From: a virus
Length of the DNA stretch: 64,000 nucleotides
Reading direction: 5' to 3' (one strand)
Virus record (IMG/VR): IMGVR_UViG_3300033978_000457
Coordinates: 36,126-100,125 of that record
The notes under the pieces were generated by a model that was not told the origin of the DNA, did not search any database, and saw only the letters and a list, made by a program, of their open reading frames with translations. Below are positions 1 to 64,000 of this stretch, one piece after another; positions within the stretch are counted from its first letter, which is position 1, and every line of letters starts with the position of its first letter. The position numbers and the translations under genes are program-made.

Positions 1-182
1 AACCTAAAAATTTGAGTGATTAGTTTCTTACTACCTGGGTTTAGCTTCTGGTTATAGTCTTTGATATCGTCAGCCAGAGGGACTTCCTCTGGCTGCCAAT
101 GCATTCTATTTTGAGCCTTATAATAATCATATGCCCATGGGTAGGAAAAAGGGCGGTAGTATTCTCTGGTTTCTGTTAACAT
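1..182 (-). CDS. nrdB: Ribonucleotide reductase class I beta subunit (NrdB), N-terminal part
   Basis: Partial gene, first 60 codons, cut by the window edge. The reading frame opens with ATG at 182 and begins MLTETREYYRPFSYPWAYDY, which resembles the N-terminus of NrdB small subunits (PFxYPWAYD followed by a helix entering the di-iron fold). The diiron ligands would lie outside the window. Its ATG sits four bases past the nrdA stop, so the two subunits are translationally coupled. Identity rests on this short stretch plus the nrdA partner immediately upstream. Confidence 0.8.
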   Translation of the reverse strand, partial: MLTETREYYRPFSYPWAYDYYKAQNRMHWQPEEVPLADDIKDYNQKLNPGSKKLITQIFR

Positions 183-185
183 GTG

Positions 186-1973
186 TCAGCCTTCGCACGC
201 TAGACACTCTTGCGTGTCTACTGGTTTACTAAAGTCAAAAGTATGTTTGACTGTAGATTTTGATAGTTTATCTGATTGTCTTTCGGCTTCGGAACGAAGA
301 TAGTAAAGACTCTTAAGCCCTTTTTTCCATGCCAGCAAATGAACATAGTGTAGCTCTTGCTTGCTTACATTCGCTGGGAAGAATAGGTTTATAGACTGAG
401 CCTGGCAGATAAATTCTTGTCTATCCGCAGCTAGTTCAACAAGCCATCTCTGGTCAATTTCCGAAGCTGTTTTAAACACATCTTTTTCCCAATCAGATAG
501 AAACTCAAGATGTTGAACAGAGCCTTTATTTTCTACGATAGAAGCCCATGTCTCATCTGTATTTTTGCCGTGGGCTTCCAGTACTTTTTCTAGATGTTTA
601 TTTTTGTGGGTATTTGTCCCACTCATTGTTTTTTGGTTGTAGGCGTTAGCAGCATACGGTTCCACGCCTGGAGAAGTGTTTCCACATATAATGCTGCTAC
701 TTGCATTGGGAGCAATGGCGAGAAGATGGGCATTACGTACGTTTTCGTAACCTTTTGCGTCTGGGCAGGGGCCTCTTTCGTCTGCGAGTTTTCTTGTTTC
801 TGCATTTGCTTTTTCCTTTATATTAGAAAATATTTTCATATTTATAGATTTAGCCATTGGAGTTTCAATAGGAATGTTCTTACTTTGTAGGTAAGAGTGA
901 AAGCCCATTGCCCCTAGACCCAGTGATCTTTCTCGCATAGCGCTGTAAATCGCTTTGTAGAGTTGCTCAGGAGCGTTATCAATAAAGTGCTGTATAACAT
1001 TGTCCAGCATACGAATAAGATCGCCAATAAAGTATTCATCATTCTTCCATTCGTCAAACTTTTCTACGTTGACGGAAGAAAGACAGCAAACGGCAGTTCT
1101 ATTTGCGTCAGTTGCTAGAGTAATCTCTGTACACAGATTTGATTGACGAACTTTTAAACCTAGCTTACGCTGGTAGTCTGGTAGCGAGTCATTCATTGTA
1201 TCGCCCCATACCATGTAGGGCTCGCCTGTTTCGGCGCGGTTTTGCAAGATTTTAATCCAAAGAGATTTGGCAGATACTGTTTTTGTTACTCTCTTGGATT
1301 TAGGGTCGATAAGCGCCCAAGAATCGTCAAACTCTTCACCTAAAGCTTTAGCTTGTGTGGCGCGTTCAATAATTCTCATAAACTTATCGGAAATTACTAC
1401 GCCATGATGTAGGTTAAGACACGCACGGTTAATGTCACCAGTAGGTCTACGAATGTCTAGGAACTCTTCGATTTCAGGGTGTGAAATATCAAGATAGGCA
1501 GCGTTTGAGCCCCTACGTGTAACGCCCTGTGAGAACGCTAGCATTAGAGAGTCTGTAACTTTCATGAATGGCACTAGTCCGGTTGACTCCGACCCGCTGG
1601 AGGTTTTCTCTCCTGTCGATCTAATATCTCCCCAGTAAGTACCGATTCCTCCTCCCACTGATGAGAGGAAGGCGTCTTCCGTGAAAATTTCTGTAATACC
1701 CTTCCTATTGTCGTCAACATAATTAAGAAAACAAGAAATAGGGAGCCCACGAGAACTGCCACCGTTGCTAAGAAGAGGAGTAGCAAACATAAACCAATGT
1801 AAGCTAGCGTAGTCATAAAGTCTTTGAGCATGTTCCTCATTGTCGGCAAATGTCATCGCTGCTCGCGCAAATGCCTCTTGTGGCGATGTTTCGCCGGGCA
1901 GTAAGTATCTATCTCCTAGTGTTTTGATGCTGAACTCATCCAGCAAATCGTCTCTTTCGTAATTAATTCGCAC
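186..1973 (-). CDS. nrdA: Ribonucleotide reductase class I alpha subunit (NrdA)
   Basis: Reduces ribonucleoside diphosphates to deoxyribonucleotides with NrdB. 595 residues, shorter than E. coli NrdA (about 760) because the N-terminal ATP-cone is absent, so overall activity control by ATP/dATP is probably lost. Visible landmarks: ISCF with a redox cysteine near residue 81, the catalytic-loop cysteine in NLCTEI near 281, a second redox cysteine in AVCCLSS near 297, a Tyr-Tyr radical-transfer pair in SLYYLRSE, and a C-terminal CLACEG redox tail. It overlaps the deformylase gene by 11 nt and is coupled to nrdB downstream. It supplies dNTPs for the adjoining replication block. Confidence 0.97.
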   Translation of the reverse strand: MRINYERDDLLDEFSIKTLGDRYLLPGETSPQEAFARAAMTFADNEEHAQRLYDYASLHWFMFATPLLSNGGSSRGLPISCFLNYVDDNRKGITEIFTEDAFLSSVGGGIGTYWGDIRSTGEKTSSGSESTGLVPFMKVTDSLMLAFSQGVTRRGSNAAYLDISHPEIEEFLDIRRPTGDINRACLNLHHGVVISDKFMRIIERATQAKALGEEFDDSWALIDPKSKRVTKTVSAKSLWIKILQNRAETGEPYMVWGDTMNDSLPDYQRKLGLKVRQSNLCTEITLATDANRTAVCCLSSVNVEKFDEWKNDEYFIGDLIRMLDNVIQHFIDNAPEQLYKAIYSAMRERSLGLGAMGFHSYLQSKNIPIETPMAKSINMKIFSNIKEKANAETRKLADERGPCPDAKGYENVRNAHLLAIAPNASSSIICGNTSPGVEPYAANAYNQKTMSGTNTHKNKHLEKVLEAHGKNTDETWASIVENKGSVQHLEFLSDWEKDVFKTASEIDQRWLVELAADRQEFICQAQSINLFFPANVSKQELHYVHLLAWKKGLKSLYYLRSEAERQSDKLSKSTVKHTFDFSKPVDTQECLACEG

Positions 1974-2400
1974 TATAATCCTTTATTAGCTTGCCACGAA
2001 TGTGGTCTACTTCGTGAAGAAAACACCTGGCGTACAAGCCATCTAACTTAGTTTTTATCGTCTTGCCCTTAAGATTTACGTAACTTGCATCAACTGTCTT
2101 AGGCCTAGACAATTTTATACGCTCCCCTGTGCAGGAGAGGCAGCCTTCTAACATAGCCTCTAACTCAAAAGATAGGTGCTCTACTTTAGGGTTTATCATA
2201 TGAACATCCCCTACTATACATAAGGGCATATGAATACCAATTTGTACGGCCGCAATACCCAGCCCCTTTTCTTCTTTCATAACTTTTTCCATTATAGAAA
2301 AGGCTATGTCTATGCTATCTCGATAATCGTGAAACCGTATAGGTTTACTATGATCTACTTTAAGCCTAGGGTCAGGGTAGGTTACTAGAGAATATGCCAT
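1963..2400 (-). CDS. def: Peptide deformylase
   Basis: Removes the N-formyl group from nascent proteins. All three family motifs are present in 145 residues: GLGIAAVQIG (motif I, about residues 46-55), EGCLS with the metal-binding Cys near 87 (motif II) and HEVDH near 129-133 (motif III). It lacks the C-terminal extension of long bacterial deformylases, as is usual for phage versions. Overlaps the exonuclease gene upstream and nrdA downstream. Part of a large translation-oriented gene set in this genome. Confidence 0.95.
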   Translation of the reverse strand: MAYSLVTYPDPRLKVDHSKPIRFHDYRDSIDIAFSIMEKVMKEEKGLGIAAVQIGIHMPLCIVGDVHMINPKVEHLSFELEAMLEGCLSCTGERIKLSRPKTVDASYVNLKGKTIKTKLDGLYARCFLHEVDHIRGKLIKDYSAN

Positions 2401-3217
2401 TTAATTGTGCTTTCAGCGCGGGGAGTTGCTCCCCAATAGCGTCTACGTGAAAAGACCTGAGATCCATAAGTTCATAAGATAGAAGCATAGAATCTTTTGA
2501 CTTATTTAGATTTTGAATATACGCTGCTTTACCGGGCAGGGGCAGAGCTTCGATAAGATCAAATACCGTACCGTATTCTGCAATAAGTTTAGCAGCACGA
2601 ACTGGTCCTACTCCATCCACTCCTGGAACGTCATCACCCTTGTCTCCAACAAGTGTCTTGAGATGTATATAGTCGTCGGGGCCTACGGGATGTTCCCATG
2701 TATCCACGGTAATTTCTTTGCGCGTAACCGTGGAAAAACGGGATACGTCTTCTTCGATGAGAAGGTCCCAGTCTGCGTCGGAGGAAATAAGCCAGATGGA
2801 ATTGATGTCGAGATTATATTTGTTTTCTACGATGAACGCAGCAATATCATCAGCTTCAACTCCTGGGTATCGAACAAGTGGGATATTACCAAGCTCAGAA
2901 AGTGTTCGCTCATAATAGCCGAAAAATTCTTGAGCAGCTTTTTTCTCTGCTTCAGTTTCTTTCTCGTATTTAAGCTTTCTAGAGCCTTTGTAGCCGGGGT
3001 GCTTTTCTTTACGCCACTTAGAACCCCCTGGACCGTCAGCAACCACCAATATTCGACCGCACTCGTAAGATTTAGCTAGCGAGCGGACTGTGTCAAGGAA
3101 CCCGTCTGGCATATCGGAAGGACGTGAGGCATGTTTCCACCTAAAAGCTAAGTTAAGAGCGTCTACGATTAGTACGTTCTTGGGGTCGCGAGGCTCTGAC
3201 TCGAAGTTTTTAGCCAT
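2372..3217 (-). CDS. 5'-3' exonuclease / flap endonuclease (T5 D15-like)
   Basis: FEN-type nuclease that removes RNA primers and flaps. Recognisable blocks: VLIVDALNLAFRWKH near the N-terminus, VVADGPGGSKWR, the acidic cluster GVEADDIAAF, SSDADWDLL, and the helix-hairpin-helix TLVGDKGDDVPGVDGVGP. The frame is open upstream to 3253, but I place the start at ATG 3217 (MAKNFE): it has a GGA element just upstream and overlaps the preceding gene by only 8 nt. Same order as D14-D15 in T5. Confidence 0.93.
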   Translation of the reverse strand: MAKNFESEPRDPKNVLIVDALNLAFRWKHASRPSDMPDGFLDTVRSLAKSYECGRILVVADGPGGSKWRKEKHPGYKGSRKLKYEKETEAEKKAAQEFFGYYERTLSELGNIPLVRYPGVEADDIAAFIVENKYNLDINSIWLISSDADWDLLIEEDVSRFSTVTRKEITVDTWEHPVGPDDYIHLKTLVGDKGDDVPGVDGVGPVRAAKLIAEYGTVFDLIEALPLPGKAAYIQNLNKSKDSMLLSYELMDLRSFHVDAIGEQLPALKAQLNGIFSSNLP

Positions 3218-3644
3218 AGTGTTTCCATTCTTTTTGTAACCATTCTTCACCAAGCATAGTATAGCACCCTTTTGCCTTCCAATGCAAGTAGTTTATTACG
3301 GTTCTCGGTTCGCGATCTACAGTAACAAACCATTTAGACCTGTCGTACTTGAAAAACAGTATAGGGGTAGCTGGCACTTGGCTAGCTTGATGAACCAACT
3401 TAGTCCACCACTGGTTTAAATTGTTAGTTGTGTTGGTTAGTATTTTGTCCGATAAAGGACTTTCTTTATAGTTCTTAACCTCAATAATATACCTAGGTTT
3501 TTCATTAGGTATATACAGATCGCCTTTTTGGTACTCAAGAGCCCCAGAAGCAGGGGTTCGTTCCCACTGCATTCCGGTGTGCTCTCTCATCATATCTCTT
3601 ACCGCGTACTCTCCTCTAGCGCCTTTAGCGCGTGCATCAACCAT
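3210..3644 (-). CDS. PDDEXK nuclease, Holliday-junction-resolvase-like
   Basis: 144 residues. The N-terminus (KGARGEYAVRDMM) supplies the early Glu, followed by an acidic/basic core: GDLYIPNE then IIEVKNYK, i.e. the D...ExK signature of the restriction-endonuclease fold used by Hjc-type resolvases. It sits between the SbcC-like gene and the 5' exonuclease, where T5 carries D14. The fold is well supported by motif; junction-specific activity is inference. Confidence 0.8.
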   Translation of the reverse strand: MVDARAKGARGEYAVRDMMREHTGMQWERTPASGALEYQKGDLYIPNEKPRYIIEVKNYKESPLSDKILTNTTNNLNQWWTKLVHQASQVPATPILFFKYDRSKWFVTVDREPRTVINYLHWKAKGCYTMLGEEWLQKEWKHYG

Positions 3645-5424
3645 TGTTCAACCTTGACTCTCCGTCTTCTTTCGTAACGGTAATCTTTTGGAGCAAGGGG
3701 TGAGACCAACCATGCGATACTAAGAATGTATTCAAGCCCTCTTCCTGTAGTAATACCTCTACTAATCGATCTTTCCCATACTCATCAAGTACGTTCATTA
3801 CCTCGTCTAGAAATAATATGTTTACTTGAGTTTTAGATATGGAATTCATTAATTTTCTAATTGCTAATAGCGTAGCTGTATTAACGCGGGCAAGTTCTCC
3901 ACTAGATAAGGCTGCTACTTCGATCTCTGCTCCGTCATCGGTTAAACTTACGTTTAACTTGTCCGAAGTTATTGAGAATTGTAGGGTAAATCTTCCATCA
4001 GAAAGCTCACCTAAGTAATTGTTCGTGACATTCTCTAAGTCCTTCACGAGGTTTTCTAATTTGTAGGCTACCAACCCATTGGTCGAAAACGCTTTTTTCA
4101 AAATTTCTAATAAACCGAGTTCGGTGTTTGCTGTTTTTAAGCGCTGTTGTACCTTGGCCAGCTCTTCTCTATGCTCGTTTAATTGTTCAAGAATGACCGA
4201 AATTCGTGCATTGTGCTTCTCGGCTTCCATATTATTTTGGATCGCTGCATCGTAAATTTTCTTGTTTCGACCAAGTTCCGCTTCCATTAATATAATGCGC
4301 TGGTTAATCTCGTCAACATCTTCTAGCGTCTTGGTAAGAGTCCTGTCCACTTTTGTGTATAGAGACTCCCATTCATTCTGCTTATTCTTGGCGTCGGCTA
4401 TGAGATTATTCATATTAGTAACTTCTGCTAGCTTAGCAGTTAGTTGCTCTTTTTTAACCCTAGCAGTCTCTAGGCCGTCTAAAGTTATTGACCTGATCTC
4501 TGCTACTTCGATTTTGTTTATATGCTGTAAACACGTAGGACATTTATCATCTAGAGAATCTAGTTTTGCGATTAAAGCTTTGCGACTTTTAATTTCAAAC
4601 TCTAACCCACCTAGCTCGGTGTTGATACTAGAAGTATCCTCTTTTATTTGTCCTACTAAAGTTTTGTCGAAAGATATGCTTTTTAGTATCTCTGTTAGCT
4701 TGTTATTGGACTCTATCTTTTTATTGGTTTCCTTGGCTCTATTGATTCTGTCTTTTAGACTCCAAAGTTCCTCATTTGCTGGAACTTCAGGTACTAGCAT
4801 CATATCTTTTTTGTCTGGTAGATTTTCATTCTTCTTTATCCAGCTAGATAGGGAATTAATTTGACCCTCTATACGTGCTACAGCTGTTACTGTTTCGGAT
4901 ACAATTTCCTTAAACATAGCATGATAAGAATCATATTCATTTAACCCAAATAGATCAATAAGAAACTTTTTTCTATTGGTATCTGTTGCAGTTAAAAATG
5001 ATAGCCCCTCTGTAGTGCTTTGGTATATAAGGGGTACGAATGTTTTAAAATCCATACCTATTAAAGATTCAATAGTTTTAAAAGTTTCTGTAGCTGTGTG
5101 GGAGCTTATGTCTTCTCCATTCTCAGTCAGTTTAACTTTCAGTGTACCTTTACGTGTTATCTGAATTACATAGTGCTTACCGTTTAAGGTAAAAGGTAGC
5201 TTAATCCAATACGAACCATCTCCTAGCCTATTAGGTATGTCTGCTTTCTTAATACCTTTTGAGTTTTTATTAAAGAAAGCTTCCTGAATGATTAAGGCAA
5301 TAGAAGACTTGCCTGCTCCATTCTCGCCCAATAGTTGGGTAATATTGCTTCCGTTTAGTTTAATAGAGTTGTTGTCCCCGTAGCTGAAAGCGCCACCCCA
5401 ACTAACTTCTTCCATGATAAGCAT
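3637..5424 (-). CDS. SbcC/gp46-like recombination endonuclease ATPase subunit
   Basis: SMC/Rad50-family ATPase, 595 residues. Walker A GENGAGKSS near residue 35, a CPTC zinc hook at the apex of a coiled-coil hairpin (about residue 293), ABC signature LSSGELAR near 507, and Walker B ILFLDEV near 535. The coiled coils are short, typical of phage gp46/D13. Overlaps the SbcD-like gene by 23 nt; the two proteins form the nuclease complex that processes DNA ends. Confidence 0.95.
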   Translation of the reverse strand: MLIMEEVSWGGAFSYGDNNSIKLNGSNITQLLGENGAGKSSIALIIQEAFFNKNSKGIKKADIPNRLGDGSYWIKLPFTLNGKHYVIQITRKGTLKVKLTENGEDISSHTATETFKTIESLIGMDFKTFVPLIYQSTTEGLSFLTATDTNRKKFLIDLFGLNEYDSYHAMFKEIVSETVTAVARIEGQINSLSSWIKKNENLPDKKDMMLVPEVPANEELWSLKDRINRAKETNKKIESNNKLTEILKSISFDKTLVGQIKEDTSSINTELGGLEFEIKSRKALIAKLDSLDDKCPTCLQHINKIEVAEIRSITLDGLETARVKKEQLTAKLAEVTNMNNLIADAKNKQNEWESLYTKVDRTLTKTLEDVDEINQRIILMEAELGRNKKIYDAAIQNNMEAEKHNARISVILEQLNEHREELAKVQQRLKTANTELGLLEILKKAFSTNGLVAYKLENLVKDLENVTNNYLGELSDGRFTLQFSITSDKLNVSLTDDGAEIEVAALSSGELARVNTATLLAIRKLMNSISKTQVNILFLDEVMNVLDEYGKDRLVEVLLQEEGLNTFLVSHGWSHPLLQKITVTKEDGESRLNNG

Positions 5425-6343
5425 TGAAAATCTCCAAAACAGCGCTTCTTGTATCAGCAGGTAGTTTTAAGACTTCTTCCAGATATATGTCTAATTCTTC
5501 TGGTATAGTCTTATCCATTAGATTGATAGTTACTTCTGTATTTCTCTTAACTATCTTTTTGTCTAATAGGTCTGAATGTTCTACTGTACTTAATTGCTGG
5601 AGGTCGCCCTCTATTTCATAAATTGTGTGGTCATACTTAGTTGGAATCATCTCTTCCGAACTAGATACTGTTTTTCTTATTAACTGTGGCAGATCAAATT
5701 TATGCCAAGTCCATTTTGTTAGATCATCTTCATCTATAAGTATGTACCCTGTTTCCACGTTATTTCTATGGAAACTTGTAGTCATTGGGCTGCCGGGGTA
5801 AACAATATTACGCTGACTATTGCTATGACTATGCAAATCCCCCGCGTATACAATAGGAAATCTTGCGAATTTTTCAAGGTCCACCTCTGGTTTGACATGG
5901 GGAGGAATCTCACCTCTTACGTGGGTAAAAATAGCGTGTTCTGGCAAAGCTTCAATCGCACCTTTTTTATGTAAATCTTCATAAGGTAAAATACTAAATC
6001 GATTGTACGGATCAGTATATGTACCTATTAGTACCTTTACTTTAGGATTTAAAGCGCTAACTACATCTACTAAAGAAGAAAAGAAAGTCTCATTCTTCTT
6101 AGTGGCTTCATGGTTGCCAGAATAACATATAGTTTCTTCGGTACATTGTTGAACAAATTTAAAGAATATACCAAGTTCTGCTAATGAAGGTAATTTATCG
6201 AAAATATCTCCACCTACAATATGCAGGGAGTGTGGTATTTTTGTGAGCTGTTCTAGAAATAAATTATACCTATTGACTGCCCAGTCAACAGGTACATTTT
6301 TTTGCCCTAATTTTATGTGTATATCGGCAGTAAATAATATCAT
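5402..6343 (-). CDS. SbcD/gp47-like recombination endonuclease nuclease subunit
   Basis: Mre11-type metallophosphoesterase, 313 residues, partner of the downstream SbcC-like ATPase. Metal-binding motifs in order: ADIHIKLG (D-x-H) at residues 6-13, GGDIFDK, GNHE, TH in IFTHVRGE, and GDLHSH. The start follows a terminator hairpin that ends the SSB unit. Same order as T5 D12-D13. Confidence 0.95.
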   Translation of the reverse strand: MILFTADIHIKLGQKNVPVDWAVNRYNLFLEQLTKIPHSLHIVGGDIFDKLPSLAELGIFFKFVQQCTEETICYSGNHEATKKNETFFSSLVDVVSALNPKVKVLIGTYTDPYNRFSILPYEDLHKKGAIEALPEHAIFTHVRGEIPPHVKPEVDLEKFARFPIVYAGDLHSHSNSQRNIVYPGSPMTTSFHRNNVETGYILIDEDDLTKWTWHKFDLPQLIRKTVSSSEEMIPTKYDHTIYEIEGDLQQLSTVEHSDLLDKKIVKRNTEVTINLMDKTIPEELDIYLEEVLKLPADTRSAVLEIFNAYHGRS

Positions 6344-6356
6344 GGTACCCTTAGGT

Positions 6357-6384
6357 TAGAAAAGGCGGGCCCGAAAGCCCGCCT
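6357..6384 (-). terminator. Rho-independent terminator after the SSB gene
   Basis: On the minus strand an 8-bp GC-rich stem (AGGCGGGC with GCCCGCCT, 6-nt loop) is followed by TTTTC. It lies 7 nt past the SSB stop codon and 14 nt before the SbcD start, so it should limit read-through from the highly expressed SSB gene. Confidence 0.85.
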
Positions 6385-6390
6385 CTCTGT

Positions 6391-7041
6391 TTAGCTAAAA
6401 TCAGCCGGGATCTCGTCATCCACAGCTTCGCCGGCTTTACCAGTCGGAGCGCCTGCACGAAGATTATCAAGGTACTTCTTGATATCTTCCGGAGGGGCAC
6501 GCTTGAGAACTTCATCAATAGTAGGATGAGTTTCAAACATAGCTGCAATCTCAGCAGCTAGCGGGCCTTTGCTCTTGCTGCACTTCATTTGCTGAAGTGT
6601 GTATTCTACGTTGAACACCTTGGGGCCTGTTTTCGCTTTTGTGAAAACAATTTCCCAGCCGTCTTTGATGCTGCCGGGGTCGCCTAGGTCTTCTACAAGA
6701 CTTACGATAGTATTGAAAAGTTTCTTCTTGTGGTTGAAAATCAAGACCTTAGTTGGGTCTTTCATATCTACACAAAGGCTTGCGTAAGCCCAGTCAGCCT
6801 TAATATCGGGGTAGTATTCTTTAACATGGTCTTTCTCCTTATTATCGAACTTCTCCGTGTCACGATTGAACGCCAGACACTCTACAGGCGATTTCGCCCC
6901 GTCCGCGTTAGGAATCCAATAGATATAACGGCCTAGAACGCCTCCAACAATACGGATACGGTTTTCACCGTCTCTCATTTTGTAGCTTGGTACTTTCTCG
7001 CGCTCTGCTTCGCCTTTTACTGTATTAAATGATAGTGCCAT
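6391..7041 (-). CDS. Single-stranded DNA-binding protein
   Basis: 216 residues. An OB-fold-like N-terminal two thirds (KMRDGENRIRIVGGVLGRYI and following beta-rich sequence) is followed by a flexible Gly/Ala/acidic tail ending DDEIPADFS, the kind of acidic C-terminus that SSB and gp32 proteins use to recruit partners. It lies inside the replication block and ends at a strong terminator. Family assigned from architecture and context; sequence similarity to E. coli SSB is low. Confidence 0.8.
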   Translation of the reverse strand: MALSFNTVKGEAEREKVPSYKMRDGENRIRIVGGVLGRYIYWIPNADGAKSPVECLAFNRDTEKFDNKEKDHVKEYYPDIKADWAYASLCVDMKDPTKVLIFNHKKKLFNTIVSLVEDLGDPGSIKDGWEIVFTKAKTGPKVFNVEYTLQQMKCSKSKGPLAAEIAAMFETHPTIDEVLKRAPPEDIKKYLDNLRAGAPTGKAGEAVDDEIPADFS

Positions 7042-7045
7042 TGTT

Positions 7046-7423
7046 TTATCCTTGTTCGTACATAAAGTGTACTGCTGTATTGGTTATTGTTAATAGTTGG
7101 TTTTTTTCGGGTATAAAAGGTGCTAACCTAATATCCAGGGTAGTTTCTTTAGTCAATAGATATTCAGCTAATGATCGTCTACTAGCTAGCGCGATGTACT
7201 CTACTATTTCTTTTATAGGTATTTCATATTTTTTTACTAGCAGCTTTTCAGGTTCTAATAAAAAAGATAGTCCGTCAAAATCTTTCCAATAATATGGATT
7301 TAATCTTTTCTGTTGTCGTGTGGGCATACCCGTAGGCCAAGTAATAGCAGACATAATCTTAATGATTTCAGTGCTATTGCCTTCGGAAAGCTTTTTTACT
7401 CTTGACCAGTCGAATTGAATCAT
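7046..7423 (-). CDS. Hypothetical protein at the T5 D11 position
   Basis: About 125 residues starting MIQFDWSRVKKLSEG; no recognised domain. It lies between the SF2 helicase and SSB, where T5 has D11, and ends 4 nt before the SSB start. Start choice is awkward: the frame opens further upstream with TTG, but that codon is the -35 box of the promoter at 7425-7453. ATG 7423 falls only two bases after the -10 box, at or just upstream of the expected transcription start. Either the mRNA starts slightly early, or translation begins at ATG 7354. Confidence 0.7.
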   Translation of the reverse strand: MIQFDWSRVKKLSEGNSTEIIKIMSAITWPTGMPTRQQKRLNPYYWKDFDGLSFLLEPEKLLVKKYEIPIKEIVEYIALASRRSLAEYLLTKETTLDIRLAPFIPEKNQLLTITNTAVHFMYEQG

Positions 7424-7424
7424 A

Positions 7425-7453
7425 AGTATAGCACAGCCTCTCGACAAAGTCAA
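7425..7453 (-). promoter_or_regulatory. Sigma70-like promoter with conserved upstream box
   Basis: -35 TTGACT (7448-7453), 17-bp spacer, -10 TATACT (7425-7430). The upstream side reads AAAAAATTAACC, a variant of the A-rich box shared by this promoter class. It drives the D11-like gene and SSB. Expected start near 7418. Confidence 0.85.
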
Positions 7454-7463
7454 GGTTAATTTT

Positions 7464-8741
7464 TTAGAGGTCTATAACCTCATAACCAGCTCTCATAAAA
7501 TAGCCTTTCATGAGTTGTTGCTGCTTCTCTACAGTTTTTCCTATTAAAAGCGGCATCACTACAACTGGGTTTATCTTACCTTCTTGCTTTCGAATCACGC
7601 GCCCTATTAACTGATCCAGTAATGGTTCGTTATTAATAGGGGTGGCAATTATCAGGCAACTTAAGTAATTTTCTGACACACCCTCCGCAAAAATACTCAA
7701 GCTACCATATAGGACGCTATGTGAGCCGTCTCGCATTTTCTCAAGTTGTTTGCCCCTATCTTTTGTAGTGCCGGTAATAAGCACACTTTTAGGGGTTATA
7801 TCGTGGGCTCTTTCTACCAACTTAGTTCTGTTTGAAAGAACTAATACTTTGTGCCCTTTAGCAACGTAACTTGCCGCCATCAGAGCTATTGTTCGTTGGT
7901 AGACTTCGTTATCGGCTAGATCATTTATCTTTACAGCCCAAGGCTGTTCTCCGTCTGCTACTCGTATAGGAAGTTTTACTCGATGAATAGTTGGCACCAT
8001 TCTATTCTCTTCTTCAGGTTTGAATACTTTCTTACTGAAGTAGTCTGGGAATAGTACGTGCAGACCATCTTTACGCTTTGCCGAAGCAGACAACCCTATC
8101 TTGTAAAAGGCATGACTTGCATCAATAAGAGCAGAAAAAGTCCTAGAAGGAATATGGTGGCACTCGTCCACAATAATAGTGCCGAATGACTTATTAATCT
8201 TATCCCCAGCAACTCTATAAAGAGTTTGTATGTTACCAATACTAATAGGCATATTGATATTAAAACGACCACTACCAATAATGCTAGGAGTAAATCCATA
8301 TACTTTTTCGCATTCAGCTATCCACTGATCTCGCAGAGCAAGAGTATGCACTATAACTAGTGTTCTCTGCTCTAGCTTGCCCGCAATTTTTAGTCCTGTA
8401 AAAGTTTTCCCCCAACTTGTATTAGCGTTAATAAAACAGTCAGAAGCTACGTGATCGTGTACAGCGGCTTGATTTGGTCTCAGATCCCATAGAAAAGGCG
8501 GGAAGTCAACAAAATCTAGATAGCGTCTATTAACAATCTCGTAGTCTTCTGGTATTAGGTCCATTCTACCGCTAGGTATGGACATTAGTCCATCTTTTAT
8601 TATCCTAGCATTAGTTAGTATTTTAGGGGGTAGATCATCTCTGTACTGGGGTATCTTATAAGTAAGGGAACGCAGTAAGTGGCTTTGAAGCTCTGGATTA
8701 ACTTCTAGGAATATTCTATTTGTTAAAACTGCTTTTGCCAT
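7464..8741 (-). CDS. SF2 DNA helicase (T5 D10 / UvsW-like)
   Basis: 425 residues. Helicase motifs: NTSWGKTFTGL (motif I, unusual SWGKT P-loop) near residue 110, VDECHHIP (motif II, DECH) near 192, GLSASAKRKDG (motif III), ITGTTKDR and the C-terminal domain with QLIGRVIRKQEGK (motif VI). Likely an ATP-dependent branch-migration or fork-remodelling helicase. Context matches T5 D10. Confidence 0.92.
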   Translation of the reverse strand: MAKAVLTNRIFLEVNPELQSHLLRSLTYKIPQYRDDLPPKILTNARIIKDGLMSIPSGRMDLIPEDYEIVNRRYLDFVDFPPFLWDLRPNQAAVHDHVASDCFINANTSWGKTFTGLKIAGKLEQRTLVIVHTLALRDQWIAECEKVYGFTPSIIGSGRFNINMPISIGNIQTLYRVAGDKINKSFGTIIVDECHHIPSRTFSALIDASHAFYKIGLSASAKRKDGLHVLFPDYFSKKVFKPEEENRMVPTIHRVKLPIRVADGEQPWAVKINDLADNEVYQRTIALMAASYVAKGHKVLVLSNRTKLVERAHDITPKSVLITGTTKDRGKQLEKMRDGSHSVLYGSLSIFAEGVSENYLSCLIIATPINNEPLLDQLIGRVIRKQEGKINPVVVMPLLIGKTVEKQQQLMKGYFMRAGYEVIDL

Positions 8742-8745
8742 GATG

Positions 8746-9231
8746 TTACGTATAAAATACGTGGTCTCCTATAACGACTGTTTTTTCTTTTCCCCACTTG
8801 GGAGAGACGTAGTCAGCGTGGTAATATTTAGCACCGAGGGTAACATCAGTAGGATTTTCTAAAATTGCAATTGCAACGTAGGTTGCAAGCTGGATTGCTT
8901 TTTCTTCCTTCATAATGTCTTTTTTACCGTCGCAGAACCAAGAGAACTGACAACCATTTTTATTTTTTTGCTTTATTACTTGGCATATATCATCAGGAAA
9001 TTGAGGGTCCTTTGTACGATTTAGAACAACTTCCGCTACCGCAAATTGACCCTCAATAGGTTGATTTCTAGCCTCGAAGTATATGTTTTGTGTTAGACAC
9101 TCTATATCTTCTTCTTTATACTGTGGCTCCGTTACTGTAGGAGGAGCTATCTGCTCTTTTACAAACGCATAGTTTGGCGTCCCCGAGCATGCCGCTAACA
9201 GTAATAGGAGTATCAGGCTTAATGTTTTCAT
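8746..9231 (-). CDS. SleB-type cell-wall hydrolase, lipoprotein
   Basis: 161 residues. N-terminal lipoprotein signal MKTLSLILLLLLAACSG with lipobox LAAC, then a Hydrolase_2/SleB domain: IYFEARNQPIEGQFAVAEVV contains the catalytic Glu, followed by LNRTKDP, GCQFSW and YYHADYVSP. Likely cleaves peptidoglycan from the periplasm; membrane anchoring suggests a role in lysis or local wall remodelling. The first 116 nt overlap the end of the PhoH gene in another frame. Confidence 0.9.
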   Translation of the reverse strand: MKTLSLILLLLLAACSGTPNYAFVKEQIAPPTVTEPQYKEEDIECLTQNIYFEARNQPIEGQFAVAEVVLNRTKDPQFPDDICQVIKQKNKNGCQFSWFCDGKKDIMKEEKAIQLATYVAIAILENPTDVTLGAKYYHADYVSPKWGKEKTVVIGDHVFYT

Positions 9232-9871
9232 TGATTTTATGTTTTTCCGTTAGGTAGCGCTTTACAAGCTCACTTCTAACTATATCTTCAACTCCAAACT
9301 CTACTACATCGAACAGGTCTGGCATTTTTTGAAGAATATTCATAAAAGGCTTTAAACCATTAGTTACTAAGTCGGCCTGCCCGGCGTCTCCGCTAAAAGC
9401 AATATTACAATTCTTACCAAGTCTAGTAATAATGGAGTCTAACTCGTGGAAGCTCATGTTTTGAAACTCGTCCACTATCAGAAAAGAATTTTCTGTGTTA
9501 ATTCCTCTTATGAATGAGGTTGATACGAACTCTACTTTTTTCTGTCTTTTAAGCATAGCATACGCGTCGTCTCTTTGGTATAGTTGCGATGCTAAATCCA
9601 TATAAGGTGCTTCATATACTTTAGTTTTATCTGAAGCCGATCCTGGTAGGAACCCTATATTTCTCGTAGGCACAGCGCTACGCATAATAATAACTTTTTC
9701 TTTCCGCTGGGCTTGTACTTCTACTAAGGCTCTATATAGAACTAGTAGAGTTTTTCCAGTGCCGGCAGCCCCATGGACTACTAAGTTTTTATTTGAGGCT
9801 AAAACCTCTTTTTGCCTTGGATTCAAGGCTTTAATGCGAGATAACTGTAAGTTACCATTTGGTGAACTCAT
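9116..9871 (-). CDS. phoH: PhoH-like ATPase
   Basis: 251 residues from MSSPNG. Walker A GAAGTGKTLL and Walker B FLIVDEFQNMS define the PhoH family, which is frequent in phages but of unsettled function (RNA helicase/ATPase activity has been proposed). Start fixed at ATG 9871 by the GGAAGAAA ribosome site five bases upstream. The final 39 codons are read across the signal-peptide region of the SleB gene in a different frame. Confidence 0.93.
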   Translation of the reverse strand: MSSPNGNLQLSRIKALNPRQKEVLASNKNLVVHGAAGTGKTLLVLYRALVEVQAQRKEKVIIMRSAVPTRNIGFLPGSASDKTKVYEAPYMDLASQLYQRDDAYAMLKRQKKVEFVSTSFIRGINTENSFLIVDEFQNMSFHELDSIITRLGKNCNIAFSGDAGQADLVTNGLKPFMNILQKMPDLFDVVEFGVEDIVRSELVKRYLTEKHKINENIKPDTPITVSGMLGDAKLCVCKRADSSSYSNGATV

Positions 9872-10362
9872 TATACTTTCTTCCGGGTTGGTTTTTCCCA
9901 TTCGTACATTATATTATATAACTTCCAAGGAAGGCCTTTATAATACAACATCTGGGCAAATGACCCGACTGGGGGTCTACTAACTAATACTGGAAAGTTT
10001 ATTCCTTCCAAAATTATCAACGAGTAGAAGTCTTTGTAGATAATATTGTCTATCTTGTGACAGACAAGTTCCTGCATCGACGTTCGTCTATAGTTAAATA
10101 CAGACCCTAGGTTATCTATGTACCAGGACTTGGTACTAGCGGTGTCTTTAATAAGCTCTATAACATCTCCGCGGTGTTTTGAGAGCCTATACATTGGGTG
10201 AGGGCTAAGTAGTCTTCTAGCCCCCAGGGTAGCTACGGAGATGTTTCTATCGTCTACTATATTCCCGCCTACAAAGGTTAAACCATCAACCGTTAGGGGT
10301 TCTTGGTCTACTTTCCAGACGGGATAGTTGACTTTATGCAGCGATCTTATCGTCCTCTCCAA
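9871..10362 (-). CDS. Conserved hypothetical protein, TTG start
   Basis: 163 residues when started at TTG 10362, which has AGGAG seven bases upstream inside the polymerase gene; no ATG suits the frame. No recognised motif; the C-terminus is basic (PTRKKV). It overlaps the DNA polymerase by 29 nt and its TAA shares a base with the phoH ATG, so the three genes are tightly coupled. A role in replication is suggested only by position. Confidence 0.7.
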   Translation of the reverse strand: MERTIRSLHKVNYPVWKVDQEPLTVDGLTFVGGNIVDDRNISVATLGARRLLSPHPMYRLSKHRGDVIELIKDTASTKSWYIDNLGSVFNYRRTSMQELVCHKIDNIIYKDFYSLIILEGINFPVLVSRPPVGSFAQMLYYKGLPWKLYNIMYEWEKPTRKKV

Positions 10363-12634
10363 AGAACTTCTCCTCAAATCCGCCTTCAGAATAGTCATCT
10401 GAAATACTGAATTCACATCCAATAGGCATACCTGGGATATTTAGTCCTCTGTCCATTTCGATCAATGCTTTTAGTTTTTTACAGTACTGATCAATGTGTT
10501 CGTCTTTAACTTCCGCAAGCACAGAGTCATGTACTAGAGCAAAGATGCTGGCGTCCAGTTTCTTTACTTCTATATATTCTTGCATTTCAATAGCTGCAAG
10601 AAGGTTAATGTCCGAAGAAGGAGACTGAATTAAGAAGTTAATACCAGAACGAACTTCGTGGGCAATAATGCCTTTGTTATCGCTGTTGATGTTTCTAAGA
10701 CGACGCTTACGGCCAAAGTGGCTGTAAATGAACCCGTCTGCTAGAATTCTTTCTTCTGACGTTTTTAGCCACTTCTTAAGTCGCTTAAACGTCTTGAAGT
10801 AATCGTCAATAGCTTCTTGGGCTTCTGACTTAGTGTAAATAGCTCCAGGGTCAGACTCTTGCATACCTTTAGTAACTGTAGCAGAAATCTTATTAGCGCC
10901 GGCACCATATAGAATACCGAACGAGATAGCCTTAGCAGCCTGACGTTCGCCGGGGAATAGTTTTTTTACATCTTCAACTTTACAAGGAAGATTAAACACT
11001 TTCTTAGCGATAGTAGAGTGGAAGTCCCCACCGCTGCGGAAGACGTCCATAAGCTCAGGGTCGCCGGATAGAACAGCCGCGATATACATCTCGGCTGTGG
11101 TCAAGTCCATTGATACAATCTTGTACCCTGGGCGAGCTTTGATACAGCCTTTAACCGCTGGATTATCCCGCGGCAACTGCTGCATGTTTAATTTTCCGGA
11201 GGAAGACAATCGTCCGCTTGTGGTGGAGTGTAGGTTGAAGCTTGTTCTAAGCTTGCTGTCTCTATCAAGTTCGGGGATGATTTTGTCAAGATAAGTGTTT
11301 TTAATCTTTCCCTGTTTTCGTATGGTGAGTATAAGAGCTGGTATCGGATGAGCTTCTGCGAGTTGTTCAAGGACTTCCGCATTTGTGGAATCCGCTCCAG
11401 TTCCCGTAAGAATTCCAGTTGGTTCAAGTCCGAGATAGTCAAAGAGTAATTTCCTTAATTGTTGAACAGAATTTGGGTTAAATTCGGCCGCTTGATCTCT
11501 CTCAAATTTCGCCACCTCAGGGTATGCCTTGAGCTTCTGTACCGCTTCATCAATTTCCTTTGTCATGGTCTTTTGGGCAAGCTTCAATCGCTCTATATCA
11601 AAAGGAACACCATTGTCTTGAATTTTAGTTAGGAACCTAGAGCCAGGAATGAGGATATTCTCATACATCTTCAGGAGTCTAGGATTGCGCTCAACAGCTC
11701 GACGGAACTTGTCATAGAGAAGAAACGTGACGCAAGCGTCGATGGATGCATAAGGCCACATGATATCGAAGGGGATTAGTCCGTAGTTGAAATCGCCCTT
11801 AAGGATGCCATGAGTTTTGCAGTAATCTGAAATAAACTGCCCTAGGGGTTCTTCGTAGTCCCCATAGTCTGTATATTTAAGCGCTAGCGATTTAAGGCCG
11901 TGGTTGCCAGGCTGCTCGTCTAGCGTATAATGCAGTAGCATGGTATCTTCGAAATTAGGGAAGAACCATCTAAAATGATAAGCAAACCAGCCCATATCGA
12001 ACTTGGCGTTATGAAACACAACAATCTTTGTGTTGAATATTTCGCGCAGTAGCGCATCTACTCGCTCGCTGATACAGTCTACATGAATATACGCGCCCGT
12101 GTTTGGCGCTGCCGAGATCGAAATACCGAGCACTTCCCCGTTTCGTGGGTACAGATCGCTGGTTTCAGAGTCAAGACCTATGTATTTGTAGGGCTGTTCT
12201 TTGCACCATAAAAGGTATTTGAAAGCTTCTGTCTCGTCTTGAATACCTTTAAAGTTCTCCATATTATACTTAGGAGCGGATTTACTACCGGTCACAAAAG
12301 CATTAATAGACTTTACAGAGTCTTCCCAAAGAGGTTTAGCCTCTGGCTTGAAAGCAAGCATAGAAGGGTTGATAGTAGGAATGAATTTATCATTCACTAC
12401 TTTACCAGAGTATTCTGTAACAGAACTTTTACCAGTGAAGAACTTGAATGGTTCTGACCCGATTAGGATCACCCAATCGTAGCCATCAGCGATAGAAGTT
12501 TCAATTACTACGTCCTTCTTAAGAACTTTCTTAAGGGTTGGGTCGTCAGTAAGAGATACCTTATCATAATCAAAACTAAACTGTCTATAGACAGTACTTG
12601 TAGGCTTTGTTTCTACTATTAGTACTCTGGCCAT
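10334..12634 (-). CDS. DNA polymerase, family A, with 3'-5' exonuclease domain
   Basis: 766 residues. Proofreading domain: IGLDSETSDLYP (Exo I, D/E), FHNAKFDMGWFAYH (Exo II) and YASIDACVTFLLYD (Exo III). Polymerase domain: motif A SMDLTTAEMYIA near residue 510, where the usual DYSQIELR is altered; motif B RQAAKAISFGILYGAG; motif C LVHDSVLAEV. The first 130 residues form an extra N-terminal domain. This is the replicative polymerase, corresponding to T5 D9. Confidence 0.96.
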   Translation of the reverse strand: MARVLIVETKPTSTVYRQFSFDYDKVSLTDDPTLKKVLKKDVVIETSIADGYDWVILIGSEPFKFFTGKSSVTEYSGKVVNDKFIPTINPSMLAFKPEAKPLWEDSVKSINAFVTGSKSAPKYNMENFKGIQDETEAFKYLLWCKEQPYKYIGLDSETSDLYPRNGEVLGISISAAPNTGAYIHVDCISERVDALLREIFNTKIVVFHNAKFDMGWFAYHFRWFFPNFEDTMLLHYTLDEQPGNHGLKSLALKYTDYGDYEEPLGQFISDYCKTHGILKGDFNYGLIPFDIMWPYASIDACVTFLLYDKFRRAVERNPRLLKMYENILIPGSRFLTKIQDNGVPFDIERLKLAQKTMTKEIDEAVQKLKAYPEVAKFERDQAAEFNPNSVQQLRKLLFDYLGLEPTGILTGTGADSTNAEVLEQLAEAHPIPALILTIRKQGKIKNTYLDKIIPELDRDSKLRTSFNLHSTTSGRLSSSGKLNMQQLPRDNPAVKGCIKARPGYKIVSMDLTTAEMYIAAVLSGDPELMDVFRSGGDFHSTIAKKVFNLPCKVEDVKKLFPGERQAAKAISFGILYGAGANKISATVTKGMQESDPGAIYTKSEAQEAIDDYFKTFKRLKKWLKTSEERILADGFIYSHFGRKRRLRNINSDNKGIIAHEVRSGINFLIQSPSSDINLLAAIEMQEYIEVKKLDASIFALVHDSVLAEVKDEHIDQYCKKLKALIEMDRGLNIPGMPIGCEFSISDDYSEGGFEEKFFGEDDKIAA

Positions 12635-13470
12635 TCTCTTGTTTTTAACTTTCTGATTTGTTCTTTTGTTAAGCTGCCGGGATCTGCACCCTCGTCGAAA
12701 TAGTTGGTTAACACTATGTTTTTAGTATTAAAACCCATTCCATCGGCTAGTGGTATTATTTTTTCTGCTGCGGCCTGCCCGGCCTCATCTCCGTCAAAAA
12801 GTACATGCAACTCATGTACTCCTAGCATTCTAAGCAGCCCAAGCTTATCCTCATTCATTGTCTGTGTACCAAATGCAGTCATAACAAAAGTTATACCGTT
12901 GTCGTACAATTTAAGCATATCAAATATGCCTTCTACTAGAACTATTGTACTAAACTTTGGTTTGTTAGTCATTGGGTACAAAGGAGCTTGTGCTCCTGGA
13001 GGATGTAGCTTATATTTTGGCTTAGCGAAAGCATCAAACGATCTTGCGGAGAAGTTTATGATTTTACCCGTAATATCGTAGATAGGGAACACTAGTCTAT
13101 TAGGGAAGTCTTCCTCGTATGTAAATGCTTTGAATCTTTTATATGTTGCAGCGGATATACCCCTATAATCATCCTCCCAGAATATTGCATCCTCTGGTAT
13201 CTGCAACCCAACTCTCTCTAGAGTTACCTGCTCGATTTTCTTTTTTAGGGTACTTCGTAGCATATCTAACTTGGATCTGTCTATTCCAAACTTAGCAAAT
13301 ATGTTGCCCCTATGTCCACAAGAAAAGCAATGAAAAATACCAGTAACCCGATCCATTCTCATGGACGGGTTACTGTCATCGTGTTCTGGGTTTAAACATT
13401 TAATAAGAAAATCCTTACCGCTAGGTATGAACGCTATCTTATGCTTTGTGAGTACGTCTTCTACATTCAT
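12619..13470 (-). CDS. DNA primase (zinc-finger and TOPRIM)
   Basis: 283 residues. N-terminal zinc-binding domain CLNPEHDDSNPSMRM followed by FHCFSCGHRG (Cys-His...Cys-x2-Cys), then a TOPRIM domain with VLVEGIFDML (catalytic Glu) and VLFDGDEAGQAAA (DGD). Works with the DnaB-like helicase, which is encoded just upstream. Started by the promoter at 13491-13519, with a GGAA site before ATG 13470. Confidence 0.93.
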   Translation of the reverse strand: MNVEDVLTKHKIAFIPSGKDFLIKCLNPEHDDSNPSMRMDRVTGIFHCFSCGHRGNIFAKFGIDRSKLDMLRSTLKKKIEQVTLERVGLQIPEDAIFWEDDYRGISAATYKRFKAFTYEEDFPNRLVFPIYDITGKIINFSARSFDAFAKPKYKLHPPGAQAPLYPMTNKPKFSTIVLVEGIFDMLKLYDNGITFVMTAFGTQTMNEDKLGLLRMLGVHELHVLFDGDEAGQAAAEKIIPLADGMGFNTKNIVLTNYFDEGADPGSLTKEQIRKLKTREWPEY

Positions 13471-13490
13471 AAGGAATTTCCATTTTTAGT

Positions 13491-13519
13491 AGTATAGCAT
13501 AAAGATTTACTGGTGTCAA
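13491..13519 (-). promoter_or_regulatory. Sigma70-like promoter for primase-polymerase unit
   Basis: -35 TTGACA (13514-13519), 17-bp spacer, -10 TATACT (13491-13496), preceded by the class-specific AAAAATAGTTC box, which overlaps the last codons of the helicase gene. Confidence 0.88.
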
Positions 13520-13522
13520 GAA

Positions 13523-14875
13523 CTATTTTTGCCACTTTCTATCTTCTGCTTCTTCTTTCTCTTCATCTTCCTCTTTAGCGGATACGGTGGCAGAGTCTGG
13601 GCCGATCTTAAGAGTATCCCAGTCCATGCTGGAAGTGAAGTTTGTCTCTGCATTTCTTCTGTCCTTAACACAAGTAAACGTCATAGCACAATCATCTTTC
13701 TGATGCGGGTCTAGCGTGAAGGCTGCGTCGGCCGGATCAAGAATACCCTTAGCAAATCTAGCTTCCCCAGTAGCATCTACCTGATAGGGGCAGACTACGG
13801 GTATACCAAACTTTTGAGCAATATCAGCCTTTAGAAAGTTAGCCACCTCAATCTGTTCGCCCCAATCAAAAGAACCTTTCTTAGATGGTATCTTTGAAAG
13901 CTTGATCTTATTGATGTAGTCGATAATAATTACAGCGGGTTTGATAAGAGGAACTTTACGCTCACATTCAGACCTAATTTTAGCTACAGTCATTTGAGGG
14001 TCATAAACGACTTCAAACCTTGCCTCTTTAAGAGGAAGGGTTATTAGTTTTTTATGAAATTCATCAAAAGAGATATTTAAACTGTAATGTTCTTTATAAA
14101 AATCTTCGCCCCCTTCATACCTAGAGGACCACCACTTAGCTACCCGTACAAGCTCATCTGAGGATAGAGTTCTATTACGAAGCCTATACGCGGACACATT
14201 TGCCCCGATAGAAGCAACACGTTGAATAATATCGCGCTGTTTCATCTCTATCGTAAAGTACATAGAAGATTTTTTCTCTGCCTGCATATTTGCCATGACA
14301 TTAGCGCAAACGAGAGACTTACCCGACCCTCTTCTACCGCCGATCATGATAAGATCCTCTGGCGTGTATTGGATTACGGAGTCAAATTCAGTATTTAACC
14401 CTAAAGGTATGTAACGAGATATAGTCTCTTGGGGCTCGAAAAGTTCTATCCTCTGCATAGTTTCTTGTTCTTCATCAAGATCGATCTTCTTCTCGATGCC
14501 TACAATGATATCTTGTAGTGCTTCAATAGTCTCGGTCGCACTTTCAAACGCTACGGAATTGTCTATAAGTTTCGTTACTCCCTCCAGCACTAGTCGCTGC
14601 GAGTAGTCATTTTTTAGAAACTCTAGTAGAATTGCGGCGTCGGTGTCAACTTCGACCTGCTCAACAATAGCTACTCTCTGAAGTAGCTGTTTGCTTTTTG
14701 CGTCGAACTTAAGCTCTTCGAAGGTAGGTAGTTTGTTAAACCTATCTACGAAAGAGGAAACTTTGTCATATAATGAAGAATATTCTGGAGTAAGATAGTT
14801 TTTTCTGAGAGAAGACCAAGTAGAAATATCTTGCTGGGTTAGTAGCTGCTTAAATAGAGCACTAGCAAGATCCAA
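13523..14875 (-). CDS. Replicative DNA helicase, DnaB-like
   Basis: 450 residues. N-terminal helical domain, then a RecA-like motor: Walker A GGRRGSGKSLVCANVM near residue 179, Walker B AVIIIDYINKI near 313, and CPYQVDATGEARFA as sensor loop. The C-terminus is very acidic (KEEDEEKEEAEDRK). It unwinds the fork ahead of the family A polymerase and interacts with the primase. Confidence 0.93.
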   Translation of the reverse strand: MDLASALFKQLLTQQDISTWSSLRKNYLTPEYSSLYDKVSSFVDRFNKLPTFEELKFDAKSKQLLQRVAIVEQVEVDTDAAILLEFLKNDYSQRLVLEGVTKLIDNSVAFESATETIEALQDIIVGIEKKIDLDEEQETMQRIELFEPQETISRYIPLGLNTEFDSVIQYTPEDLIMIGGRRGSGKSLVCANVMANMQAEKKSSMYFTIEMKQRDIIQRVASIGANVSAYRLRNRTLSSDELVRVAKWWSSRYEGGEDFYKEHYSLNISFDEFHKKLITLPLKEARFEVVYDPQMTVAKIRSECERKVPLIKPAVIIIDYINKIKLSKIPSKKGSFDWGEQIEVANFLKADIAQKFGIPVVCPYQVDATGEARFAKGILDPADAAFTLDPHQKDDCAMTFTCVKDRRNAETNFTSSMDWDTLKIGPDSATVSAKEEDEEKEEAEDRKWQK

Positions 14876-14887
14876 AGTATTTCTCCA

Positions 14888-14920
14888 ACAAAAACGGGGT
14901 GGAAGTCGCCCTCCACCCCG
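14888..14920 (-). terminator. Rho-independent terminator after the D5-like gene
   Basis: 9-bp stem CGGGGTGGA/TCCACCCCG with 8-nt loop; the downstream minus-strand base run is GTTTTTGTT. It lies between the stop at 14945 and the helicase start at 14875, separating the D5-like unit from the helicase. Confidence 0.88.
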
Positions 14921-14944
14921 CTGTTGCTCATTAGACTAAGTTAA

Positions 14945-15667
14945 TTAGGCTTTTGCAGCAGCTTTTGCAGCTTTTGCGGCGCCCGAATAGTCCTTGGCGT
15001 CAACTCCACGACGAGTCAACATTGTCTTTACTCCACGCTCGGAACGATCAACTTTAGCAGCGATTTCCGCTACAGTCATCGAAGCGAGGTCGAGACCTTC
15101 GAAGGCATCTTCTGTTTTCGCAACGTGCTTAGACGCTGGGATTGCAGAGATTTCCTTTGTGCGAAGGAGCGAGAGCGCTTTACCGCGTACCGAAGGTACA
15201 GTACGGTTTAGCTTGGCAGCGATGTCTTCTAGGAAGGCATCAGCATTTGCCATCTTGATGAAAGTAGCTTGTTCGCTGTCGTTGAAGGTACGCTCGTAAA
15301 CCTTCTTCTCAGTTGGCTTAACAGCAGCAGTGAGTTCCATTGAAAGAACTTTACCCTGAATCTGCTTCGCGCTGAATGTGCCGTTGTCAAAAGCGGCTGC
15401 GATTTCTGCAAAGGTGTAGTCGCCGGAGTTTGCAACAAGGAACTCACGTAGAGCGTCTTCCTGTGCTTCCGAGAACGTTTTGCTAGCTACAGTTGCGGAC
15501 TTTTCGACTTCATAACCTTCTTTGCGAAGCTTTGATGCGATCGAACGTGCGCTTGTTTCCAGTTCTACAGCGGCTGCATTTACAGTTTGAATAGATACTG
15601 GTTCTTCGTTTCCTACGTAAGCTACAAGCTTCGCGAGACGGGGTTCATCCCATTTTGGTAGTGCCAT
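14945..15667 (-). CDS. D5-like DNA-binding protein with repeated HTH modules
   Basis: 240 residues containing at least three similar helix-turn-helix units: TSARSIASKLRKEGYEV, YTFAEIAAAF...SAKQIQGKVL and EIAAKVDRSERGVKTMLTRR; a further unit is FLEDIAAKLNRTVPSVRGKA. It ends in an Ala/Lys tail (AKAAKAAAKA). T5 D5, at the same place in the genome, is an abundant DNA-binding protein needed for late expression; the same role is inferred here. Single-module relatives are at 35498-35854, 45741-45905 and 60349-60687. It abuts the ligase gene (TAATG). Confidence 0.75.
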   Translation of the reverse strand: MALPKWDEPRLAKLVAYVGNEEPVSIQTVNAAAVELETSARSIASKLRKEGYEVEKSATVASKTFSEAQEDALREFLVANSGDYTFAEIAAAFDNGTFSAKQIQGKVLSMELTAAVKPTEKKVYERTFNDSEQATFIKMANADAFLEDIAAKLNRTVPSVRGKALSLLRTKEISAIPASKHVAKTEDAFEGLDLASMTVAEIAAKVDRSERGVKTMLTRRGVDAKDYSGAAKAAKAAAKA

Positions 15668-16389
15668 TATATTAGTTCCTTTATATTGTTAACAATGATT
15701 GTGCCATTAGCACGTGCTTTTTCAGTTTTTGCGCTTTCAATCCCAGACTCGTTAACCAGATACTTGGTTGTTTTAGTCACGCTATCTACTGGTGTATATC
15801 CTTTTTCTAAAAGATAAACATGAGCTTCAGCTTTAGTTTTGAAAGACTTTAGTTTTCCAGTGATACATACTGTATCTCCTGTAATACTTTTCTTCTCAGC
15901 TACGAAGGAGAAAGGCAATTCTACCCATTCTTCTGTATCTAGCCAATTGAGAAGATTAGCTGCGGCTTTTGGGCCAAGGATAGAGTTTGCTAATTCTTCT
16001 GTGATTTCATTGATATGATTTATATTAGCACATATCTTATCCGAGGCTGTTTTGCCTATTAGTGGAATACCCATAGCCGGGAGAACTTGGTTTAGGCTCG
16101 CATTTTTACTTTTTTCAATATTTGCATAGAGCTTATTACCTAAGGTTTCTCCGAGAGCCAAAGTAATATCATCTATACTGAGATCATAAAGCTCAGGAAT
16201 AGAAGTGACATCTAACTTACGAATTGCTGCGGGTCCTAGCCCGATAATTTTGAGGACCTTTCCAAAGTTTTCAATTAATTTGAGTCCTTGTGCGGGGCAG
16301 GCAGCACTTCTACAATAAAGAATGAAGTTGACTGCTACAAGCTCACTACTACAAGATGGACAATGTGTTGGGGCTTCGATCTGTGTCAT
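15667..16389 (-). CDS. NAD-dependent DNA ligase, C-terminal subunit (zinc finger, HhH, BRCT)
   Basis: 240 residues equal to the C-terminal half of LigA. Four-cysteine zinc finger (HCPSCSSEL...YCRSAACPAQ) at the N-terminus, helix-hairpin-helix repeats (GLGPAAIRKLD, GIPLIGKTASDKI, LGPKAAANLL), then a BRCT domain with VCITGKLKSFKTKAEA. The adenylation half is a separate gene at 17847-18809. T5 also encodes its ligase as two polypeptides. Confidence 0.93.
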   Translation of the reverse strand: MTQIEAPTHCPSCSSELVAVNFILYCRSAACPAQGLKLIENFGKVLKIIGLGPAAIRKLDVTSIPELYDLSIDDITLALGETLGNKLYANIEKSKNASLNQVLPAMGIPLIGKTASDKICANINHINEITEELANSILGPKAAANLLNWLDTEEWVELPFSFVAEKKSITGDTVCITGKLKSFKTKAEAHVYLLEKGYTPVDSVTKTTKYLVNESGIESAKTEKARANGTIIVNNIKELI

Positions 16390-16412
16390 ACTTATCTCTT
16401 TACTGTCCTTAT

Positions 16413-16441
16413 AGTATAATCCCGTTGAGCGTCAAAGTCAA
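16413..16441 (-). promoter_or_regulatory. Sigma70-like promoter for ligase C-half and D5-like gene
   Basis: -35 TTGACT (16436-16441), 17-bp spacer, -10 TATACT (16413-16418). The upstream box is AAAAAAATTCC, slightly off the class consensus. Confidence 0.87.
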
Positions 16442-16453
16442 GGAATTTTTTTC

Positions 16454-17122
16454 TTAACTGTGCAAAGAAGAAATATCGATACCATACAAATCTTTGATAA
16501 TTTCACCAGCCTTGATCGCGATTTCTTGATGCTCTTTTTGAGTACCGTTTGCTGAGCGAAGTTGAACAAAGTGAATCCAGCTACGAAGCGTACCGTTCAT
16601 ATAGAGCCTGCTCTTAGTATTTCCTTCTGGAAGTACAGCGCGTGCTTGCTCTTTAGCAATACCGGCTTCAATAGCCCAATTATATGCTTTTTCAGCTTCA
16701 TCATATACCCTATTTTGAGCATACTGCCATGCTGCTTGCAACGCAACGTCATCTGTTTCAATAGAGTTTTGCCTATTTTTTGTATCTTGAAGACGAGCTT
16801 CTCTAACAACATATTGCTCACCAAGTGCTGCGGGGTCAGCGTATCGCTGACTAAACTCCTGAAAGCTGAAAGACCTGTGACGTAGAATCTGACGTGCAAT
16901 GTCCCTAGTAGTTGTGATCTCCATACATACGGAAACCATCTCAAAGGGAGACCAGTGATTATTATCAATAAGATATTTAATCAGCTTAGGAGCTGTATCC
17001 ATTTTATCCTGGTTTGCAGGGTTAGATACTTTAGCACAATAGGCTACTAGATCGAGAGGTTCACTTAGTAGTAGATCCTCAGTGTCTACTGGCTGAGAAT
17101 ACGAAACTAGCTTGACCGACAA
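16454..17122 (-). CDS. thyX: FAD-dependent thymidylate synthase ThyX
   Basis: 222 residues. The ThyX signature appears as RHRSFSFQEFSQRY near residue 84, followed by the C-terminal SRLYMNGTLRSWIHFVQLR. Makes dTMP from dUMP using methylene-tetrahydrofolate and FAD. The start is TTG 17122 with a full AGGAGG five bases upstream, inside the end of the preceding 29-codon ORF. Confidence 0.95.
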   Translation of the reverse strand: MSVKLVSYSQPVDTEDLLLSEPLDLVAYCAKVSNPANQDKMDTAPKLIKYLIDNNHWSPFEMVSVCMEITTTRDIARQILRHRSFSFQEFSQRYADPAALGEQYVVREARLQDTKNRQNSIETDDVALQAAWQYAQNRVYDEAEKAYNWAIEAGIAKEQARAVLPEGNTKSRLYMNGTLRSWIHFVQLRSANGTQKEHQEIAIKAGEIIKDLYGIDISSLHS

Positions 17123-17123
17123 A

Positions 17124-17213
17124 TCAGCCTCCTGTGAACATAATATAAATTTGGTAGATTAGAGCGGCCACGGCAAGTGATACGCCCATCGCTAGTATGA
17201 ATCTATTTCTCAT
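17124..17213 (-). CDS. 29-residue single-pass membrane peptide
   Basis: ATG 17213 overlaps the stop of the coiled-coil gene upstream, and the TGA lies between the thyX ribosome site and its TTG. The product MRNRFILAMGVSLAVAALIY... has one hydrophobic helix with a basic N-terminus. Support is the coupling on both sides and the clean hydrophobic pattern; function unknown. Confidence 0.55.
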   Translation of the reverse strand: MRNRFILAMGVSLAVAALIYQIYIMFTGG

Positions 17214-17406
17214 TTAGCTTTTCTCTGAGTTTGCGGTTTAGTCTTTTTAACCGCTTAACTTCTTGCTCTAGCTGACCAATTTTATCAGAGTCTATAGCTT
17301 TCCAAAGACCTGAGAAAATCCCAGCCTTAATAAGGGCATCTTGTGCCTCGTCATCATACTCTACGGTAAATGAACCATTTTTTTCTAGTTTAGCTTCTAA
17401 CAACAT
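17203..17406 (-). CDS. Small coiled-coil hypothetical protein
   Basis: 67 residues. N-terminal beta-type segment (FTVEYDDEAQDALIKAGIF) and a C-terminal Lys/Arg/Leu heptad region (LEQEVKRLKRLNRKLREKL) predicted to form a coiled coil. Overlaps both neighbours. No family recognised. Confidence 0.7.
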   Translation of the reverse strand: MLLEAKLEKNGSFTVEYDDEAQDALIKAGIFSGLWKAIDSDKIGQLEQEVKRLKRLNRKLREKLNEK

Positions 17407-17746
17407 CTAAAACATCCTTAAGTATTGAAATATGAAAACACTCAGTGTGACCGCCGAAACGCTCAGGAGGATAATATCGCTCATGTGCAAATTCTCTATG
17501 AAGTGTTTGCTCCAGGTTGTAAACTTCTTCGAGAGTTCCTTTAATGATTTTTTGGACTCGATGCTCATAGGTACCAAAGCCCCCTGCGCGGGAAGAAACA
17601 GCTTTGTAGCTTTTTCCTTTGGTGATTCCGATTTTGATACACTCACGTTTTTCGTTCCTCTTATTTACGAGCACTAGAATATATAGTACTCCGGGAGATT
17701 TGGCTACATCTGGGTTATTTTTAAAGTATGTAGTACTATAAGACAT
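17390..17746 (-). CDS. T5orf172 / GIY-YIG-like DNA-binding protein
   Basis: 118 residues. GVLYILVLV...CIKIGITKG corresponds to the GIY-YIG opening, and LEQTLHREFAHERYYPPERF with GGHTECF corresponds to the conserved E..LH..F...EwF part of the T5 Orf172/MUG113 domain. Probably DNA-binding or a degenerate nuclease; catalytic competence cannot be decided by eye. Confidence 0.7.
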   Translation of the reverse strand: MSYSTTYFKNNPDVAKSPGVLYILVLVNKRNEKRECIKIGITKGKSYKAVSSRAGGFGTYEHRVQKIIKGTLEEVYNLEQTLHREFAHERYYPPERFGGHTECFHISILKDVLDVVRS

Positions 17747-17854
17747 TTATTTTTTCTTTATACAGATACCACACTTAATATCTTTTTCTCTCAGACGCTT
17801 CTTTAGCTCTTCTAGCGTATAAGTCCTATCGCTGATATTTCTACAGCTACACAC
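17747..17854 (-). CDS. 35-residue zinc-ribbon-like peptide
   Basis: GTG 17854 lies within the last codons of the ligase gene; the TAA is directly followed by the ATG of the next gene. Sequence MCSCRNISDRTYTLEELKKR then ...KCGICIKKK: a CxC pair near the start and a CxxC pair near the end could hold zinc. Precise end-to-end packing supports reality; unverified. Confidence 0.5.
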   Translation of the reverse strand: MCSCRNISDRTYTLEELKKRLREKDIKCGICIKKK

Positions 17855-18809
17855 TATCAACTCGACCTACAATTCTTGGGATGATTTCCCCGGATCGAAT
17901 AAGTTCAACTGTGCATCCGATTTCGAGTCCGAGCCCGCGTATATACTCGATGTTGTGAAGGGTTGCGCGGGATACTGTGGCGTCCCCCACCAGTACGGGT
18001 TCAAGGATGGCAACTGGGGATACCACCCCGGTTCGGCCGACCTGCCATTCAACGTCAATAAGTTTTGTTGTAACCGCAGTAGGTTTTGGTTTAAGAGCAT
18101 AAGCTGCTCGTGGATGTTTTGAAGTGTGTCCGGCAGCTGCGAATTTATCATTACTATTCTCCCTTACAACAAATCCATCTAGTGGGAATTTTTGCTCTAA
18201 CTCTGGAGCTTTTACCGTCTTAAACCCAGCAGTCCAAAGAATACCTAGTGAGTCGTAATAAGTATCTGCTAGATAAGGTTGACAATCATATGCTACTACA
18301 GTTAAGTCTCTGGTCTTAACTTCCTCTACGCTTTTAAGATTCATAGCGCCTGCAGCGTAATTACGTGCATTTTCTATGGTTTTAGGGGCCACCAACTCTG
18401 CGTTAATTTGCACAACTACTGCGGTTGTCGGGAGTTGGATAATAGCTGGCACGAGGTGCCGCAGCTTGGCTGTTACGTCCAAACCTTTAATACCATCGCC
18501 TCTGGTGAGAATTTGGTTGAGGTGGAAAGTATCTTCTCCTGGGTTGCAGTAATAACTCATACTTATGGCGGCGCCATCGAGTTTGGGGGTTTGATACGGA
18601 TCATCTAATACAGGAGCAAGAAGCTCTTCACCGTAATGAACTTTCTGTAGCGAGTACATGCGAAAAAAGTGCGGGACGCCTTTTACAGCGTCCGCACCTA
18701 CTTTATTATAGCCTGATTTCTCAGCAAGGCTGTCAAACTCCTCATCAGATATGATGGGAGTGCCAGCATAGTATGCTGCGCTTGCTTTATCGAGAAGTTC
18801 TTTAATCAT
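17847..18809 (-). CDS. NAD-dependent DNA ligase, N-terminal adenylation subunit
   Basis: 320 residues. Begins with the NAD-binding Ia helices (IKELLDKASAAYYAG...ISDEEFDSL), then the nucleotidyltransferase core with PKLDGAAIS (the lysine that becomes adenylated), ILTRGDGIKG, LDGFVVREN and WQVGRTGVVSPVAIL, ending in an OB fold (GCTVELIRSGEIIPRI). It complements the C-terminal subunit at 15667-16389. ATG 18809 coincides with the expected transcription start, so this mRNA would be leaderless. Confidence 0.94.
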   Translation of the reverse strand: MIKELLDKASAAYYAGTPIISDEEFDSLAEKSGYNKVGADAVKGVPHFFRMYSLQKVHYGEELLAPVLDDPYQTPKLDGAAISMSYYCNPGEDTFHLNQILTRGDGIKGLDVTAKLRHLVPAIIQLPTTAVVVQINAELVAPKTIENARNYAAGAMNLKSVEEVKTRDLTVVAYDCQPYLADTYYDSLGILWTAGFKTVKAPELEQKFPLDGFVVRENSNDKFAAAGHTSKHPRAAYALKPKPTAVTTKLIDVEWQVGRTGVVSPVAILEPVLVGDATVSRATLHNIEYIRGLGLEIGCTVELIRSGEIIPRIVGRVDSV

Positions 18810-18815
18810 TTAAGT

Positions 18816-18844
18816 ATTATGCCATAGCTGGGGTTAAAAGTCAA
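18816..18844 (-). promoter_or_regulatory. Sigma70-like promoter producing a leaderless ligase mRNA
   Basis: -35 TTGACT (18839-18844), 17-bp spacer, -10 CATAAT (18816-18821), upstream box AAAATAGTTC. Seven bases separate the last -10 base from the A of the ligase ATG, so transcription should start on or within a base of the start codon. Confidence 0.85.
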
Positions 18845-19383
18845 GAACTATTTTGCGGAATCCAGTCAGGGACGGGTCGACTTTTCCAAGAGAACATACT
18901 TGATTTTTCGCCTATATAATAGGCTTTGTACGCCGCAATAGAGTCGTCTTGTTTATATTGATCAGGCATAGCTGGAGTAGGCTGTGTAAAAGGTATATTA
19001 GGAATATTATCTGGAGGATAAGATAAGTAATCTACAAGTTCCCCAGATTTATGATGTTTACCATATCTATAGGTATACTCGTCCAGCAGCGCAATAAACA
19101 GCTTAGATAGCCAAATATAGTTTTCTTTGCTGGCTCTAGCCCATACTGCTGATGGGTGATTAACGTGGGTAGCCTTATAGAGAATATCTTCTCTATCGTC
19201 AGGTAGTTCCCAGTTTTTAAGTCGCCTGCCCCCTTCAGACAGTCGTATCCCCTGTACACCATCTATAACTCTATGAGCTGTAGAAAGTAGCTGAGCATAC
19301 TCTAAAATCATTTTTACACAATGTTTGTCGACATGCTCACGAGCACATTTTTCAACATCGTGACTTAGATAGAAAATGTTCAA
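18841..19383 (-). CDS. Conserved phage hypothetical protein
   Basis: 180 residues beginning MNIFYLSHDVEKCAREHVDK. The N-terminal region with HCVKMILEYAQLLSTAHR belongs to a protein type I recall as common in large phages with no assigned function. The stop overlaps the -35 box of the ligase promoter and the start overlaps the PC4-like gene. Confidence 0.8.
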   Translation of the reverse strand: MNIFYLSHDVEKCAREHVDKHCVKMILEYAQLLSTAHRVIDGVQGIRLSEGGRRLKNWELPDDREDILYKATHVNHPSAVWARASKENYIWLSKLFIALLDEYTYRYGKHHKSGELVDYLSYPPDNIPNIPFTQPTPAMPDQYKQDDSIAAYKAYYIGEKSSMFSWKSRPVPDWIPQNSS

Positions 19384-19649
19384 ACGTATAAATCCTCTAG
19401 TAATTCGCTGAAATGTTCTTTGATTGCTTGCTTACTCTCGCCTAATGATAAAATCTCTAGACAAGCTATAAATAGTTGTTTGATATTATCTAAATCTAAT
19501 GGCATAACAACACCATCTTTTCCATGGCACCAGTTTTCATCAAAATCTAAATAATATTTACGTATATGAAGGTACTCTACCCCATTAAATACATTTACTG
19601 TGACTCTCCATTGACAATCATCAGTTTGATAAATTATGCGATCATACAT
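19380..19649 (-). CDS. PC4-like transcriptional coactivator / ssDNA-binding protein
   Basis: 89 residues. The segment VEYLHIRKYYLDFDENW followed by a basic turn and VVMPLDLDNIKQLFIACLEI matches the PC4/p15 pattern (IRKYY...W.PT/KDGI.L...QW..L). Such proteins form dimers that bind single-stranded or melted DNA; in phages they may assist transcription or replication. Confidence 0.75.
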   Translation of the reverse strand: MYDRIIYQTDDCQWRVTVNVFNGVEYLHIRKYYLDFDENWCHGKDGVVMPLDLDNIKQLFIACLEILSLGESKQAIKEHFSELLEDLYV

Positions 19650-19908
19650 TGTTTTTCAATACGCTTGCTAGTGGCGCTACTGATGTTACTAAATCAGCTC
19701 GCACTAGTCTATAAGAATCCGTATCCCACGCCCAGGTTAAAACAGTATTATCTGTTTCTTGGGCATGGGTACGTTTTTCTTTTATATATGGGGTACTGAA
19801 GTCTACTGTAACAACATTATATTTTAACTTATTAGACTCTTGGCCTTTATAAGTAACTATTGCGTCACCTGCTTCTTCAATTTTTCTTCTTAGTTCTTCC
19901 TTATTCAT
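19642..19908 (-). CDS. SH3-barrel-like small hypothetical protein
   Basis: 88 residues from ATG 19908, which has GGAGATATA upstream. Pattern AGDAIVTYKGQESNKL...YNVVTVDF...LTWAWDTDSYRLVRAD resembles the DUF2693-type small beta-barrel, with a strand-turn-strand followed by a W.D.D..R motif. A second member may be at 37462-37695. Function unknown. Confidence 0.65.
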   Translation of the reverse strand: MNKEELRRKIEEAGDAIVTYKGQESNKLKYNVVTVDFSTPYIKEKRTHAQETDNTVLTWAWDTDSYRLVRADLVTSVAPLASVLKNNV

Positions 19909-19937
19909 TATATCTCCAAGCAGTTGTGTAAGTTCTC

Positions 19938-20063
19938 TTACGTTACCGCCTGATACACGAAAATCCAGAAAGCTATTGTAAACAGGAGAGTAAAAATTGC
20001 TCCCCAGTTTACCCGTTTGATTGCCTTTACAATTTGAATACAAATTTCTAGTAAAAGTATCAT
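19938..20063 (-). CDS. 41-residue membrane protein
   Basis: ATG 20063 to TAA 19938. Sequence MILLLEICIQIVKAIKRVNW then a hydrophobic helix (AIFTLLFTIAFWIFVYQ). It lies between the tRNA-like gene and the next ORF, inside the unit driven by the promoter at 20192. Short, weak ribosome site; moderate support. Confidence 0.5.
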   Translation of the reverse strand: MILLLEICIQIVKAIKRVNWGAIFTLLFTIAFWIFVYQAVT

Positions 20064-20079
20064 TTTTATGCCTATTGTT

Positions 20080-20172
20080 TGGTACTTCCGGCGGGAGTCG
20101 AACCCGCATTTTGCGGCTATCTACCGCTAAACACTTTATAAGGGTGGTAGTTTACCATTAACCTACGGAAGC
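20080..20172 (-). tRNA. Aberrant tRNA, possible Ile(UAU), with a long variable arm
   Basis: 93 nt. Acceptor GCTTCCG/CGGAAGT (G-U first pair), A73, encoded CCA, D-arm GGTTAATGGTAAACT, perfect T-arm GCGGG-TTCGACT-CCCGC. The anticodon loop reads CTTATAA, giving UAU, but only three of five stem pairs form, and a type II variable arm (GCGG-TAGATAG-CCGC) follows, unlike any Ile tRNA. An alternative is a 5-bp CTACC/GGTAG helix around a 20-nt insertion. tRNA origin is certain; identity and activity are not. Confidence 0.55.
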
Positions 20173-20191
20173 ATAGTATTACTATCTCAAA

Positions 20192-20220
20192 AGTATATTA
20201 TAATTTGAGACTTATGTCAA
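20192..20220 (-). promoter_or_regulatory. Sigma70-like promoter upstream of the aberrant tRNA
   Basis: -35 TTGACA (20215-20220), 17-bp spacer, -10 TATACT (20192-20197), upstream box AAAAATAGTTC. The first product is the tRNA 13 nt downstream of the expected start. Confidence 0.88.
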
Positions 20221-20244
20221 GAACTATTTTTAAGAACTACTTTA

Positions 20245-21486
20245 TTAAAAAGAGTGCCAATTTTCAAACCCTTTAATATAGAGCTTTTTAAATTTATCTA
20301 TATCATAGAAGTATTCTTTACCAGTTTTTGGCTCACTAGACAAGTCCATATTATTAATTGAGAATGGAACGCTAGCATGAACATACCAATCCTCATAGCT
20401 TTTATCTTCATAGAATGATATATCAGAGACGACTAGTTTATAGTTCTTAGATTTTAAATATTCTCTAGACTTCTCACGTATTTCTTGATTTTCATAATGA
20501 TTGTGCTCAAAAGTAATAGCTTTAAATTTATATTGATCAAATGGAATTTTTAATAGAACATCCATAGAGAGACTCTGCGGAGGGTCTATATCTATTTGTA
20601 GGTAATCTATCACTTTTGGCGCATTTTGCTCAGAAAGTAATTGAACATAGTCTATTTTAAGAGCATCTGTTTGTAGACACAAATTATCTCTTAAAGCTCT
20701 AAATCTTTGTGTTGGACTAAATGCTAAATCTATAGAGATGCCCTTCCAATCAAACTCTCTCTCTAATAAACAAGTATTGCTGTGCAGCTCTGGGTCACCA
20801 CTACCTATTTCTAAATAAAACCCATCTTTTTTTCCTTTAGCTACTAGAAGTGCAAATAAATCTTGGTGAGATTGAGCATAGCTTTTTTGTATATTTTCCG
20901 CGCCCTCAAAAGTTCTTTTTAGTGCAGAAGCTACTAAAGGGCTGTGCCTTGTATAAGCATTAGGGTTACCTACCTGAAGAACATTATATTTTATGAGGTT
21001 TTTGTAGAAAGGAGAAAATTTATCACTATGTACATCCAAACAATGAATTATTTCTCTAGACTCGTCTGTATTGCCTATCCACCAAGCAGATACTGCTTTT
21101 TCAAAAAATAGTCTATAATCTTTCTGCTCACATTTATCAAAACCTACAGAAGCAACCATGTAACAGTCGTGCCATCTTTGCTTTTGTTCGTAAAATTGAG
21201 ATAGAATAAAATAAGGTTCTGGGTTGTTGGGGTCTAGAGCTACTGCTCGTTTTAATAGGCCTTCTACTGTGCCCTCTCTACCGCCCGCTGCCATAAAGTT
21301 TCTAGCTGCCCCGCTTATAGCTGTATATACTTTTTTACGGTCATTGCCCGCAATATCTGCTGCTTTTAGATAGTGCGTTACTGCAGAGGCTAGCTGCCCT
21401 ATTTTTTCATAATAGTTGGCTAAATTTATGTTTGCCTCAAAACTGTATGGGCTACGTATGTATGTATTAATTAAATCTTGGGTCAT
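20245..21486 (-). CDS. TPR-FkbM methyltransferase fusion
   Basis: 413 residues. N-terminal half is tetratricopeptide-like (ANLANYYEKIG-type repeats, LDPNNPEPYFILSQFYEQ). The C-terminal half is an FkbM-type SAM-dependent methyltransferase: FYLEIGSGDPELHSNT (SAM loop), WKGISIDLAF, DYLQIDIDPPQ. FkbM domains usually methylate sugars or glycolipids, and the gene precedes two other sugar-active genes. Start overlaps the next gene by 20 nt. Confidence 0.82.
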   Translation of the reverse strand: MTQDLINTYIRSPYSFEANINLANYYEKIGQLASAVTHYLKAADIAGNDRKKVYTAISGAARNFMAAGGREGTVEGLLKRAVALDPNNPEPYFILSQFYEQKQRWHDCYMVASVGFDKCEQKDYRLFFEKAVSAWWIGNTDESREIIHCLDVHSDKFSPFYKNLIKYNVLQVGNPNAYTRHSPLVASALKRTFEGAENIQKSYAQSHQDLFALLVAKGKKDGFYLEIGSGDPELHSNTCLLEREFDWKGISIDLAFSPTQRFRALRDNLCLQTDALKIDYVQLLSEQNAPKVIDYLQIDIDPPQSLSMDVLLKIPFDQYKFKAITFEHNHYENQEIREKSREYLKSKNYKLVVSDISFYEDKSYEDWYVHASVPFSINNMDLSSEPKTGKEYFYDIDKFKKLYIKGFENWHSF

Positions 21487-22441
21487 ATAAACATTCCTCA
21501 GGCATTTTTAAAATGAAGGCACTATTGTCTTGGAATCCGAAACTTATTAGAACATTCCCGTTTTTAAAAGCTAATCCACAGCAAAATTCTATTTCACAAT
21601 CCATAAAAGAAAAGCATTTCTTTGATACGCTAACTACTTTTAAATCTTTGTCGTAAAAAACTATTCTATGTCTATACTTAGCGTTTTTGCTGCCAAGCTC
21701 ACTATTAAATAGGTATACTTCGTGAGTTATACTTACATATCCGTCTCTAAACGGTACTACATGGGAGCTTCCTCTTAAATCAGCACATGTTTCTATATTG
21801 CTATGGTGTATAGCTACTTGTTTAGTTATGCCATCTTTATACTCTACTATTTCAGTAGGACTATGCCATTTTACATAAGTTATTTCTGGCTTACCTAAAA
21901 CTACTGCCCAGTTCTTTTCACAGTAAGATTCTACTAGCCCAGGTGTAGGTATTCTTTGTCTAGATACTTCCTTACATACTCCATCGATATACTCTAACTC
22001 TGAGAGTTCCATACGACCTTCACCGTTAGTTGTAGTATCCCTTCTAACGCCAGTTATATAAAATTTACCCTCGTGTTTAAACAACCTACCATCCTCTAGG
22101 CCAACGAACTCCCATATAGGGTCCTTGTCAAGGGCGCTAGTATCTATTTTAGAATAATTTAAAATATTTAGATCATCGTCTAACTCTGCAAAATAATTGA
22201 AGGTTCTTAAGTACGGGTCTGCTTCTGGGTGTAAATACTGTAACGGGCCATATAAATGGTAAAATTTTTGACTTTCGCTATGATATAGAATATAATTCAA
22301 TACTCTAATGTTGACGTAAGTTTTATCCCCATCAACGAACACAGAGGGGTTCATAATACCCATCCCATTAGTTTCTTGGCTGGGCAGAATTAATTGCTTT
22401 ACCGTTCCCCCATTGTCTAGGGCTAACTGTGCTAAGTTCAT
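21467..22441 (-). CDS. GH130-like five-bladed propeller glycosidase/phosphorylase
   Basis: 324 residues with propeller-blade signatures: MNPSVFVDGDKTYVNIRV, FVGLEDGRLFKHEGKFYITG, KPEITYVKW, RGSSHVVPFRDGYVSITHEV and FCCGLAFKNGNVLISFG. Order and spacing resemble GH130/DUF377-type mannoside phosphorylases. It may alter or anchor a host glycan; catalytic residues were not assigned. Confidence 0.65.
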   Translation of the reverse strand: MNLAQLALDNGGTVKQLILPSQETNGMGIMNPSVFVDGDKTYVNIRVLNYILYHSESQKFYHLYGPLQYLHPEADPYLRTFNYFAELDDDLNILNYSKIDTSALDKDPIWEFVGLEDGRLFKHEGKFYITGVRRDTTTNGEGRMELSELEYIDGVCKEVSRQRIPTPGLVESYCEKNWAVVLGKPEITYVKWHSPTEIVEYKDGITKQVAIHHSNIETCADLRGSSHVVPFRDGYVSITHEVYLFNSELGSKNAKYRHRIVFYDKDLKVVSVSKKCFSFMDCEIEFCCGLAFKNGNVLISFGFQDNSAFILKMPEECLYDPRFN

Positions 22442-23175
22442 ATTGAAATCCTTTGTAAATCTATATTATTATTTTTCCACCAATTTAGTATAAACTCATG
22501 TGAGTCATGGTGTAGTGGGCCTTGTCCGTCATACATTACTAATTCTGTGCCTTTATATGTAGACTTGCAATTAACTGTGTCTTCAACAAATAGTGGAAAT
22601 ATGTAAACATTACTATTACTTGGGTCAAGTATAACATTTTCTACTATAGGCAGAAATGATGTTTTTAAGTCTACACAGAAATTATTAGGGGCTATTACAT
22701 GCTGATCTATTACTTTCTTTGCGTAAGAACGCTTTACTATAAAAGCTGCAATACACCAATCATTCCAATTTCTACTTCTTATCTTTGTAGGAGTTTCTAG
22801 CCCCTCTCCGACATTTACTAATTGTATTGCTTCCCAGTTCGTTGGTAATATACTAATAAACTCTTTTAAAGTAAATTTCCAATAATCTAAAGTTTCAAAA
22901 GAAACATCGTCCTCCATTATTATACAGAAGTCGTCTTGGCAAGTATTATACCAATCGTATAAATTATAAAGGTGAGACGCTATAGGCCCATAGCTATTGC
23001 TATGTAGCGCCTGTAACGTCTCACCCTTTAAGCTAAAATCACTTGTCTCAAATCTTTCACAAATAATGAATTTATAGTTATTAGTATATTTATTAATTTG
23101 TCTTACAAAATTATCGCGTCTGTCAGCAGACTCTCTTAGAGTTATAACTCTTATTGTAGGCAGATTATCTAACAA
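22438..23175 (-). CDS. Glycosyltransferase family 25-like
   Basis: 245 residues. IRVITLRESADRRDNF at the N-terminus and FCIIMEDDVSF (EDD metal motif) near residue 82 fit GT25 enzymes that add galactose to LPS or collagen-like proteins; NNFCVDLK is the likely third motif. Located directly downstream of a virion gene block containing collagen-like proteins, so glycosylation of virion proteins is a reasonable guess. Confidence 0.75.
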   Translation of the reverse strand: MLDNLPTIRVITLRESADRRDNFVRQINKYTNNYKFIICERFETSDFSLKGETLQALHSNSYGPIASHLYNLYDWYNTCQDDFCIIMEDDVSFETLDYWKFTLKEFISILPTNWEAIQLVNVGEGLETPTKIRSRNWNDWCIAAFIVKRSYAKKVIDQHVIAPNNFCVDLKTSFLPIVENVILDPSNSNVYIFPLFVEDTVNCKSTYKGTELVMYDGQGPLHHDSHEFILNWWKNNNIDLQRISI

Positions 23176-23189
23176 GTTATCCTTTGATT

Positions 23190-25346
23190 TTATGGTTTTT
23201 CTACTGCTTTTGCTGCTTCGGCTGCTGCAACTGCTGCTGCTTCTGCAGCTACTCTTGCTGCTTCTTCGGCTGCTGCAACTGCTGCTGCTTCTGCTTCTGC
23301 AGCTACTCGTGCTGCTTCTTCAGCTGCTGCAACTGCTGCTGCTTCTTCTGCCGCTTTTGCTGCTAAAGCTGCTTCTGCAGCTGCTACTTGTTCAGCTAGT
23401 GCTACTTCTGCGGCTATTCTAGCTGCTTCGGCCGCTTCTACTGCTGCTGCTTGTTCTGCTGCAATTCTTGCTTCTTCAGCTGCTCGTGCTGCTTCTTCGG
23501 CTGCTATTCTTGCTGCCTCGGCGGCTGCTACCTCTTCAGCGGCTACTCGTGCGGCTTCAGCTTCTGCTGCTAATCGTGCTGCTTCTTCGGCTGCTGTTGC
23601 CTCTTCAGCGGCTACTCGTGCTGCTTCAGCTTCTACCGCTAATCGTGCTGCTTCTTCGGCTGCTGTTGCCTCTTCAGCGGCTACTCGTGCTGCTTCAGCT
23701 TCTGCCGCTAATCGTGCTGCTTCTTCAGCTGCTATTCGTGCTGCCTCGGCTGCTGCTGCCTCTTCGGCGACTACTCGCGCTGCTTCGGCTTCTGCTGCTA
23801 ATCGTGCTGCTTCTGCTAATGCTGCTTCTTCGGCTGCTATTCTTGCTGCCTCGGCGGCTGCTACCTCTTCAGCGGCTACTCGTGCGGCTTCAGCTTCTGC
23901 TGCTAATCGTGCTGCTTCGGCTTCTGCTGCTAATCGTGCTACCTCTTCAGCGGCTACTCGTGCGGCTTCAGCTTCTGCTGCTAATCGTGCTGCTTCGGCT
24001 TCTGCTGCTAATCGTGCTACTTCTTCGGCTGCTGCTTCTTCGGCTGTTATTCTTGCTGCCTCGGCGGCTGCTACCTCTTCAGCGGCTACTCGTGCGGCTT
24101 CAGCTTCTGCTGCTAATCGTGCTGCTTCGGCTTCTGCTGCTAATCGTGCTACTTCTTCGGCTGCTGCTGCTGCCTCTTCAGCGGCTACTCGTGCTGCTTC
24201 AGCTTCTGCTGCTAATCGTGCTGCTTCTGCTAATGCTGCTTCTTCGGCTGCTATTCTTGCTGCCTCGGCGGCTGCTACCTCTTCAGCGGCTACTCGTGCG
24301 GCTTCAGCTTCTGCTGCTAATCGTGCTGCTTCTTCGGCTGCTGCTGCCTCTTCGGCGGCTACTCGCGCTGCTTCGGCTTCTGCTGCTAATCGTGCTGCTT
24401 CTTCGGCTGCTATTCGTGCTGCCTCAACTGCTGCTGCTTCTTCGGCGGCTACTCGCGCTGCTTCTATAGCTACTCTTGCTGCCTCAACTGCTGCTGCTTC
24501 TTCAGCTGCTACACGAGCTGCTTCAACCGCCTCTAGTCGTGCTGCTTCTTCTGCTGCTATACGAGTTACTTCAGCAGCTGCTGCTTCTTCTGCTGCTACA
24601 CGAGCTGCTTCAATTGCTGCTGCTACACGAGCTGCTTCAGCTGCTGCTGCTTCAGCTGCTGCACGTTCTTCAGCTTCTTTAGCAGCTTTCTTTTGTTGTT
24701 TTCGAGTTTCTGATTCTTCTACGTTTGCAGACTCAGCAACTTTTTTAGCTTCTTGAATAAGTTTTGTAGCAAAAGTTGATGCTTTTAAATCTGCCTCTTT
24801 TTTAAGAAAATCAGCTGCTTTTGCAACTAAATCAGCAGCTTCTTGTTTCCGCTCATTTATCTTAGCTAATAGGCCGCTAACCATCTTTTCTAGGTCGCGT
24901 ACTTCTTCTAGTACTTCATTTGCTTTTAGAGTAGCTTTAGCTGCTTTATGAGTAACTTCTTCAATTTGTTTTTCCTTTTTATTTTCTTTGCTAAAATCTT
25001 CTTCTTCCATTTTTTTAGTTGGAGTATTGATGAACATATCTAATAAATTAAAAGGTTTTAAAATACCTTTACCGTCTAAGTATTGAACTGGCACAGTTAA
25101 AAATCCATTTGAATTTTGTACAGGAGCAGTTACTATGAACGCGGCATAAGCTTTTTTATTATCTGACTGAAATAAAATTGTATCTCCAACAAAAATATCT
25201 TCTTCGCTTAAAGAATTAAAGTCCTCATCTTTATGGTCTAAAAAAATAAAATTAGCTTCTTTTATTTCTGTTGCATTTAGTCTAAAGGACCCAAGTCCTG
25301 GGTCTCCTGGGTTTATGTAGTCACTATATCTAAATAATCTTTTCAT
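23190..25346 (-). CDS. Giant Ala/Glu/Arg-rich helical protein, probable virion fibre
   Basis: 718 residues. About 115 N-terminal residues form a folded domain (MKRLFRYSDYINPGDPGLGS). Then an acidic/basic helical linker, and from about residue 225 roughly 480 residues of near-perfect AARxAAEEAA/AARLAAEAE repeats with no Pro or Gly. Such sequence should form one very long alpha-helix or coiled coil, as in TolA. The DNA repeats are well conserved, implying recent expansion. The N-terminal domain probably docks to the virion. Confidence 0.8.
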   Translation of the reverse strand: MKRLFRYSDYINPGDPGLGSFRLNATEIKEANFIFLDHKDEDFNSLSEEDIFVGDTILFQSDNKKAYAAFIVTAPVQNSNGFLTVPVQYLDGKGILKPFNLLDMFINTPTKKMEEEDFSKENKKEKQIEEVTHKAAKATLKANEVLEEVRDLEKMVSGLLAKINERKQEAADLVAKAADFLKKEADLKASTFATKLIQEAKKVAESANVEESETRKQQKKAAKEAEERAAAEAAAAEAARVAAAIEAARVAAEEAAAAEVTRIAAEEAARLEAVEAARVAAEEAAAVEAARVAIEAARVAAEEAAAVEAARIAAEEAARLAAEAEAARVAAEEAAAAEEAARLAAEAEAARVAAEEVAAAEAARIAAEEAALAEAARLAAEAEAARVAAEEAAAAAEEVARLAAEAEAARLAAEAEAARVAAEEVAAAEAARITAEEAAAEEVARLAAEAEAARLAAEAEAARVAAEEVARLAAEAEAARLAAEAEAARVAAEEVAAAEAARIAAEEAALAEAARLAAEAEAARVVAEEAAAAEAARIAAEEAARLAAEAEAARVAAEEATAAEEAARLAVEAEAARVAAEEATAAEEAARLAAEAEAARVAAEEVAAAEAARIAAEEAARAAEEARIAAEQAAAVEAAEAARIAAEVALAEQVAAAEAALAAKAAEEAAAVAAAEEAARVAAEAEAAAVAAAEEAARVAAEAAAVAAAEAAKAVEKP

Positions 25347-25378
25347 GTTTTTCCTATAGATAATAAATTATCTCTTTG

Positions 25379-25534
25379 TCATACTATTCTTGAAAAATAA
25401 GTTCCGTTTTGTCCTATTAGCATAAACGGTGGAGAAGTGCCGCCACCACTTACAGGTAACTTACTAAATGGTAGTAAACCAGAAGGTAGTCTAGGAGGTA
25501 AGAAAAATCTAGGACGAAATACTCCGTTGCTCAT
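25379..25534 (-). CDS. 51-residue small virion-region protein
   Basis: ATG 25534 to TGA 25379. Pro/Phe/Leu-rich (FRPRFFLPPRLPSGLLPFS) with a Gly-rich turn and ending MLIGQNGTYFSRIV. Positioned between two virion genes and cotranscribed with them. No family recognised. Confidence 0.6.
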   Translation of the reverse strand: MSNGVFRPRFFLPPRLPSGLLPFSKLPVSGGGTSPPFMLIGQNGTYFSRIV

Positions 25535-25554
25535 CGTATTCTACCCTTCTTTAT

Positions 25555-26025
25555 TTACGAAACTTCTTCGAACCAAATAGTTCCGCTTACGGTAATACTG
25601 TCTGCTGGTGTAGTTTCAAGTTCCAGTGTCCAGCGATCTCCAGCTTTTATATATGGGCGCGTTTCGGGCGTATATATCATCATATACGGAACACGAACGT
25701 TCCAAACATGGTCTTCTAATTCTGTAATAGTACCAGCCGTCATTTTAGTTGTGTTATTTACTTCGATAGTAGCACCACATGCTGTGTCGTCTACACCTAG
25801 AGGGGCAGCAGTAGGCACAGTGCCACCGCTACCTGTAGTGGATCCAACACCTCGGTTACAGGTAAGGACAAGGCCTTCTTCCTGTGCATCCCCTACTTCC
25901 GTTGATTGGGAAATAGACCAAGCATGTACTTTTATTGGTTTATTTGTTCCCGCTAAGACTTCAAAGAAATCTTGCTGAGCGGTAACTGCTATTGATTTAA
26001 AAACTGCAGTATACATTCTTCCCAT
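25555..26025 (-). CDS. Probable virion surface protein
   Basis: 156 residues, Thr/Val/Gly-rich and predicted all-beta; four Cys-poor strands with a Gly-rich loop (GVGSTTGSGGTVPTAAP). No signal peptide. It lies within the adhesion/fibre block. Decoration or fibre-tip role is inferred from context only. Confidence 0.7.
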   Translation of the reverse strand: MGRMYTAVFKSIAVTAQQDFFEVLAGTNKPIKVHAWSISQSTEVGDAQEEGLVLTCNRGVGSTTGSGGTVPTAAPLGVDDTACGATIEVNNTTKMTAGTITELEDHVWNVRVPYMMIYTPETRPYIKAGDRWTLELETTPADSITVSGTIWFEEVS

Positions 26026-26029
26026 ATTT

Positions 26030-26785
26030 TTACCTCATTAGTAAATGTTGAAATACATTATTAATTCTTGCCTCAATTGGCAGCCCAAATTTTTCTTGCC
26101 CAGTGTCTCTCAGGACACAGACTACAGATGCCCAACTCTCATTACCCGCATTTTGCCCAGTGGTTGACGCAGCTATATCAACAGCTCCAGAAGTCCAATT
26201 TACGCTCATTAAACCTACACGAGAATCAGCCGTCTCTACAATACTTGACTGAATAAAATTATTTACAGATGCAATGGTCCAAGCAGTTGTCAAACTATTT
26301 CCTGCGGCGCCTCCAGCAGCAACAACAACAGCTCCAGTTGTTGTTGGTGTTATACTAGGAGGATTTACTCTAGAAGAGCCTGCCCCTGCAGAACCTGCAG
26401 TAGCCGTTCCATTAAATGGTTGAGTTAAACTAATTCCTCGCCAAACATGAATAGCATAGGCTCCCCCATCTTCAATATTTCCAGTTGGTCCTATTAATAC
26501 TTGTGTATCAGGCGTTGCAGGCATAAATTTGTAATATAAACTTAACCTTGTATTATTATTATCAGTGCCATTTGCGGTACCAATTAATATATATCCTGAA
26601 GTTGCAATGCTAGGCGTTGCAGGCGTACCTCCAGATGCATAGTTAATAGCAACAATAACTAAATCATTTGCAGAAACTCCAGCATCGCTGCCCCCAGTTA
26701 GACCGGAGTTGAGGGCAACTGTTGTGTCTCCAGTAGTTGCCCCTAAGAACCCTGCGGTTTTGCCTCCTACGTATGAAATGGCCAT
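26030..26785 (-). CDS. Probable virion surface protein, beta-rich
   Basis: 251 residues with Gly/Ala/Thr-rich beta-strands (MAISYVGGKTAGFLGATTGD, VVVAAGGAAGNSLTTAW, WASVVCVLRDTG), a composition typical of lectin-like jelly-roll phage adhesins. A short C-terminal basic helix (EARINNVFQHLLMR) could be an assembly segment. No specific family recognised. Confidence 0.7.
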   Translation of the reverse strand: MAISYVGGKTAGFLGATTGDTTVALNSGLTGGSDAGVSANDLVIVAINYASGGTPATPSIATSGYILIGTANGTDNNNTRLSLYYKFMPATPDTQVLIGPTGNIEDGGAYAIHVWRGISLTQPFNGTATAGSAGAGSSRVNPPSITPTTTGAVVVAAGGAAGNSLTTAWTIASVNNFIQSSIVETADSRVGLMSVNWTSGAVDIAASTTGQNAGNESWASVVCVLRDTGQEKFGLPIEARINNVFQHLLMR

Positions 26786-26788
26786 TTA

Positions 26789-28564
26789 TTACGTTCCAAT
26801 CAGAGTTACTTTTAGCCCTTTTGCCGTGCCGTCACCAATTTGATCAACATCTATAGTAATTTCAGCATCGTCTGCTAATGATGTATCTGATATTACTGCT
26901 GCGGTAGCAGCAGTAGTTGAGGTTTTTTCTGTATTATCAATAGTTAGTTTAGTTGATAATATACTAGTGGCTTCTTCGTTGACATCTACTGTAAAAATAT
27001 TACCAGATGTTTGGGCTACGTTTAAATTTCCTCTAATACTTGTAAGTGTCATTGCAAAAGGCATACGGAAAGTAACTTTACTTGTACCTGCTGTAATTGC
27101 TGTAGTTTCATCACTAGCTGCAATTATGAGTATTTTAGAGTTTACAGGTCCTTGGGTGCCTTGCGCACCTGTAGTACCTTGAATGCTTGCTCCTGTAGTA
27201 CCTTGAATACCTTGAGTACCAATTATGCCTTGAATACCTTGACTACCAGCACCTGTAATGCCTTGAGTACCTTGCGCACCTGTAATACCCTGAATACCAG
27301 CACCTGCAGTGCCTTGAGTACCTTGAGTACCAGCACCTGCAATACCCTGAATACCTTGAGCACCTGCAGTGCCTTGAGTACCTTGACTACCAGCACCTGC
27401 AATACCCTGAATACCTTGAGTACCGGCACCTGTAATACCTTGAGTACCTTGAGTACCTTGAGTACCCGTGTTACCTGTTATACCTTGAGTACCTGTATTG
27501 CCTGTTGTACCCTGAGTACCTTGAGCACCAGTGTTACCTGTTGTACCCTGAGTACCAGTGTTACCAGTGTTACCTGTTGTACCCTGAGTACCTTGACGGC
27601 CTTGAATACCTTGAGCACCTTGGACACCTTGAGTACCCTGTGGACCTTGAGTGCCTTGTATACCTTGAGAACCAGTTATACCCTGAGTACCGGCACCTGT
27701 AATACCTTGAATACCTTGAGCACCCTGAGAACCAGTTATACCTTGAATACCTTGAGTACCAGCGCCTGTAGTGCCTTGAATACCTTGAGTACCTTGAATA
27801 CCTGTAATACCTTGACTACCAGCACCTGTAATACCTTGGGTGCCTTGAGTACCAGCGCCCATAGTACCTTGCATACCTTGGGAACCAGTTATGCCTTGAA
27901 TACCTTGAGAACCAGCACCTGTAGTGCCTTGAATACCTTGAGTACCTTGAATACCTGTAATACCTTGACTACCAGCACCTGTAATACCTTGGGTGCCTTG
28001 AGTACCAGCGCCCATAGTACCTTGCGTACCTTGGGAACCAGTTATGCCTTGAATACCTTGAGAACCAGCACCTGTAGCGCCCTGAGAACCTGTAGTGCCT
28101 TGACGGCCTTGAGTACCTTGACTACCAGCACCTGTAATACCTTGGGTGCCTTGAGTACCAGCGCCCATAGTACCTTGCGTACCTTGGAAACCAGTTATGC
28201 CTTGAATACCTTGAGAACCAGCACCTGTAATGCCTTGGGTACCTTGAGTACCTATGGTGCCTTGTGTACCTTGACGGCCTTGAGTGCCTTGAGTGCCTTG
28301 AATACCTTGAGTGCCTATAGTACCTTGGACACCGCTAGCGCCTTGAGTCCCTTCGACGCCTTGACTTCCTGTAGTACCTTGAGTACCGGCGCCTGTAGTA
28401 CCTTGAGTACCTTGTGCGCCGGCACCCCCACCTTGAATTCCTTGAATACCTTGACTTCCTGTTACACCATTTGCGCTCCATACAGTACCATTCCAAACGT
28501 ATCTAGTACCGTTTGGGGCAATATATTGATCATCTATGCTTGGAGAATTAGGAAAATTTATCAA
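26789..28564 (-). CDS. Collagen-like tail fibre protein
   Basis: 591 residues. N-terminal 35 residues carry the phage fibre motif GTRYVWNGTVW. Residues about 40-470 are Gly-X-Y triplets dominated by GTQ, GIQ and GAQ, e.g. [12 protein letters not shown]. The last 115 residues form a globular beta domain (KILIIAASDETTAITAGTSK). Such proteins form collagen triple helices with threonine and glutamine in place of hydroxyproline. A second collagen-like protein is at 31781-33532. Confidence 0.9.
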   Translation of the reverse strand: MINFPNSPSIDDQYIAPNGTRYVWNGTVWSANGVTGSQGIQGIQGGGAGAQGTQGTTGAGTQGTTGSQGVEGTQGASGVQGTIGTQGIQGTQGTQGRQGTQGTIGTQGTQGITGAGSQGIQGITGFQGTQGTMGAGTQGTQGITGAGSQGTQGRQGTTGSQGATGAGSQGIQGITGSQGTQGTMGAGTQGTQGITGAGSQGITGIQGTQGIQGTTGAGSQGIQGITGSQGMQGTMGAGTQGTQGITGAGSQGITGIQGTQGIQGTTGAGTQGIQGITGSQGAQGIQGITGAGTQGITGSQGIQGTQGPQGTQGVQGAQGIQGRQGTQGTTGNTGNTGTQGTTGNTGAQGTQGTTGNTGTQGITGNTGTQGTQGTQGITGAGTQGIQGIAGAGSQGTQGTAGAQGIQGIAGAGTQGTQGTAGAGIQGITGAQGTQGITGAGSQGIQGIIGTQGIQGTTGASIQGTTGAQGTQGPVNSKILIIAASDETTAITAGTSKVTFRMPFAMTLTSIRGNLNVAQTSGNIFTVDVNEEATSILSTKLTIDNTEKTSTTAATAAVISDTSLADDAEITIDVDQIGDGTAKGLKVTLIGT

Positions 28565-28605
28565 TTATTTTACCTTATAGAAAAATATAAAATTTTTCTT
28601 TCTTT

Positions 28606-31458
28606 TTAGAAGTTTATCATCATTCTACAGAGTAGAGTTGTAGTATTTAGGAAAGTATATAGGTAACCAACGTCACCTAGAGGGTCTTCGATATATTCTA
28701 GGAAGTTACCATTATGTGCAGCACCGTTTAACAGAGTCGTTGTACCTATTCCAGTAACTTCTTGTGTCCGAACATCCATAGCAAAGAGACGTGTTGGGCC
28801 CGAAGCAACGTTTCTTGTTAAGAATACTCTATCGCCCCCATCATAACAATATGATGAACCTGCTGTATATGATTCTGATTGAGGGTGAATAGTGATACCA
28901 AAATCCCATTTTCCAGTTGTAATATCATAGCGATCAATTTGGTTAGCACCACCACCACGTGGTGAGTAGATATATCTAGCTCTATTATTTGTACTGTTGT
29001 GAGCCCAAACAAGATCAATACCCGTACTACGAACTGGTATGGACAATATACAATAAGCAGTTGTTGCATCTGGCGTACCGGTAATAGTTAGTGCAGTAGC
29101 TGTATTTGCAGTAATTACGCTTTCAGTTCCACCAAGTGTGCCTGCCATAAAACGAATACGTTTACCTGCCCAGTAATTTGTAGTCCAGTTTTTTGTTGTT
29201 GCCTCTGTAAGCGTAGAGGCGGCACCAGCCGTGGCTAGTCCCCAGGAGTCAGCAATTTCATATTTTGTGGTTGCATCTGGAGTAAAAGATTGTGTTGTAT
29301 ATGTTAAAGTTGTTGCTGTGTTTGATGTAATTGAGATACGACCTGAGCCATATCCAGTACCCGCCTCAACTTTAAATAGATAACCAGCCCAGCAATTTAC
29401 TGGCCAATTTTTGCTTGAATCTACAAGAGTAGTAGCAGAGCCACCTGATGCACGACCATACGCTGCTTCAACACCCTGCCTACGTTGATCATCCACACCA
29501 AAAGCTTTAGTATCTTGGATGTAGTAACGAGATGTACCGTTTGCACCAGCCACAATCGTTGCAACTGTAAGAGATGTAGCTGTGTTTGAAACGATCCAAC
29601 GAGTCTGAGTAGCACCTGCTAAACCTGCAGCTTGAAGAATCACTGTTCTTCCAACGTGCTCGTTTACGATCCAGTTCTTAGATGGATCAACAATGACAGT
29701 TGTAGACTGCGAGGCTGTAGCTGCCATTGATGCCGCTTCTGATGTAGCAACAGAGAATGACGTTATTCCGTTAACACCGATAACCGTGTAAGCTGCGTTC
29801 CATCCTGCGCTGTTGCACCCAGCAAATGTAACACTATCACCAGATTTGATGAAGTGGTTAGTTGCCGTTGTAATTAGTGCTGTTGGGCCAACTGTCGTGA
29901 TTTCGATTGTACATCCAGATCCGGTACCACCGGTTGTAGCTCTACCTGTACCGACCGCGAATCCTGTAGCTGTTCCTGAATGCTGAAGAGCAATACTCGT
30001 AACAGCACCAGAAGCTCCAACTCCAGTCACGATAACCTGAGCACCAGTACCACCAACCGAACAAGTTAGAACGTCACCAAGCGAATAATTTGTGCCTGCT
30101 GCCGTTGGCGTAGCGTTTACTGCTTGAATACCAAGCGCAATACGTGCTCCGGTAGTTACGCCAAATGGAATCCAACCCCCAGCAGTACCATTAAGTGCAC
30201 AAGTGATGTTAGCTGCGACCCCATCATCAAAGTTAAGCCCACTCATCCAATAATCGTTTTCAATGGAGTAAGCAAACATTGAACTGACTGAGCCAATCAT
30301 CGTGAAAAATTTGTCATAATCAGGCCAAATTTCATAGTCGCTAGTAGAGTCTGGGGTTACAGTCCAGTCTCTGTTTAATTGAAATACTGTAGCGGTGTTG
30401 CCAACAATTCTACGATGTTGACCAATGCCTAAACCTGATTTGATATAAAGACGATAATTTACGTAGCGATCAACTGGCATAGCTGCGCCAGCATCAGTTA
30501 CCGTTCTAGCGGTGGCTGAAAGTGCGCCTAGTTTAGCTGTTACTAAAGCTGCGCCAACTTTGCCTGTTCTTTCGCAGGCAAAATCGGTCATAGCTGCGGA
30601 TGGAAGAATAGTAGCAGGTAATGATTTTTGTTGCCATGTGTCTGCAGCAATATCGTAGTAATACAACGTTGGTGCGGTTGCGCTTCCAATAAATGCGTAT
30701 ATACCGCCTGTTTTAATAGTGGCAAAAGAAGAATAATTTGGTATTGTATCCCATGCAGTAACTGTATAGCTTGCGGAAAGGATTTCAAAGTGAGATTGTG
30801 TACCAGCTGTGCTGATTGGGAGTGCGTAGGGAGCTACAGCTAAGTAAGATTGATTGTTCCAGTGATCGTGTGGCATAAGGTTAGCATCAGAAACGTACAG
30901 CGTTGTTGCATCGTTATAAAGAATCTTCTTATAACCTGTAACGCCGGTGCTGAATGTAATCGCTACTGTGTAGCCAGCCCACTGATTTATTCGCCATTTC
31001 TTTGTAGAATCTGCAATGCTAGCTGCTGCTGCAGTTGTTACAACACCGAAATCATGAATAGTATCTCCAACGTAAGTTAGGGTTTTTTCCTGCCCCGTTC
31101 CTGGCCCTTGAATAATTCTAAGAGTTTCACCGTTAAATTTACCTGTACCAATACCCCCAATTTGCACTGTGGTTGATGTAGCAGAAATAATTCGGGCGTG
31201 ATGCCCGCGATTTTTAGTAACACGGAGTTTAGTTCCAACAGCTGGCAGACCTGGACAGGTTGCAAGCTGAATAAATGTATCTGCCCAAACATCGTATTTG
31301 TAAAACGCGCTACCAACTAGAATATAGATAAATCTACTGTCTGCTGAATCTTCTGGAGATGTCATGGCGCTAATACCGCTAACCGCTACCGGACTTTGAC
31401 TCATCAATTCAAAGAATGGAAGATCAATAGTTTTCTTATTATTATTTTCAAATGCCAT
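28606..31458 (-). CDS. Large virion protein with repeated beta modules
   Basis: 950 residues. A kelch/propeller-like N-terminal part (RFIYILVGSAFYKYDVWADT) and at least four copies of a module that starts D.(S/T)K.W..N.W.G: STKKWRINQWAG, PSKNWIVNEHVG, SSKNWPVNCWAG, TTKNWTTNYWAG, each followed by SNTATxLT. The C-terminus returns to propeller-like sequence (RYDITTGKWDFG). Probably a receptor-binding or long fibre protein. Confidence 0.8.
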   Translation of the reverse strand: MAFENNNKKTIDLPFFELMSQSPVAVSGISAMTSPEDSADSRFIYILVGSAFYKYDVWADTFIQLATCPGLPAVGTKLRVTKNRGHHARIISATSTTVQIGGIGTGKFNGETLRIIQGPGTGQEKTLTYVGDTIHDFGVVTTAAAASIADSTKKWRINQWAGYTVAITFSTGVTGYKKILYNDATTLYVSDANLMPHDHWNNQSYLAVAPYALPISTAGTQSHFEILSASYTVTAWDTIPNYSSFATIKTGGIYAFIGSATAPTLYYYDIAADTWQQKSLPATILPSAAMTDFACERTGKVGAALVTAKLGALSATARTVTDAGAAMPVDRYVNYRLYIKSGLGIGQHRRIVGNTATVFQLNRDWTVTPDSTSDYEIWPDYDKFFTMIGSVSSMFAYSIENDYWMSGLNFDDGVAANITCALNGTAGGWIPFGVTTGARIALGIQAVNATPTAAGTNYSLGDVLTCSVGGTGAQVIVTGVGASGAVTSIALQHSGTATGFAVGTGRATTGGTGSGCTIEITTVGPTALITTATNHFIKSGDSVTFAGCNSAGWNAAYTVIGVNGITSFSVATSEAASMAATASQSTTVIVDPSKNWIVNEHVGRTVILQAAGLAGATQTRWIVSNTATSLTVATIVAGANGTSRYYIQDTKAFGVDDQRRQGVEAAYGRASGGSATTLVDSSKNWPVNCWAGYLFKVEAGTGYGSGRISITSNTATTLTYTTQSFTPDATTKYEIADSWGLATAGAASTLTEATTKNWTTNYWAGKRIRFMAGTLGGTESVITANTATALTITGTPDATTAYCILSIPVRSTGIDLVWAHNSTNNRARYIYSPRGGGANQIDRYDITTGKWDFGITIHPQSESYTAGSSYCYDGGDRVFLTRNVASGPTRLFAMDVRTQEVTGIGTTTLLNGAAHNGNFLEYIEDPLGDVGYLYTFLNTTTLLCRMMINF

Positions 31459-31459
31459 G

Positions 31460-31777
31460 TTATACTGTCCACTTCACATTGGCGCGGGGGCCTACTGCGT
31501 ATCCTACGCGATTTTGAGATTTCATTTGGTCAAATGCCGAAACACCACCAATAGCCGCAATGTTATTTAGTGCTGCAACTGTAGTTACTGTAGTTACTGT
31601 AGTTACTGTAGTTACTGCAGCTAAAGTTGGTAAGGTTGGAATGCTGGCTTCGACCTGTAAACGATTAGAGCCGCCACCAACAACGTTTCCTAGTGGTTTA
31701 AGTAATCGAAAAATTTGACGCAATAACCCTAAACTGTCATCTTGCGCCATACCTTCTAAAGGCTTTTTATCCGCCAT
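31460..31777 (-). CDS. Small virion-block protein with VTT repeats
   Basis: 105 residues. A helical N-terminus (DSLGLLRQIFRLLKPLG) and a repeat of V-T-T (AAVTTVTTVTTVTTVAAL) that looks like a trimeric-helix linker, then a short basic tail. Flanked by fibre genes; likely a fibre connector or chaperone. Confidence 0.65.
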   Translation of the reverse strand: MADKKPLEGMAQDDSLGLLRQIFRLLKPLGNVVGGGSNRLQVEASIPTLPTLAAVTTVTTVTTVTTVAALNNIAAIGGVSAFDQMKSQNRVGYAVGPRANVKWTV

Positions 31778-31780
31778 AAT

Positions 31781-33532
31781 TTATGTCCCATCACTTATCG
31801 TTAAATCCACGATGTTGCCTAGAGCGTCTGTTTCCCACCACATCCAAATACCGGTAGCAACGGGTCTAGTTTGTTGTACGTAGACTTCTGTAGCTCCACC
31901 CGGACCCCCGCCGGAACCTGAGGGACCTTGTATGCCCTGTGTTCCTGCACCTGTACTACCTTGAATACCTGTAGCACCTTGAATACCTGTAGCACCTTGA
32001 ATGCCTGTAGCACCTTGTGACCCTGCGCCTGTAGTGCCTTGAGTGCCTTGAGTGCCAGTAGCACCTTGGGTGCCGGTAGCACCTTGGCTGCCGGCGCCTG
32101 TAGTACCTTGTATGCCCTGCGCTCCTTGTGATCCAACAGAACTAATTAGTACTGCAAGGTGAACATTATTAGCAAATCCTGTTGTTCCAACTCCTCCCGA
32201 AGAAAGCAGGGTAACAGGGTATGTAACATACGCGTTAGAAGTGTTGGCATTTACAACAGTTGGGTTACCAGAAAGTTGCCAACTTTGAAAATCAGCACTT
32301 TCAATTTTAGACTGTATTCTGAATTGGCTACCTGAGGTTAGTGCAGCTAGGATAAATTCTATATCAACGCCATCATCGTTGATGTGAAAAAAGTTAATTT
32401 GCGTAGCACTAGTTTGAGTCGCATTATTCCATAACAAGTGACCTGAAAGAGGCTGACCACTAGTAGTATTAGCATCGGCTCTATAGGTAAAGACGGATGT
32501 AGATCCGCCTAAGGAACCCTGAGTACCTGTAGCACCTTGTGTACCTATAATACCCTGGGTGCCCTGAGTACCCTGAGTACCTTGAATACCTATAGCGCCT
32601 TGAATACCTATAGCGCCTTGAGTGCCTGTAGTGCCTTGTGACCCTGCGCCTGTAGTACCTTGTATTCCTGTAGCGCCTTGAGTGCCTACAGCGCCTTGGG
32701 CTCCTGTATCACCTTGTGTGCCTTGGGCTCCTACGTCCCCTTGTGTGCCCTGGGCTCCTACGTCCCCTTGTGTGCCTGCGTCCCCTTGTATGCCTGTAGC
32801 GCCTTGCGCCCCTTCGCCTGTAGCGCCTTGAGTACCTATAGCACCTTGAGTACCTGTAGCACCTTGAGTACCTATAGCACCTTGTGTTCCTGCACCTGTA
32901 GTTCCTTGAGCTCCTGTAGCTCCTTGTATACCTGTACCTATAGCACCTTGAGTACCTGTAGCACCTTGTGTTCCTGCACCTGTGGTTCCTTGAGTTCCTG
33001 TAGCTCCTTGTATACCTGTACCTGTAGCACCTTGAGTACCTATAGCACCCTGCGTTCCTACGCCTGTAGTACCTTGAGCACCAGTAGTACCTTGAGTACC
33101 TGCTCCTATAGTGCCTTGGGTACCCTGAGCACCCTGAGCACCCTGAGAACCAGTTATACCTTGAATACCTTGAGTACCCGCACCTATAATACCTTGGGTA
33201 CCTTGAACACCAGTTATACCTTGAGTGCCTTGAGTACCCGCACCTATACTACCCTGGGTGCCTTGAGAGCCTAGTATACCTTGAGCACCTTGAGAGCCCG
33301 TTATGCCTTGAATACCTTGAGCTCCAGCACCTGTAGTGCCTTGGGTACCTTGGGTACCTACTGTTCCTAAAATACCGGCTGTACCTTGAGTACCTATAGT
33401 ACCTTGAGTACCCTGCACTCCCTGTATGCCAGGCACTCCCTGATCAACAGGCAAAGCTAGTTGTACTACAACTTCATTTTCTATTACTTCAAGTGTTATC
33501 GTTTGGCCAGGCACTAGTACATAGTTTGTCAC
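31781..33532 (-). CDS. Second collagen-like fibre protein
   Basis: 583 residues. N-terminal strand segment ([17 protein letters not shown]), a long Gly-X-Y region ([12 protein letters not shown]-type triplets), an interrupting globular beta domain at about residues 350-460 ([20 protein letters not shown]), a short second collagen stretch, then a C-terminal domain with [18 protein letters not shown], a motif shared with other phage tail-fibre tips. The two collagen proteins share triplet usage and may be paralogues. Confidence 0.88.
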
Positions 33533-33885
33533 TAAACTGTTACCTCTGGCGTCAGGGTAATTTTGCCCTGCATCGCTCTTGTCACATCACCACTGGGCAA
33601 TACTACTTCTATGTCATATACATAACTTGTAGCTTCTAATGCGCTAGTGTCTGCAGCTATTAAAGTTATCCCAAAAACTCCTGTTGCAGTGTTTAAGAAC
33701 GCTTTTCCATTTGCTATAGTGCAAGATAGGCTAGCAGTAGTTGATGTGTGGTTTTTCTTTAATGCCCCACGAATTGTAGCGCCCGTTAAATCTACGGGCA
33801 CATCGTTAACTACATAACGCATACGAATAGGGTAATCAGCACCTTGCGGAACTACATAATCTCTAACAACTGGATCAGCAATCAA
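33532..33885 (-). CDS. Baseplate/tail Ig-like protein (BppU-type N-domain)
   Basis: 117 residues. [20 protein letters not shown]...[13 protein letters not shown] and [22 protein letters not shown] match the small beta-sandwich found at the N-terminus of phage upper baseplate proteins. First gene of the fibre block; its ATG is close to a terminator, and no class promoter precedes it. Confidence 0.7.
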
Positions 33886-33921
33886 GATACTCCCTTTTGA
33901 ACCTGCATCAATTTAGATACG

Positions 33922-33953
33922 AGAAAAAGGGTAGCAGATGGCATCTGCTCCCC
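33922..33953 (-). terminator. Terminator between tRNA unit and fibre block
   Basis: Stem AGCAGAT/ATCTGCT extended by GGG/CCC pairs, 3-nt loop, then TTTTT on the minus strand. It separates the Gly-tRNA region from the virion genes at 33885. Confidence 0.85.
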
Positions 33954-34099
33954 TCTCAAAAAATTCATAATGCGGAAAGATTTTGGGCCTATGGGTACCA
34001 TCCCTAGTCTTTCCGGCGATCTTAGATCGCTCTCCCCAGGGTTAAATGGGGCACCCGATTTGCCTTACGTTACCACACGCAGTTTTGTCGGGACATATT
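33954..34099 (-). other. Structured gene-free segment
   Basis: No ORF. Contains a 41-nt element closed by GGAAAGA/TCTTTCC (33974-34014), a 15-nt hairpin GCGATCTTAGATCGC, and CCCC/GGGG arms. This resembles the multibranched RNAs elsewhere in the tRNA regions. Function unknown. Confidence 0.5.
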
Positions 34100-34171
34100 T
34101 GGTATGAGGAGTAAGATTTGCACTTACATTGCTCCAAGCAAATGGAGGTCTTAGATTTAGATGATCCTCAT
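34100..34171 (-). tRNA. Aberrant tRNA-like gene, nonstandard anticodon loop
   Basis: 72 nt with acceptor ATGAGGA/TCCTCAT, A73 and encoded CCA; one base separates it from the CCA of the Gly tRNA upstream. T-arm GTAAG-TGCAAAT-CTTAC is intact. The D-arm is reduced to three pairs and lacks the GG loop. The anticodon arm CTCCA/TGGAG leaves a 6-nt loop (TTTGCT), or with four pairs an 8-nt loop. Either would be unusual for decoding. Could be a pseudogene or a specialised tRNA. Confidence 0.55.
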
Positions 34172-34172
34172 A

Positions 34173-34247
<75 letters not shown>

Positions 34248-34287
34248 AAATTATTCTTTAACATCAAATAGATAAAACTTGAGCATA

Positions 34288-34437
34288 CTAACTTTTCTTG
34301 CGAATTGGTTGCGCAGCCACTCTATTCTGGCTCGCATATCTAGTGTCATGTACAACCTTTACAAGAGATTCTCGATCCCTGACTTCGGGGTGCTTCTCTT
34401 GATATGCTTTTAACAGTTTTTCTTCTAGTTCGGTCAT
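34288..34437 (-). CDS. 49-residue hypothetical protein
   Basis: MTELEEKLLKAYQEKHPEVR..., charged and helical, basic C-terminus (PIRKKS). The frame is open further upstream, but that extension lies in the Ser tRNA, so ATG 34437 is preferred. Function unknown. Confidence 0.6.
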   Translation of the reverse strand: MTELEEKLLKAYQEKHPEVRDRESLVKVVHDTRYASQNRVAAQPIRKKS

Positions 34438-34452
34438 TTCTCTTTTCTCATA

Positions 34453-34539
34453 TGGCGGATAGCGGTCGGTCTCGATCCACAGTGCTTTCACACCCAACCG
34501 CTTTCAAGGCGGTGCCCAGTCCCACTGAGTTCACTATCC
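34453..34539 (-). tRNA. tRNA-Ser(TGA)
   Basis: Acceptor GGATAGT/GCTATCC, G73, encoded CCA, anticodon loop CTTGAAA on an ACCGC/GCGGT stem, type II variable arm. The T-loop is GATCGAG-like rather than TTCGA, a deviation shared by several tRNAs here. Confidence 0.9.
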
Positions 34540-34546
34540 AAAATAA

Positions 34547-34612
34547 TTTCGGCACAAAACCCGCTAAGCGGTGAGGCCGGGATTTTCCGAATCCTATCAA
34601 CAGAGCCGGAAA
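34547..34612 (-). ncRNA. Structured RNA element between tRNA-Ser and the 106-nt RNA
   Basis: Closed by GCCGAAA with TTTC(C)GGC (one bulge). Inside are hairpins GGATT-CGGAA-AATCC and CCGC-TTA-GCGG, the latter followed by GTTTTG. Could be a separate small RNA or a processing spacer/terminator. Confidence 0.45.
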
Positions 34613-34614
34613 GA

Positions 34615-34720
34615 AACTTATTTGAGGGGAGCAGCACGTTAATCTACTTGCCAATACTCTAACATAGGTACCTATGCGCCGGCGAGCTCTTGCTTTGGTA
34701 GTGCCACCCTCAAATAAGTT
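34615..34720 (-). ncRNA. 106-nt RNA closed by a perfect 14-bp helix
   Basis: AACTTATTTGAGGG (34615-34628) pairs perfectly with CCCTCAAATAAGTT (34707-34720). The interior holds a 14-nt palindrome around GGTACC. In the same transcript, the minus-strand segment 34789-34781 (AATAAGTTC) is complementary to the first strand of this helix, offering an alternative pairing. First stable element after the promoter at 34805. Confidence 0.6.
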
Positions 34721-34804
34721 CGCTTGTCTCTTCTCAATCGTCGCTGGGCTAAAGCCAGGTCACATCTGTCCGAGCATCAAGAACTTATTCTTTATCGTCC
34801 TTAC

Positions 34805-34833
34805 AGTATAGCTCGGACCCATCACAAAGTCAA
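34805..34833 (-). promoter_or_regulatory. Sigma70-like promoter for the 34-kb RNA cluster
   Basis: -35 TTGACT (34828-34833), 17-bp spacer, -10 TATACT (34805-34810), perfect upstream box AAAAAATAGTTC. The spacer GTCC is complementary to GGAC just after the start. Confidence 0.9.
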
Positions 34834-35054
34834 GAACTATTTTTTAAGTTCTGCATTTCAAGAGATAGCTGATAAAGTAGTCGAATTTGCTCATCATGTG
34901 TCAGAAATTTATAGGGATCATAAAGACAGAAATCCCCTGCAGACCTAGGTTCTTGAGTAAGGAAGACACATTCTCTAGGATAATCAGTAGAGTTGGTCAG
35001 CACTCCAAAATCGATCTGCTTTCGACCGATATCATGAATAATTACCTTCATCAT
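34830..35054 (-). CDS. Hypothetical protein
   Basis: 74 residues, MMKVIIHDIGRKQIDFGVLT; C-terminal helix. Starts within the stop of the upstream gene (4-nt overlap) and ends inside the -35 box of the promoter at 34805-34833. No family recognised. Confidence 0.7.
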   Translation of the reverse strand: MMKVIIHDIGRKQIDFGVLTNSTDYPRECVFLTQEPRSAGDFCLYDPYKFLTHDEQIRLLYQLSLEMQNLKNSS

Positions 35055-35362
35055 TTTTGGCGAGCCTTAGCGTATACATGCCAGACGTAGTTGCCATTAT
35101 CCTCTAGATACGTGCCTAGAAATTCAAATCCTTCATCAATGGGTTCCCCAGTGCCGTAGATTCTAATCTCTGCTATAACTTTAACAGTTGACTCAGGGCA
35201 ATGTTGAACCCAAACCATGGGACTATCTTTTTGAATCGCAGCATAAAGAAACTTTGCTGGCATCCCTAGCTCAATCTCACCTGAAAAGGCGGAGAACTTG
35301 TGGACGACTCGCTTCGGAGAAGGAGCAAGCATATGCTCAAGAGTTAGACCAGTCGCAGTCAT
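35051..35362 (-). CDS. Hypothetical protein (DUF7352-like)
   Basis: 103 residues. Pattern VHKFSAFSGEIELGMPAKFLYAA followed by two beta hairpins and GTYLEDNGNYVWHVY is typical of a small phage protein family of unknown function. Follows the Pro tRNA on the minus strand. Confidence 0.7.
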   Translation of the reverse strand: MTATGLTLEHMLAPSPKRVVHKFSAFSGEIELGMPAKFLYAAIQKDSPMVWVQHCPESTVKVIAEIRIYGTGEPIDEGFEFLGTYLEDNGNYVWHVYAKARQK

Positions 35363-35379
35363 AATGTTTCCTTAAAAAA

Positions 35380-35457
35380 TGGTCGGGGTGGCGGGGATCG
35401 AACTCGCGAAACCTCTCGCTCCCAAAGCGAGCGCTCTACCATCTGAGCTACACCCCG
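35380..35457 (-). tRNA. tRNA-Pro(TGG)
   Basis: Acceptor CGGGGTG/CACCCCG, A73, encoded CCA, anticodon loop TTTGGGA on a CTCGC/GCGAG stem, T-loop TTCGATC. Confidence 0.95.
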
Positions 35458-35466
35458 AGAATAGTG

Positions 35467-35490
35467 TGAGGCCGATATGGCTCGGCCTCA
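35467..35490 (-). promoter_or_regulatory. Strong hairpin between the HTH gene and tRNA-Pro
   Basis: Perfect 9-bp stem TGAGGCCGA/TCGGCCTCA with 6-nt loop, but no uridine run. More likely an mRNA 3'-end stabiliser or tRNA processing signal than a terminator. Confidence 0.6.
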
Positions 35491-35497
35491 AGCCCTC

Positions 35498-35854
35498 TTA
35501 CTTGAAGAGTGTAGTAAAGTACTGAGCAGCTTTGCCAGTTAGTTTGCTAATGACTTCTTCATTAACTTCTTTGCCAGCAGCTTCAATAGCTGCGGTAAGC
35601 GCCGCATGAGCAGATTCTTTGGAAACGCGAGTTCCCGCAGCTTTCGTTCCACTCTCTTTATCAGCTTTCTTAGCTGGGGTACCTTTCGTCACATAAACAC
35701 CTGCTTTTGACAGGATCATGCGAACAGAGTTAGGTGTGAATCCCATGTTCTCCGCAACATCAGCAACAATTTGCACTGAAGTTTCAGGGGTAGGATCTTG
35801 GTCTAGATACTGCTTAATAGCATCAGCTTTAAGTTCGTCGTTCCAGGTTGACAA
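35498..35854 (-). CDS. HTH DNA-binding protein, D5-like
   Basis: 118 residues from TTG 35854, which has AAGGAG upstream. N-terminal HTH: IVADVAENMGFTPNSVRMIL followed by SKAGVYV; then a Lys/Ala linker and a helical C-terminus. The HTH resembles the modules of the 14945-15667 protein. Has its own class promoter. Probably a transcription regulator. Confidence 0.7.
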   Translation of the reverse strand: MSTWNDELKADAIKQYLDQDPTPETSVQIVADVAENMGFTPNSVRMILSKAGVYVTKGTPAKKADKESGTKAAGTRVSKESAHAALTAAIEAAGKEVNEEVISKLTGKAAQYFTTLFK

Positions 35855-35882
35855 TGTAGTTTACTCCTTGATTGTTATGAAC

Positions 35883-35911
35883 ATAATAGCACGCCTCAGG
35901 TTTGAGGTCAA
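35883..35911 (-). promoter_or_regulatory. Sigma70-like promoter for the HTH gene
   Basis: -35 TTGACC (35906-35911), 17-bp spacer, -10 TATTAT (35883-35888), upstream box AAAAAATAGCTC. The box lies in the end of the preceding gene. Confidence 0.87.
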
Positions 35912-35914
35912 GAG

Positions 35915-36577
35915 CTATTTTTTAGATATCAACTGTTTAGTTGAAATATATTTACTTAGGTGAGCTAGCGATCCTAGTTCTTCTAGACGATGAGAAGCAT
36001 AGTAGCCCCCAATTCGACCAGATTCTGTAGGCTCAAAGATGTAGCACTGATAGCTATCAGTACCATCTCTATTTTTAGCTAGATCGACTTTAATGAACTC
36101 ACACGCTGCATGGCGTGTAGCAGACCATAAAATCTCCCCCGGCTTAGGAGGCTCTAGCATTACACACTCATCTGGCAGAAACGCTGACTTAAACAGATCG
36201 TCTCCTTTGGCACGCTCAGGCACTCCAATATTGTCTAGAACCTTCTTGATAACAGATGGCCCTCGAAACGTGAATTCCGAAATATCTGAAATTGGGTACC
36301 CTTGCAAAAAAGACAGAACAATAGTAGAGATCTCACTATCAGTAAGTGGAGTATTTTTTGTTCTCTCGAAGTTTTTCTTTCTTCGAGCTGCCTTTTCTTG
36401 ATATTCTTCAATAATATTCTTTAGTCGAGTAGTATTATAGCTGATATTCAGAGCTTCGCAAGCTTCTTTCTTAGAAATAGGCTTTTCGCCCTCAAGAAGA
36501 CCGATAACACGCTCAATAGTCGCGTCATCAAGCTTTTCGTGCTCTTTTTTCTTTACGCCTTTTTTGTTGGCGGCCAT
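35915..36577 (-). CDS. HTH-containing DNA-binding protein
   Basis: 220 residues. Lys-rich N-terminus, then two HTH-like units: SKKEACEALNISYNTTRLKN and a second near YPISDISEFTFRGPSVIKKV. C-terminal half has a beta-rich domain (CVMLEPPKPGEILWSATR). Possibly a phage transcription regulator related to T5-group proteins; no exact family. Confidence 0.7.
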   Translation of the reverse strand: MAANKKGVKKKEHEKLDDATIERVIGLLEGEKPISKKEACEALNISYNTTRLKNIIEEYQEKAARRKKNFERTKNTPLTDSEISTIVLSFLQGYPISDISEFTFRGPSVIKKVLDNIGVPERAKGDDLFKSAFLPDECVMLEPPKPGEILWSATRHAACEFIKVDLAKNRDGTDSYQCYIFEPTESGRIGGYYASHRLEELGSLAHLSKYISTKQLISKK

Positions 36578-36804
36578 GTTCTAGTTCTCCATACTAGTTC
36601 AATTACTTCCATACTAGTATCATCCGGGTGACCTTCTGTGCTTAATTCCCACATATGGTACTTGTTACGGATATAACGCCCAAGAGTATGATGATACTGA
36701 ATCAGGTCCCGAGGATTGCAGGTAAAGAATCTGCGTAAGTCGTCCCCAGTCCAAGTTTCCATGATTTCATCATACACCTCTTTAGCGATGAAGTCAAGAG
36801 TCAT
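36553..36804 (-). CDS. DUF6794-like small protein
   Basis: 83 residues. NPRDLIQYHHTLGRYIRNKYHMWEL matches the pattern L..FHHGLGR.IRN..GLW of a widespread small phage/bacterial family. Function unknown. Overlaps both neighbours. Confidence 0.7.
   Translation of the reverse strand: MTLDFIAKEVYDEIMETWTGDDLRRFFTCNPRDLIQYHHTLGRYIRNKYHMWELSTEGHPDDTSMEVIELVWRTRTWPPTKKA
36769..36797 (-). promoter_or_regulatory. Probable internal promoter
   Basis: -35 TTGACT (36792-36797), exactly 17 bp, -10 TATGAT (36769-36774), preceded by AAAATGACTC, a variant of the class box. Lies within the 83-residue gene and would drive the 220-residue HTH gene. Confidence 0.6.
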
Positions 36805-36967
36805 TTTCTGCGTCTTCTTCCGGAAAGATTTCTTCCGCTTCTAGCACTGGATCTTCTATCAGTAACGGGTCTAGAATAGTAAATATTTCGTCTTCAACAA
36901 CAGGTAAGGTTGTAGGCTCTAAAACTACAGGTTTTGTAACTGGTTTTTTACCATAATATCTTGACAT
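36794..36967 (-). CDS. 57-residue acidic protein
   Basis: ATG 36967 to TGA 36794. Basic start MSRYYGKKPVTKPVVLEP, then strongly acidic (EAEEIFPEEDAEND). Exactly abuts the upstream gene and overlaps the downstream ATG. Disordered; possible nucleic-acid mimic or adaptor, speculative. Confidence 0.6.
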   Translation of the reverse strand: MSRYYGKKPVTKPVVLEPTTLPVVEDEIFTILDPLLIEDPVLEAEEIFPEEDAENDS

Positions 36968-37480
36968 TTATTTTTCCATAGTTTCGTCGTCATCTACAGG
37001 AAGGTCGTCTTTCCCAATTCCGCGAAGCTGCATGGTCATTAGCGCTAGAGCATTCCAGGCTACATGACCCAAGTGATGACATTTAGTTTCTTTGTCGTAT
37101 TGTTCTCCGCTTACCCAAGCATCTAAGTGCCTGTGCAAGCTTCCTAGAGTTTCGGACCAGCTCAGTCCTTTTTCCCAGTTGCGAGGCTCGTATTTATTTG
37201 CGCCTACTGTAAGAATCTGCGCTAGTGATCGAATCCACGATTGTGGAATAAGATCAAAGCGTGTTTTGCCAGTATTAAAGCGCATACCTAGGTTTGTTTT
37301 TTTAGCGGCTTCTTGTTCCCACGGGAGTAGATCCCGTTCATTTACTAGAACCCACATTTTTCCGTTCCAGGTTAGTTCTTCTTCATCCAGATTTTGAGCT
37401 GCTTCCGCTAATGCGCCTCCACGTGGTTTGGTGTCCCCGTGTTTGAGATTAGGTATCATTCTCATAAAATTACTTCCCAT
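36968..37480 (-). CDS. dATP/dGTP diphosphohydrolase-like protein
   Basis: 170 residues. Core: NTGKTRFDLIPQSW...ILTVGANKYEPRNWEKG...SLHRHLDAWVSGE...CHHLGHVAWNALALM. This is the DUF5664/PF18909 pattern, MazG-like all-alpha pyrophosphohydrolases including MazZ, which act on purine dNTPs. Here it most likely trims dNTP pools; no purZ-type gene is visible nearby, so base-Z synthesis is not indicated. Confidence 0.8.
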   Translation of the reverse strand: MGSNFMRMIPNLKHGDTKPRGGALAEAAQNLDEEELTWNGKMWVLVNERDLLPWEQEAAKKTNLGMRFNTGKTRFDLIPQSWIRSLAQILTVGANKYEPRNWEKGLSWSETLGSLHRHLDAWVSGEQYDKETKCHHLGHVAWNALALMTMQLRGIGKDDLPVDDDETMEK

Positions 37481-37695
37481 TTAGTTTCGAGGTTAAGAGT
37501 GCGCCAGCCTTCTTTTTCAATATCGTATACTACGATATGATTTTCATTCTTCTGGCCCGTAGATGTCCCATTCACTTCCGGAATCAGATCCGGCTTCAGT
37601 GTACAGAACATCTTTCTTGTGCTTCCGTCCTTTTTTACGAACGAGATCGTCAGCTCTTTTTCTCGCAACAAATTTAAGAGGTTTTCTTTGTTCAT
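37462..37695 (-). CDS. DUF2693 SH3-barrel-like protein
   Basis: 77 residues from ATG 37695 with AAGGTG upstream. ELTISFVKKDGSTRKMFCTL...DLIPE and VVYDIEKEGWRTLNLE match the DUF2693 pattern. It overlaps the next gene by 152 nt in a different frame, unusually long. Confidence 0.75.
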   Translation of the reverse strand: MNKENLLNLLREKELTISFVKKDGSTRKMFCTLKPDLIPEVNGTSTGQKNENHIVVYDIEKEGWRTLNLETKWEVIL

Positions 37696-37876
37696 TTGGC
37701 ACCTTAAAATAATTAGCCGCTCGGATGAGCATTTTGTAGTCTTTAATATCACCTTTTAGAGGCACTTCTGCGCTATGAAGATAGACCTCTAAATTATCTG
37801 CAAGTGCATCTAGGCGTGCGACAACAATTTTATCTGCTTCGTCGCCGTCTAAAGACACTTCTACAGTCATTTTCAT
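37544..37876 (-). CDS. Hypothetical protein overlapping the DUF2693 gene
   Basis: 110 residues from ATG 37876 (GGAG upstream). The first 60 residues (MKMTVEVSLDGDEADKIVVA...) resemble a common small phage protein whose usual end is near FKVPNE; beyond that, 50 residues are read through the DUF2693 gene out of frame and are basic (RKRADDLVRKKGRKHKK). Confidence 0.7.
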   Translation of the reverse strand: MKMTVEVSLDGDEADKIVVARLDALADNLEVYLHSAEVPLKGDIKDYKMLIRAANYFKVPNEQRKPLKFVARKRADDLVRKKGRKHKKDVLYTEAGSDSGSEWDIYGPEE

Positions 37877-37886
37877 TTTAATCTCC

Positions 37887-37917
37887 AAGAAAGGCTTGCC
37901 CGCTTTCGCGGGCAAGC
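37887..37917 (-). terminator. Terminator after the beta-barrel gene
   Basis: 10-bp perfect stem GCTTGCCCGC/GCGGGCAAGC with GAAA tetraloop followed by CTTTCTT on the minus strand, 8 nt after the stop at 37925. Confidence 0.9.
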
Positions 37918-37924
37918 TTGTTAA

Positions 37925-38467
37925 TTAGAATTTACGAACTAGGTCTACGCCGAATCCGGTAGTCTTAACATTCTTCTCGTCCCAGACCATAACGCTGCCG
38001 CCAACTTTTAGCTGGTCGTTAACTGTATAGAACACTGTTCCACGTAGGCGGTCTAGGTTCTTACCGCCGCTAGGATCACGAACGCGGTAAGCTGCTTCCC
38101 AGCTATACTGTTCGTCGATTTTGCCGAAAGCACCAACTTCTGCACCTACGAAGCTGCGATTGCTGCCTTCTGTAGTTACGCCTAGTTCACCCTTTACGAA
38201 AGGTGTTACACCCCAAAGAACGATTGGAGAGTGGTAACGTGCACCAGCTACTAGTTCGGATTTACCGCCGAAGTCATCCTTAGCCATTGTAGACTTTAGT
38301 TCTAGGCTGGCAATAACTGGGCCCATAGGCTTAGCTACTTCCATTCTTACAGCAGCGCGCTGTTCCTTAGAAACTTCTTTCTCTAGCCCTAGAGTTACCG
38401 TTTGAGCTAGTGCGGGTGTGCCGATTAGGGCAAGTGCGGCTACGGCCGCGAGCATTAGATTTTTCAT
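37925..38467 (-). CDS. Outer-membrane beta-barrel-like protein with signal peptide
   Basis: 180 residues. Cleavable signal MKNLMLAAVAALALIGTPAL ending ALA-Q. The mature part has alternating hydrophobic strands (VTLGLEKEV, VIASLELKST, SELVAGARYHS, FVGAEVGAFG, YSWEAAYRVR, LKVGGSVMVW) and ends in phenylalanine (GVDLVRKF), the C-terminal signature recognised by the BAM complex. Eight strands would make an OmpX/OmpA-size barrel. Followed by a strong terminator, suggesting high expression. Possible role: receptor masking or superinfection exclusion (inference). Confidence 0.8.
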   Translation of the reverse strand: MKNLMLAAVAALALIGTPALAQTVTLGLEKEVSKEQRAAVRMEVAKPMGPVIASLELKSTMAKDDFGGKSELVAGARYHSPIVLWGVTPFVKGELGVTTEGSNRSFVGAEVGAFGKIDEQYSWEAAYRVRDPSGGKNLDRLRGTVFYTVNDQLKVGGSVMVWDEKNVKTTGFGVDLVRKF

Positions 38468-38691
38468 TCATTTCCTTTTGCAACTTGTGTTGCAATCCTG
38501 AAACCCATGGTTTCGTCCTCGTGGTAGTCACTAATATAGTCGCGTAGTACGACCATCATAGCTGTCGCAAGGTCGATTTCTTCGCCTTCCATTGCATAAG
38601 CTACTTTTTCGTATGCTATTCGCATAAGATTGTCATCTTCATCCTCTTCAAACATTTGTTCGAAGTTATTGTCCTTCAAGTTCACCGTCAT
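38464..38691 (-). CDS. Acidic hypothetical protein
   Basis: 75 residues, strongly acidic (EQMFEEDEDDNLMRIAYEKV). Helical. Overlaps both neighbours by a few bases. No family. Confidence 0.65.
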   Translation of the reverse strand: MTVNLKDNNFEQMFEEDEDDNLMRIAYEKVAYAMEGEEIDLATAMMVVLRDYISDYHEDETMGFRIATQVAKGNE

Positions 38692-39121
38692 ACGCCTTTT
38701 TTACGATTAAAGATTCTTTACCTGTATCAACAATAAACGCATCAATATGCGAGAAGTCATTGCGCTCTGCAATCGTTATTCGCTGGTTACCAATAATACA
38801 GAGAAAAGGTTTTGTAGCATCAAAGGGTCTAAGGTTTGAGAGACCTCTAGTTGCTTCCTTATATTCTTGAGCTGTATTATATGTAAGGATTACTGGGTAC
38901 TTCATTTCATTCAAGACACTAATCTCCAGCTCGGGACTTGGGTCTTGAGTTACTGCTAGCGCGATCAACCCGCGGGGGATGGGCTTTGCAGTTAGTTTTT
39001 TATTGTGAATTTCTGGAATACCATCTTCCCTGAAAAAGAAAAAAGTATATTCTATTTCTTTGACTTCTGCCTCAAGAACATATTCCCTAATCTGTTGGGA
39101 GTTCTGAGGTTGCTCGTTCAT
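38666..39121 (-). CDS. Hypothetical protein
   Basis: 151 residues from ATG 39121 (GGATGGGA upstream). Alpha/beta composition with FFFFREDGIPEIHNKKL and FLCIIGNQRITIAERNDF. No recognised motif. Overlaps the o-spanin gene. Confidence 0.65.
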   Translation of the reverse strand: MNEQPQNSQQIREYVLEAEVKEIEYTFFFFREDGIPEIHNKKLTAKPIPRGLIALAVTQDPSPELEISVLNEMKYPVILTYNTAQEYKEATRGLSNLRPFDATKPFLCIIGNQRITIAERNDFSHIDAFIVDTGKESLIVKKAYDGELEGQ

Positions 39122-39374
39122 AATAGTCCCATCCTTCAATAAGTAAGTCAATGTACTTTCCTGTCTTTTTAATATTCTCATTTAAAGTATCGAAAGCCTC
39201 AGGCGTCAGCACAAAGAGGGGAGGGTCCGCGGTAAATTCTACTAGCACCGGTTTTAGGTCCGGCGGAGCAGGTTTATCGGGTTGAGCCTCAAGATAAAGC
39301 GGTTTATACTCAGTTCGGGGAGTTGCGCAGGCTGAAATCAACAGCGCTGGAATTAATATCGTCAAATAACGCAT
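39087..39374 (-). CDS. Rz1-like outer-membrane spanin lipoprotein
   Basis: 95 residues. Lipoprotein signal MRYLTILIPALLISACATP with lipobox LISAC, followed by Pro-rich mature sequence (DKPAPPDLKPVL). Its start lies inside the upstream i-spanin gene in another frame, the classical Rz/Rz1 overlap. With Rz it would fuse inner and outer membranes at lysis. Confidence 0.85.
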   Translation of the reverse strand: MRYLTILIPALLISACATPRTEYKPLYLEAQPDKPAPPDLKPVLVEFTADPPLFVLTPEAFDTLNENIKKTGKYIDLLIEGWDYYERATSELPTD

Positions 39375-39696
39375 TGAGTTCCTTATTAGCCTCGGTGGAT
39401 ACTTTTTCAGGTGGAACAGTTTTAATAATCTCCTTAAATACAGTAACAGGCTTGTTTATGTACTTAACTTCGATCTCTGCTTTACGATTTTGATAGTCTT
39501 TTAACTCCGCGGACAATCGAACTCGCTCTCTCATAGAGAGATCAATGGTTGCCTCTAGTTTTTGCACTTTTTCCACCAAAAGTACTTTTTCATTGCGTAA
39601 GCCCTCAATTTGGGTATTTTGATACATTATAAAGCCGCCAACAGCCAACGCTGCTACTGCTCCACCTAAAATGCCCCATATATTAACTCCGGCCAT
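39310..39696 (-). CDS. Rz-like inner-membrane spanin
   Basis: 128 residues. N-terminal transmembrane helix (IWGILGGAVAALAVGGFIMY), then a periplasmic coiled coil (VEKVQKLEATIDLSMRERVR). Size, topology and overlap with the lipoprotein gene fit an i-spanin. Confidence 0.85.
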   Translation of the reverse strand: MAGVNIWGILGGAVAALAVGGFIMYQNTQIEGLRNEKVLLVEKVQKLEATIDLSMRERVRLSAELKDYQNRKAEIEVKYINKPVTVFKEIIKTVPPEKVSTEANKELNALFDDINSSAVDFSLRNSPN

Positions 39697-39717
39697 TTGT
39701 TTCCTTTAAATTTATAA

Positions 39718-39747
39718 TACCAGCCACACCGTAAAGTATGGCTGGTA
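39718..39747 (-). terminator. Hairpin terminator candidate after tmRNA
   Basis: 9-bp stem TACCAGCCA/TGGCTGGTA with 12-nt loop followed by TTATAAATTT on the minus strand. It closes the tmRNA coding piece. Confidence 0.65.
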
Positions 39748-39749
39748 CT

Positions 39750-40075
39750 ACGTCCAGAGTTTCTGTTTCTAGGCCTCTGTAACTCCCAATAAGGGTTACG
39801 CCGCTAAGCGCATGTCCTCAAATGCTACGTTGTCGTTTGCATTTAGTTGTTTTTGAACTTCTAACGGAGTTCATTCGAGTTGTCCACTATTTTACAACGC
39901 CAGTCGATCCTATGTCGCCCCCATCAAAAACATACCAACCCCTATCCGAGGCCCCACTGATAGTTGGGCTTAGCTCTAAGCTCTATCAGAAGCCGTCGAG
40001 TTACCGAGGTATGCTTTTGGTGGAGGCGCCGGGTACTGCCCCCGGGTGTTGCCGCCTTATCGTCGTTTCATACAA
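39750..40075 (-). ncRNA. ssrA: Circularly permuted (two-piece) tmRNA
   Basis: Gene order is acceptor piece, loop, coding piece. Acceptor piece (about 40075-40018): T-arm CCGGG-GGCAGTA-CCCGG, 3' strand CGCCTCC, A73, CCA ending at 40018. An intervening loop of about 95 nt (40017-39923) would be removed. The coding piece starts at 39922 with GGGGGCG, which pairs with the acceptor strand over 7 bp. The tag frame (39840-39796) reads ANDNVAFEDMRLAA then TAA. The 3' end of the coding piece is approximate. It would rescue stalled ribosomes and tag proteins for ClpXP. Confidence 0.93.
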
Positions 40076-40585
40076 CTATAATTTAGGTTTATTGATAATA
40101 TCAATAGAAGCTTGAGTTGTGTCGATGATCACGTCTTTTTGACTAATGATCTCTTCCATGATCTTAGACACTTCATTACTAGTAAGTCCTAGTGAATCTT
40201 GTGCCTCAAAAAGTTTTGCGGAAAAAGCAGAAGCATGAAGAGAATACTGAACTTTCATATCCCGAAGAATTTTAGCAAGTTCAACAACTGCCTTAGGGTA
40301 CTTGTTTTCCACTGCATTAACAATAGTTTCAACAGTAATCACAGGCTTCTTAACTTCTTTTTCTAATGCTTCCTGCATCATAACCTTTCCAACATAACCC
40401 GGCGTTCTATAATCTACAGGCTCAACGCTGCCCGTAATTCCTATTGCGCCCTTTGCCTCATCAGTATAGGACGGTTCAGGAGTAATGTCAAGTACCATAT
40501 TCTGATATTGAGACAGCACTCCATTTCGATCCCTAACTGGAAGGAGCTTTCTAAAAAAATCAGTCGTTTTATTCTTGAAGTTCAT
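40076..40585 (-). CDS. Hypothetical protein upstream of tmRNA
   Basis: 169 residues; basic N-terminus (NFKNKTTDFFRKLLPVRDRN), then mostly helical with KYPKAVVELAKILRDMKVQY. No family. The TAG stop touches the tmRNA, so the two are probably cotranscribed. Confidence 0.75.
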   Translation of the reverse strand: MNFKNKTTDFFRKLLPVRDRNGVLSQYQNMVLDITPEPSYTDEAKGAIGITGSVEPVDYRTPGYVGKVMMQEALEKEVKKPVITVETIVNAVENKYPKAVVELAKILRDMKVQYSLHASAFSAKLFEAQDSLGLTSNEVSKIMEEIISQKDVIIDTTQASIDIINKPKL

Positions 40586-40600
40586 TTTCTTTTCCTTAAA

Positions 40601-41752
40601 TTAAGGGAGCATTTTATGGGCGTCGCTGCCCGTATCATCTTCGTGTCTAGACCTGAAATATTTTCTCAGATCGTCTCTAAGTTTAAGGTCTTCGGTCCAT
40701 AACTGAACTAAGCCCTGACTATCTTTATACGCATCTACAGTTGGATCATATTGATGCTTCACTAGAATTTGCCATCTGCTGTTATAGCCCCGGTTTGATT
40801 TCTTGCCGTGGTAGCCGTGCGTTATAAGACCAGCCATATAACCAACATCGTGCTTAATATAACGCTCAGCACGATCCTGCCATTCTAGTACTTGTTCTTT
40901 GTATTTTGGGTGTACGTCAGGATGGTAGGATTTATCCGCCTCTCCAATAAGCGCACAAGCCATGTGACGGTCGGCTGATCCAAGAATTGCGAAGTCGATG
41001 AGCCCGCCAAGGGCGTCAAGGGCTTCTCTACGAGCCGCCCAGGCGTACCCAGGGTGTCCCTCATCGAAGCCATAGCCACCATAGCCATTATAACCTGGCT
41101 TTGTTCCTTTTTTCTTGGATCCATTACCAGAAGCATTAAATGTTACCTTTCCATGGTACCAATCGTGAATAAATCCACTATGCATTTGCATAGGTTCGTG
41201 TCTTAGAGACAAATCCTGTGCATATGAGAACATTTGAATCAGCATGTAGTGCTGAAGTTGTTCTATAGTTTCGTTAACCCAGTCTTCTCTTGTAAAAGCA
41301 ACGTCTGCATCAACCCATGCTACATATTCCCAGTCTGCTGGAAGTTTTTGTATTACTAGGTTTAGCATGTTCTCTTTGTGCCATAGCTCAAAGTAAGAAC
41401 GTAATTGTAAATGTCTGCAATTTTTAGGGTTTGTAAGAACGTGGGGTCTATCCCCAAAGGCCATTTCTACCGTGTAGAGAATGGCACCTGCGTCTTCTAC
41501 TTTTTGCGCAAATTTTTTATATAAGTCAATGCGTGACTTGGTACGTAAAGGATTAGACACACAAGTTACTACATATAACTTTCTGTTTCCTTTATGCCCA
41601 GGAGAATCAGCCTCTCTATCTGACGCCTCTGGATATCTGAGAGACGGGTGCAAGTGGTTATGCCTCCCGCCTCTCTTCAGAGATTCTGCCCAATCTGCGT
41701 CTTCTATATAGACACCTTCTGCGTGAGGTGTTATAGAATGTTTTTTTGACAA
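40601..41752 (-). CDS. Glycosyltransferase-like protein
   Basis: 383 residues. LYVVTCVSNPLRTKSRIDLY opens a nucleotide-sugar fold; WEYVAWVDADVAFTREDW holds a DxD motif; GHPGYAWAARREALD and LITHGYHGKK are later active-site elements. Phages use such enzymes to decorate DNA or virion/host surface glycans; the substrate is not readable here. Confidence 0.75.
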   Translation of the reverse strand: MSKKHSITPHAEGVYIEDADWAESLKRGGRHNHLHPSLRYPEASDREADSPGHKGNRKLYVVTCVSNPLRTKSRIDLYKKFAQKVEDAGAILYTVEMAFGDRPHVLTNPKNCRHLQLRSYFELWHKENMLNLVIQKLPADWEYVAWVDADVAFTREDWVNETIEQLQHYMLIQMFSYAQDLSLRHEPMQMHSGFIHDWYHGKVTFNASGNGSKKKGTKPGYNGYGGYGFDEGHPGYAWAARREALDALGGLIDFAILGSADRHMACALIGEADKSYHPDVHPKYKEQVLEWQDRAERYIKHDVGYMAGLITHGYHGKKSNRGYNSRWQILVKHQYDPTVDAYKDSQGLVQLWTEDLKLRDDLRKYFRSRHEDDTGSDAHKMLP

Positions 41753-41764
41753 AATTCTCCCTTA

Positions 41765-42409
41765 TTACGTTGCTGTGAACGTGAAGTTAGCAGGAACTGC
41801 TGCACCAAATGGGTCTGTAGCAATAACACGTAGAGTATAAGACGCGCCTACGTTTGGTGAAGTACCAGAGAATGTACGCGTTGAAGCCGTAAACGTTAAC
41901 CATGCTGGTAGTGCGCTGCCGTCTTGTAATGTCGCTGTATAAGTTAGCCTATCGGCCACTCTTACAGTACCAGTACCTGTTGCAGTAGTAGAGTTCTTTG
42001 TAAAATATACTCCAACGGTAGCGCTTGCTGCACCTATAGCAACATAGTTAGTTGCTGTTCCACCAACTGTAACAATAACATAGCGTCTACCTTCTATAGT
42101 AGCTGTTGCGTTTAAAACTGGCTGTAGATCCGCAAAGGTATTTTCTGGAATTACGTATGTCCATAGAGTATTTCTAGCTGCAGTTTGTGTTGAAACTGCG
42201 TTAGCGACTGTGGGCGCTACGTTAGCATCGCGCGCATTAACAATACCTCTGCTGTACGCTCTGCTAGCTCCGCCAAAAGTTCTACGAAGTTGCATTGTTG
42301 TATATTCAGGGTTTAAAGCTGCATAAGCAGCATTTGTTGGTACAGCTGCTATGCTGTAAGTACTAAATGTGTTAGCCACACTTGTAAGCCTGTCTGTAAT
42401 TCGGCCCAT
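41765..42409 (-). CDS. Virion protein with C-terminal He_PIG/Ig-like domain
   Basis: 214 residues. C-terminal 60 residues (LTYTATLQDGSALPAWLTFT...FSGTSPNVGASYTLRVIATD) match the cadherin/He_PIG beta-sandwich. N-terminal part carries helices with MQLRRTFGGASRAYSRGI. Separate unit with its own promoter. Confidence 0.75.
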   Translation of the reverse strand: MGRITDRLTSVANTFSTYSIAAVPTNAAYAALNPEYTTMQLRRTFGGASRAYSRGIVNARDANVAPTVANAVSTQTAARNTLWTYVIPENTFADLQPVLNATATIEGRRYVIVTVGGTATNYVAIGAASATVGVYFTKNSTTATGTGTVRVADRLTYTATLQDGSALPAWLTFTASTRTFSGTSPNVGASYTLRVIATDPFGAAVPANFTFTAT

Positions 42410-42455
42410 ATAAAATCTCCTTATATGTCGGCCGGATAATTCGAGCCTTAATTGT

Positions 42456-42484
42456 ATTATAAGATAGTTAAGTCACTAAGTCAA
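42456..42484 (-). promoter_or_regulatory. Sigma70-like promoter for the He_PIG protein
   Basis: -35 TTGACT (42479-42484), 17-bp spacer, consensus -10 TATAAT (42456-42461). The upstream region AAAAATTTTTC differs from the class box. The leader carries AAGGAG before ATG 42409. Confidence 0.88.
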
Positions 42485-42500
42485 GAAAAATTTTTCTTGA
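42481..42500. promoter_or_regulatory. 20-bp perfect palindrome overlapping the -35 box
   Basis: TCAAGAAAAATTTTTCTTGA is fully self-complementary and includes four bases of the -35 hexamer. It places a second TTGACA on the + strand. Likely an operator or a divergent-promoter core. Confidence 0.6.
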
Positions 42501-42502
42501 CA

Positions 42503-42644
42503 TTATTTTGTAGTGTCAAATTTAATAATACCTTTTTTCTCTAGCGTATCTATTGTATACGATATACCGTCTAACGTGCCTATTTTGTAGGCTAGGGCTA
42601 AAGCTATAGCAAATAGTATTAATACTCCTATTACTTCAAACATG
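42503..42644 (-). pseudogene. Frameshifted small membrane protein gene
   Basis: From ATG 42644, frame 0 gives MFEVIGVLILFAIAF then diverges. A +1 shift within a TTTT run near 42600 restores a 46-residue product (…ALALAYKIGTLDGISYTIDT…KGIIKFD) whose end is typical of a small phage membrane protein family. Either sequencing error, a true mutation or programmed shift. Its stop lies just before the palindrome at 42481. Confidence 0.55.
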
Positions 42645-43008
42645 CAATCTTTTCTAAATCGGGAGGAAAATAGTTAGGTCCTTTTAGAACTTTTCCGTCT
42701 TCCCGATAGATGGGTCTGCCATCTTCTCCGAGCTTGCTCATATTAGAGCGGTGAACTTCTTGAAAGCCCATATCAATCTGCTCTGGAGTAAATCCCAATC
42801 TCATAAGGTTGCCATAAGCAAAATAAAGAGTATCAATCCCAGCATCCAGTTGGGCCGTGCGGTCTGTTCCCGCTTCGTCCATTTCATCTAGTTCTTCCTC
42901 AATAAGGCGGCGGCCTAGCGCTTTAGATTCTCCAAGTCCCATCATGTTTGGTAGTTGACCGTATGTAATCATAAAGTCTTCTACTAGTTCCGCGTTAGTT
43001 ATTTTCAT
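42631..43008 (-). CDS. MazG-like nucleotide pyrophosphohydrolase
   Basis: 125 residues. All-alpha NTP-PPase pattern: RRLIEEELDEMDEA (E-x2-E metal helix) and QLDAGIDTLYFAYGNLMRLG (D-x3-D helix), followed by a C-terminal hook. Hydrolyses (d)NTPs or alarmone-type nucleotides. Complements the dNTP hydrolase at 36968. Confidence 0.85.
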   Translation of the reverse strand: MKITNAELVEDFMITYGQLPNMMGLGESKALGRRLIEEELDEMDEAGTDRTAQLDAGIDTLYFAYGNLMRLGFTPEQIDMGFQEVHRSNMSKLGEDGRPIYREDGKVLKGPNYFPPDLEKIACLK

Positions 43009-43324
43009 TTAATTCCTTAGCTTCTTCGCCCGGTTTGGGAATGTATACTAATGTTTCCATAGACTGTAGCTTAGTGTCGATCTCAGAGATTTTAAGTTTA
43101 ATAGCCTCATCTATACCAGCTTGACTATTTTTATAATCGATCTCAGACTGCACGCTTACTAGCGTTACAGCCAGCACTGTATTAAGAATAAACCCTGCCA
43201 TTAGGCCAAACAAAAAGCTTTGCGCTTTATGTTGCTTAATGATAAAGTTTTCTATTCGTTCCACTTGCGCATCAGGCGCGAAAGCGTCTCGATTGAAAGA
43301 ACTATTTTTTCTCTTATGTACCAT
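42995..43324 (-). CDS. Single-pass membrane protein
   Basis: 109 residues: basic cytoplasmic N-terminus (MVHKRKNSSFNRD), one hydrophobic helix (SFLFGLMAGFILNTVLAVTL), then a coiled-coil periplasmic tail. Topology is spanin/holin-like, but no family recognised. Confidence 0.7.
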   Translation of the reverse strand: MVHKRKNSSFNRDAFAPDAQVERIENFIIKQHKAQSFLFGLMAGFILNTVLAVTLVSVQSEIDYKNSQAGIDEAIKLKISEIDTKLQSMETLVYIPKPGEEAKELNENN

Positions 43325-43346
43325 ATGAAGTATCCAAAAGCGTCCA

Positions 43347-43421
43347 TTATTGTTTATTCATCCACTCTACAACTTTGTTCCAATTAACCGAAATTGATTT
43401 AGCTTGTTCTTGTACAGTCAT
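43347..43421 (-). CDS. 24-residue peptide, translationally coupled
   Basis: ATG 43421 overlaps the TGA of the SLOG gene (ATGA). Product MTVQEQAKSISVNWNKVVEW... The coupling is the main evidence; amphipathic, function unknown. Confidence 0.4.
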   Translation of the reverse strand: MTVQEQAKSISVNWNKVVEWMNKQ

Positions 43422-43825
43422 CGTTGATAACTCCCATAAAGTCGCTCAATGACGGGAATGTCATTATTCTTAGCTTGTTGAATCATATTCCTAGTGCCGG
43501 CTCCGCCGTTGAAAGCGAGCACTTTGTCAGGTTTACCTTCTACGATCATACGTCTATTCCGGCGGGGACCGGCGGCTCGACCGTATTTTGCCCATTCTGT
43601 TTCGCTGATAGGGTATTTTTCTAGTCTTATTCCCATATCCTTGGCAAACTCAGCCGCTACTGTATCAGCGCCTGTGGCCATGCCAGATATAATAGTATCT
43701 AGATGCCTATGCCACAGAGCTGCCATGCCTGCGGGGCAAAGTAATTCTGTAATATGTTTGCGGATGAAATTTCTTTCCTCCGCAAACAGACCAAAGTTTC
43801 TACCACCGCAGACTAGAAGTCTCAT
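43418..43825 (-). CDS. SLOG-domain protein (DUF2493/YspA-like)
   Basis: 135 residues. LLVCGGRNFG at the N-terminus and TIISGMATGADTVAAEFA, then KYGRAAGPRRNRRMI and VLAFNGGAGTRNM: the nucleotide-binding SLOG fold with GG and PxRN motifs. Proposed sensors or processors of nucleotide ligands. Confidence 0.85.
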   Translation of the reverse strand: MRLLVCGGRNFGLFAEERNFIRKHITELLCPAGMAALWHRHLDTIISGMATGADTVAAEFAKDMGIRLEKYPISETEWAKYGRAAGPRRNRRMIVEGKPDKVLAFNGGAGTRNMIQQAKNNDIPVIERLYGSYQR

Positions 43826-44364
43826 TTTTCAGCAGCCATTCTTGCTTTAAGTTCACCAAGTTCAATAGGACGGAAGTCGATGTTTTCTACCGAGACGCAA
43901 AAGTAACGCGTGTCGATTTTACCCCATTTGGGGTCTAGAACCCGCGTTCCGTGGAGGTGCCCGTGAACATTTCCTCCGCACCATCGTGCAACGGAATCTG
44001 GGTGTAGCGGGATGTGGGAGAGGATAAGGTCATCCAGCTTGTGCGATCCAAGAATGTCTTCGAAAAAAGGACTGTAATCGTCAAGTTTGAAGATGTCATG
44101 ATTTCCTCTGACAAGTTTCTTTCTTCCCTTTAGAGCATGTAGAATACTTAGATTCTTACGTGCAATAACCACGTCACCAAGATGGTAAACGCGGTCTTCG
44201 TCGCTTACTACAGCGTTCCACCGTTGGACCATTTCGCGGTCCATTTCTTCCGTACTAGTGAATGGTCTTAGAGGCGTGCCATCCGATTTCTTAAAAGTTG
44301 ACCACGTTTTTTCGTGTCCGAAATGCGTGTCACTTATCAGCCACGTTTTTGTCATCTTCTTCAT
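43822..44364 (-). CDS. Calcineurin-like metallophosphoesterase
   Basis: 180 residues. Motifs WLISDTHFGH, VYHLGDVV, VRGNHD, LILSHIPLH and NVHGHLHG give the complete metal centre. Similar small phage enzymes are annotated as phosphatases or 2',3'-cyclic phosphodiesterases; substrate unknown. Confidence 0.88.
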   Translation of the reverse strand: MKKMTKTWLISDTHFGHEKTWSTFKKSDGTPLRPFTSTEEMDREMVQRWNAVVSDEDRVYHLGDVVIARKNLSILHALKGRKKLVRGNHDIFKLDDYSPFFEDILGSHKLDDLILSHIPLHPDSVARWCGGNVHGHLHGTRVLDPKWGKIDTRYFCVSVENIDFRPIELGELKARMAAEK

Positions 44365-44524
44365 CTTCTTCTAATTCGAACCACATCATATCAGCAAAGA
44401 GCCGATCAATGTTCTCTTGTAGTTGGTAAGCTTGCTGCTCCATGAGCAGGGGCAAGTTAATGAGGAGTTCCCCATCAAAAGAAACTTCCCACATATTATT
44501 TTTAAAATTTACATCAATCAACAT
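44330..44524 (-). CDS. Acidic hypothetical protein
   Basis: 64 residues. Short beta hairpin (VNFKNNMWEVSFDGELLI), helix, then acidic tail (FELEEDEEDDKNVADK). Overlaps both neighbours. Confidence 0.65.
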   Translation of the reverse strand: MLIDVNFKNNMWEVSFDGELLINLPLLMEQQAYQLQENIDRLFADMMWFELEEDEEDDKNVADK

Positions 44525-44748
44525 TTGTCAAGCCTTTCAAGTTCTGAATCAATAAAATGACGTGCCATTTTTAGACAGTTTCGTGGATTCTGTGGAGCCC
44601 AAGACGATACGTCAAAGGGGTAATACCCTAGCGCCACGTCCCGATCTCCTTGAGTTCCTGCGGCATAATACCGGAGGTAGGCAATCGCTGCCCATACTAA
44701 TTCATTATCTACGAAGCCGTTATTCGCTTCATCCACCACTTCAATCAT
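44518..44748 (-). CDS. Conserved phage hypothetical protein
   Basis: 76 residues. ELVWAAIAYLRYYAAG...GYYPFDVSSWAPQNPRNCLKMA...IDSELERLDK matches a common phage family with a W/P-rich centre and ending in ERLD. Function unknown. Confidence 0.75.
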   Translation of the reverse strand: MIEVVDEANNGFVDNELVWAAIAYLRYYAAGTQGDRDVALGYYPFDVSSWAPQNPRNCLKMARHFIDSELERLDKC

Positions 44749-44878
44749 CCATACTCCCCGTATAAATAGCGATTGTTACGAATAACACCGAGAACATAAT
44801 TAACTCGTCTTTGCCCAGTAGGCTAAGAGAGAATGGAAGGCCCCAATGTTCAAAGTCTAAATACGCCCTAACTCTCAT
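44741..44878 (-). CDS. 45-residue membrane protein
   Basis: ATG 44878 overlaps the end of the bS21-like gene. Product MRVRAYLDFEHWGLPFSLSL... ends in a hydrophobic helix (LIMFSVLFVTIAIYTGS). Preferred over a longer frame open to 45016, which merely shadows the bS21-like gene. Confidence 0.6.
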   Translation of the reverse strand: MRVRAYLDFEHWGLPFSLSLLGKDELIMFSVLFVTIAIYTGSMDD

Positions 44879-45086
44879 TTGCTTCAGCATCCTGCGTAAG
44901 TCGCTCTTGAAGTTCTTTACGAAGTCGAATTCTCGCCGCGGCCATCCTAGCTCGACGTTTTTTTCCCTTCGAGACGAAGCCATCTGACCTCTCGATGTAG
45001 CGACGGAGGTCGCCATCTTCAGTGACTTTTTTGCTTAGAAGCGACATCGCTTTAGCTGTATTATTTTTACGTACTTGTACGTGCAT
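44868..45086 (-). CDS. bS21-like ribosomal protein
   Basis: 72 residues. N-terminal MHVQVRKNNTAKAMSLLSKK aligns with the bacterial bS21 opening (V.VR.NN...AL..LKKK), followed by a short charged turn and long basic helix (GKKRRARMAAARIRLRKEL), as in S21. bS21 binds the 30S platform next to the anti-Shine-Dalgarno; a phage copy could alter mRNA selection by host ribosomes. The C-terminus is more acidic than in bacterial S21. Confidence 0.8.
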   Translation of the reverse strand: MHVQVRKNNTAKAMSLLSKKVTEDGDLRRYIERSDGFVSKGKKRRARMAAARIRLRKELQERLTQDAEANES

Positions 45087-45095
45087 CTTCGATCC

Positions 45096-45530
45096 TTAAT
45101 CGTTTAATATGATTAAATGGTAAATGAACTTAACATCACCATTTTCCTGCTCTTCATGTTCTACATATAAATTTTGGGTAAGGCACTGTGAAATTTGCTC
45201 TGCAGCAACTTTCATCAACATGTCTTCATCTAGGTTAGGTAGGGCACTTTGCTCTACATTAATGTAGAAGTTGATGACTTTAAACGATTTGTTTAGCGTC
45301 TCAACAGCACTAGCGTAAGCTTCTAACTGAGGCTCAAGTTTGCCCTCTACTTCATCACCAGCACGTAGTTTATCTAGTGTAGCTAGAAGCTCTTTCTTGC
45401 CCTGAGTGTGGCCAGAGACCCAAATAGGGTTCTGGTAAGTCTCCATAAGGAGAGGGCCCCAGCTCTTAGCCCATGCTAGCATTTCCTCATCAGTTTTAAT
45501 GGCTTCCCATTCTTTTCTGACGGTGATCAT
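45096..45530 (-). CDS. Hypothetical protein
   Basis: 144 residues, alpha/beta. Trp-rich N-terminus (KEWEAIKTDEEMLAWAKSWG), C-terminal strands. No family recognised. ATG overlaps the stop of the upstream gene. Confidence 0.7.
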   Translation of the reverse strand: MITVRKEWEAIKTDEEMLAWAKSWGPLLMETYQNPIWVSGHTQGKKELLATLDKLRAGDEVEGKLEPQLEAYASAVETLNKSFKVINFYINVEQSALPNLDEDMLMKVAAEQISQCLTQNLYVEHEEQENGDVKFIYHLIILND

Positions 45531-45748
45531 GATTCCCTATCGCCGGGGTTTCTAGAAACTCTTTTTGCCTTGTTATTTGCTAGCATATACTCCAGTCGGG
45601 TAATACGATCTTGGTGGGATTCCACCACTCCCATAGTACGTTCGTGGAGCTTAATCAAACGGCTTATCATAACTTGCTGCTCTTTGATGTGCGTCAGCAA
45701 ATTGTCCAAAGTTTGACCATCAGCGGTCATGTACTTTTCTTCAGTCAT
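45527..45748 (-). CDS. Small helical protein
   Basis: 73 residues from ATG 45748 with AAGGG upstream; predicted coiled coil (LLTHIKEQQVMISRLIKLHE). Overlaps the small HTH gene by 8 nt. Confidence 0.65.
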   Translation of the reverse strand: MTEEKYMTADGQTLDNLLTHIKEQQVMISRLIKLHERTMGVVESHQDRITRLEYMLANNKAKRVSRNPGDRES

Positions 45749-45905
45749 CTTTAACCCTTTTAAAAGTCCATCCACGTTTTCGTAGGTAGGACACCTGATT
45801 GCGTACAGCTTGTACGCTTCTTCCTAGTTTTTCTGCCAGTTCTTCGACCGGAATTTCATTATACTCTTTTTTAAGAAGTAATCTTTCCACCTGAGTCCAC
45901 TGCAT
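45741..45905 (-). CDS. 54-residue HTH protein
   Basis: ATG 45905 to TGA 45741, reading MQWTQVERLLLKKEYNEIPV, then ELAEKLGRSVQAVRNQVSYL and RKRGW. This is a compact HTH close to the modules in the D5-like proteins (ELA..LgRS..AVR...). Overlaps its neighbours on both sides by few bases. Probably a small DNA-binding regulator. Confidence 0.7.
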   Translation of the reverse strand: MQWTQVERLLLKKEYNEIPVEELAEKLGRSVQAVRNQVSYLRKRGWTFKRVKDD

Positions 45906-46095
45906 TAATAAGCTCCATTACTTTAAGCATTGTAGCTTTACGCTCACGAACTAGAAAAGTTTTTGTCTCTAGATAACTGGTCATAACTTCGAGCAGTTTA
46001 GCACGTGGAAGATTTTTCTCCATTTGAATCTTGGTGTAAGCCTCTACAACGGGCCACCAGTAATCAACGACTTTTTGGGATTTTTCCGGCAACAT
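45871..46095 (-). CDS. Hypothetical helical protein
   Basis: 74 residues from ATG 46095 (GGAGAAATAAC upstream): MLPEKSQKVVDYWWPVVEAY. All-alpha. First gene of the 46116 promoter unit. Confidence 0.65.
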   Translation of the reverse strand: MLPEKSQKVVDYWWPVVEAYTKIQMEKNLPRAKLLEVMTSYLETKTFLVRERKATMLKVMELINAVDSGGKITS

Positions 46096-46115
46096 GTTAT
46101 TTCTCCATTTCAATA

Positions 46116-46144
46116 ACTATAGCACCAACTTGACTCTATGTCAA
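46116..46144 (-). promoter_or_regulatory. Sigma70-like promoter for the 42.6-46.1 kb unit
   Basis: -35 TTGACA (46139-46144), 17-bp spacer, -10 TATAGT (46116-46121). The upstream side reads AAATTTGAGTC rather than the class box. Confidence 0.83.
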
Positions 46145-46193
46145 GACTCAAATTTTGATACTCAAACGATAATTAACATCATTTAATTATCTT

Positions 46194-46850
46194 TTATATA
46201 AAATTACCTTTTAATTTATACTTTAAGGGGAATCTTTTCACCTTAAAATTTGAGCGTTCTATTAAAAGTCTAAACAAAGACTCTGGGTGATAATAATTTC
46301 TACTTATATAAGTAGGCACAAAATTAAAGAAATCCGCAAGAGATTCCATAACATAAGGATTAGCTACGCAAAGAACATCGTTATAACCACCCCTGTGATC
46401 AAATCCTTCTGGTATATACACAGTATAGTCTTCCGGATAAATATCTGGAAAAGGCTCAGCCAGCTCGATATCCATTCTAGTTCTTATTACTCTTTTATAG
46501 TCATAACTTTGCGCTATATGGTTTACTTTAAACATTTTGTAAAACATAAAGTATACATTTTGAGCCACAGCCTCTTCAGCAAGCGCGCCGTCATAAGCTA
46601 CTGCCGCACCTGCATTAAATTCTTTTGGTGAAAAGTGTTCAACCTCTAGTATTTTAGGCCAGTAGTGTTTATATACCTCGTCTAGTGACATAGTATCAGG
46701 TATATGCGAATTGTCTCTAGTTAGAATAGTATTAGGGCCCCAAGTGGAAATGAATACGTCAGACGCTTCACCTAGAAACCTATTGAAAGGTTCTACGCAT
46801 CTAACTGCATCTCTAATTTGGCCAAATAATTGAACTTGTGTGTCTCTCAT
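46194..46850 (-). CDS. Glycan-cassette protein, glycosyltransferase-like
   Basis: 218 residues. VQLFGQIRDAVRCVEPFNRF, DVFISTWGPNT and RVIRTRMDIELAEPF (with a D-x-E) resemble enzymes found in polysaccharide loci that act on sugar chains. First ORF of a five-gene glycan module reading toward lower coordinates from 49085. Confidence 0.6.
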   Translation of the reverse strand: MRDTQVQLFGQIRDAVRCVEPFNRFLGEASDVFISTWGPNTILTRDNSHIPDTMSLDEVYKHYWPKILEVEHFSPKEFNAGAAVAYDGALAEEAVAQNVYFMFYKMFKVNHIAQSYDYKRVIRTRMDIELAEPFPDIYPEDYTVYIPEGFDHRGGYNDVLCVANPYVMESLADFFNFVPTYISRNYYHPESLFRLLIERSNFKVKRFPLKYKLKGNFI

Positions 46851-47428
46851 CTTGAAAAATAAATATTAGCTTCTTTGCCGTTTTCTGTATCCCAAGTGTA
46901 GGTAAATCCATTACTTGTCAAAAACTTGCCAACATTATCTAATGTATTATCTGTGTTATACAGATTTACCGTTAATGCTACTTCACAGCGTCCAGCTAAT
47001 ATACTCCCTATTCTAGCACCTAAACTTTGTAGTACAATTAGATCATTCCCCTGAGCATCGATCCATAAATAATCAACCAATCCTATATTATGTGTAGCCA
47101 TAAATGTATCAAGTCTAGTCTTGTAAACTTTATACGTATGGGTCACATTAAAATCTGGTCGCCCTTCCCAAAGATCATGTATTTTTGGGTTAAAATCATG
47201 TAGCGATGAGCAGCCCCAATCTCCTTGACCCGCTACCTTAAACGTGCCCCAACCATTTTCGTAGTCAACAGCAGCACATACTGGGTAATAATGCTTATAC
47301 TTAGACAGTCGCTTTGATAAATCTAAGTGTAACTCTGGTGTAGGCTCAAAAGCATACACCCAATATCCCTGATTAAGAAAAGACTCAGTATCTCTACCGT
47401 TATTAGAACCAACTTCTATCGCTATCAT
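46847..47428 (-). CDS. FkbM-family methyltransferase
   Basis: 193 residues. MIAIEVGSNNGRDTESFL (SAM loop), VYAFEPTPELHLDL (acidic residue after strand 2) and VDYLWIDAQGND (D in strand 4) are the FkbM/Methyltransf_21 landmarks. Likely O-methylates a sugar. 4-nt overlaps on both sides. Confidence 0.85.
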   Translation of the reverse strand: MIAIEVGSNNGRDTESFLNQGYWVYAFEPTPELHLDLSKRLSKYKHYYPVCAAVDYENGWGTFKVAGQGDWGCSSLHDFNPKIHDLWEGRPDFNVTHTYKVYKTRLDTFMATHNIGLVDYLWIDAQGNDLIVLQSLGARIGSILAGRCEVALTVNLYNTDNTLDNVGKFLTSNGFTYTWDTENGKEANIYFSR

Positions 47429-47850
47429 AAGCTATCCCTATATCTAATAGGCCAATCAGTACAAATACCGTAGTTACTAAACTCATCATTAAGCTCAGGA
47501 AGTACAGCAATACTATTCTTAATAGGTTGCACTCCAGGGTAGGCCCAAAGTATGCCATAACTAGTATAAACTACGTCATCTTTATCATGCCAAAATCTGT
47601 GCAGAGTTTCTAGTTCTAGAGCTTCCTTGTTCTTGCAATGAACCCACAATAAAGCTGCCCTATCTTCTAACCAACTTAAGGGTACCAAGTATTCTGGCTC
47701 GTCATGCCCAAGGTAAAGTTTGTTTTCTATCTTTCTTAGGTCAATCTCTACTTCAAAATCCATCTCTAGAGCTCTATCAATAAACTCGGGGTGATTTTCC
47801 ATGGCGGAAAGTGGGCCGTTTAAATTACCTCTGTGAGATATTATTATCAA
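47425..47850 (-). CDS. GDPD-like phosphodiesterase
   Basis: 141 residues. IISHRGNLNGPL and FEVEIDLRKIENKLYLGHDE match the GDPD H-R-G and E.D....D...H core. Short for the family (about 240), so it is a minimal version common in sugar-nucleotide loci. Substrate unknown. Confidence 0.72.
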   Translation of the reverse strand: MIIISHRGNLNGPLSAMENHPEFIDRALEMDFEVEIDLRKIENKLYLGHDEPEYLVPLSWLEDRAALLWVHCKNKEALELETLHRFWHDKDDVVYTSYGILWAYPGVQPIKNSIAVLPELNDEFSNYGICTDWPIRYRDSL

Positions 47851-48535
47851 GATAGCTCCTTAAGTCCTCTGGCGTTCCTAACCCTTGCATCTTTGATACT
47901 TGTTGAATGGTAATTCTTTTACCGTCTTGTATTGCTTCGTTATATACTGGGCAAATATAGAACTCTCCATTAGTTCGTATATTTTTCTGTATCATTTGGT
48001 GGGCGTACTTGACGTAGTCTGCTCCGCTTTTCCAATAATAAATACCTACAGTAGCATCATCACTAATAGGATTTTTTTCGGCTACTTGTTCTACCAGTTC
48101 GCCCGATACTTTTGCAAAGGACCATTTAGGGTTTGTATCTTTGAAAGTTAATATACCACCATCGTATTGAGAAAATAGCTTAATGGTCTCTGCACTGTTC
48201 CATTCAATTAGCTGGTCACTGTTTGCAATAAGAAGCGGTATGTTGTAATTTATATGATCTTCTGCAAGCAGAGAAGTGCACGCTGCACCCTCTGTTATGC
48301 TATCTACTACGATTATCTTACAAGAAGGAGCAAACGATCTAAGCTCATACTCCAAGTTATACTCGTAGTAATGCTCCCTTAAAACTAGGAAGATATACCT
48401 GGCTTTAGTAATACCTATGTTTTCATACACTAACTGTATCATAGGTTTGCCGTTAATTTTGATCAATGGCTTTGGTAATTTATAGTGCTCTAGAAATCTA
48501 GAACCCCTACCAGCCATTGGAATTAATATATTCAT
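47825..48535 (-). CDS. Sugar nucleotidyltransferase
   Basis: 236 residues. ILIPMAGRGSRFLEHYKLPK is the G-x-G-x-R...K-P signature of NTP_transferase; LIANSDQLIEW supplies the metal Asp. Activates a sugar phosphate to NDP-sugar for the cassette. Confidence 0.88.
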   Translation of the reverse strand: MNILIPMAGRGSRFLEHYKLPKPLIKINGKPMIQLVYENIGITKARYIFLVLREHYYEYNLEYELRSFAPSCKIIVVDSITEGAACTSLLAEDHINYNIPLLIANSDQLIEWNSAETIKLFSQYDGGILTFKDTNPKWSFAKVSGELVEQVAEKNPISDDATVGIYYWKSGADYVKYAHQMIQKNIRTNGEFYICPVYNEAIQDGKRITIQQVSKMQGLGTPEDLRSYLDNNISQR

Positions 48536-49085
48536 TAAGTACCTTTACTAAGTGGTCTCTATTTTGAATTTTTATAACTTCGCTAGCCCTACTATCCCAT
48601 GCTGCTTTAAGTCCTATAGGACTGTCCTCGAAAATAACAGAGTGAAGCATTGGAAAATGATCTATTAATTCATTATAAATTTCAGGATCTGGTTTAGGTT
48701 TGACAACATCTTCGTTACTACGTATAAATAAAAATAAATGCCCTACACCTAGGTTTTTCAACGCAGTAAGTATAGAGCTTCTAATTGAGTTACTAGCTAC
48801 ACATAAAATATTGTGCTCTGCTAGTTTACTTAGCAGAGCAATTAATTCTTTATCTTCTTTTACATTATCGAAAGATGTGTATTTTTGTTTTGTTTTTGCA
48901 ACTTCTTCTGGGGCTCCAAGCATGTCCAATTTCGTGAGAGTTGGAAGACCATTGTATTTACTTAAATGATCTTCATAGGAGATTGGTAGATAATTATGTT
49001 CAATTAGAGCCTTATTTAAGGCTTCAAAATGCATATCCTTAGTATCTACTAGAACCCCATCGAGATCAAAGATCATCAGTTGCAT
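48507..49085 (-). CDS. HAD-superfamily sugar phosphatase
   Basis: 192 residues from ATG 49085 (AGGA upstream). LMIFDLDGVLVDTKDMHFEA (DxD), CVASNSIRSS, KPKPDPEIY (Lys) and IFEDSPIGLKAA complete the HAD motifs, beta-phosphoglucomutase-like. Likely acts on a sugar phosphate in the same pathway. Confidence 0.88.
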   Translation of the reverse strand: MQLMIFDLDGVLVDTKDMHFEALNKALIEHNYLPISYEDHLSKYNGLPTLTKLDMLGAPEEVAKTKQKYTSFDNVKEDKELIALLSKLAEHNILCVASNSIRSSILTALKNLGVGHLFLFIRSNEDVVKPKPDPEIYNELIDHFPMLHSVIFEDSPIGLKAAWDSRASEVIKIQNRDHLVKVLNEYINSNGW

Positions 49086-49356
49086 CAAAACATCCTGGGA
49101 AGATTTCGCGCGCGAGTGCGTTGCCTTCATGGAAGTGAACAGCTCCCCAATATTCTGAGCTATTGAGTTTAATTGGCAGAAACCGAATAGACCCTCCGTT
49201 ATCAAACGTAAGTCGATTAGAAGCATACTGGTTGTCTACGTCTTGAGTAAGATTTAGAGCGCGCATGATTTCGTTAACGCACTCGTCTTCTGTATCATAG
49301 CACATGAGTACTCTAGAGCCTGCTAGCGCGGCCTCTACTGCTTCTTCAATTGTCAT
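49066..49356 (-). CDS. Hypothetical protein
   Basis: 96 residues, MTIEEAVEAALAGSRVLMCY; alpha/beta. No motif recognised. Ends within the start of the HAD gene. Confidence 0.65.
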   Translation of the reverse strand: MTIEEAVEAALAGSRVLMCYDTEDECVNEIMRALNLTQDVDNQYASNRLTFDNGGSIRFLPIKLNSSEYWGAVHFHEGNALAREIFPGCFDATDDL

Positions 49357-49498
49357 TTTCTTTCCTCTTTGCTAGTTCTTCTTGAACCTGCCCTATGTTA
49401 AAAATGCCGCCACGGTAATAAAATCTGCCCGACCTTTTAACTCTATGAGCTGCCTCCCAGCTCTCTAGAACAAATAGTGGGACCATTCTAATATTCAA
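49346..49498 (-). CDS. 50-residue protein, TTG start
   Basis: TTG 49498 overlaps the TGA of the membrane protein upstream and has GGAG seven bases before it. Product MNIRMVPLFVLESWEAAHRV..., basic. A longer frame to 49576 only shadows the membrane protein. Confidence 0.55.
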   Translation of the reverse strand: MNIRMVPLFVLESWEAAHRVKRSGRFYYRGGIFNIGQVQEELAKRKENDN

Positions 49499-49617
49499 AG
49501 TATAACTCCAATAACCATGACCACCACAACAAGCCAGCATATACCAAGGAAGGCCCAGCGGCCCGCCTTGGTACATAGTGCTAGTAACATTAAGAGGCCT
49601 AATATTGCGTTAGACAT
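49495..49617 (-). CDS. 40-residue membrane protein
   Basis: ATG 49617 to TGA 49495. Two short hydrophobic stretches (AILGLLMLLALC and ICWLVVVVMVIGVIL) around a basic turn. Overlaps the end of the phosphoesterase gene by 8 nt. Confidence 0.6.
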   Translation of the reverse strand: MSNAILGLLMLLALCTKAGRWAFLGICWLVVVVMVIGVIL

Positions 49618-50422
49618 CAAAGCAGGCTTCCGGGTTAAACTTAGGGTTCACTGCACGGTTAAAGTAACCATATGGGTTACCAAGCACGTTTGTTTCGCCG
49701 ATCATATAATCAATTTTGTGATGCATATGACCATGAACCCAGAACTTCAGGTTCTTAGCAGCAAGCACGTCTGCATCGAGTGCAGTGTAGTACGCGCCGT
49801 TAAGTTCACTGCCATACCGGCCGTTGCGAAACTCCGGAGCCACAGATTTGTAGCTAGGAGCCATGTGAGTCATGACAACAGCGGCATCGTAGTCGCCGTC
49901 AAGACGATCGAAGATGTACTGTTTGCTGATGCGATGCTTATGAAGACTCTTCCAAGGGGTGTTTCCAGCCCAAGTAATGTAGTCATTCATGCCTTGTGCG
50001 GCTGCAGTGATCGTGTCCAGGTTTTCGTTGTCGAAGTCTGTCCAAAGCGGGGCACCGATGAAACGAATCTTGCGCTCCATACCATGCTCGTCTGTTTCAT
50101 AGAGATCAATACGATTGTTGTCTAGATGAAAGAGATTCTTATAGCGCTCAAGAGCGGGGGTAAGAACAGCAATAGGGTCAGCGTTAGGGTCCGTCCAGTT
50201 GTAGCCTTCGTGGTTGCCGCTAGTATAAAGCACAGTCTTATACTTTTTGCACACTTCTTCTAGGAAGTAGTGATACCGCGCAGCGACGTTAGGCTTGCTG
50301 TCAAAATGGTTTGCAAGAAAGATATCGCCTGCCAGCAGCAGGACGTCAGCTTTCACTTTATTTCGTGGAATGAATGTGTTGCCGAACTCTAGATGAAGGT
50401 CGGACATATATGCAACACGCAT
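49610..50422 (-). CDS. Metallophosphoesterase
   Basis: 270 residues. Motifs YMSDLHLEF, LLAGDIF, SGNHEGYN, VVMTHMAPS and WVHGHMHH give a full calcineurin-like metal centre. Distinct from the smaller enzyme at 43822. Substrate unknown. Confidence 0.9.
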   Translation of the reverse strand: MRVAYMSDLHLEFGNTFIPRNKVKADVLLLAGDIFLANHFDSKPNVAARYHYFLEEVCKKYKTVLYTSGNHEGYNWTDPNADPIAVLTPALERYKNLFHLDNNRIDLYETDEHGMERKIRFIGAPLWTDFDNENLDTITAAAQGMNDYITWAGNTPWKSLHKHRISKQYIFDRLDGDYDAAVVMTHMAPSYKSVAPEFRNGRYGSELNGAYYTALDADVLAAKNLKFWVHGHMHHKIDYMIGETNVLGNPYGYFNRAVNPKFNPEACFDV

Positions 50423-50427
50423 TGTAA

Positions 50428-50817
50428 TTACTTTCTAGGATGTTTAGGGGGCCAGCCATTTACATGTCCAAGCTCGTGGCACATAAGGTTGGCATATTGT
50501 CCGCCGCCTTTAAAAGTGCAGGGGTTTGGTAATGTGTCTGGAAATGTAACAAACGTATCTTTGTCGGCTAGTTTGCTACAAACAAGTTTTGCGTATCTTG
50601 AGCGATTTTCGCAAGCTAGAGGCATAGTCATTAGTTCTACACTAGCGCAAGCTGTTGCTTCTCTGTCTCCAGTTAATCGCTGACATTTTTTCTGAACAGC
50701 TTTTTCTGACAGAAATTCAATACGCACAGCAGTATCTTTTTGATAATTAACTGGTGGTTGTGTAATTTTTGTTCCGCTGGGGAGTATAAACGCGGCAAGA
50801 ATTAGTGCTTTAGACAT
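50428..50817 (-). CDS. Secreted HExxH metalloprotease-like protein
   Basis: 129 residues. Short hydrophobic N-terminus (SKALILAAFIL) and a C-terminal MCHELGHVNGWPPKHP zinc-binding motif (HExxH with a third His after G). Several Cys suggest periplasmic disulphides. Widespread phage type, function undetermined. Confidence 0.7.
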   Translation of the reverse strand: MSKALILAAFILPSGTKITQPPVNYQKDTAVRIEFLSEKAVQKKCQRLTGDREATACASVELMTMPLACENRSRYAKLVCSKLADKDTFVTFPDTLPNPCTFKGGGQYANLMCHELGHVNGWPPKHPRK

Positions 50818-50841
50818 AAAAAAATCTCCGAGTTAGCTATA

Positions 50842-50870
50842 ATCATAGCCCATCTCGGAGACAAAGTCAA
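50842..50870 (-). promoter_or_regulatory. Promoter nested inside a terminator hairpin, copy 1
   Basis: -35 TTGACT (50865-50870), 17-bp spacer, -10 TATGAT (50842-50847), upstream box AAAAAATAATTC. An 8-bp inverted repeat (50825-50832 with 50854-50861) spans the spacer and the leader and is followed by TTTTTTT, so read-through RNA would form a terminator, while RNA starting here contains only the second arm, which is also the GGAG ribosome site for the gene at 50817. Confidence 0.82.
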
Positions 50871-50901
50871 GAATTATTTTTTGTGTGCCTTCTTAAATAG
50901 A

Positions 50902-51096
50902 TCAATATCCGCATCTTCCTGTGACAAACTTATCTTCACCGTCTCGGCCGAACCACTTCCACATCATGCATTTACTGCCTAGGCATTTTGTAATGCCTTC
51001 GTCATAGCTGCTTCTATTGAAAGAAGTTTCGCTGCCTCTCATGCGCCCAAACGGGCACCACTTCTTCTTAGCTTCATCTTCAGTATAATAAGTCAT
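50902..51096 (-). CDS. Cys/Trp-rich zinc-binding-like protein
   Basis: 64 residues from ATG 51096. WCPFGRM...GITKCLGSKCMMWKWFG...GRCGY has a C...C-x4-C...C pattern common to a small phage family. Start overlaps the TAA of the upstream gene (TAATG). Confidence 0.7.
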   Translation of the reverse strand: MTYYTEDEAKKKWCPFGRMRGSETSFNRSSYDEGITKCLGSKCMMWKWFGRDGEDKFVTGRCGY

Positions 51097-51269
51097 TAGT
51101 AAAAATTCTCCCAAATTGCTTGTAGCAAAATCCAAGTTACAAATGCCACAAGAGAGATGCTCCAAATTATCCACGTAACCCCCAGCGCCCAAGTGACACC
51201 AAGATAGTGTGCTGCCAACCCTACTGGCACAGTCAGCACTACGAAGGTCAGAATCAATCTAGGGATCAT
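51096..51269 (-). CDS. 57-residue membrane protein
   Basis: ATG 51269 to TAA 51096: MIPRLILTFVVLTVPVGLAA then a second hydrophobic helix (VTWIIWSISLVAFVTWILLQ). Two-pass. Coupled at both ends (4-nt and 1-nt overlaps). Could be a small holin/antiholin-type protein; unproven. Confidence 0.65.
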   Translation of the reverse strand: MIPRLILTFVVLTVPVGLAAHYLGVTWALGVTWIIWSISLVAFVTWILLQAIWENFY

Positions 51270-51523
51270 TTAAGCATTGTCCTCAACTTTTCAGCAACTG
51301 CACGTGCTGCATCAAACTCGACCGTTTTACGGTCAGCGACACGTATGACGCCTTCTAGTGCATCTAGCGCCTCAAGTAATGCCTCATAAGAGGGCAAAGT
51401 TTCCCTAGCGTATTCATATGCACACATTACATCAAACTCGTCCGCCTCAACTGGGCGTCCAGCAATTTCGCTATGCATTTTTAACATTTTTGCAAGGATC
51501 GCTTGCGCTACTTGTTGAATCAT
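51266..51523 (-). CDS. Hypothetical helical protein
   Basis: 85 residues, MIQQVAQAILAKMLKMHSEI, all-alpha, ends AEKLRTMLK. Overlaps neighbours by 4 nt on each side. Confidence 0.7.
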   Translation of the reverse strand: MIQQVAQAILAKMLKMHSEIAGRPVEADEFDVMCAYEYARETLPSYEALLEALDALEGVIRVADRKTVEFDAARAVAEKLRTMLK

Positions 51524-51801
51524 TTTTTCCTCCCAATTGCAGTCAGGTCGTCGCTAGCACCAATATACATATATGCACCCTTGTTGCAGATAGGGGCAGA
51601 CGAGAGAAGCTTACGTTGGATCTCAGCGCGCACAGAGTTAGTCTCGTTGTGCATAGCTATGAGCAGCGACTCTTTTTCTTGAACGCACACTACGCCTACG
51701 AGGTCGCTCGTAGGGGGTAGAGTGGTGTCGGGCACATACCGCTCGGGCATGTTCCATGACTTGCCGCGGAGTGGCTTGCGTCTAGTTACCTTCTTCTTCA
51801 T
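51520..51801 (-). CDS. Basic hypothetical protein
   Basis: 93 residues with a basic N-terminus (MKKKVTRRKPLRGKSW) and alpha/beta body. Started from the nested promoter at 51826 with GGAG seven bases before ATG. Confidence 0.7.
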   Translation of the reverse strand: MKKKVTRRKPLRGKSWNMPERYVPDTTLPPTSDLVGVVCVQEKESLLIAMHNETNSVRAEIQRKLLSSAPICNKGAYMYIGASDDLTAIGRKK

Positions 51802-51825
51802 AAAAAATCTCCGAGTTAAGCTATA

Positions 51826-51854
51826 ATCATAGCCTATCTCGGAGACAAAGTCAA
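51826..51854 (-). promoter_or_regulatory. Promoter nested inside a terminator hairpin, copy 2
   Basis: -35 TTGACT (51849-51854), 17-bp spacer, -10 TATGAT (51826-51831), box AAAAAATAACTC. Arms TCTCCGAG/CTCGGAGA at 51808-51815 and 51838-51845, with an inner AGGCTAT/ATAGCTT helix, then TTTTTT. About 55 of 60 bases match copy 1, so it is a recent duplication. Confidence 0.82.
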
Positions 51855-52318
51855 GAGTTATTTTTTAGTAGTGTCCTTGCCTTATCAATATCACGGTAGC
51901 ACACACCATATTCCCAGTTAGTCTGAACCAGCGGCTGTTCTGGTTTAAAATCCCCGTCATCGTCTAGAATGACATGCTTAGTCACGCCTGGGTTATCATG
52001 CAACCACTCATCTACTTCTTGTCCGCGAAATCCCCCACGGAGTTGGGGAGTTGCGCCAATTACAGGCGCATGAAGCCCCCTATATGCAAACATTCTTTGA
52101 ATCTCAACTAGCGTATGAAATTTGCGCCAAGTAGAAGAAATAACAATATACAAAGAAAATTCTGTGCAAAGTGCATTTACAAGTTTGCAAGCAACTGGGT
52201 CTAGGTCCTCGGCATGGCGATGCATAAGCCCACCATGAACGATGATATTTTCTTTGTTAACGATAAACCACTCACGCGAGTTAAGCACGCCGTCGATATC
52301 AAGGAATAGAACTTTCAT
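51851..52318 (-). CDS. HAD-like phosphatase domain protein
   Basis: 155 residues from ATG 52318. VLFLDIDGVLNSREWF (DxD), VISSTWRK (motif II Ser/Thr) and HVILDDDGDF (motif IV) match HAD domains often annotated as Swiss-Army-knife RNA repair phosphatases. Could act in nucleic acid repair. Confidence 0.82.
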   Translation of the reverse strand: MKVLFLDIDGVLNSREWFIVNKENIIVHGGLMHRHAEDLDPVACKLVNALCTEFSLYIVISSTWRKFHTLVEIQRMFAYRGLHAPVIGATPQLRGGFRGQEVDEWLHDNPGVTKHVILDDDGDFKPEQPLVQTNWEYGVCYRDIDKARTLLKNNS

Positions 52319-52628
52319 TTGCTTTCCTAAACAGGTCAATAATATCTTGTTTGGTAGTCGAGTGATGATCGTTAAATACAGCAATATTATGGTGGAACTC
52401 CTCTGGTAGAGCGTCTTCTACCAAGTGCTCTGTAGCAAACTCGAGCCCATGGTTTTCTACGTCATTAAGCTCATAACGAGCACGCCCAATAAATCCTAGA
52501 GCACAGAAGCTACAAGCATCTTCGCTCCACGTATCTACAACCTCGCCGCGAGCGTCTCTAGCGTATGTCTTTTGGGTCCACTCGTACTTATCTAGAAGTT
52601 CGATTGCCTTCGTTAGTACTTTGTTCAT
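52299..52628 (-). CDS. DUF6197-like protein
   Basis: 109 residues from ATG 52628. AIELLDKYEWTQKTYARDARG...SFCALGFIGRARYEL follows the pattern L.ar.W.qg.yard..G...FCalGAi.rA of DUF6197. Function unknown. Confidence 0.75.
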   Translation of the reverse strand: MNKVLTKAIELLDKYEWTQKTYARDARGEVVDTWSEDACSFCALGFIGRARYELNDVENHGLEFATEHLVEDALPEEFHHNIAVFNDHHSTTKQDIIDLFRKANESSIP

Positions 52629-53118
52629 ATTCATCATCCTCTTTTTCAAAGCTAGAACGTCTATAGTCGCCGCTATCAATGCTGTCACGAATCTGATTCT
52701 CAATTTCATCATCGTAATTATCTTCTGGTAACGCTAGTCTCACCAGTCTACCAACATTCATTATAGCCCAGTGTGCTTTGCGCTCAACCTCACAAGGAGA
52801 GCAGTTGTTGCACTTATCGTGGCAGGAGCATAAAACAAATCCACCACATTCACACTTTTTCTTTTCCAACATTATTGGTAGTATCTTACTAAAGAACCAA
52901 GGTTTAATGTACCTGTCTTTAGGCGATGAACCTACATCATTTTTCCAGCGAAAATATATAATCTTATTGATAGGAAGGCCTTCAATTCCGTGCAGTACGG
53001 TTCGTCCGAACTTTTCACAGCTATCAAAATCATTCACATCAAAAGCAAGTTCCACATCTTTGAATGTGGCGTTTCTGGGATCGCTGCCTTCGGAGTGTAG
53101 GGTAAGTGTACTTTTCAT
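52588..53118 (-). CDS. Cys-rich hypothetical protein, leaderless mRNA
   Basis: 176 residues. Central Cys cluster CECGGFVLCSCHDKCNNCSP could bind zinc; C-terminus acidic and disordered. ATG 53118 coincides with the expected transcription start of the promoter at 53125-53153, and no ribosome site can exist upstream. Confidence 0.75.
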   Translation of the reverse strand: MKSTLTLHSEGSDPRNATFKDVELAFDVNDFDSCEKFGRTVLHGIEGLPINKIIYFRWKNDVGSSPKDRYIKPWFFSKILPIMLEKKKCECGGFVLCSCHDKCNNCSPCEVERKAHWAIMNVGRLVRLALPEDNYDDEIENQIRDSIDSGDYRRSSFEKEDDEYEQSTNEGNRTSR

Positions 53119-53124
53119 GCTTTC

Positions 53125-53153
53125 AGCATAGCAGGTTTCGACTTCCTAGTCAA
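53125..53153 (-). promoter_or_regulatory. Sigma70-like promoter, leaderless
   Basis: -35 TTGACT (53148-53153), 17-bp spacer, -10 TATGCT (53125-53130), box AAAAATAGCTC. Seven bases from the -10 end to the A of the start codon. Confidence 0.86.
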
Positions 53154-53238
53154 GAGCTATTTTTCACGTCAACTAGAGAAGCGGATCGACGTTCGTCAGG
53201 GTTTCAATAAGTTCTACCTAGAGATCACAAAAATTTTA

Positions 53239-53267
53239 GTTGACTTATTTGAAAAGTCATGGTACTA
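53239..53267 (+). promoter_or_regulatory. Plus-strand sigma70-like promoter
   Basis: TTGACT (53239-53244), 17 bp, TACTAT (53262-53267), preceded by AAAAATTTTAG, similar to the minus-strand class box. Divergent from the promoter at 53125. Only good + strand promoter seen in the window. Confidence 0.75.
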
Positions 53268-53273
53268 TAGTAG

Positions 53274-53650
53274 TACAAGAGCTGAGAAGGACAGAATTAA
53301 TCCCTACCTGTCTGGAGAGCGGTGGGCTGACGCGAGCCATTTTTGTACTATTCGCTAAGCGAGCAGTTCAGCCACACCGCTCTCGTACAGACGTAATTTG
53401 ATTTAATAAAATACACATCATGGCAAGAGCGCCGCAATCCGTGCGTTAAAAACACACCATCTCGGGTCATTTTCAAGCCCCGAAATCCGTTCATTTTGTA
53501 TTGCTGAGCACAGGACTGGGTAAATTATACAGGCTCTCATGGAGCTTTGAGAAACCTAGACGGTGGGAGGGATACATACCCACATTCCGCCCGCCGCCGC
53601 GACACCACCGACCACAAAAAACCCGCTGGGATTGCTCCTAGCGGGTTTCT
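53274..53650 (+). ncRNA. Plus-strand noncoding transcript candidate
   Basis: Follows the + promoter and ends at the bidirectional hairpin at 53620-53647. No ORF longer than about 10 codons has a ribosome site. Contains a long hairpin: 53315-53330 pairs with 53368-53384 (16 bp, one bulge) around a 37-nt loop. Could be a regulatory or antisense RNA; this stretch holds no minus-strand gene either. Confidence 0.5.
53615..53650 (-). terminator. Bidirectional terminator
   Basis: AACCCGCT/AGCGGGTT stem with inner GGGA/TCCT pairs; TTTTTT on the minus strand and TTTCTCGTTT on the plus strand. Ends the holin-like gene at 53658 and probably the + transcript. Confidence 0.9.
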
Positions 53651-53657
53651 CGTTTAT

Positions 53658-54050
53658 TTATGTACGTAACGGTAGGTTAGCCGTCTCAGGGGCTAGTAGT
53701 CCTAGTCGAGCCTTCACCATTGCCTCTAGGGCTGTAGGTGTAATGCCAAACTGCTCTAGTGCATCTGGTGTTCGTTCAACAACATACTGTAGAACAGTAG
53801 CGATAAACGCATTGTCGAACTTGACCTCTAGGTTATTCTCTTTTACCTTTTGGGTTGCGTAGCCAATACCGTAGTTAATGGCTTCCTGGAGAATCTTTCT
53901 AGCAGCCTCTTCGGTAACAAGCACTCCAAAAGGAGTTTTAGCTTGAATCCAATCAACAAGAGGTTTTGCTAGTGCATTTAATATAACAAGCAATGCGGGC
54001 ACGCCAAAAGCGATGATCCATACTGCTAGTTCGTTAAAGTTAACAGACAT
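53658..54050 (-). CDS. Holin-like protein (LLH superfamily)
   Basis: 130 residues. One strong N-terminal transmembrane helix (LAVWIIAFGVPALLVILNAL), then an amphipathic cytoplasmic region with EEAARKILQEAINYGIGYAT, typical of LL-H-type holins. The lysis genes are dispersed: spanins at 39 kb, SleB at 9 kb. Confidence 0.65.
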   Translation of the reverse strand: MSVNFNELAVWIIAFGVPALLVILNALAKPLVDWIQAKTPFGVLVTEEAARKILQEAINYGIGYATQKVKENNLEVKFDNAFIATVLQYVVERTPDALEQFGITPTALEAMVKARLGLLAPETANLPLRT

Positions 54051-54076
54051 TTTTTCTTTCTAAGCTGCGTGCGAAC

Positions 54077-54475
54077 TTAAGCTGCGGCGGAGGCCGCCGC
54101 CCTTATTTTCGCCGAACTTGGTAGTCCTCTATCAATCACTTGATAGGAGACAATATTTGCGCCGAAATAAGTTTCGACAAACGCTAGTACATCTTCTGCG
54201 TCAAAGTCCTTGCACGAATACAAGTCCATTTGTAGCATTCCAGGATAAGGGTTGCCAGGCACATTATCCCAAATATGAATGCTTGCATGAGAAGTTGTGA
54301 TCACAACTACTCCTGTAACGCCACTGTTGTGTGGGTCGTCACAGTACTTTGCCTTGGCAGGCATAAAGATTTCCATATCAACTAGTTTAACCAGCTGAGT
54401 TAGGAAGCTCTCGATAACTCCTTCCGACTTTGGTGGGTTGTCAACGAGTGCTGTCAGTACGAGATGCTTATGCAT
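54077..54475 (-). CDS. S-adenosylmethionine decarboxylase-like protein
   Basis: 132 residues from ATG 54475. VVVITTSHASIHIWD corresponds to the SpeD/SpeH cleavage motif (E-S-H-x-x-x-H-T) in which Ser gives the pyruvoyl group; MLQMDLYSCKDFD corresponds to the D.FTCG strand, and length matches short SpeH-type enzymes. The usual Glu before Ser is Thr and the catalytic Cys context is altered, so activity needs testing. Would feed spermidine synthesis. Confidence 0.72.
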   Translation of the reverse strand: MHKHLVLTALVDNPPKSEGVIESFLTQLVKLVDMEIFMPAKAKYCDDPHNSGVTGVVVITTSHASIHIWDNVPGNPYPGMLQMDLYSCKDFDAEDVLAFVETYFGANIVSYQVIDRGLPSSAKIRAAASAAA

Positions 54476-54601
54476 ATAAATGACTCCGAAAGGACTTTCA
54501 ACCTCCCACGGAGATGGGGAAGTTTGACAGTCCAAGAATGGTCAACTTGACCGATTGTCGGGCTGCCGTCCAGACTCTCGTCCGCCTAGCTCCAAATGAT
54601 T
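54476..54601 (-). promoter_or_regulatory. Structured leader of the AdoMet decarboxylase gene
   Basis: 126 nt without ORF. Successive hairpins: CCGAC-AA-TCGG region, GGTCAA-G-TTGACC, CAAACTTCCC/GGGAGGTTG, and a final hairpin near the GGAG ribosome site. The arrangement would suit a regulatory leader. No known SAM riboswitch was matched by eye. Confidence 0.45.
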
Positions 54602-55039
54602 TTACGTAAGGTGATCCGCAGCATGGCTAGCTGCAAAAGAGTCAGGCTTGATCTTAGCATTTAGGCCTAGACCTCTAGCATAAGATAATACCTCTTTAAC
54701 CGCAACGTTTGACTTGTGTTTAGGGTTGGGGTTAATATCTAAATGGACCTCTAGTTGACGCCCATTTAACTCTTCTAGAACCTCTAGCGCAAGACCAAAT
54801 GCAAAATTTGCTTCGTTCTGTAGTCTTTGCTTTAGGTTTCCGTATTCGGGAAGAGTATAGTCGTGGTGTATAATTCTAGCGCCATTTGCGCTATTCATAT
54901 GCACGATGAAAACTACAACGTAATGTGCGGTTTTGCGGCCGTCTTTTTGTCTGCTAACCGAACTATCGCACCCAATGTAGAAGCTACTTGATGCACTTGC
55001 GGTTTGAATAGCTTCTTTACATTTATCTACGAATTCCAT
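54602..55039 (-). CDS. RNase H-like YkuK-family protein
   Basis: 145 residues. FYIGCDSSVSRQKDGRKTAH then YVVVFIVHM, with downstream LEVHLDINPNPKHKSN: the RNase H fold pattern of YkuK/DUF458. Nuclease activity not established for the family. Confidence 0.8.
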   Translation of the reverse strand: MEFVDKCKEAIQTASASSSFYIGCDSSVSRQKDGRKTAHYVVVFIVHMNSANGARIIHHDYTLPEYGNLKQRLQNEANFAFGLALEVLEELNGRQLEVHLDINPNPKHKSNVAVKEVLSYARGLGLNAKIKPDSFAASHAADHLT

Positions 55040-55054
55040 TGTAGTCCTTTGTGT

Positions 55055-55129
55055 TGGCGATCACGGTAGGACTCGAACCCACATAATTGTGCTTAGAAGG
55101 CACATGCCTATCCTTTAGACTACGTGATC
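55055..55129 (-). tRNA. tRNA-Arg(TCT)
   Basis: Acceptor GATCACG/CGTGATC, G73, encoded CCA, anticodon loop CTTCTAA on TGTGC/GCACA, T-loop TTCGAGT. Confidence 0.95.
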
Positions 55130-55219
55130 AGTACGTTTATAAATAAATTTGTCTGTTGGCTTAACAGAGTCCCACAGCATTAGTGCCATACCAAGGACTA
55201 CTTGAATTACGAAAAGCAT
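55115..55219 (-). CDS. 34-residue membrane peptide ending inside tRNA-Arg
   Basis: ATG 55219 to TAA 55115: MLFVIQVVLGMALMLWDSVK..., hydrophobic N-terminal half. The last five codons and stop are the 5' end of the Arg tRNA. Overlaps the upstream stop. Confidence 0.45.
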   Translation of the reverse strand: MLFVIQVVLGMALMLWDSVKPTDKFIYKRTDHVV

Positions 55220-55545
55220 TAGTCTAATTCCCTTTTTGTTATTTGTTTACCTATGCGGCGCGTATCTTTAGAAGATTGACGCTTGAGCGCACGATTGTTT
55301 CTGCGCTTAGCCCCAGTTTCATTAAACGTATCCATTTTACCAGAACCATCTGGCTTAGCAGACTCAAAACGCCAGTAGCCACGAGACTTCTCGTTTTTAC
55401 CATCAGCACCCTTCTCAGTGAGTTTCTGGTCCCTGCGCTCACGAGCTTCTCTAGCGGCGTTCCGATATAGATTTACCCCAAGGCTTGCCCATGTTCTTAG
55501 GGTGCGCTTGGGGTATACGTGATTATTTCGTTTTGTGTCACTCAT
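55219..55545 (-). CDS. Basic hypothetical protein
   Basis: 108 residues from ATG 55545 (MSDTKRNNHVYPKRTL...). Very rich in Arg/Lys; probably nucleic-acid-binding or ribosome-associated. No family. Confidence 0.65.
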   Translation of the reverse strand: MSDTKRNNHVYPKRTLRTWASLGVNLYRNAAREARERRDQKLTEKGADGKNEKSRGYWRFESAKPDGSGKMDTFNETGAKRRNNRALKRQSSKDTRRIGKQITKRELD

Positions 55546-55552
55546 TTTAAAC

Positions 55553-55689
55553 AGTCCTAGCAAGCCGGTGGGGTATCTGGGATTAGTGATATCCTATTCT
55601 ACCCGTAGGTAGAACTCCTTGCCCATCCTCCGTTTAACGTATGGCCTGTTACGTCTGCCCGTCGGCACTTTCCTTACTACGCTAGGACT
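55553..55689 (-). ncRNA. 137-nt structured RNA element
   Basis: Closed by AGTCCTAGC/GCTAGGACT (9 bp). Interior includes a hairpin around TTCTACCTACGGGTAGAA and GC-rich arms. Fills the gap between tRNA-Thr and the basic protein gene exactly. No ORF. Confidence 0.55.
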
Positions 55690-55701
55690 CTTTAAAGTGA
55701 G

Positions 55702-55775
55702 TGGTGCTTCTTCTGAGAATCGAACTCAGGATTGAGGATTACAAAACCACCGGTATACCATTTACCTAAAGAAGC
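55702..55775 (-). tRNA. tRNA-Thr(TGT)
   Basis: Acceptor GCTTCTT/AAGAAGC, A73, encoded CCA, T-loop TTCGATT. Loop TTTGTAA gives UGU, but the anticodon stem has two U-U mismatches. Confidence 0.82.
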
Positions 55776-55822
55776 ATGTGGAGTGTAAGTTTTGATTAGC
55801 ATTTCTCCAGTGGCTAATTCTA

Positions 55823-56119
55823 TTATACTACAACTGCAGTAGGAGCGCTGTCTCTGTATCCTGGGCCCTTAGCGTTACTGGCACGCACTGTGCAAATAAT
55901 TCTACGCCCAACATCCCCAGCTACAACTACGTATGTATTACCTGTTGCAGTACCTGTACCGTTCCAAGAATAAGTGTATGACAGCGGTGTATTAGTCCAA
56001 GTTCCGTTAGATACCGTCAATGTTTGGCCCACCGCAGCAGTTCCAGTTATAGCAGGAGCTACTGTATTTTTAGGCCTTAAAAGGCGACGACGACGTCTAC
56101 TAGGTAATACTTCTTGCAT
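55823..56119 (-). CDS. Ig-like domain protein in the tRNA array
   Basis: 98 residues. Basic start MQEVLPSRRRRRLLRPKN, then AVGQTLTVSNGTWTNTPLSY, TYSWNGTGTATGNTYVVVAG and CTVRASNAKG: the bacterial/phage Ig-like repeat (G.tL....G.W...P....Y.W). A surface-type domain amid tRNAs is unusual; could be a decoration protein. Confidence 0.75.
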   Translation of the reverse strand: MQEVLPSRRRRRLLRPKNTVAPAITGTAAVGQTLTVSNGTWTNTPLSYTYSWNGTGTATGNTYVVVAGDVGRRIICTVRASNAKGPGYRDSAPTAVVV

Positions 56120-56239
56120 ACGATTCCTTTAAAGGCTGCTCGATTGAGGGCTCTTACCCCACCATTCGCTAGGCATCGCTCATCCTAGTGGTGTATTCTC
56201 ACCCGTATCTTAGTTGGGACCAAGCCGTTATGATTTTGA
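56120..56239 (-). ncRNA. Structured spacer between Ig gene and tRNA-Arg(ACG)
   Basis: No ORF. A bulged hairpin CACCA-CTAGG...CCTAG-CGAA-TGGTG occupies 56166-56200. The bulge motif GCGAATG recurs in the neighbouring 93-nt element. Possibly the leader of the Ig-like gene. Confidence 0.45.
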
Positions 56240-56314
56240 TGGCGTTCCAAGAGAGAGTCGAACTCCCGACCTAACCGTTCGTAGCGGTTTGCTCTTCCTC
56301 TGAGCTACTGGAAC
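56240..56314 (-). tRNA. tRNA-Arg(ACG)
   Basis: Acceptor GTTCCAG/TTGGAAC, G73, encoded CCA, loop CTACGAA on AACCG/CGGTT, T-loop TTCGACT. Confidence 0.95.
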
Positions 56315-56322
56315 ATATTGAA

Positions 56323-56415
56323 TTAGGTAGAGCTGCAGTTCATGAGAACCCTAGCTGAGAGGGTGTGTGACATTCGCTTAGCCCACACAACTCGTTAGTG
56401 GGTACTCGTACCTAA
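56323..56415 (-). ncRNA. 93-nt four-helix RNA element
   Basis: Closing helix TTAGGTA/TACCTAA (7 bp). Three inner hairpins: GTGTG/CACAC with a GCGAATG loop, ACCCT-CTCAGCT-AGGGT (5 bp, 7-nt loop) and GTTC-TCAT-GAAC. Cloverleaf-like but without tRNA consensus loops. Ends within 10 nt of tRNAs on both sides. Confidence 0.55.
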
Positions 56416-56418
56416 AGA

Positions 56419-56494
56419 TGGCGGTTCTGACGGGTACCGACCCCGCTAATGTCCGGTTGACAACCGGGTGTGTTTACCAATTCACCACAGAACC
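56419..56494 (-). tRNA. tRNA-Asp(GTC)
   Basis: Acceptor GGTTCTG/CAGAACC, G73, encoded CCA, loop TTGTCAA. T-loop is GTCGGTA, deviating from TTCRA. Confidence 0.92.
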
Positions 56495-56503
56495 AATAAT
56501 GGA

Positions 56504-56564
56504 TTAGAAGGTAACGGCTTACACGCTACAGCTGGCTGGAGGCATTTCTGACACTCCCTTCTAA
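56504..56564 (-). ncRNA. 61-nt structured RNA element
   Basis: Closing helix TTAGAAGG/CCTTCTAA (8 bp), interior GAGTGTCAGAAATGCCTCC and a GCTGTAGCGTGTAAGC hairpin. Lies between tRNA-Asp and the 214-nt element. Confidence 0.5.
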
Positions 56565-56569
56565 ATGTA

Positions 56570-56783
56570 TAATATATAAGAGAGTTGTGCTTCTTCTTTT
56601 TCCCAATAGTCTTTTTCTGAGCGTCGACGCCCGTGTGAGAAAGAATCTAAGGTAGTGATAGCAGGATTGAAGCTGCTAGAAGTGGCACTTAAACCGCGCA
56701 ACTATAGAAACGTGCTTACCCGTCTTCACACGGTCCGACATTCCGCCTATAGCCTGTAGCTAACACAACTCACTTATATATTA
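56570..56783 (-). ncRNA. 214-nt structured RNA closed by a 19-bp helix
   Basis: 56570-56589 pairs with 56764-56783 (11 + 8 bp around one A-A mismatch). Inside, CCGTGTGA and TCACACGG form a second long-range helix, so the molecule is multi-branched. It starts 4 nt after the Glu tRNA CCA and contains no credible ORF. Longest such RNA here. Confidence 0.65.
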
Positions 56784-56786
56784 TCA

Positions 56787-56861
56787 TGGAAGTCCCTGCG
56801 GGTTCCGACCCCGCTTCCCGTGAGTGAAAATCACGGATCCTAGCCACTAGACGAAGGGACC
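56787..56861 (-). tRNA. tRNA-Glu(TTC)
   Basis: Acceptor GGTCCCT/AGGGACT, U73, encoded CCA, loop TTTTCAC on CGTGA/TCACG. T-loop GTCGGAA deviates from consensus as in tRNA-Asp. Confidence 0.93.
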
Positions 56862-56881
56862 ATCTCTGATCTTGTATACGT

Positions 56882-56910
56882 AGTATAGCTCCGATTGAGC
56901 TCGTAGTCAA
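56882..56910 (-). promoter_or_regulatory. Sigma70-like promoter for tRNA/structured-RNA unit
   Basis: -35 TTGACT (56905-56910), 17-bp spacer, -10 TATACT (56882-56887), perfect box AAAAAATAGTTC. Drives tRNA-Glu and all elements down to about 53.6 kb. Confidence 0.9.
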
Positions 56911-56935
56911 GAACTATTTTTTAAATCTTAGAAGG

Positions 56936-57010
56936 TGGCACGAGGGGAGAGAATCGAACTCTCATCTACGGTTTTGGAGACCGTCATTCTAGCCGTTGAA
57001 CTACACTCGC
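56936..57010 (-). tRNA. tRNA-Trp(CCA)
   Basis: Acceptor GCGAGTG/CCCTCGT with one U-C mismatch, G73, encoded CCA, loop CTCCAAA on ACGGT/ACCGT, T-loop TTCGATT. Confidence 0.93.
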
Positions 57011-57027
57011 GCACAGCCCTCTAAACT

Positions 57028-57198
57028 TTACTCAGCAACTCGTGTAGGCTCATCAACAGGTGGAGTTACAGGAAGAGGCTGAGGCTCAGAACCTGGACCT
57101 GCATCAGCAGGAGGAGGAATTACGTCTGGCTTGGGCTCGCTATTGGAGCAAGCAGTAGCCATAAGAGCAAGAGCGATAGTTGCAGTAATAAGTTTCAT
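57028..57198 (-). CDS. Small Pro-rich lipoprotein
   Basis: 56 residues from ATG 57198. Signal MKLITATIALALMATACSN with lipobox, then Pro/Glu-rich disordered tail (PPPADAGPGSEPQPLPVTPP). Envelope-located; possible role in exclusion or lysis timing. No homologue recognised. Confidence 0.75.
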   Translation of the reverse strand: MKLITATIALALMATACSNSEPKPDVIPPPADAGPGSEPQPLPVTPPVDEPTRVAE

Positions 57199-57225
57199 TT
57201 TAGTCCTTTCAGTTACAATTAAAGA

Positions 57226-57308
57226 TGGTGTCCACGGAGAGACTCGAACTCTCACGATTACTCGCTGGATTCTAAGTCCAGTGCGTCTACCAATTCCGCC
57301 ACGAGGAC
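57226..57308 (-). tRNA. tRNA-Leu(TAG)
   Basis: Acceptor GTCCTCG/CGTGGAC (one mismatch), A73, encoded CCA, loop CTTAGAA on CTGGA/TCCAG, Leu-type D-arm and variable arm, T-loop TTCGAGT. Confidence 0.95.
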
Positions 57309-57314
57309 ATTGTA

Positions 57315-57397
57315 TGGTGGGCAGCTGTGGTTACGATCCACTCCCCAAAGGACGGGTTTTACAGACCCGATGCTGAAACCATCAGCTTTAGCTACCC
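57315..57397 (-). tRNA. tRNA-Tyr(GTA)
   Basis: Acceptor GGGTAGC/GCTGCCC, A73, encoded CCA, loop CTGTAAA on CGGGT/ACCCG, short type II variable arm. T-loop ATCGTAA is nonconsensus. Confidence 0.92.
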
Positions 57398-57619
57398 AAA
57401 GTATTTCTCTACGGACCATTGACCAAGCTCGGTGTACCCACCAATAACTACACCATCAACCACTACGCATGGGACGGTAGGCCAAATCTGTTTGTATTCT
57501 TCACTAGTAATATCTTCACCAACCCTAACCTGGATGTAATTAATTGCTAGCATATTAAGTAAATTGCGTGCTTTTACACAATAAGGGCAATCTTCTTTAG
57601 TATATAGAACAATTTGCAT
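57392..57619 (-). CDS. Glutaredoxin
   Basis: 75 residues. VLYTKEDCPYCVKARNLL holds the CPYC active site, TVPCVVVDGVVIGGYTEL the cis-Pro and GG glutathione site. Electron donor for the phage ribonucleotide reductase. Its TAG stop is bases 4-6 of tRNA-Tyr. Confidence 0.95.
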   Translation of the reverse strand: MQIVLYTKEDCPYCVKARNLLNMLAINYIQVRVGEDITSEEYKQIWPTVPCVVVDGVVIGGYTELGQWSVEKYFG

Positions 57620-57634
57620 TAGGTTTCCTTATGT

Positions 57635-57708
57635 TGGAGCGGACTACGAGATTCGAACTCGTTTCGACGGGTTGGAAACCCGAGGCACAACCCATATACC
57701 AAATCCGC
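57635..57708 (-). tRNA. tRNA-Gly(TCC)
   Basis: Acceptor GCGGATT/AGTCCGC, U73, encoded CCA, loop TTTCCAA, T-loop TTCGAAT. Confidence 0.95.
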
Positions 57709-57714
57709 TAAAAA

Positions 57715-57792
57715 TGGCTGGTAGCATTGGACTCGAACCAATCTCATTCCCGGTTAACAGCCGGGCACCCTCACCTGGAGAGCTAGCTACCA
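57715..57792 (-). tRNA. tRNA-Asn(GTT)
   Basis: Acceptor TGGTAGC/GCTACCA, G73, encoded CCA, loop CTGTTAA on CCCGG/CCGGG, T-loop TTCGAGT. Confidence 0.96.
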
Positions 57793-57972
57793 AGAAGAAT
57801 AGTCCGTAATATCTACTTTAACGAGAATAAACGGATCGTCTATAAATCTAAACATAGCATCTACGGCAATCCCTATGCCAGTTTGATGCTCAATAAGACC
57901 AGCAAAATAAATGTCATCCGAAGTGGCAAGTATAGTATCAATATGCCCATGCTCTACTTCGTTAAGCGTCAT
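57787..57972 (-). CDS. 61-residue hypothetical protein ending in tRNA-Asn
   Basis: MTLNEVEHGHIDTILATSDD... alpha/beta. The final TGG TAG is the start of the Asn tRNA. Function unknown. Confidence 0.65.
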   Translation of the reverse strand: MTLNEVEHGHIDTILATSDDIYFAGLIEHQTGIGIAVDAMFRFIDDPFILVKVDITDYSSW

Positions 57973-57988
57973 TTTAAATTCCTATGAT

Positions 57989-58064
57989 TGGCTGGGGCTG
58001 ATGGACTCGAACCACCGCATGGTAGAATCAAAGTCTACTGCCTTACCAGCTTGGCTAAGCCCCA
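57989..58064 (-). tRNA. tRNA-Gln(TTG)
   Basis: Acceptor TGGGGCT/AGCCCCA, G73, encoded CCA, loop CTTTGAT on GTAGA/TCTAC, T-loop TTCGAGT. Confidence 0.95.
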
Positions 58065-58069
58065 GCAAA

Positions 58070-58145
58070 TGGTGGACCCTATCGGACTCGAACCGATCAC
58101 CTCCTGCGTGCAAAGCAGGCGCTCTCCCAGATGAGCTAAGGGCCC
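58070..58145 (-). tRNA. tRNA-Ala(TGC)
   Basis: Acceptor GGGCCCT/AGGGTCC, A73, encoded CCA, loop TTTGCAC on CCTGC/GCAGG, T-loop TTCGAGT. Confidence 0.96.
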
Positions 58146-58322
58146 TTATTTAATCCTAATCTTCTGCACCCTAGTTTTAGGAGCTGCATCTTCCATTCTA
58201 TGCTTATGGTCTAGCCAACCAGCAGCCCACTCTGTAGCTTTCCAACTACCTCTATCGTAGGGATTCCGCTCTATGGGTACACCTTCGATGCGGGCCATTC
58301 TTCCTAGGCTGTATTCTTCCAT
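58146..58322 (-). CDS. Ribosome modulation factor (RMF)-like protein, copy 1
   Basis: 58 residues, ATG 58322 to TAA 58146, ending exactly at the Ala tRNA. Core GRMARIEGVPIERNPYDRGS followed by EWAAGWLDHKHR matches the RMF pattern G...A..G......PY.......W..GW, and the tail is basic (KTRVQKIRIK). RMF binds 30S/70S and forms inactive ribosome dimers. Activity here is inference. Confidence 0.72.
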   Translation of the reverse strand: MEEYSLGRMARIEGVPIERNPYDRGSWKATEWAAGWLDHKHRMEDAAPKTRVQKIRIK

Positions 58323-58335
58323 AAGTCACCTATAA

Positions 58336-58421
58336 TGGCGGAAAGCTGAGGTCTCGATCCCCAAACCTTTCGGTTCGCTTCCTTTAGCAAAGGAGCACAG
58401 ACCCTGTCTGCTTAACTTTCC
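58336..58421 (-). tRNA. tRNA-Ser(GCT)
   Basis: Acceptor GGAAAGT/GCTTTCC, G73, encoded CCA, loop TTGCTAA, long variable arm. Confidence 0.93.
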
Positions 58422-58627
58422 GTATTTTCTGCTCCGAAGAGATTAGTCCACTCTTCAGGTGTCACACCTGTCATAAGGAATTCCCGCTCACCTGCTGTCA
58501 GGTTCGGGAATGCATCTTGAATGAGAGGTCCGAAACCGCTTGCCCAAGTGGCGTAGGCTTCGGGGTCAATGTTCAGTTCCATGGTGTTAGCCGCGCCAGT
58601 AAAGGCAGAGATACGACCGATCTTCAT
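58412..58627 (-). CDS. Hypothetical protein ending in tRNA-Ser
   Basis: 71 residues, MKIGRISAFTGAANTMELNI..., with AGEREFLMTGVTPEEW. The TAA lies in the acceptor/D region of tRNA-Ser (10-nt overlap). Resembles small phage proteins with a GVTPEEW helix; function unknown. Confidence 0.7.
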   Translation of the reverse strand: MKIGRISAFTGAANTMELNIDPEAYATWASGFGPLIQDAFPNLTAGEREFLMTGVTPEEWTNLFGAENTES

Positions 58628-58651
58628 TTAGTTCTCCATCATTGAACAAAC

Positions 58652-58680
58652 AGTATAACCCGCATTGAGCGGGTTGTCAA
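58652..58680 (-). promoter_or_regulatory. Sigma70-like promoter with a hairpin spacer
   Basis: -35 TTGACA (58675-58680), -10 TATACT (58652-58657), box AAAAAAAAGTTC. The 17-bp spacer is itself an inverted repeat, ACCCGC-TCAAT-GCGGGT. Confidence 0.88.
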
Positions 58681-58895
58681 GAACTTTTTTTTAAGCTGTC
58701 TTCGTATTTTTTTGCCTTTTTAAAAGCTTCTCTAAATGCACGTTTAGGATTGTTTGCTATAGCAACGCATAGCACTGGCTCAAAAGCTAGCACATCCTTT
58801 GCTAAAATGACTTCCCACAGGTCTAGTCCTTGAGATATAGTCATTCGCCAATCTTCACCAAGTTTACGAAGGTCTTGCTCTTGCTCTACTAGCAT
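58677..58895 (-). CDS. Hypothetical helical protein
   Basis: 72 residues, MLVEQEQDLRKLGEDWRMTI; all-alpha with basic C-terminus (KRAFREAFKKAKKYEDS). Ends in the -35 of the promoter at 58652-58680. Confidence 0.7.
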   Translation of the reverse strand: MLVEQEQDLRKLGEDWRMTISQGLDLWEVILAKDVLAFEPVLCVAIANNPKRAFREAFKKAKKYEDSLKKSS

Positions 58896-58905
58896 CTTTA
58901 ACTCC

Positions 58906-58983
58906 TGGAGGAAAGGGTGGGATTCAAACCCACGGTTTTAAGGATTTGCAGTCCCTTGCGTTGGGTCACTCCGCCACCTTCCC
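58906..58983 (-). tRNA. tRNA-Cys(GCA)
   Basis: Acceptor GGGAAGG/CCTTTCC, U73, encoded CCA, loop CTGCAAA on AGGGA/TCCTT, T-loop TTTGAAT. Confidence 0.94.
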
Positions 58984-59074
58984 GAAAATATCAACTAGGT
59001 CCACTCAGGGGTTACAGCCCCTCGCTTCGCCCCCTGTAAGGAACCGCGCTGCGATATCCTGCGCGCCTATTCTT
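58984..59074 (-). other. Structured spacer between tRNA-Lys(CTT) and tRNA-Cys
   Basis: 91 nt, no ORF. Arms TACAG/CTGTA and CAGGGG/CCCCTG can form around 59000-59035; another GCGC-rich arm lies at 59050-59065. Fits the pattern of structured RNA between tRNAs. Confidence 0.4.
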
Positions 59075-59150
59075 TGGAGAACCAGGTGAGACTCGAACTC
59101 ACGTAAAGGAGATTAAGAGCCTCCCGCTAAACCACCTCAGCTACTGGTTC
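59075..59150 (-). tRNA. tRNA-Lys(CTT)
   Basis: Acceptor GAACCAG/CTGGTTC, U73, encoded CCA, loop CTCTTAA, T-loop TTCGAGT. Shares its acceptor stem with tRNA-Lys(TTT). Confidence 0.95.
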
Positions 59151-59318
59151 AATAGTGTAATATACTTCGCCTAGCGAGTCATCTTCAGCGTCTACCCTTA
59201 GATATTCTGCTACTAGCTCGACAGCTTCTTCTATAGAAGGTATCTCTATAGCAAAAGCTCTATGATCATCAGTATAACCGTACTCGTCTAGAGTATGGGT
59301 CAATATTCGGTATTTCAT
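59127..59318 (-). CDS. Hypothetical protein whose C-terminus is encoded by tRNA-Lys
   Basis: 63 residues from ATG 59318, MKYRILTHTLDEYGYTDDHR, alpha/beta. The last eight codons (EPVAEVV and stop) are the acceptor and D-arm of tRNA-Lys(CTT), a 24-nt overlap. Confidence 0.65.
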   Translation of the reverse strand: MKYRILTHTLDEYGYTDDHRAFAIEIPSIEEAVELVAEYLRVDAEDDSLGEVYYTIEPVAEVV

Positions 59319-59333
59319 AGTTACCTCTAAAAT

Positions 59334-59408
59334 TGGAGAACCAGGAGAATTTCGAAATCTCAACCTGCGGATTAAAAGCCCGACGCTCTGCCTTTGAGCT
59401 ACTGGTTC
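59334..59408 (-). tRNA. tRNA-Lys(TTT)
   Basis: Acceptor GAACCAG/CTGGTTC, U73, encoded CCA, loop CTTTTAA, T-loop TTCGAAA. Confidence 0.94.
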
Positions 59409-59414
59409 ATTATT

Positions 59415-59490
59415 TGGTACGCGGTGAGGGATTTGAACCCCCGACCAAGCCGTTATGAGCGGCCGGCTCTAACCACTGAGCTAACCGCGT
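59415..59490 (-). tRNA. tRNA-Met(CAT), or Ile2 if modified
   Basis: Acceptor ACGCGGT/ACCGCGT, A73, encoded CCA, loop CTCATAA, T-loop TTCAAAT. No initiator features (no 1-72 mismatch). Elongator Met or lysidine-modified Ile cannot be distinguished by eye. Confidence 0.93.
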
Positions 59491-59757
59491 TTAAAACATT
59501 CCGTCGTGCAGCTCTGGGTCATAAGGTTCTGCCCAGCCTTCGATGTGCTCTGTATAGCTGTCCTGATGCTCTTCGTCTTCAAACTCTTCGGGAGCATCTT
59601 CTATCGGGTAGTACCCGTATGACTCTGCATGTTGCAATGCCATGTCCCACACAACGCTATTTAAGTCTTCTTGTGTGTGGTCGTCAGGCATTTCCAGCAT
59701 TTCAGCACACTCTGTGCCCACTGTGGCAGCAAACATATGCACTACGTACTTTTTCAT
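59491..59757 (-). CDS. Acidic hypothetical protein
   Basis: 88 residues, MKKYVVHMFAATVGTECAEM..., then strongly acidic (EEFEDEEHQDSYTEHIEGWA). Stop abuts the Met tRNA. Resembles small acidic phage proteins; function unknown. Confidence 0.7.
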   Translation of the reverse strand: MKKYVVHMFAATVGTECAEMLEMPDDHTQEDLNSVVWDMALQHAESYGYYPIEDAPEEFEDEEHQDSYTEHIEGWAEPYDPELHDGMF

Positions 59758-59774
59758 TGCTTTTCTCTATAAAA

Positions 59775-59849
59775 TGGTACCCGGTGACGGGATTGAACCG
59801 CCGACAATTCCCGTGTAAAGGGAGCACTCTACCGCTGAGTTAACCGGGC
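59775..59849 (-). tRNA. tRNA-Val(TAC)
   Basis: Acceptor GCCCGGT/ACCGGGT, A73, encoded CCA, loop TTTACAC on CTCCC/GGGAA, T-loop TTCAATC. Confidence 0.95.
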
Positions 59850-59860
59850 TTAAAATTTGG

Positions 59861-60021
59861 TCAGTGTGCCATCTAGGCGTCTCCGGCCCACGCCGGTGTT
59901 CTAAGCTTTACCCTGTTGTCTCCTGTACACCTGTGCACGGATAACAAGCCTACGCTAGGGAATCTGCAACCTACTCTGCCCGTTAACAAGGCTACCCTCA
60001 GTTCCACTAAACTAACACTGA
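59861..60021 (-). ncRNA. 161-nt structured RNA element
   Basis: Closing helix TCAGTGT/ACACTGA (7 bp). Internal arms include ACACCGGCGTGGGCCGG and a GTGCACAGGTGTAC hairpin. Fills the gap between tRNA-Ile and tRNA-Val. No ORF. Confidence 0.5.
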
Positions 60022-60024
60022 TTC

Positions 60025-60098
60025 TGGTACTTCTTAAAAGAATCGAACTTTTATCTAACGCCTATCAAGCGCCTGCTCTACCATTGAGCTAAAGAAGT
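60025..60098 (-). tRNA. tRNA-Ile(GAT)
   Basis: Acceptor ACTTCTT/AAGAAGT, A73, encoded CCA, loop TTGATAG, T-loop TTCGATT. Confidence 0.94.
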
Positions 60099-60101
60099 AT
60101 A

Positions 60102-60251
60102 TTATTGTACTGGCTTGATCATGTAGTAGTGTTCTTCGTCCTCGAACTCATCTGCATCGAGATAAGAATCTACTAGCTCGTCGGCCTCTTCACGAGTTAC
60201 ATTACGGTCGATAACTACGCCGTCCATGTATACGTTGTATTTCTTTTCCAT
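60102..60251 (-). CDS. 49-residue acidic protein
   Basis: ATG 60251 to TAA 60102: MEKKYNVYMDGVVIDRNVTR then acidic helix (ADEFEDEEHYYMIK). Sits between two tRNAs with 4- and 15-nt gaps. Confidence 0.7.
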   Translation of the reverse strand: MEKKYNVYMDGVVIDRNVTREEADELVDSYLDADEFEDEEHYYMIKPVQ

Positions 60252-60265
60252 GTTTCACCTGTAAT

Positions 60266-60348
60266 TGGTATCCCCTGCCGGAATCGAACCGGCACTCCGA
60301 AGAAACAGATTTTAAGTCTGCCGCGTCTACCAGTTTCGCCAAGGGGAC
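60266..60348 (-). tRNA. tRNA-Leu(TAA)
   Basis: Acceptor GTCCCCT/AGGGGAT, A73, encoded CCA, loop CTTAAAA on GCAGA/TCTGT, long variable arm, T-loop TTCGATT. Confidence 0.96.
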
Positions 60349-60687
60349 TTAATCTTCTTTACCGAAAGTATCTCTAGTTCTTAGCACTTCTACCATATAA
60401 AGCAAAGAGGGCTTCTGACTCTTGGTTAACCCTACCATCTGCTCATAATCTAGATATAGCATCTCACAAATCTCGTGAACAAGCTCTTCCTTAGAGACGG
60501 GTTTATCCGCATACTTTGGGGTATACGGCACCTTCTGATAAATCTTAAGACGAGAGAGCTTTCCGATAATTGATCGTGTTGACACTTCAAATTTATCGGC
60601 TAGAAAATCCACTGTCTCCTTAGTAGGAGCGAAAGTGTATTCCTCTATCATGAGAGCGATCTGCTCGTCTGTGTATTTTTTGCTCAC
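60349..60687 (-). CDS. HTH DNA-binding protein, D5-like
   Basis: 112 residues. VDFLADKFEVSTRSIIGKLS is a clear HTH similar to the D5-like modules; upstream helix YTDEQIALMIEEY. C-terminal half helical. TAA directly abuts tRNA-Leu. Confidence 0.75.
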   Translation of the reverse strand: MSKKYTDEQIALMIEEYTFAPTKETVDFLADKFEVSTRSIIGKLSRLKIYQKVPYTPKYADKPVSKEELVHEICEMLYLDYEQMVGLTKSQKPSLLYMVEVLRTRDTFGKED

Positions 60688-60923
60688 TTAAATATCCCAA
60701 AAATTTCTTTTGTTTTGGTAACGGTCCAGATGTTATCTAACAGCTTTTCGTCATTACCACCGGCAGCTACATATTCAGCGCCTAATTTGATATATCTATC
60801 TTCCCAGTTTTCTACTAACTGCCTCACTTGGGCAGACAATTCGTTGATACGAGTTGCTTCATCTTCTAGCAATCGTAAGTGTTTCTCTAGCCCTTTATGT
60901 AGGGGGAATGCTTCTACAGTCAT
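60684..60923 (-). CDS. Helical hypothetical protein
   Basis: 79 residues; coiled-coil-like LEDEATRINELSAQVRQLVE. 4-nt overlap with the HTH gene. Function unknown. Confidence 0.65.
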   Translation of the reverse strand: MTVEAFPLHKGLEKHLRLLEDEATRINELSAQVRQLVENWEDRYIKLGAEYVAAGGNDEKLLDNIWTVTKTKEIFGIFK

Positions 60924-60966
60924 GAAATCTCCACATTCCTACGCGGCCCCGTCTCGCCCGTAGAAT

Positions 60967-61045
60967 GACATTCCGTTCCGGCATGGGAGCCCGGCCAGCA
61001 CTACAAGGTCCGCAGACACAAGAGTGAACATAGCCGCCGAATGTC
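60967..61045 (-). ncRNA. 79-nt structured RNA element
   Basis: Closing helix GACATTC/GAATGTC (7 bp); interior hairpin GGCCGGGCTCCCATGCCGG-type arm and a second arm with GTCTGCGGACC. Directly follows the 137-nt element. Confidence 0.5.
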
Positions 61046-61050
61046 TTACC

Positions 61051-61187
61051 TAAACTTTATGAAGTGTATATAAGGTATTTAACTGCTATAACCACCATTC
61101 TCACTTCGAAGTCTATAAATGGGTTGAGCAATCTAAGCATCCCTGTGCACCAGGGTTGTTTCTCTTATATACACGTCGTAAAGTTTA
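61051..61187 (-). ncRNA. 137-nt structured RNA closed by a 20-bp helix
   Basis: 61051-61074 pairs with 61164-61187: 9 bp, a symmetric 4-nt internal loop, then 11 bp. Inside are CCCTG-GTGCA-CAGGG and an ACTTCGAAGT hairpin flanked by GAGAATGG. No ORF. Architecture parallels the 214-nt RNA at 56570. Confidence 0.62.
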
Positions 61188-61193
61188 CAGAAA

Positions 61194-61268
61194 CATACAG
61201 AGACAAACCAGCATTCTCATCCCGTGAGTCGATCGTACGGGCTGTGCAAGGTTTTATCACTCTGTATG
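61194..61268 (-). ncRNA. 75-nt structured RNA, tRNA-sized
   Basis: Closing helix CATACAGAG/CTCTGTATG (9 bp). Inside, CAGC...GCTG encloses CCCGT-loop-ACGGG followed by GATGAGAAT. No tRNA loops or CCA. Confidence 0.55.
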
Positions 61269-61577
61269 CATCAATAAACTTCTCTGACCAAGCTCCGACC
61301 TTCGCTTGGGCAAGTCTCTAGCAATCTAGAGCCCTATAGAGTTTTGCAAAACTCTTCCACATCATTAAGGTAGGGCCACGACTTCCTACATCACGATGGT
61401 CATTTTTAACGAAAGGATGCTTGCATCCAAAACGCCGGGGCGGTACCGGTCTAACCGCCTATGCACATAATTTGAGTACTACTTATGTGACTGAAGTAGA
61501 CGGGGGCTCTCACCCAACTGGTCCGCACTATCACGGATATCTACTTAGTGGAACGTGATGTTAATGACCTCTTACCA
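61269..61577 (-). other. Gene-free structured segment
   Basis: 309 nt without a convincing ORF. Contains an 18-nt perfect palindrome AGAGTTTTGCAAAACTCT (61338-61355), CTCTAG/CTAGAG and GGATGC/GCATCC hairpins, CACATAA/TTATGTG, GGCGG/CCGCC, and a 53-nt two-hairpin element (61494-61546) closed by AAGTAGA/TCTACTT. Confidence 0.5.
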
Positions 61578-61769
61578 CTATGCGTCAAGTATTAGGACTT
61601 TAAAGTGCGTGCAATACCAATGCACTGAGGAGTAGGAAAATTCCTCGTCTGATTTTGGTACAGACCCTTCCAAGAACACCGTAGCGCCTACCGCGTCTAC
61701 CGGAATAGCCCAGGCTTTCAACCTGCACTTGTCTTGCATTCCTCGTGCGCAAAACCAAACACTATCCAA
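61578..61769 (-). CDS. 63-residue Cys/Trp-containing protein, TTG start
   Basis: TTG 61769 preceded by AAGGGG. Product MDSVWFCARGMQDKCRLKAW, then IPVDAVGATVFLEGSV and YSSVHWYCTHFKVLI. Amino-acid composition looks protein-like, with four Cys/His-type ligands. It is the only ORF in this structured region; could be chance. Confidence 0.5.
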   Translation of the reverse strand: MDSVWFCARGMQDKCRLKAWAIPVDAVGATVFLEGSVPKSDEEFSYSSVHWYCTHFKVLILDA

Positions 61770-62192
61770 TGTACCCCTTTGGCAGGAGCGTATCTTAAAC
61801 TAGAGTACGCACAGTAGTGAGTTACAAGTTTCTCACTAATAGCTGTCTCGCCGCTATTGCCCCTCGTCTATATGTCGGTGGGGTGTACCGGAACTGGAGA
61901 CGAGTAATGCCTTTCGGCACTTATTTACGTCTAGTGCGTTCGATTAATCGCGTCCAATCGCTCCCGTCATGGATCAGGTGGGTTTCAGAGGTCTCTATTG
62001 ACTTACCCATATCTCAACTCTGAGGCAAGGGGTCCCTTACGAGGCTCCCGAAGACTCTGGGCTTTTAGATTTCGCCCTACCTGTGCAACTTGAGGGTGTG
62101 CACAACCGCAGTAAGTGATTAGGTTTTAGCTCACTAGGGCTTTGTTTGTAATACGAGGTCAAGCCCTGTCTACATACAAACAACCATAAATC
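61770..62192 (-). other. Gene-free structured segment
   Basis: 423 nt with no minus-strand ORF. Hairpins include TTGTTTGTA/TACAAACAA, CTCGTCT/AGACGAG enclosing CGGT/ACCG, GTGAG/CTCAC, GCGTA/TACGC and GGGC/GCCC. Probably several small RNAs between the tRNA-like gene and the 63-residue ORF. Confidence 0.5.
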
Positions 62193-62263
62193 GCGCGGTG
62201 AAGGGGTTTGATACCTTCAGCTTCCACCATATCCGGTTCGCGTCTACCTTCCGCCAACCGCGC
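62193..62263 (-). pseudogene. Degenerate Leu-type tRNA
   Basis: Acceptor GCGCGGT/ACCGCGC and a typical Leu D-arm (TTGGCGGAAGGTAGACGC), but the anticodon arm forms only ACC/GGT around GGATAT, the T-loop is enlarged (GAAGG-9 nt-CCTTC) and CCA is not encoded. Probably a tRNA remnant or tRNA-shaped RNA. Confidence 0.5.
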
Positions 62264-62309
62264 TAGATCAAATGGACAGGCTTTGCCCCCTCTTCGATCT
62301 TGAATACAC

Positions 62310-62338
62310 AGTATACACGATATGGGCCCTGCAGTCAA
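62310..62338 (-). promoter_or_regulatory. Sigma70-like promoter for the structured-RNA region
   Basis: -35 TTGACT (62333-62338), 17-bp spacer, -10 TATACT (62310-62315), box AAAAATAGTTC. Second of two tandem promoters. Confidence 0.9.
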
Positions 62339-62358
62339 GAACTATTTTTCAGGCCTCG

Positions 62359-62385
62359 GGGAGAACTTCTTCTGGTTGTTCTCCC
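62359..62385 (-). terminator. Hairpin between tandem promoters
   Basis: GGGAGAAC/GTTCTCCC, 8 bp, 11-nt loop. Not followed by uridines. It forms only in RNA from the upstream promoter at 62397, so it may attenuate or protect that RNA. Confidence 0.5.
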
Positions 62386-62396
62386 ATCGTTTAAAC

Positions 62397-62425
62397 AGTA
62401 TAGCTGAGCTTCAGTCCCCAGTCAA
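62397..62425 (-). promoter_or_regulatory. Sigma70-like promoter, upstream of the tandem pair
   Basis: -35 TTGACT (62420-62425), 17-bp spacer, -10 TATACT (62397-62402), box AAAAAATACTTC. Confidence 0.9.
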
Positions 62426-62442
62426 GAAGTATTTTTTAACTC

Positions 62443-62673
62443 TCAGACCGCGCTGCCCATTGTTATGCCGACAGCGTAGATAAGTGTAATAACTCCCTGC
62501 ACAAAGAACAGGCTCCACTTCTTCCAAATCCACCCTAGATAAAGCCACCCGAGGTTGCCTACTAGGCTAATCCAAAGGTTGAAAGGGTGAATATTAAAAC
62601 TCGTTAGAGCTACCCCGACAATCAGGGTAGCTGTAATGCCCCACTCAAGGGTAAGATCTTTGTTCAGTGTCAT
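62443..62673 (-). CDS. DUF6552-like membrane protein
   Basis: 76 residues from ATG 62673. Three hydrophobic helices with the pattern SFNIHPFNLWISLVGNLGWL and GVITLIYAVGI, as in a small phage family (S.NIYPLn......W.....L.iIY..Gl). Function unknown. Confidence 0.75.
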   Translation of the reverse strand: MTLNKDLTLEWGITATLIVGVALTSFNIHPFNLWISLVGNLGWLYLGWIWKKWSLFFVQGVITLIYAVGITMGSAV

Positions 62674-62674
62674 T

Positions 62675-62881
62675 TCACATCTCGTTAAGTTCTTTGTTGT
62701 GCGCCTTACGCAGAGCAACAGCATATCTCCAGCCATCACCAAATTGTTCTTTGTCAGCCGGAACCAGATCGTCTAGGCACTCGTAGAAAGCATCTGCGTT
62801 GTCTCTACACTCAATAGCGTAGATGAAACCTTCGCGCCATGCAATTGGCTGGCCGAAGAAAATTCGATCAAGTTCTTTCAT
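62675..62881 (-). CDS. RMF-like protein, divergent copy
   Basis: 68 residues. AWREGFIYAIECRDNADAFY...FGDGWRYAVALRKAHNK keeps the (W/R)EGF.YA..C...W/GW..A arrangement of the two neighbouring RMF-like genes but lacks the CPY. Likely a diverged paralogue. 4-nt overlap with the next gene. Confidence 0.5.
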   Translation of the reverse strand: MKELDRIFFGQPIAWREGFIYAIECRDNADAFYECLDDLVPADKEQFGDGWRYAVALRKAHNKELNEM

Positions 62882-63045
62882 ATTTTTTCTCCAAGGTACT
62901 TATCACGAGCCCAAGTCCAACCCTCGTACCAGCTTTCTAGATGGTACTCATTGTCGTAGGGGCAATCGTTTTCGGACACGCCGTGCTCGTAATCTTCGTA
63001 TCCCCGAACCCACTCAGGACTATGCTTTGTAAAATCTACTATCAT
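62878..63045 (-). CDS. Ribosome modulation factor (RMF)-like protein, copy 2
   Basis: 55 residues from ATG 63045 (GAGGGGG upstream). WVRGYEDYEHGVSENDCPYD...SWYEGWTWARDK matches RMF RGYqaG...CPY.......W..GW.eA closely in spacing. Best RMF match in the window. Confidence 0.78.
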   Translation of the reverse strand: MIVDFTKHSPEWVRGYEDYEHGVSENDCPYDNEYHLESWYEGWTWARDKYLGEKI

Positions 63046-63059
63046 AAATAACCCCCTCC

Positions 63060-63118
63060 AGAAAAAGACTAGTGCTTTTGAAATAGACCCTTGTAGAAAA
63101 AGACTAGCCCTTTTCAAA
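63060..63118. repeat. Two 24-bp imperfect direct repeats
   Basis: AGAAAAAGACTAGTGCTTTT at 63060 and AGAAAAAGACTAGCCCTTTT at 63095, each near-palindromic around ACTAG. They lie between the two RMF-like genes, the second overlapping the stop of copy 3. Confidence 0.75.
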
Positions 63119-63301
63119 ATGGTCAGTAATTCTAGCGTCCATAACAATATCGTTGTATTCTTCGCCACGAGCATACGAGTACCCTTCGCACCACATCTCA
63201 GCATCCTTGCTGGCTGGCATATAAGGGCAATCTGCTATCGTTTTAGCACTGAAGAAAGCTTTCCAGCCTTCTTGAAATTTGTTAACAATAACTATAGTCA
63301 T
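63104..63301 (-). CDS. RMF-like protein, copy 3
   Basis: 65 residues from ATG 63301 (GGAG upstream). FQEGWKAFFSAKTIADCPYM...MWCEGYSYARGEEYND follows the same G..A....CPY......W..G(W/Y)..A pattern as copy 2. Different tail (MDARITDHFEKG). Confidence 0.7.
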   Translation of the reverse strand: MTIVIVNKFQEGWKAFFSAKTIADCPYMPASKDAEMWCEGYSYARGEEYNDIVMDARITDHFEKG

Positions 63302-63327
63302 TTTAACACTCCATAAAGTTGTATAAA

Positions 63328-63469
63328 AACTAGTGCAAGTGATCTCGTCTATATCTTTAATCTCTCGCACAACGCTGGTCCTCATCCATCAGGAGCTAGG
63401 CCTGGGCTTTGTTGGATACAGTCACTTTTTCATTGAGAGCGCAAAAGATATGTAGATGTTGCACTAGTT
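63328..63469 (-). ncRNA. 142-nt structured leader/RNA closed by an 11-bp helix
   Basis: AACTAGTGCAA (63328-63338) pairs with TTGCACTAGTT (63459-63469). It lies between the promoter at 63498 and the RMF-like genes. No ORF. May be a regulatory leader or a separate RNA. Confidence 0.55.
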
Positions 63470-63497
63470 ATTATACCACTCCTCCGATCATTTATAG

Positions 63498-63526
63498 AGT
63501 ATAGGTTCAATCGAGGCGGAAGTCAA
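63498..63526 (-). promoter_or_regulatory. Sigma70-like promoter for the RMF-like operon
   Basis: -35 TTGACT (63521-63526), 17-bp spacer, -10 TATACT (63498-63503), box AAAATAGGTC. First promoter seen from the right edge. Confidence 0.88.
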
Positions 63527-63539
63527 GACCTATTTTCGG

Positions 63540-64000
63540 GATTCTCCTGTGAGCCGCACCCCATTTTTGTCCTGTAATTGACAGCGTAAGCGCTTTCCTG
63601 ACCGGGGCCATTCTCGAAAAAACTGTCAAGAAATTTCTTTGAAATTGTCAAAATTGCGTCATTTCACGACGAACCCAGCAGCTTTTCTCTAACTATCTCA
63701 AACCATCGTCGTCGATCGCCAACTATCCCCCGGGCGACGAAACTAAAATAGATTAACCCAAACTATCCACGATTTGCCGGGATTAACGGGATTCATCGGC
63801 GGTAGCTGGGCGCAGTTGAGCGAGAACTATAATATAGTAGTTGACACACTGTTTCAGTTTTGCACTGTCAAGCCCGGCCGAGAAATAAAAAATAGATGTT
63901 GCACTCGCACTGGCGCAGAGCTTGCGCGCGCCGTTGCAATTGAGAATCAGTCGCAACTGGGCTAAAACCTTGAATTCATTGGTTTTTTTGCTGCAAAAAA
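63540..64000. other. Gene-free right end with phased AACYATC repeats
   Basis: No credible ORF on either strand. AACTATC or near copies start at 63691, 63701 (AACCATC), 63721, 63741 (AACTAAA) and 63761, all spaced by multiples of 10 bp. Also two TTGACA sites 23 bp apart on the minus strand (63614-63643 region) with no -10, and a 13-bp repeat TAGATGTTGCACT (63893) shared with 63453. Candidate origin, packaging or regulatory region. Confidence 0.55.

What the first reader, a model, noticed from the sequence alone, without database searches (positions are those of the whole stretch)
55553..62263. Family of multibranched RNAs with long closing helices alternating with tRNAs
At least eight segments that fill gaps between tRNAs end in complementary arms of 7-20 bp (55553-55689, 56323-56415, 56504-56564, 56570-56783, 59861-60021, 60967-61045, 61051-61187, 61194-61268), with smaller internal hairpins and a recurring GNGAATG bulge. 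They have no ORF, no tRNA consensus and no CCA. T4 has two stable non-tRNA RNAs (C and D) in its tRNA cluster, but this number and complexity is unusual. They may be new noncoding RNAs or RNase III processing units.
Basis: partly seen in the sequence, partly recalled or inferred. Interest (0 to 1): 0.85.

Follow-up and report, generated by a model that had tools for sequence, protein, structure and literature searches.

The report
New structured RNAs in phage tRNA clusters
Some of the non-coding gaps in this phage's tRNA cluster are genuine structured RNAs: one belongs to a previously unnamed RNA family found in the tRNA clusters of many phages, its shape supported by strong matched mutations, although its job is unknown.

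Summary
The window is the end of a 100-kb viral contig whose 5.3-kb tRNA array is read leftwards. Segment 55553-55689 belongs to a widespread RNA family ("Family A") that matches nothing in Rfam 15. A core DNA pattern found at least 120 stretches in viral contigs. Of 91 distinct members, 70 lie within 300 nt of a tRNA, all 70 on the tRNA's strand; typical members start 0-3 nt after one tRNA and end 7-10 nt before the next. Covariation is decisive (score 0.53 against 0.15 +/- 0.01 shuffled, 0/500). The core AAGGAAAGY...GGAGNAUGGGCA...GAUACCNCACC is nearly invariant. The other segments are orphans: three fold clearly better than shuffles (56570-56783, 61051-61187, 61194-61268); the rest are unproven. 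Family A is not T4 RNA C/D. No GOLLD match lies in the region searched here, though GOLLD shares arrays with Family A in relatives. Most likely Family A is a small stable trans-acting RNA, co-transcribed and trimmed with the tRNAs. Its target is unknown.

The parts
55558..55684 (-). Family A RNA (new family), long form with P2 and P3 hairpins
   Evidence: covariance model R1 match 52.2 bits, E 2.5e-12; the window's copy is one of the 49 sequences the model was built from. Covariation in A1
55680..55689 (-). Family A closing helix P1, 5' strand (pairs with 55553-55564)
   Evidence: fold; arm p=0.003; P1 covaries in A1
55553..55564 (-). Family A closing helix P1, 3' strand
   Evidence: fold; arm p=0.003
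55667..55675 (-). conserved unpaired motif AAGGAAAGU
   Evidence: near-invariant columns of A1
55620..55631 (-). core 5' strand GGAGGAUGGGCA
   Evidence: invariant except position N, which covaries
55564..55577 (-). core 3' strand GAUACCCCACCGGC
   Evidence: invariant except N'
   Evidence: pattern found in four other viral contig stretches, in inter-tRNA gaps; helix UCNN/NNGA changes consistently; model R2 E 1.6e-14, window copy used in building
56570..56783 (-). orphan segment with long closing helix
   Evidence: folding z -3.35, arm p<0.004; no homologue found
61051..61187 (-). orphan segment with closing helix; shares a 44-nt domain with 61194-61268
   Evidence: z -5.25, arm p<0.004; self similarity; pattern found only in this genome
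61194..61268 (-). orphan segment, shares domain with 61051-61187
   Evidence: z -3.6, arm p=0.003
   Evidence: z -1.2, arm p=0.18
   Evidence: z -1.25, arm p=0.08
   Evidence: z -1.2, arm p=0.06
   Evidence: z -1.2, arm p=0.10
55055..60348 (-). tRNA array in which the elements lie (18 ARAGORN tRNAs)
62310..62338 (-). perfect TTGACT-17-TATACT promoter-like site upstream of the array
62397..62425 (-). second such promoter-like site
56882..56910 (-). third such promoter-like site, inside the array, reading towards 56570-56783 and 55558-55684

Best explanation
The segment at 55558-55684 encodes a small structured RNA of a new, widespread phage family (Family A). The RNA is transcribed as part of the polycistronic tRNA transcript. 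Maturation of the neighbouring tRNAs cuts it out: 3' processing of the upstream tRNA exposes its 5' end, and RNase P cleavage of a downstream tRNA, where there is one, frees its 3' end. The closing helix P1 protects the ends, leaving a stable 65-150-nt RNA that acts in trans during infection, probably on the translation or tRNA machinery with which it is co-produced. Its invariant unpaired core (AAGGAAAGY...AUGGGCA...GAUACC) would be the binding or active site, while P1, P2, P3 and P4 are scaffold. The second family (56131-56229) and the well-folded orphans would be other RNAs of the same RNA island. Shown: homology, structure, covariation, tRNA-array location and orientation. Inferred: transcription, processing, stability, trans action. 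Guessed: the target.
For: Covariation score 0.531 against 0.154 +/- 0.012 shuffled (0/500) and at most 0.102 when slid. The freely chosen pattern position pairs in 90 of 91 distinct members as A-U 47, C-G 30, G-C 12, U-G 1. P1, P3, P4 and AAGGAAAG were not part of the search pattern yet are present. 70 of 91 members within 300 nt of a tRNA, 70/70 same strand; usual spacing 0-3 nt and 7-10 nt. At most one copy per locus. No Rfam match to Family A loci. Two isolates carry it: Vibrio phage 1.121.O and Cobetia phage Carin-5. Promoter-like sites read into the array.
Against: No RNA has been seen; transcription and processing are inferred. About a fifth of members lie where no tRNA was found in the fetched stretch, and L129 has one close to terminase-like genes, so a tRNA neighbour is not obligatory. 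The window's copy has a tRNA on one side only. No target or partner is known.
Confidence: 0.6

Rival explanations
1. The elements are cis-acting spacers of the tRNA transcript: the closing helices are substrates for a double-strand nuclease such as RNase III, or insulate tRNA folding, and the RNAs have no function once released.
For: Tight position between tRNAs and always the same strand; variable sequence of the P1 arms; the orphans have closing arms but no detectable homologues.
Against: A spacer needs only the helix; Family A keeps an almost invariant unpaired core across very different phages and also occurs where no tRNA was found nearby. One copy per locus rather than one per spacer.
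Confidence: 0.2
2. Family A is a self-cleaving ribozyme or a cis-acting ligand-binding element that controls release of the tRNAs from the transcript.
For: Compact fold with invariant unpaired nucleotides around variable helices, as expected of a catalytic or ligand-binding core.
Against: No match to any Rfam ribozyme or riboswitch; no conserved nucleotide outside P1 that could mark a cleavage site was seen; not tied to one downstream gene.
Confidence: 0.12
3. The segments are debris of decayed tRNAs or fused tRNA fragments that fold by chance.
For: T4 rnaC carries a T-arm-like sequence; relatives of 56131-56229 carry GGUUCGAAAC; 62188-62268 looks like a decayed tRNA.
Against: Family A has no T arm or CCA and does not match T4 rnaC/rnaD. 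Covariation shows a maintained, non-tRNA fold.
Confidence: 0.08

Closest known systems
T4 RNA C (species 1) and RNA D (species 2)
   Same: small RNAs annotated as stable, encoded in a phage tRNA cluster on the tRNA strand
   Different: no match to the Family A model: about 5 bits at best there, with filters off; rnaC contains a T-arm-like sequence
GOLLD RNA (RF02032)
   Same: phage/prophage RNA often near tRNA islands, function unknown (PMC12286853); shares arrays with Family A in L041 and L227
   Different: more than 800 nt in many members and cage-forming (PMC12286853); Family A is 65-150 nt with an unrelated core; no GOLLD match in window 50000-64000
ROOL RNA
   Same: encoded in phages and prophages, often near tRNA islands (PMC12286853)
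   Different: described there as a large multi-pseudoknot cage-forming RNA; no ROOL match in window 50000-64000
tRNA / tmRNA
   Same: same transcript strand, similar size to a tRNA in the short form, same spacing as neighbouring genes
   Different: no anticodon, T loop or CCA; not called by ARAGORN or Rfam

Membership tests
Family A (defined here) | core GGAGN AUGGGCA ... GAUACC N' CACC with N-N' paired | tested here: met
   window GGAGGAUGGGCA / GAUACCCCACC; R1 E 2.5e-12, the window copy being part of the model
Family A (defined here) | closing helix P1 and unpaired AAGGAAAGY | tested here: met
   present; P1 has a small internal loop in the window copy
Family A (defined here) | tRNA neighbour on the same strand | tested here: met
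   17 nt downstream of tRNA-Thr 55702-55775
GOLLD (RF02032) | conserved 3' region matching the Rfam model | tested here: not met
   no match in window 50000-64000 at E<=1, nor in 60900-62300 at E<=10
T4 RNA C / RNA D | sequence/structure homology | tested here: not met
   Family A model finds nothing convincing at T4 rnaC/rnaD, filters off
tRNA | cloverleaf with T loop and CCA | tested here: not met
intrinsic terminators | GC-rich hairpin followed by a T run | tested here: not met
   terminator-like sites in the region are at chance level (8 against 6.9) and none coincides with a closing helix
RNase III processing units | cleavage in the helix in vivo | not testable with these tools
   needs RNA end mapping in infected cells
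Stable small RNA | discrete RNA in infected cells | not testable with these tools
   needs RNA-seq of infected cells

The most novel reading that the evidence does not exclude
Phages with large tRNA arrays carry an RNA island: a repertoire of separate, tRNA-co-processed, trans-acting structured RNAs (Family A as the common one, the second family, GOLLD, tmRNA and lineage-specific orphans), with Family A having a defined catalytic, ligand-binding or ribosome/tRNA-machinery-binding core that helps the phage take over translation.
Probability: 0.35. Interest if true: 0.9.

Novelty: new variant of a known kind. Interest (0 to 1): 0.75.

Why it matters
Phage tRNA arrays are usually annotated as tRNAs plus empty spacers. 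Here a spacer proves to hold a small RNA family with an almost invariant core, present in at least 120 viral-contig stretches and in two sequenced isolates, unannotated in both and with no Rfam match. It sits beside GOLLD in some arrays. Because it occurs in cultured phages and is small, its expression, structure and partners can be tested directly, which would bear on what phage tRNA islands do.

Tried and rejected
(1) Close relatives by flanking proteins: the 112-aa and metallophosphoesterase queries found only this genome. DNA polymerase relatives exist down to T5-like phages, but twelve of them, searched by whole record, gave no convincing match to 60900-62500 and only short tRNA- or promoter-sized matches to the array. 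(2) Whole-region BLAST against phages hit tRNAs. (3) Homology to T4 RNA C/D: rejected. (4) GOLLD or any Rfam family for 61273-62263: no match; folding energy is uninformative even for true GOLLD. (5) Bacterial genome scan with one strict G-C pattern gave one hit, L136, judged a chance match because the rest of the motif is missing; this does not exclude the other variants in bacteria. (6) Resemblance of AAGGAAAGU, GUAAGAG and AGAUACC to conserved RNase P RNA segments: considered from memory, set aside because the P4 pairing is absent and Rfam gives no match. (7) A small ORF starting at the core AUG: rejected because P4 length varies out of frame. (8) The domain shared by 61051-61187 and 61194-61268: pattern found only in this genome. 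(9) Plasmid collection: no real match. (10) Folding energy as a test: weak even for proven Family A members (z +0.65 to -2.67), so a poor z does not disprove an orphan.
Full report
Setting. The window is bases 36126-100125 of a 100,125-base viral record, IMGVR_UViG_3300034021_000678. Its DNA polymerase is about 45% identical to those of T5-like phages and 72-100% to several metagenomic contigs. A tRNA array on the minus strand runs from 60348 down to 55055; ARAGORN tRNAs there and a tmRNA at 39705-40110. Two further gap segments, 57313-57400 and 58338-58424, read by eye as tRNA-Tyr(GUA) and tRNA-Ser(GCU) with unusual T loops; BLAST finds similar sequences in other arrays. Seven sites with the exact sequence TTGACT-17-TATACT occur in the contig, all on the minus strand. 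Two lie just upstream of the array, at 62310-62338 and 62397-62425.

Observation. Their ends are complementary (duplex energy -13 to -25 kcal/mol, against -8.1 in coding controls), but only four exceed shuffled sequence individually in both arms and folding energy. The segments are not one sequence family; only 61051-61187 and 61194-61268 share a domain. The GNGAATG motif is over-represented, 4 against 0.5 expected, but was noticed before it was counted. A ninth segment, 56131-56229, was missed.

Family A. A relative found through the RNase H-like gene beside the array, L041, carries in an inter-tRNA gap a segment with the same internal motifs as 55553-55689 but a completely different closing helix. 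A strict DNA pattern from these two found eight viral contig stretches, the window's own included. BLAST found a variant in Vibrio phage 1.121.O (MG592495) in which G-C at one position is A-U. Of 91 distinct members the free position forms A-U 47, C-G 30, G-C 12, U-G 1, with one mismatch.

Structure and covariation. In 49 diverse members (A1) the structure is P1 (9 pairs), AAGGAAAGY, optional hairpins P2 and P3, AAA, then a core helix (A/C)GG-A-G-N with an A.A mismatch and AU bulge, AUGGGCA, hairpin P4, GAUACC, N'CACC(U/G), P1'. The pairs score 88% paired and covariation 0.531, against 0.154 +/- 0.012 when shuffled (0/500) and at most 0.102 when slid. The shuffle control ignores relatedness, but the slid control keeps it. 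P3 was counted separately in the long members: its innermost pair takes six types. RNAfold of the Cobetia phage Carin-5 copy (PV155638, L257) alone gives the same fold. Model R1 matches the window at 55558-55684 with E 2.5e-12 and nothing else there convincingly, and matches once per locus in nearly all loci tested. Members used to build the model match it by construction; the Carin-5 copy, not used in building, scores 75.5 bits.

Location. 75 of 91 members have a tRNA in the fetched stretch and 70 have one within 300 nt, always on the same strand. In a sample of 20 chosen for close neighbours, most start 0-3 nt after the upstream tRNA and end 7-10 nt before the next. This is the spacing of a gene processed with its neighbours. 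The window's copy is 17 nt downstream of tRNA-Thr and is followed by an ORF. Some members lie where no tRNA was found, for instance near terminase-like genes in L129, so the link is strong but not obligate.

Second family. The 56120-56236 segment shares GAGAAUACACC...GGUGGGGUAAGAG with four other contig stretches, L251, L258, L259, L260, in inter-tRNA gaps ending 22-25 nt before a tRNA. The UCNN...NNGA helix changes consistently between members, but five sequences, of which two are near-identical, are too few for a firm covariation claim. Model R2 found no further convincing member in the loci searched. L251 and L258 also carry Family A, and L259 comes from the same contig as Family A locus L150.

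Orphans. No homologue was found for the other segments in 2 Mb of held loci. 56570-56783, 61051-61187 and 61194-61268 fold clearly better than shuffles. 56323-56415, 56504-56564, 59861-60021 and 60967-61045 remain unproven. The 991-nt ORF-poor stretch 61273-62263 gives z -0.65. Three true GOLLD RNAs give +0.43, -1.6 and -0.26, and proven Family A members +0.65 to -2.67, so this test cannot decide.

Known families. Rfam finds only tRNAs in the array apart from sub-threshold noise, and nothing over Family A in L128, L129 and L133. GOLLD is present above its gathering score in arrays L021, L041 and L227; L041 and L227 also hold Family A. GOLLD and ROOL are described as phage or prophage RNAs, often near tRNA islands, of unknown function (PMC12286853, read). 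T4 RNA C/D do not match Family A. Searches of the held open-access library returned no paper recognised as describing this family; the library is incomplete and, except for passages of one paper, only titles, abstract beginnings and hit counts were seen, so prior description elsewhere cannot be excluded.

Mechanism. Best reading: a small stable RNA made with the tRNAs and acting in trans, with the unpaired core as the functional site. Transcription and processing are inferred from position and promoter-like sites, and the target is a guess. Rivals are a cis processing spacer, a ribozyme or ligand-binding element, and tRNA debris.

Verdict. The claim of an eight-member family does not.

Noticed in passing
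window 61273-62263 (-): About 1 kb without a convincing ORF directly downstream of two perfect promoter-like sites, beginning with a decayed tRNA-like fold at about 62188-62268. It could be a large ornate RNA like GOLLD, but has no Rfam match and folding energy does not decide.
   Followed up: partly
window 57313-57400 and 58338-58424 (-): Two probable tRNAs missed by ARAGORN: Tyr(GUA) and Ser(GCU), both with T loops beginning AUCG (AUCGUAA, AUCGAGA) instead of UUCR.
   Followed up: partly
window 39705-40110 (-): Phage-encoded tmRNA, called by ARAGORN in its tmRNA* form, with tag ANDNVAFEDMRLAA; related arrays L032, L144 and L227 hold permuted tmRNAs by Rfam.
   Followed up: no
L021:10846-11317, L041:8853-9303, L227:8501-8962: GOLLD RNAs above Rfam's gathering score inside phage tRNA arrays; in L021 and L041 a tRNA lies within the matched stretch.
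   Followed up: partly
L004:7399-7548, L022:10814-11007, L045:644-902: Another apparent inter-tRNA structured RNA family (CTGGAGGTTCC...GGGAACGTAAAGAGCGAAATTAC...ACCTCAGTAGCC), not analysed further.
   Followed up: no
L024, L025, L027, L029, L030, L033 Lys-Gln gaps and L045:4600-4806: A further apparent conserved inter-tRNA element (GAATTATCC...GAGAGACCTAG...GCGAATATCGG), not analysed further.
   Followed up: no
L021:13005-13176, L027:6938-7107, L045:7014-7182: manA RNA motifs (RF01745) beside the tRNA arrays of related phages.
   Followed up: no
G000 (whole contig): Seven exact TTGACT-17-TATACT sites, all on the minus strand, with more one-mismatch variants: probably this phage's main host-type promoters.
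   Followed up: partly
window 23190-33532: Highly repetitive ORFs (Ala/Glu-rich and collagen-like GTQG repeats).
   Followed up: no
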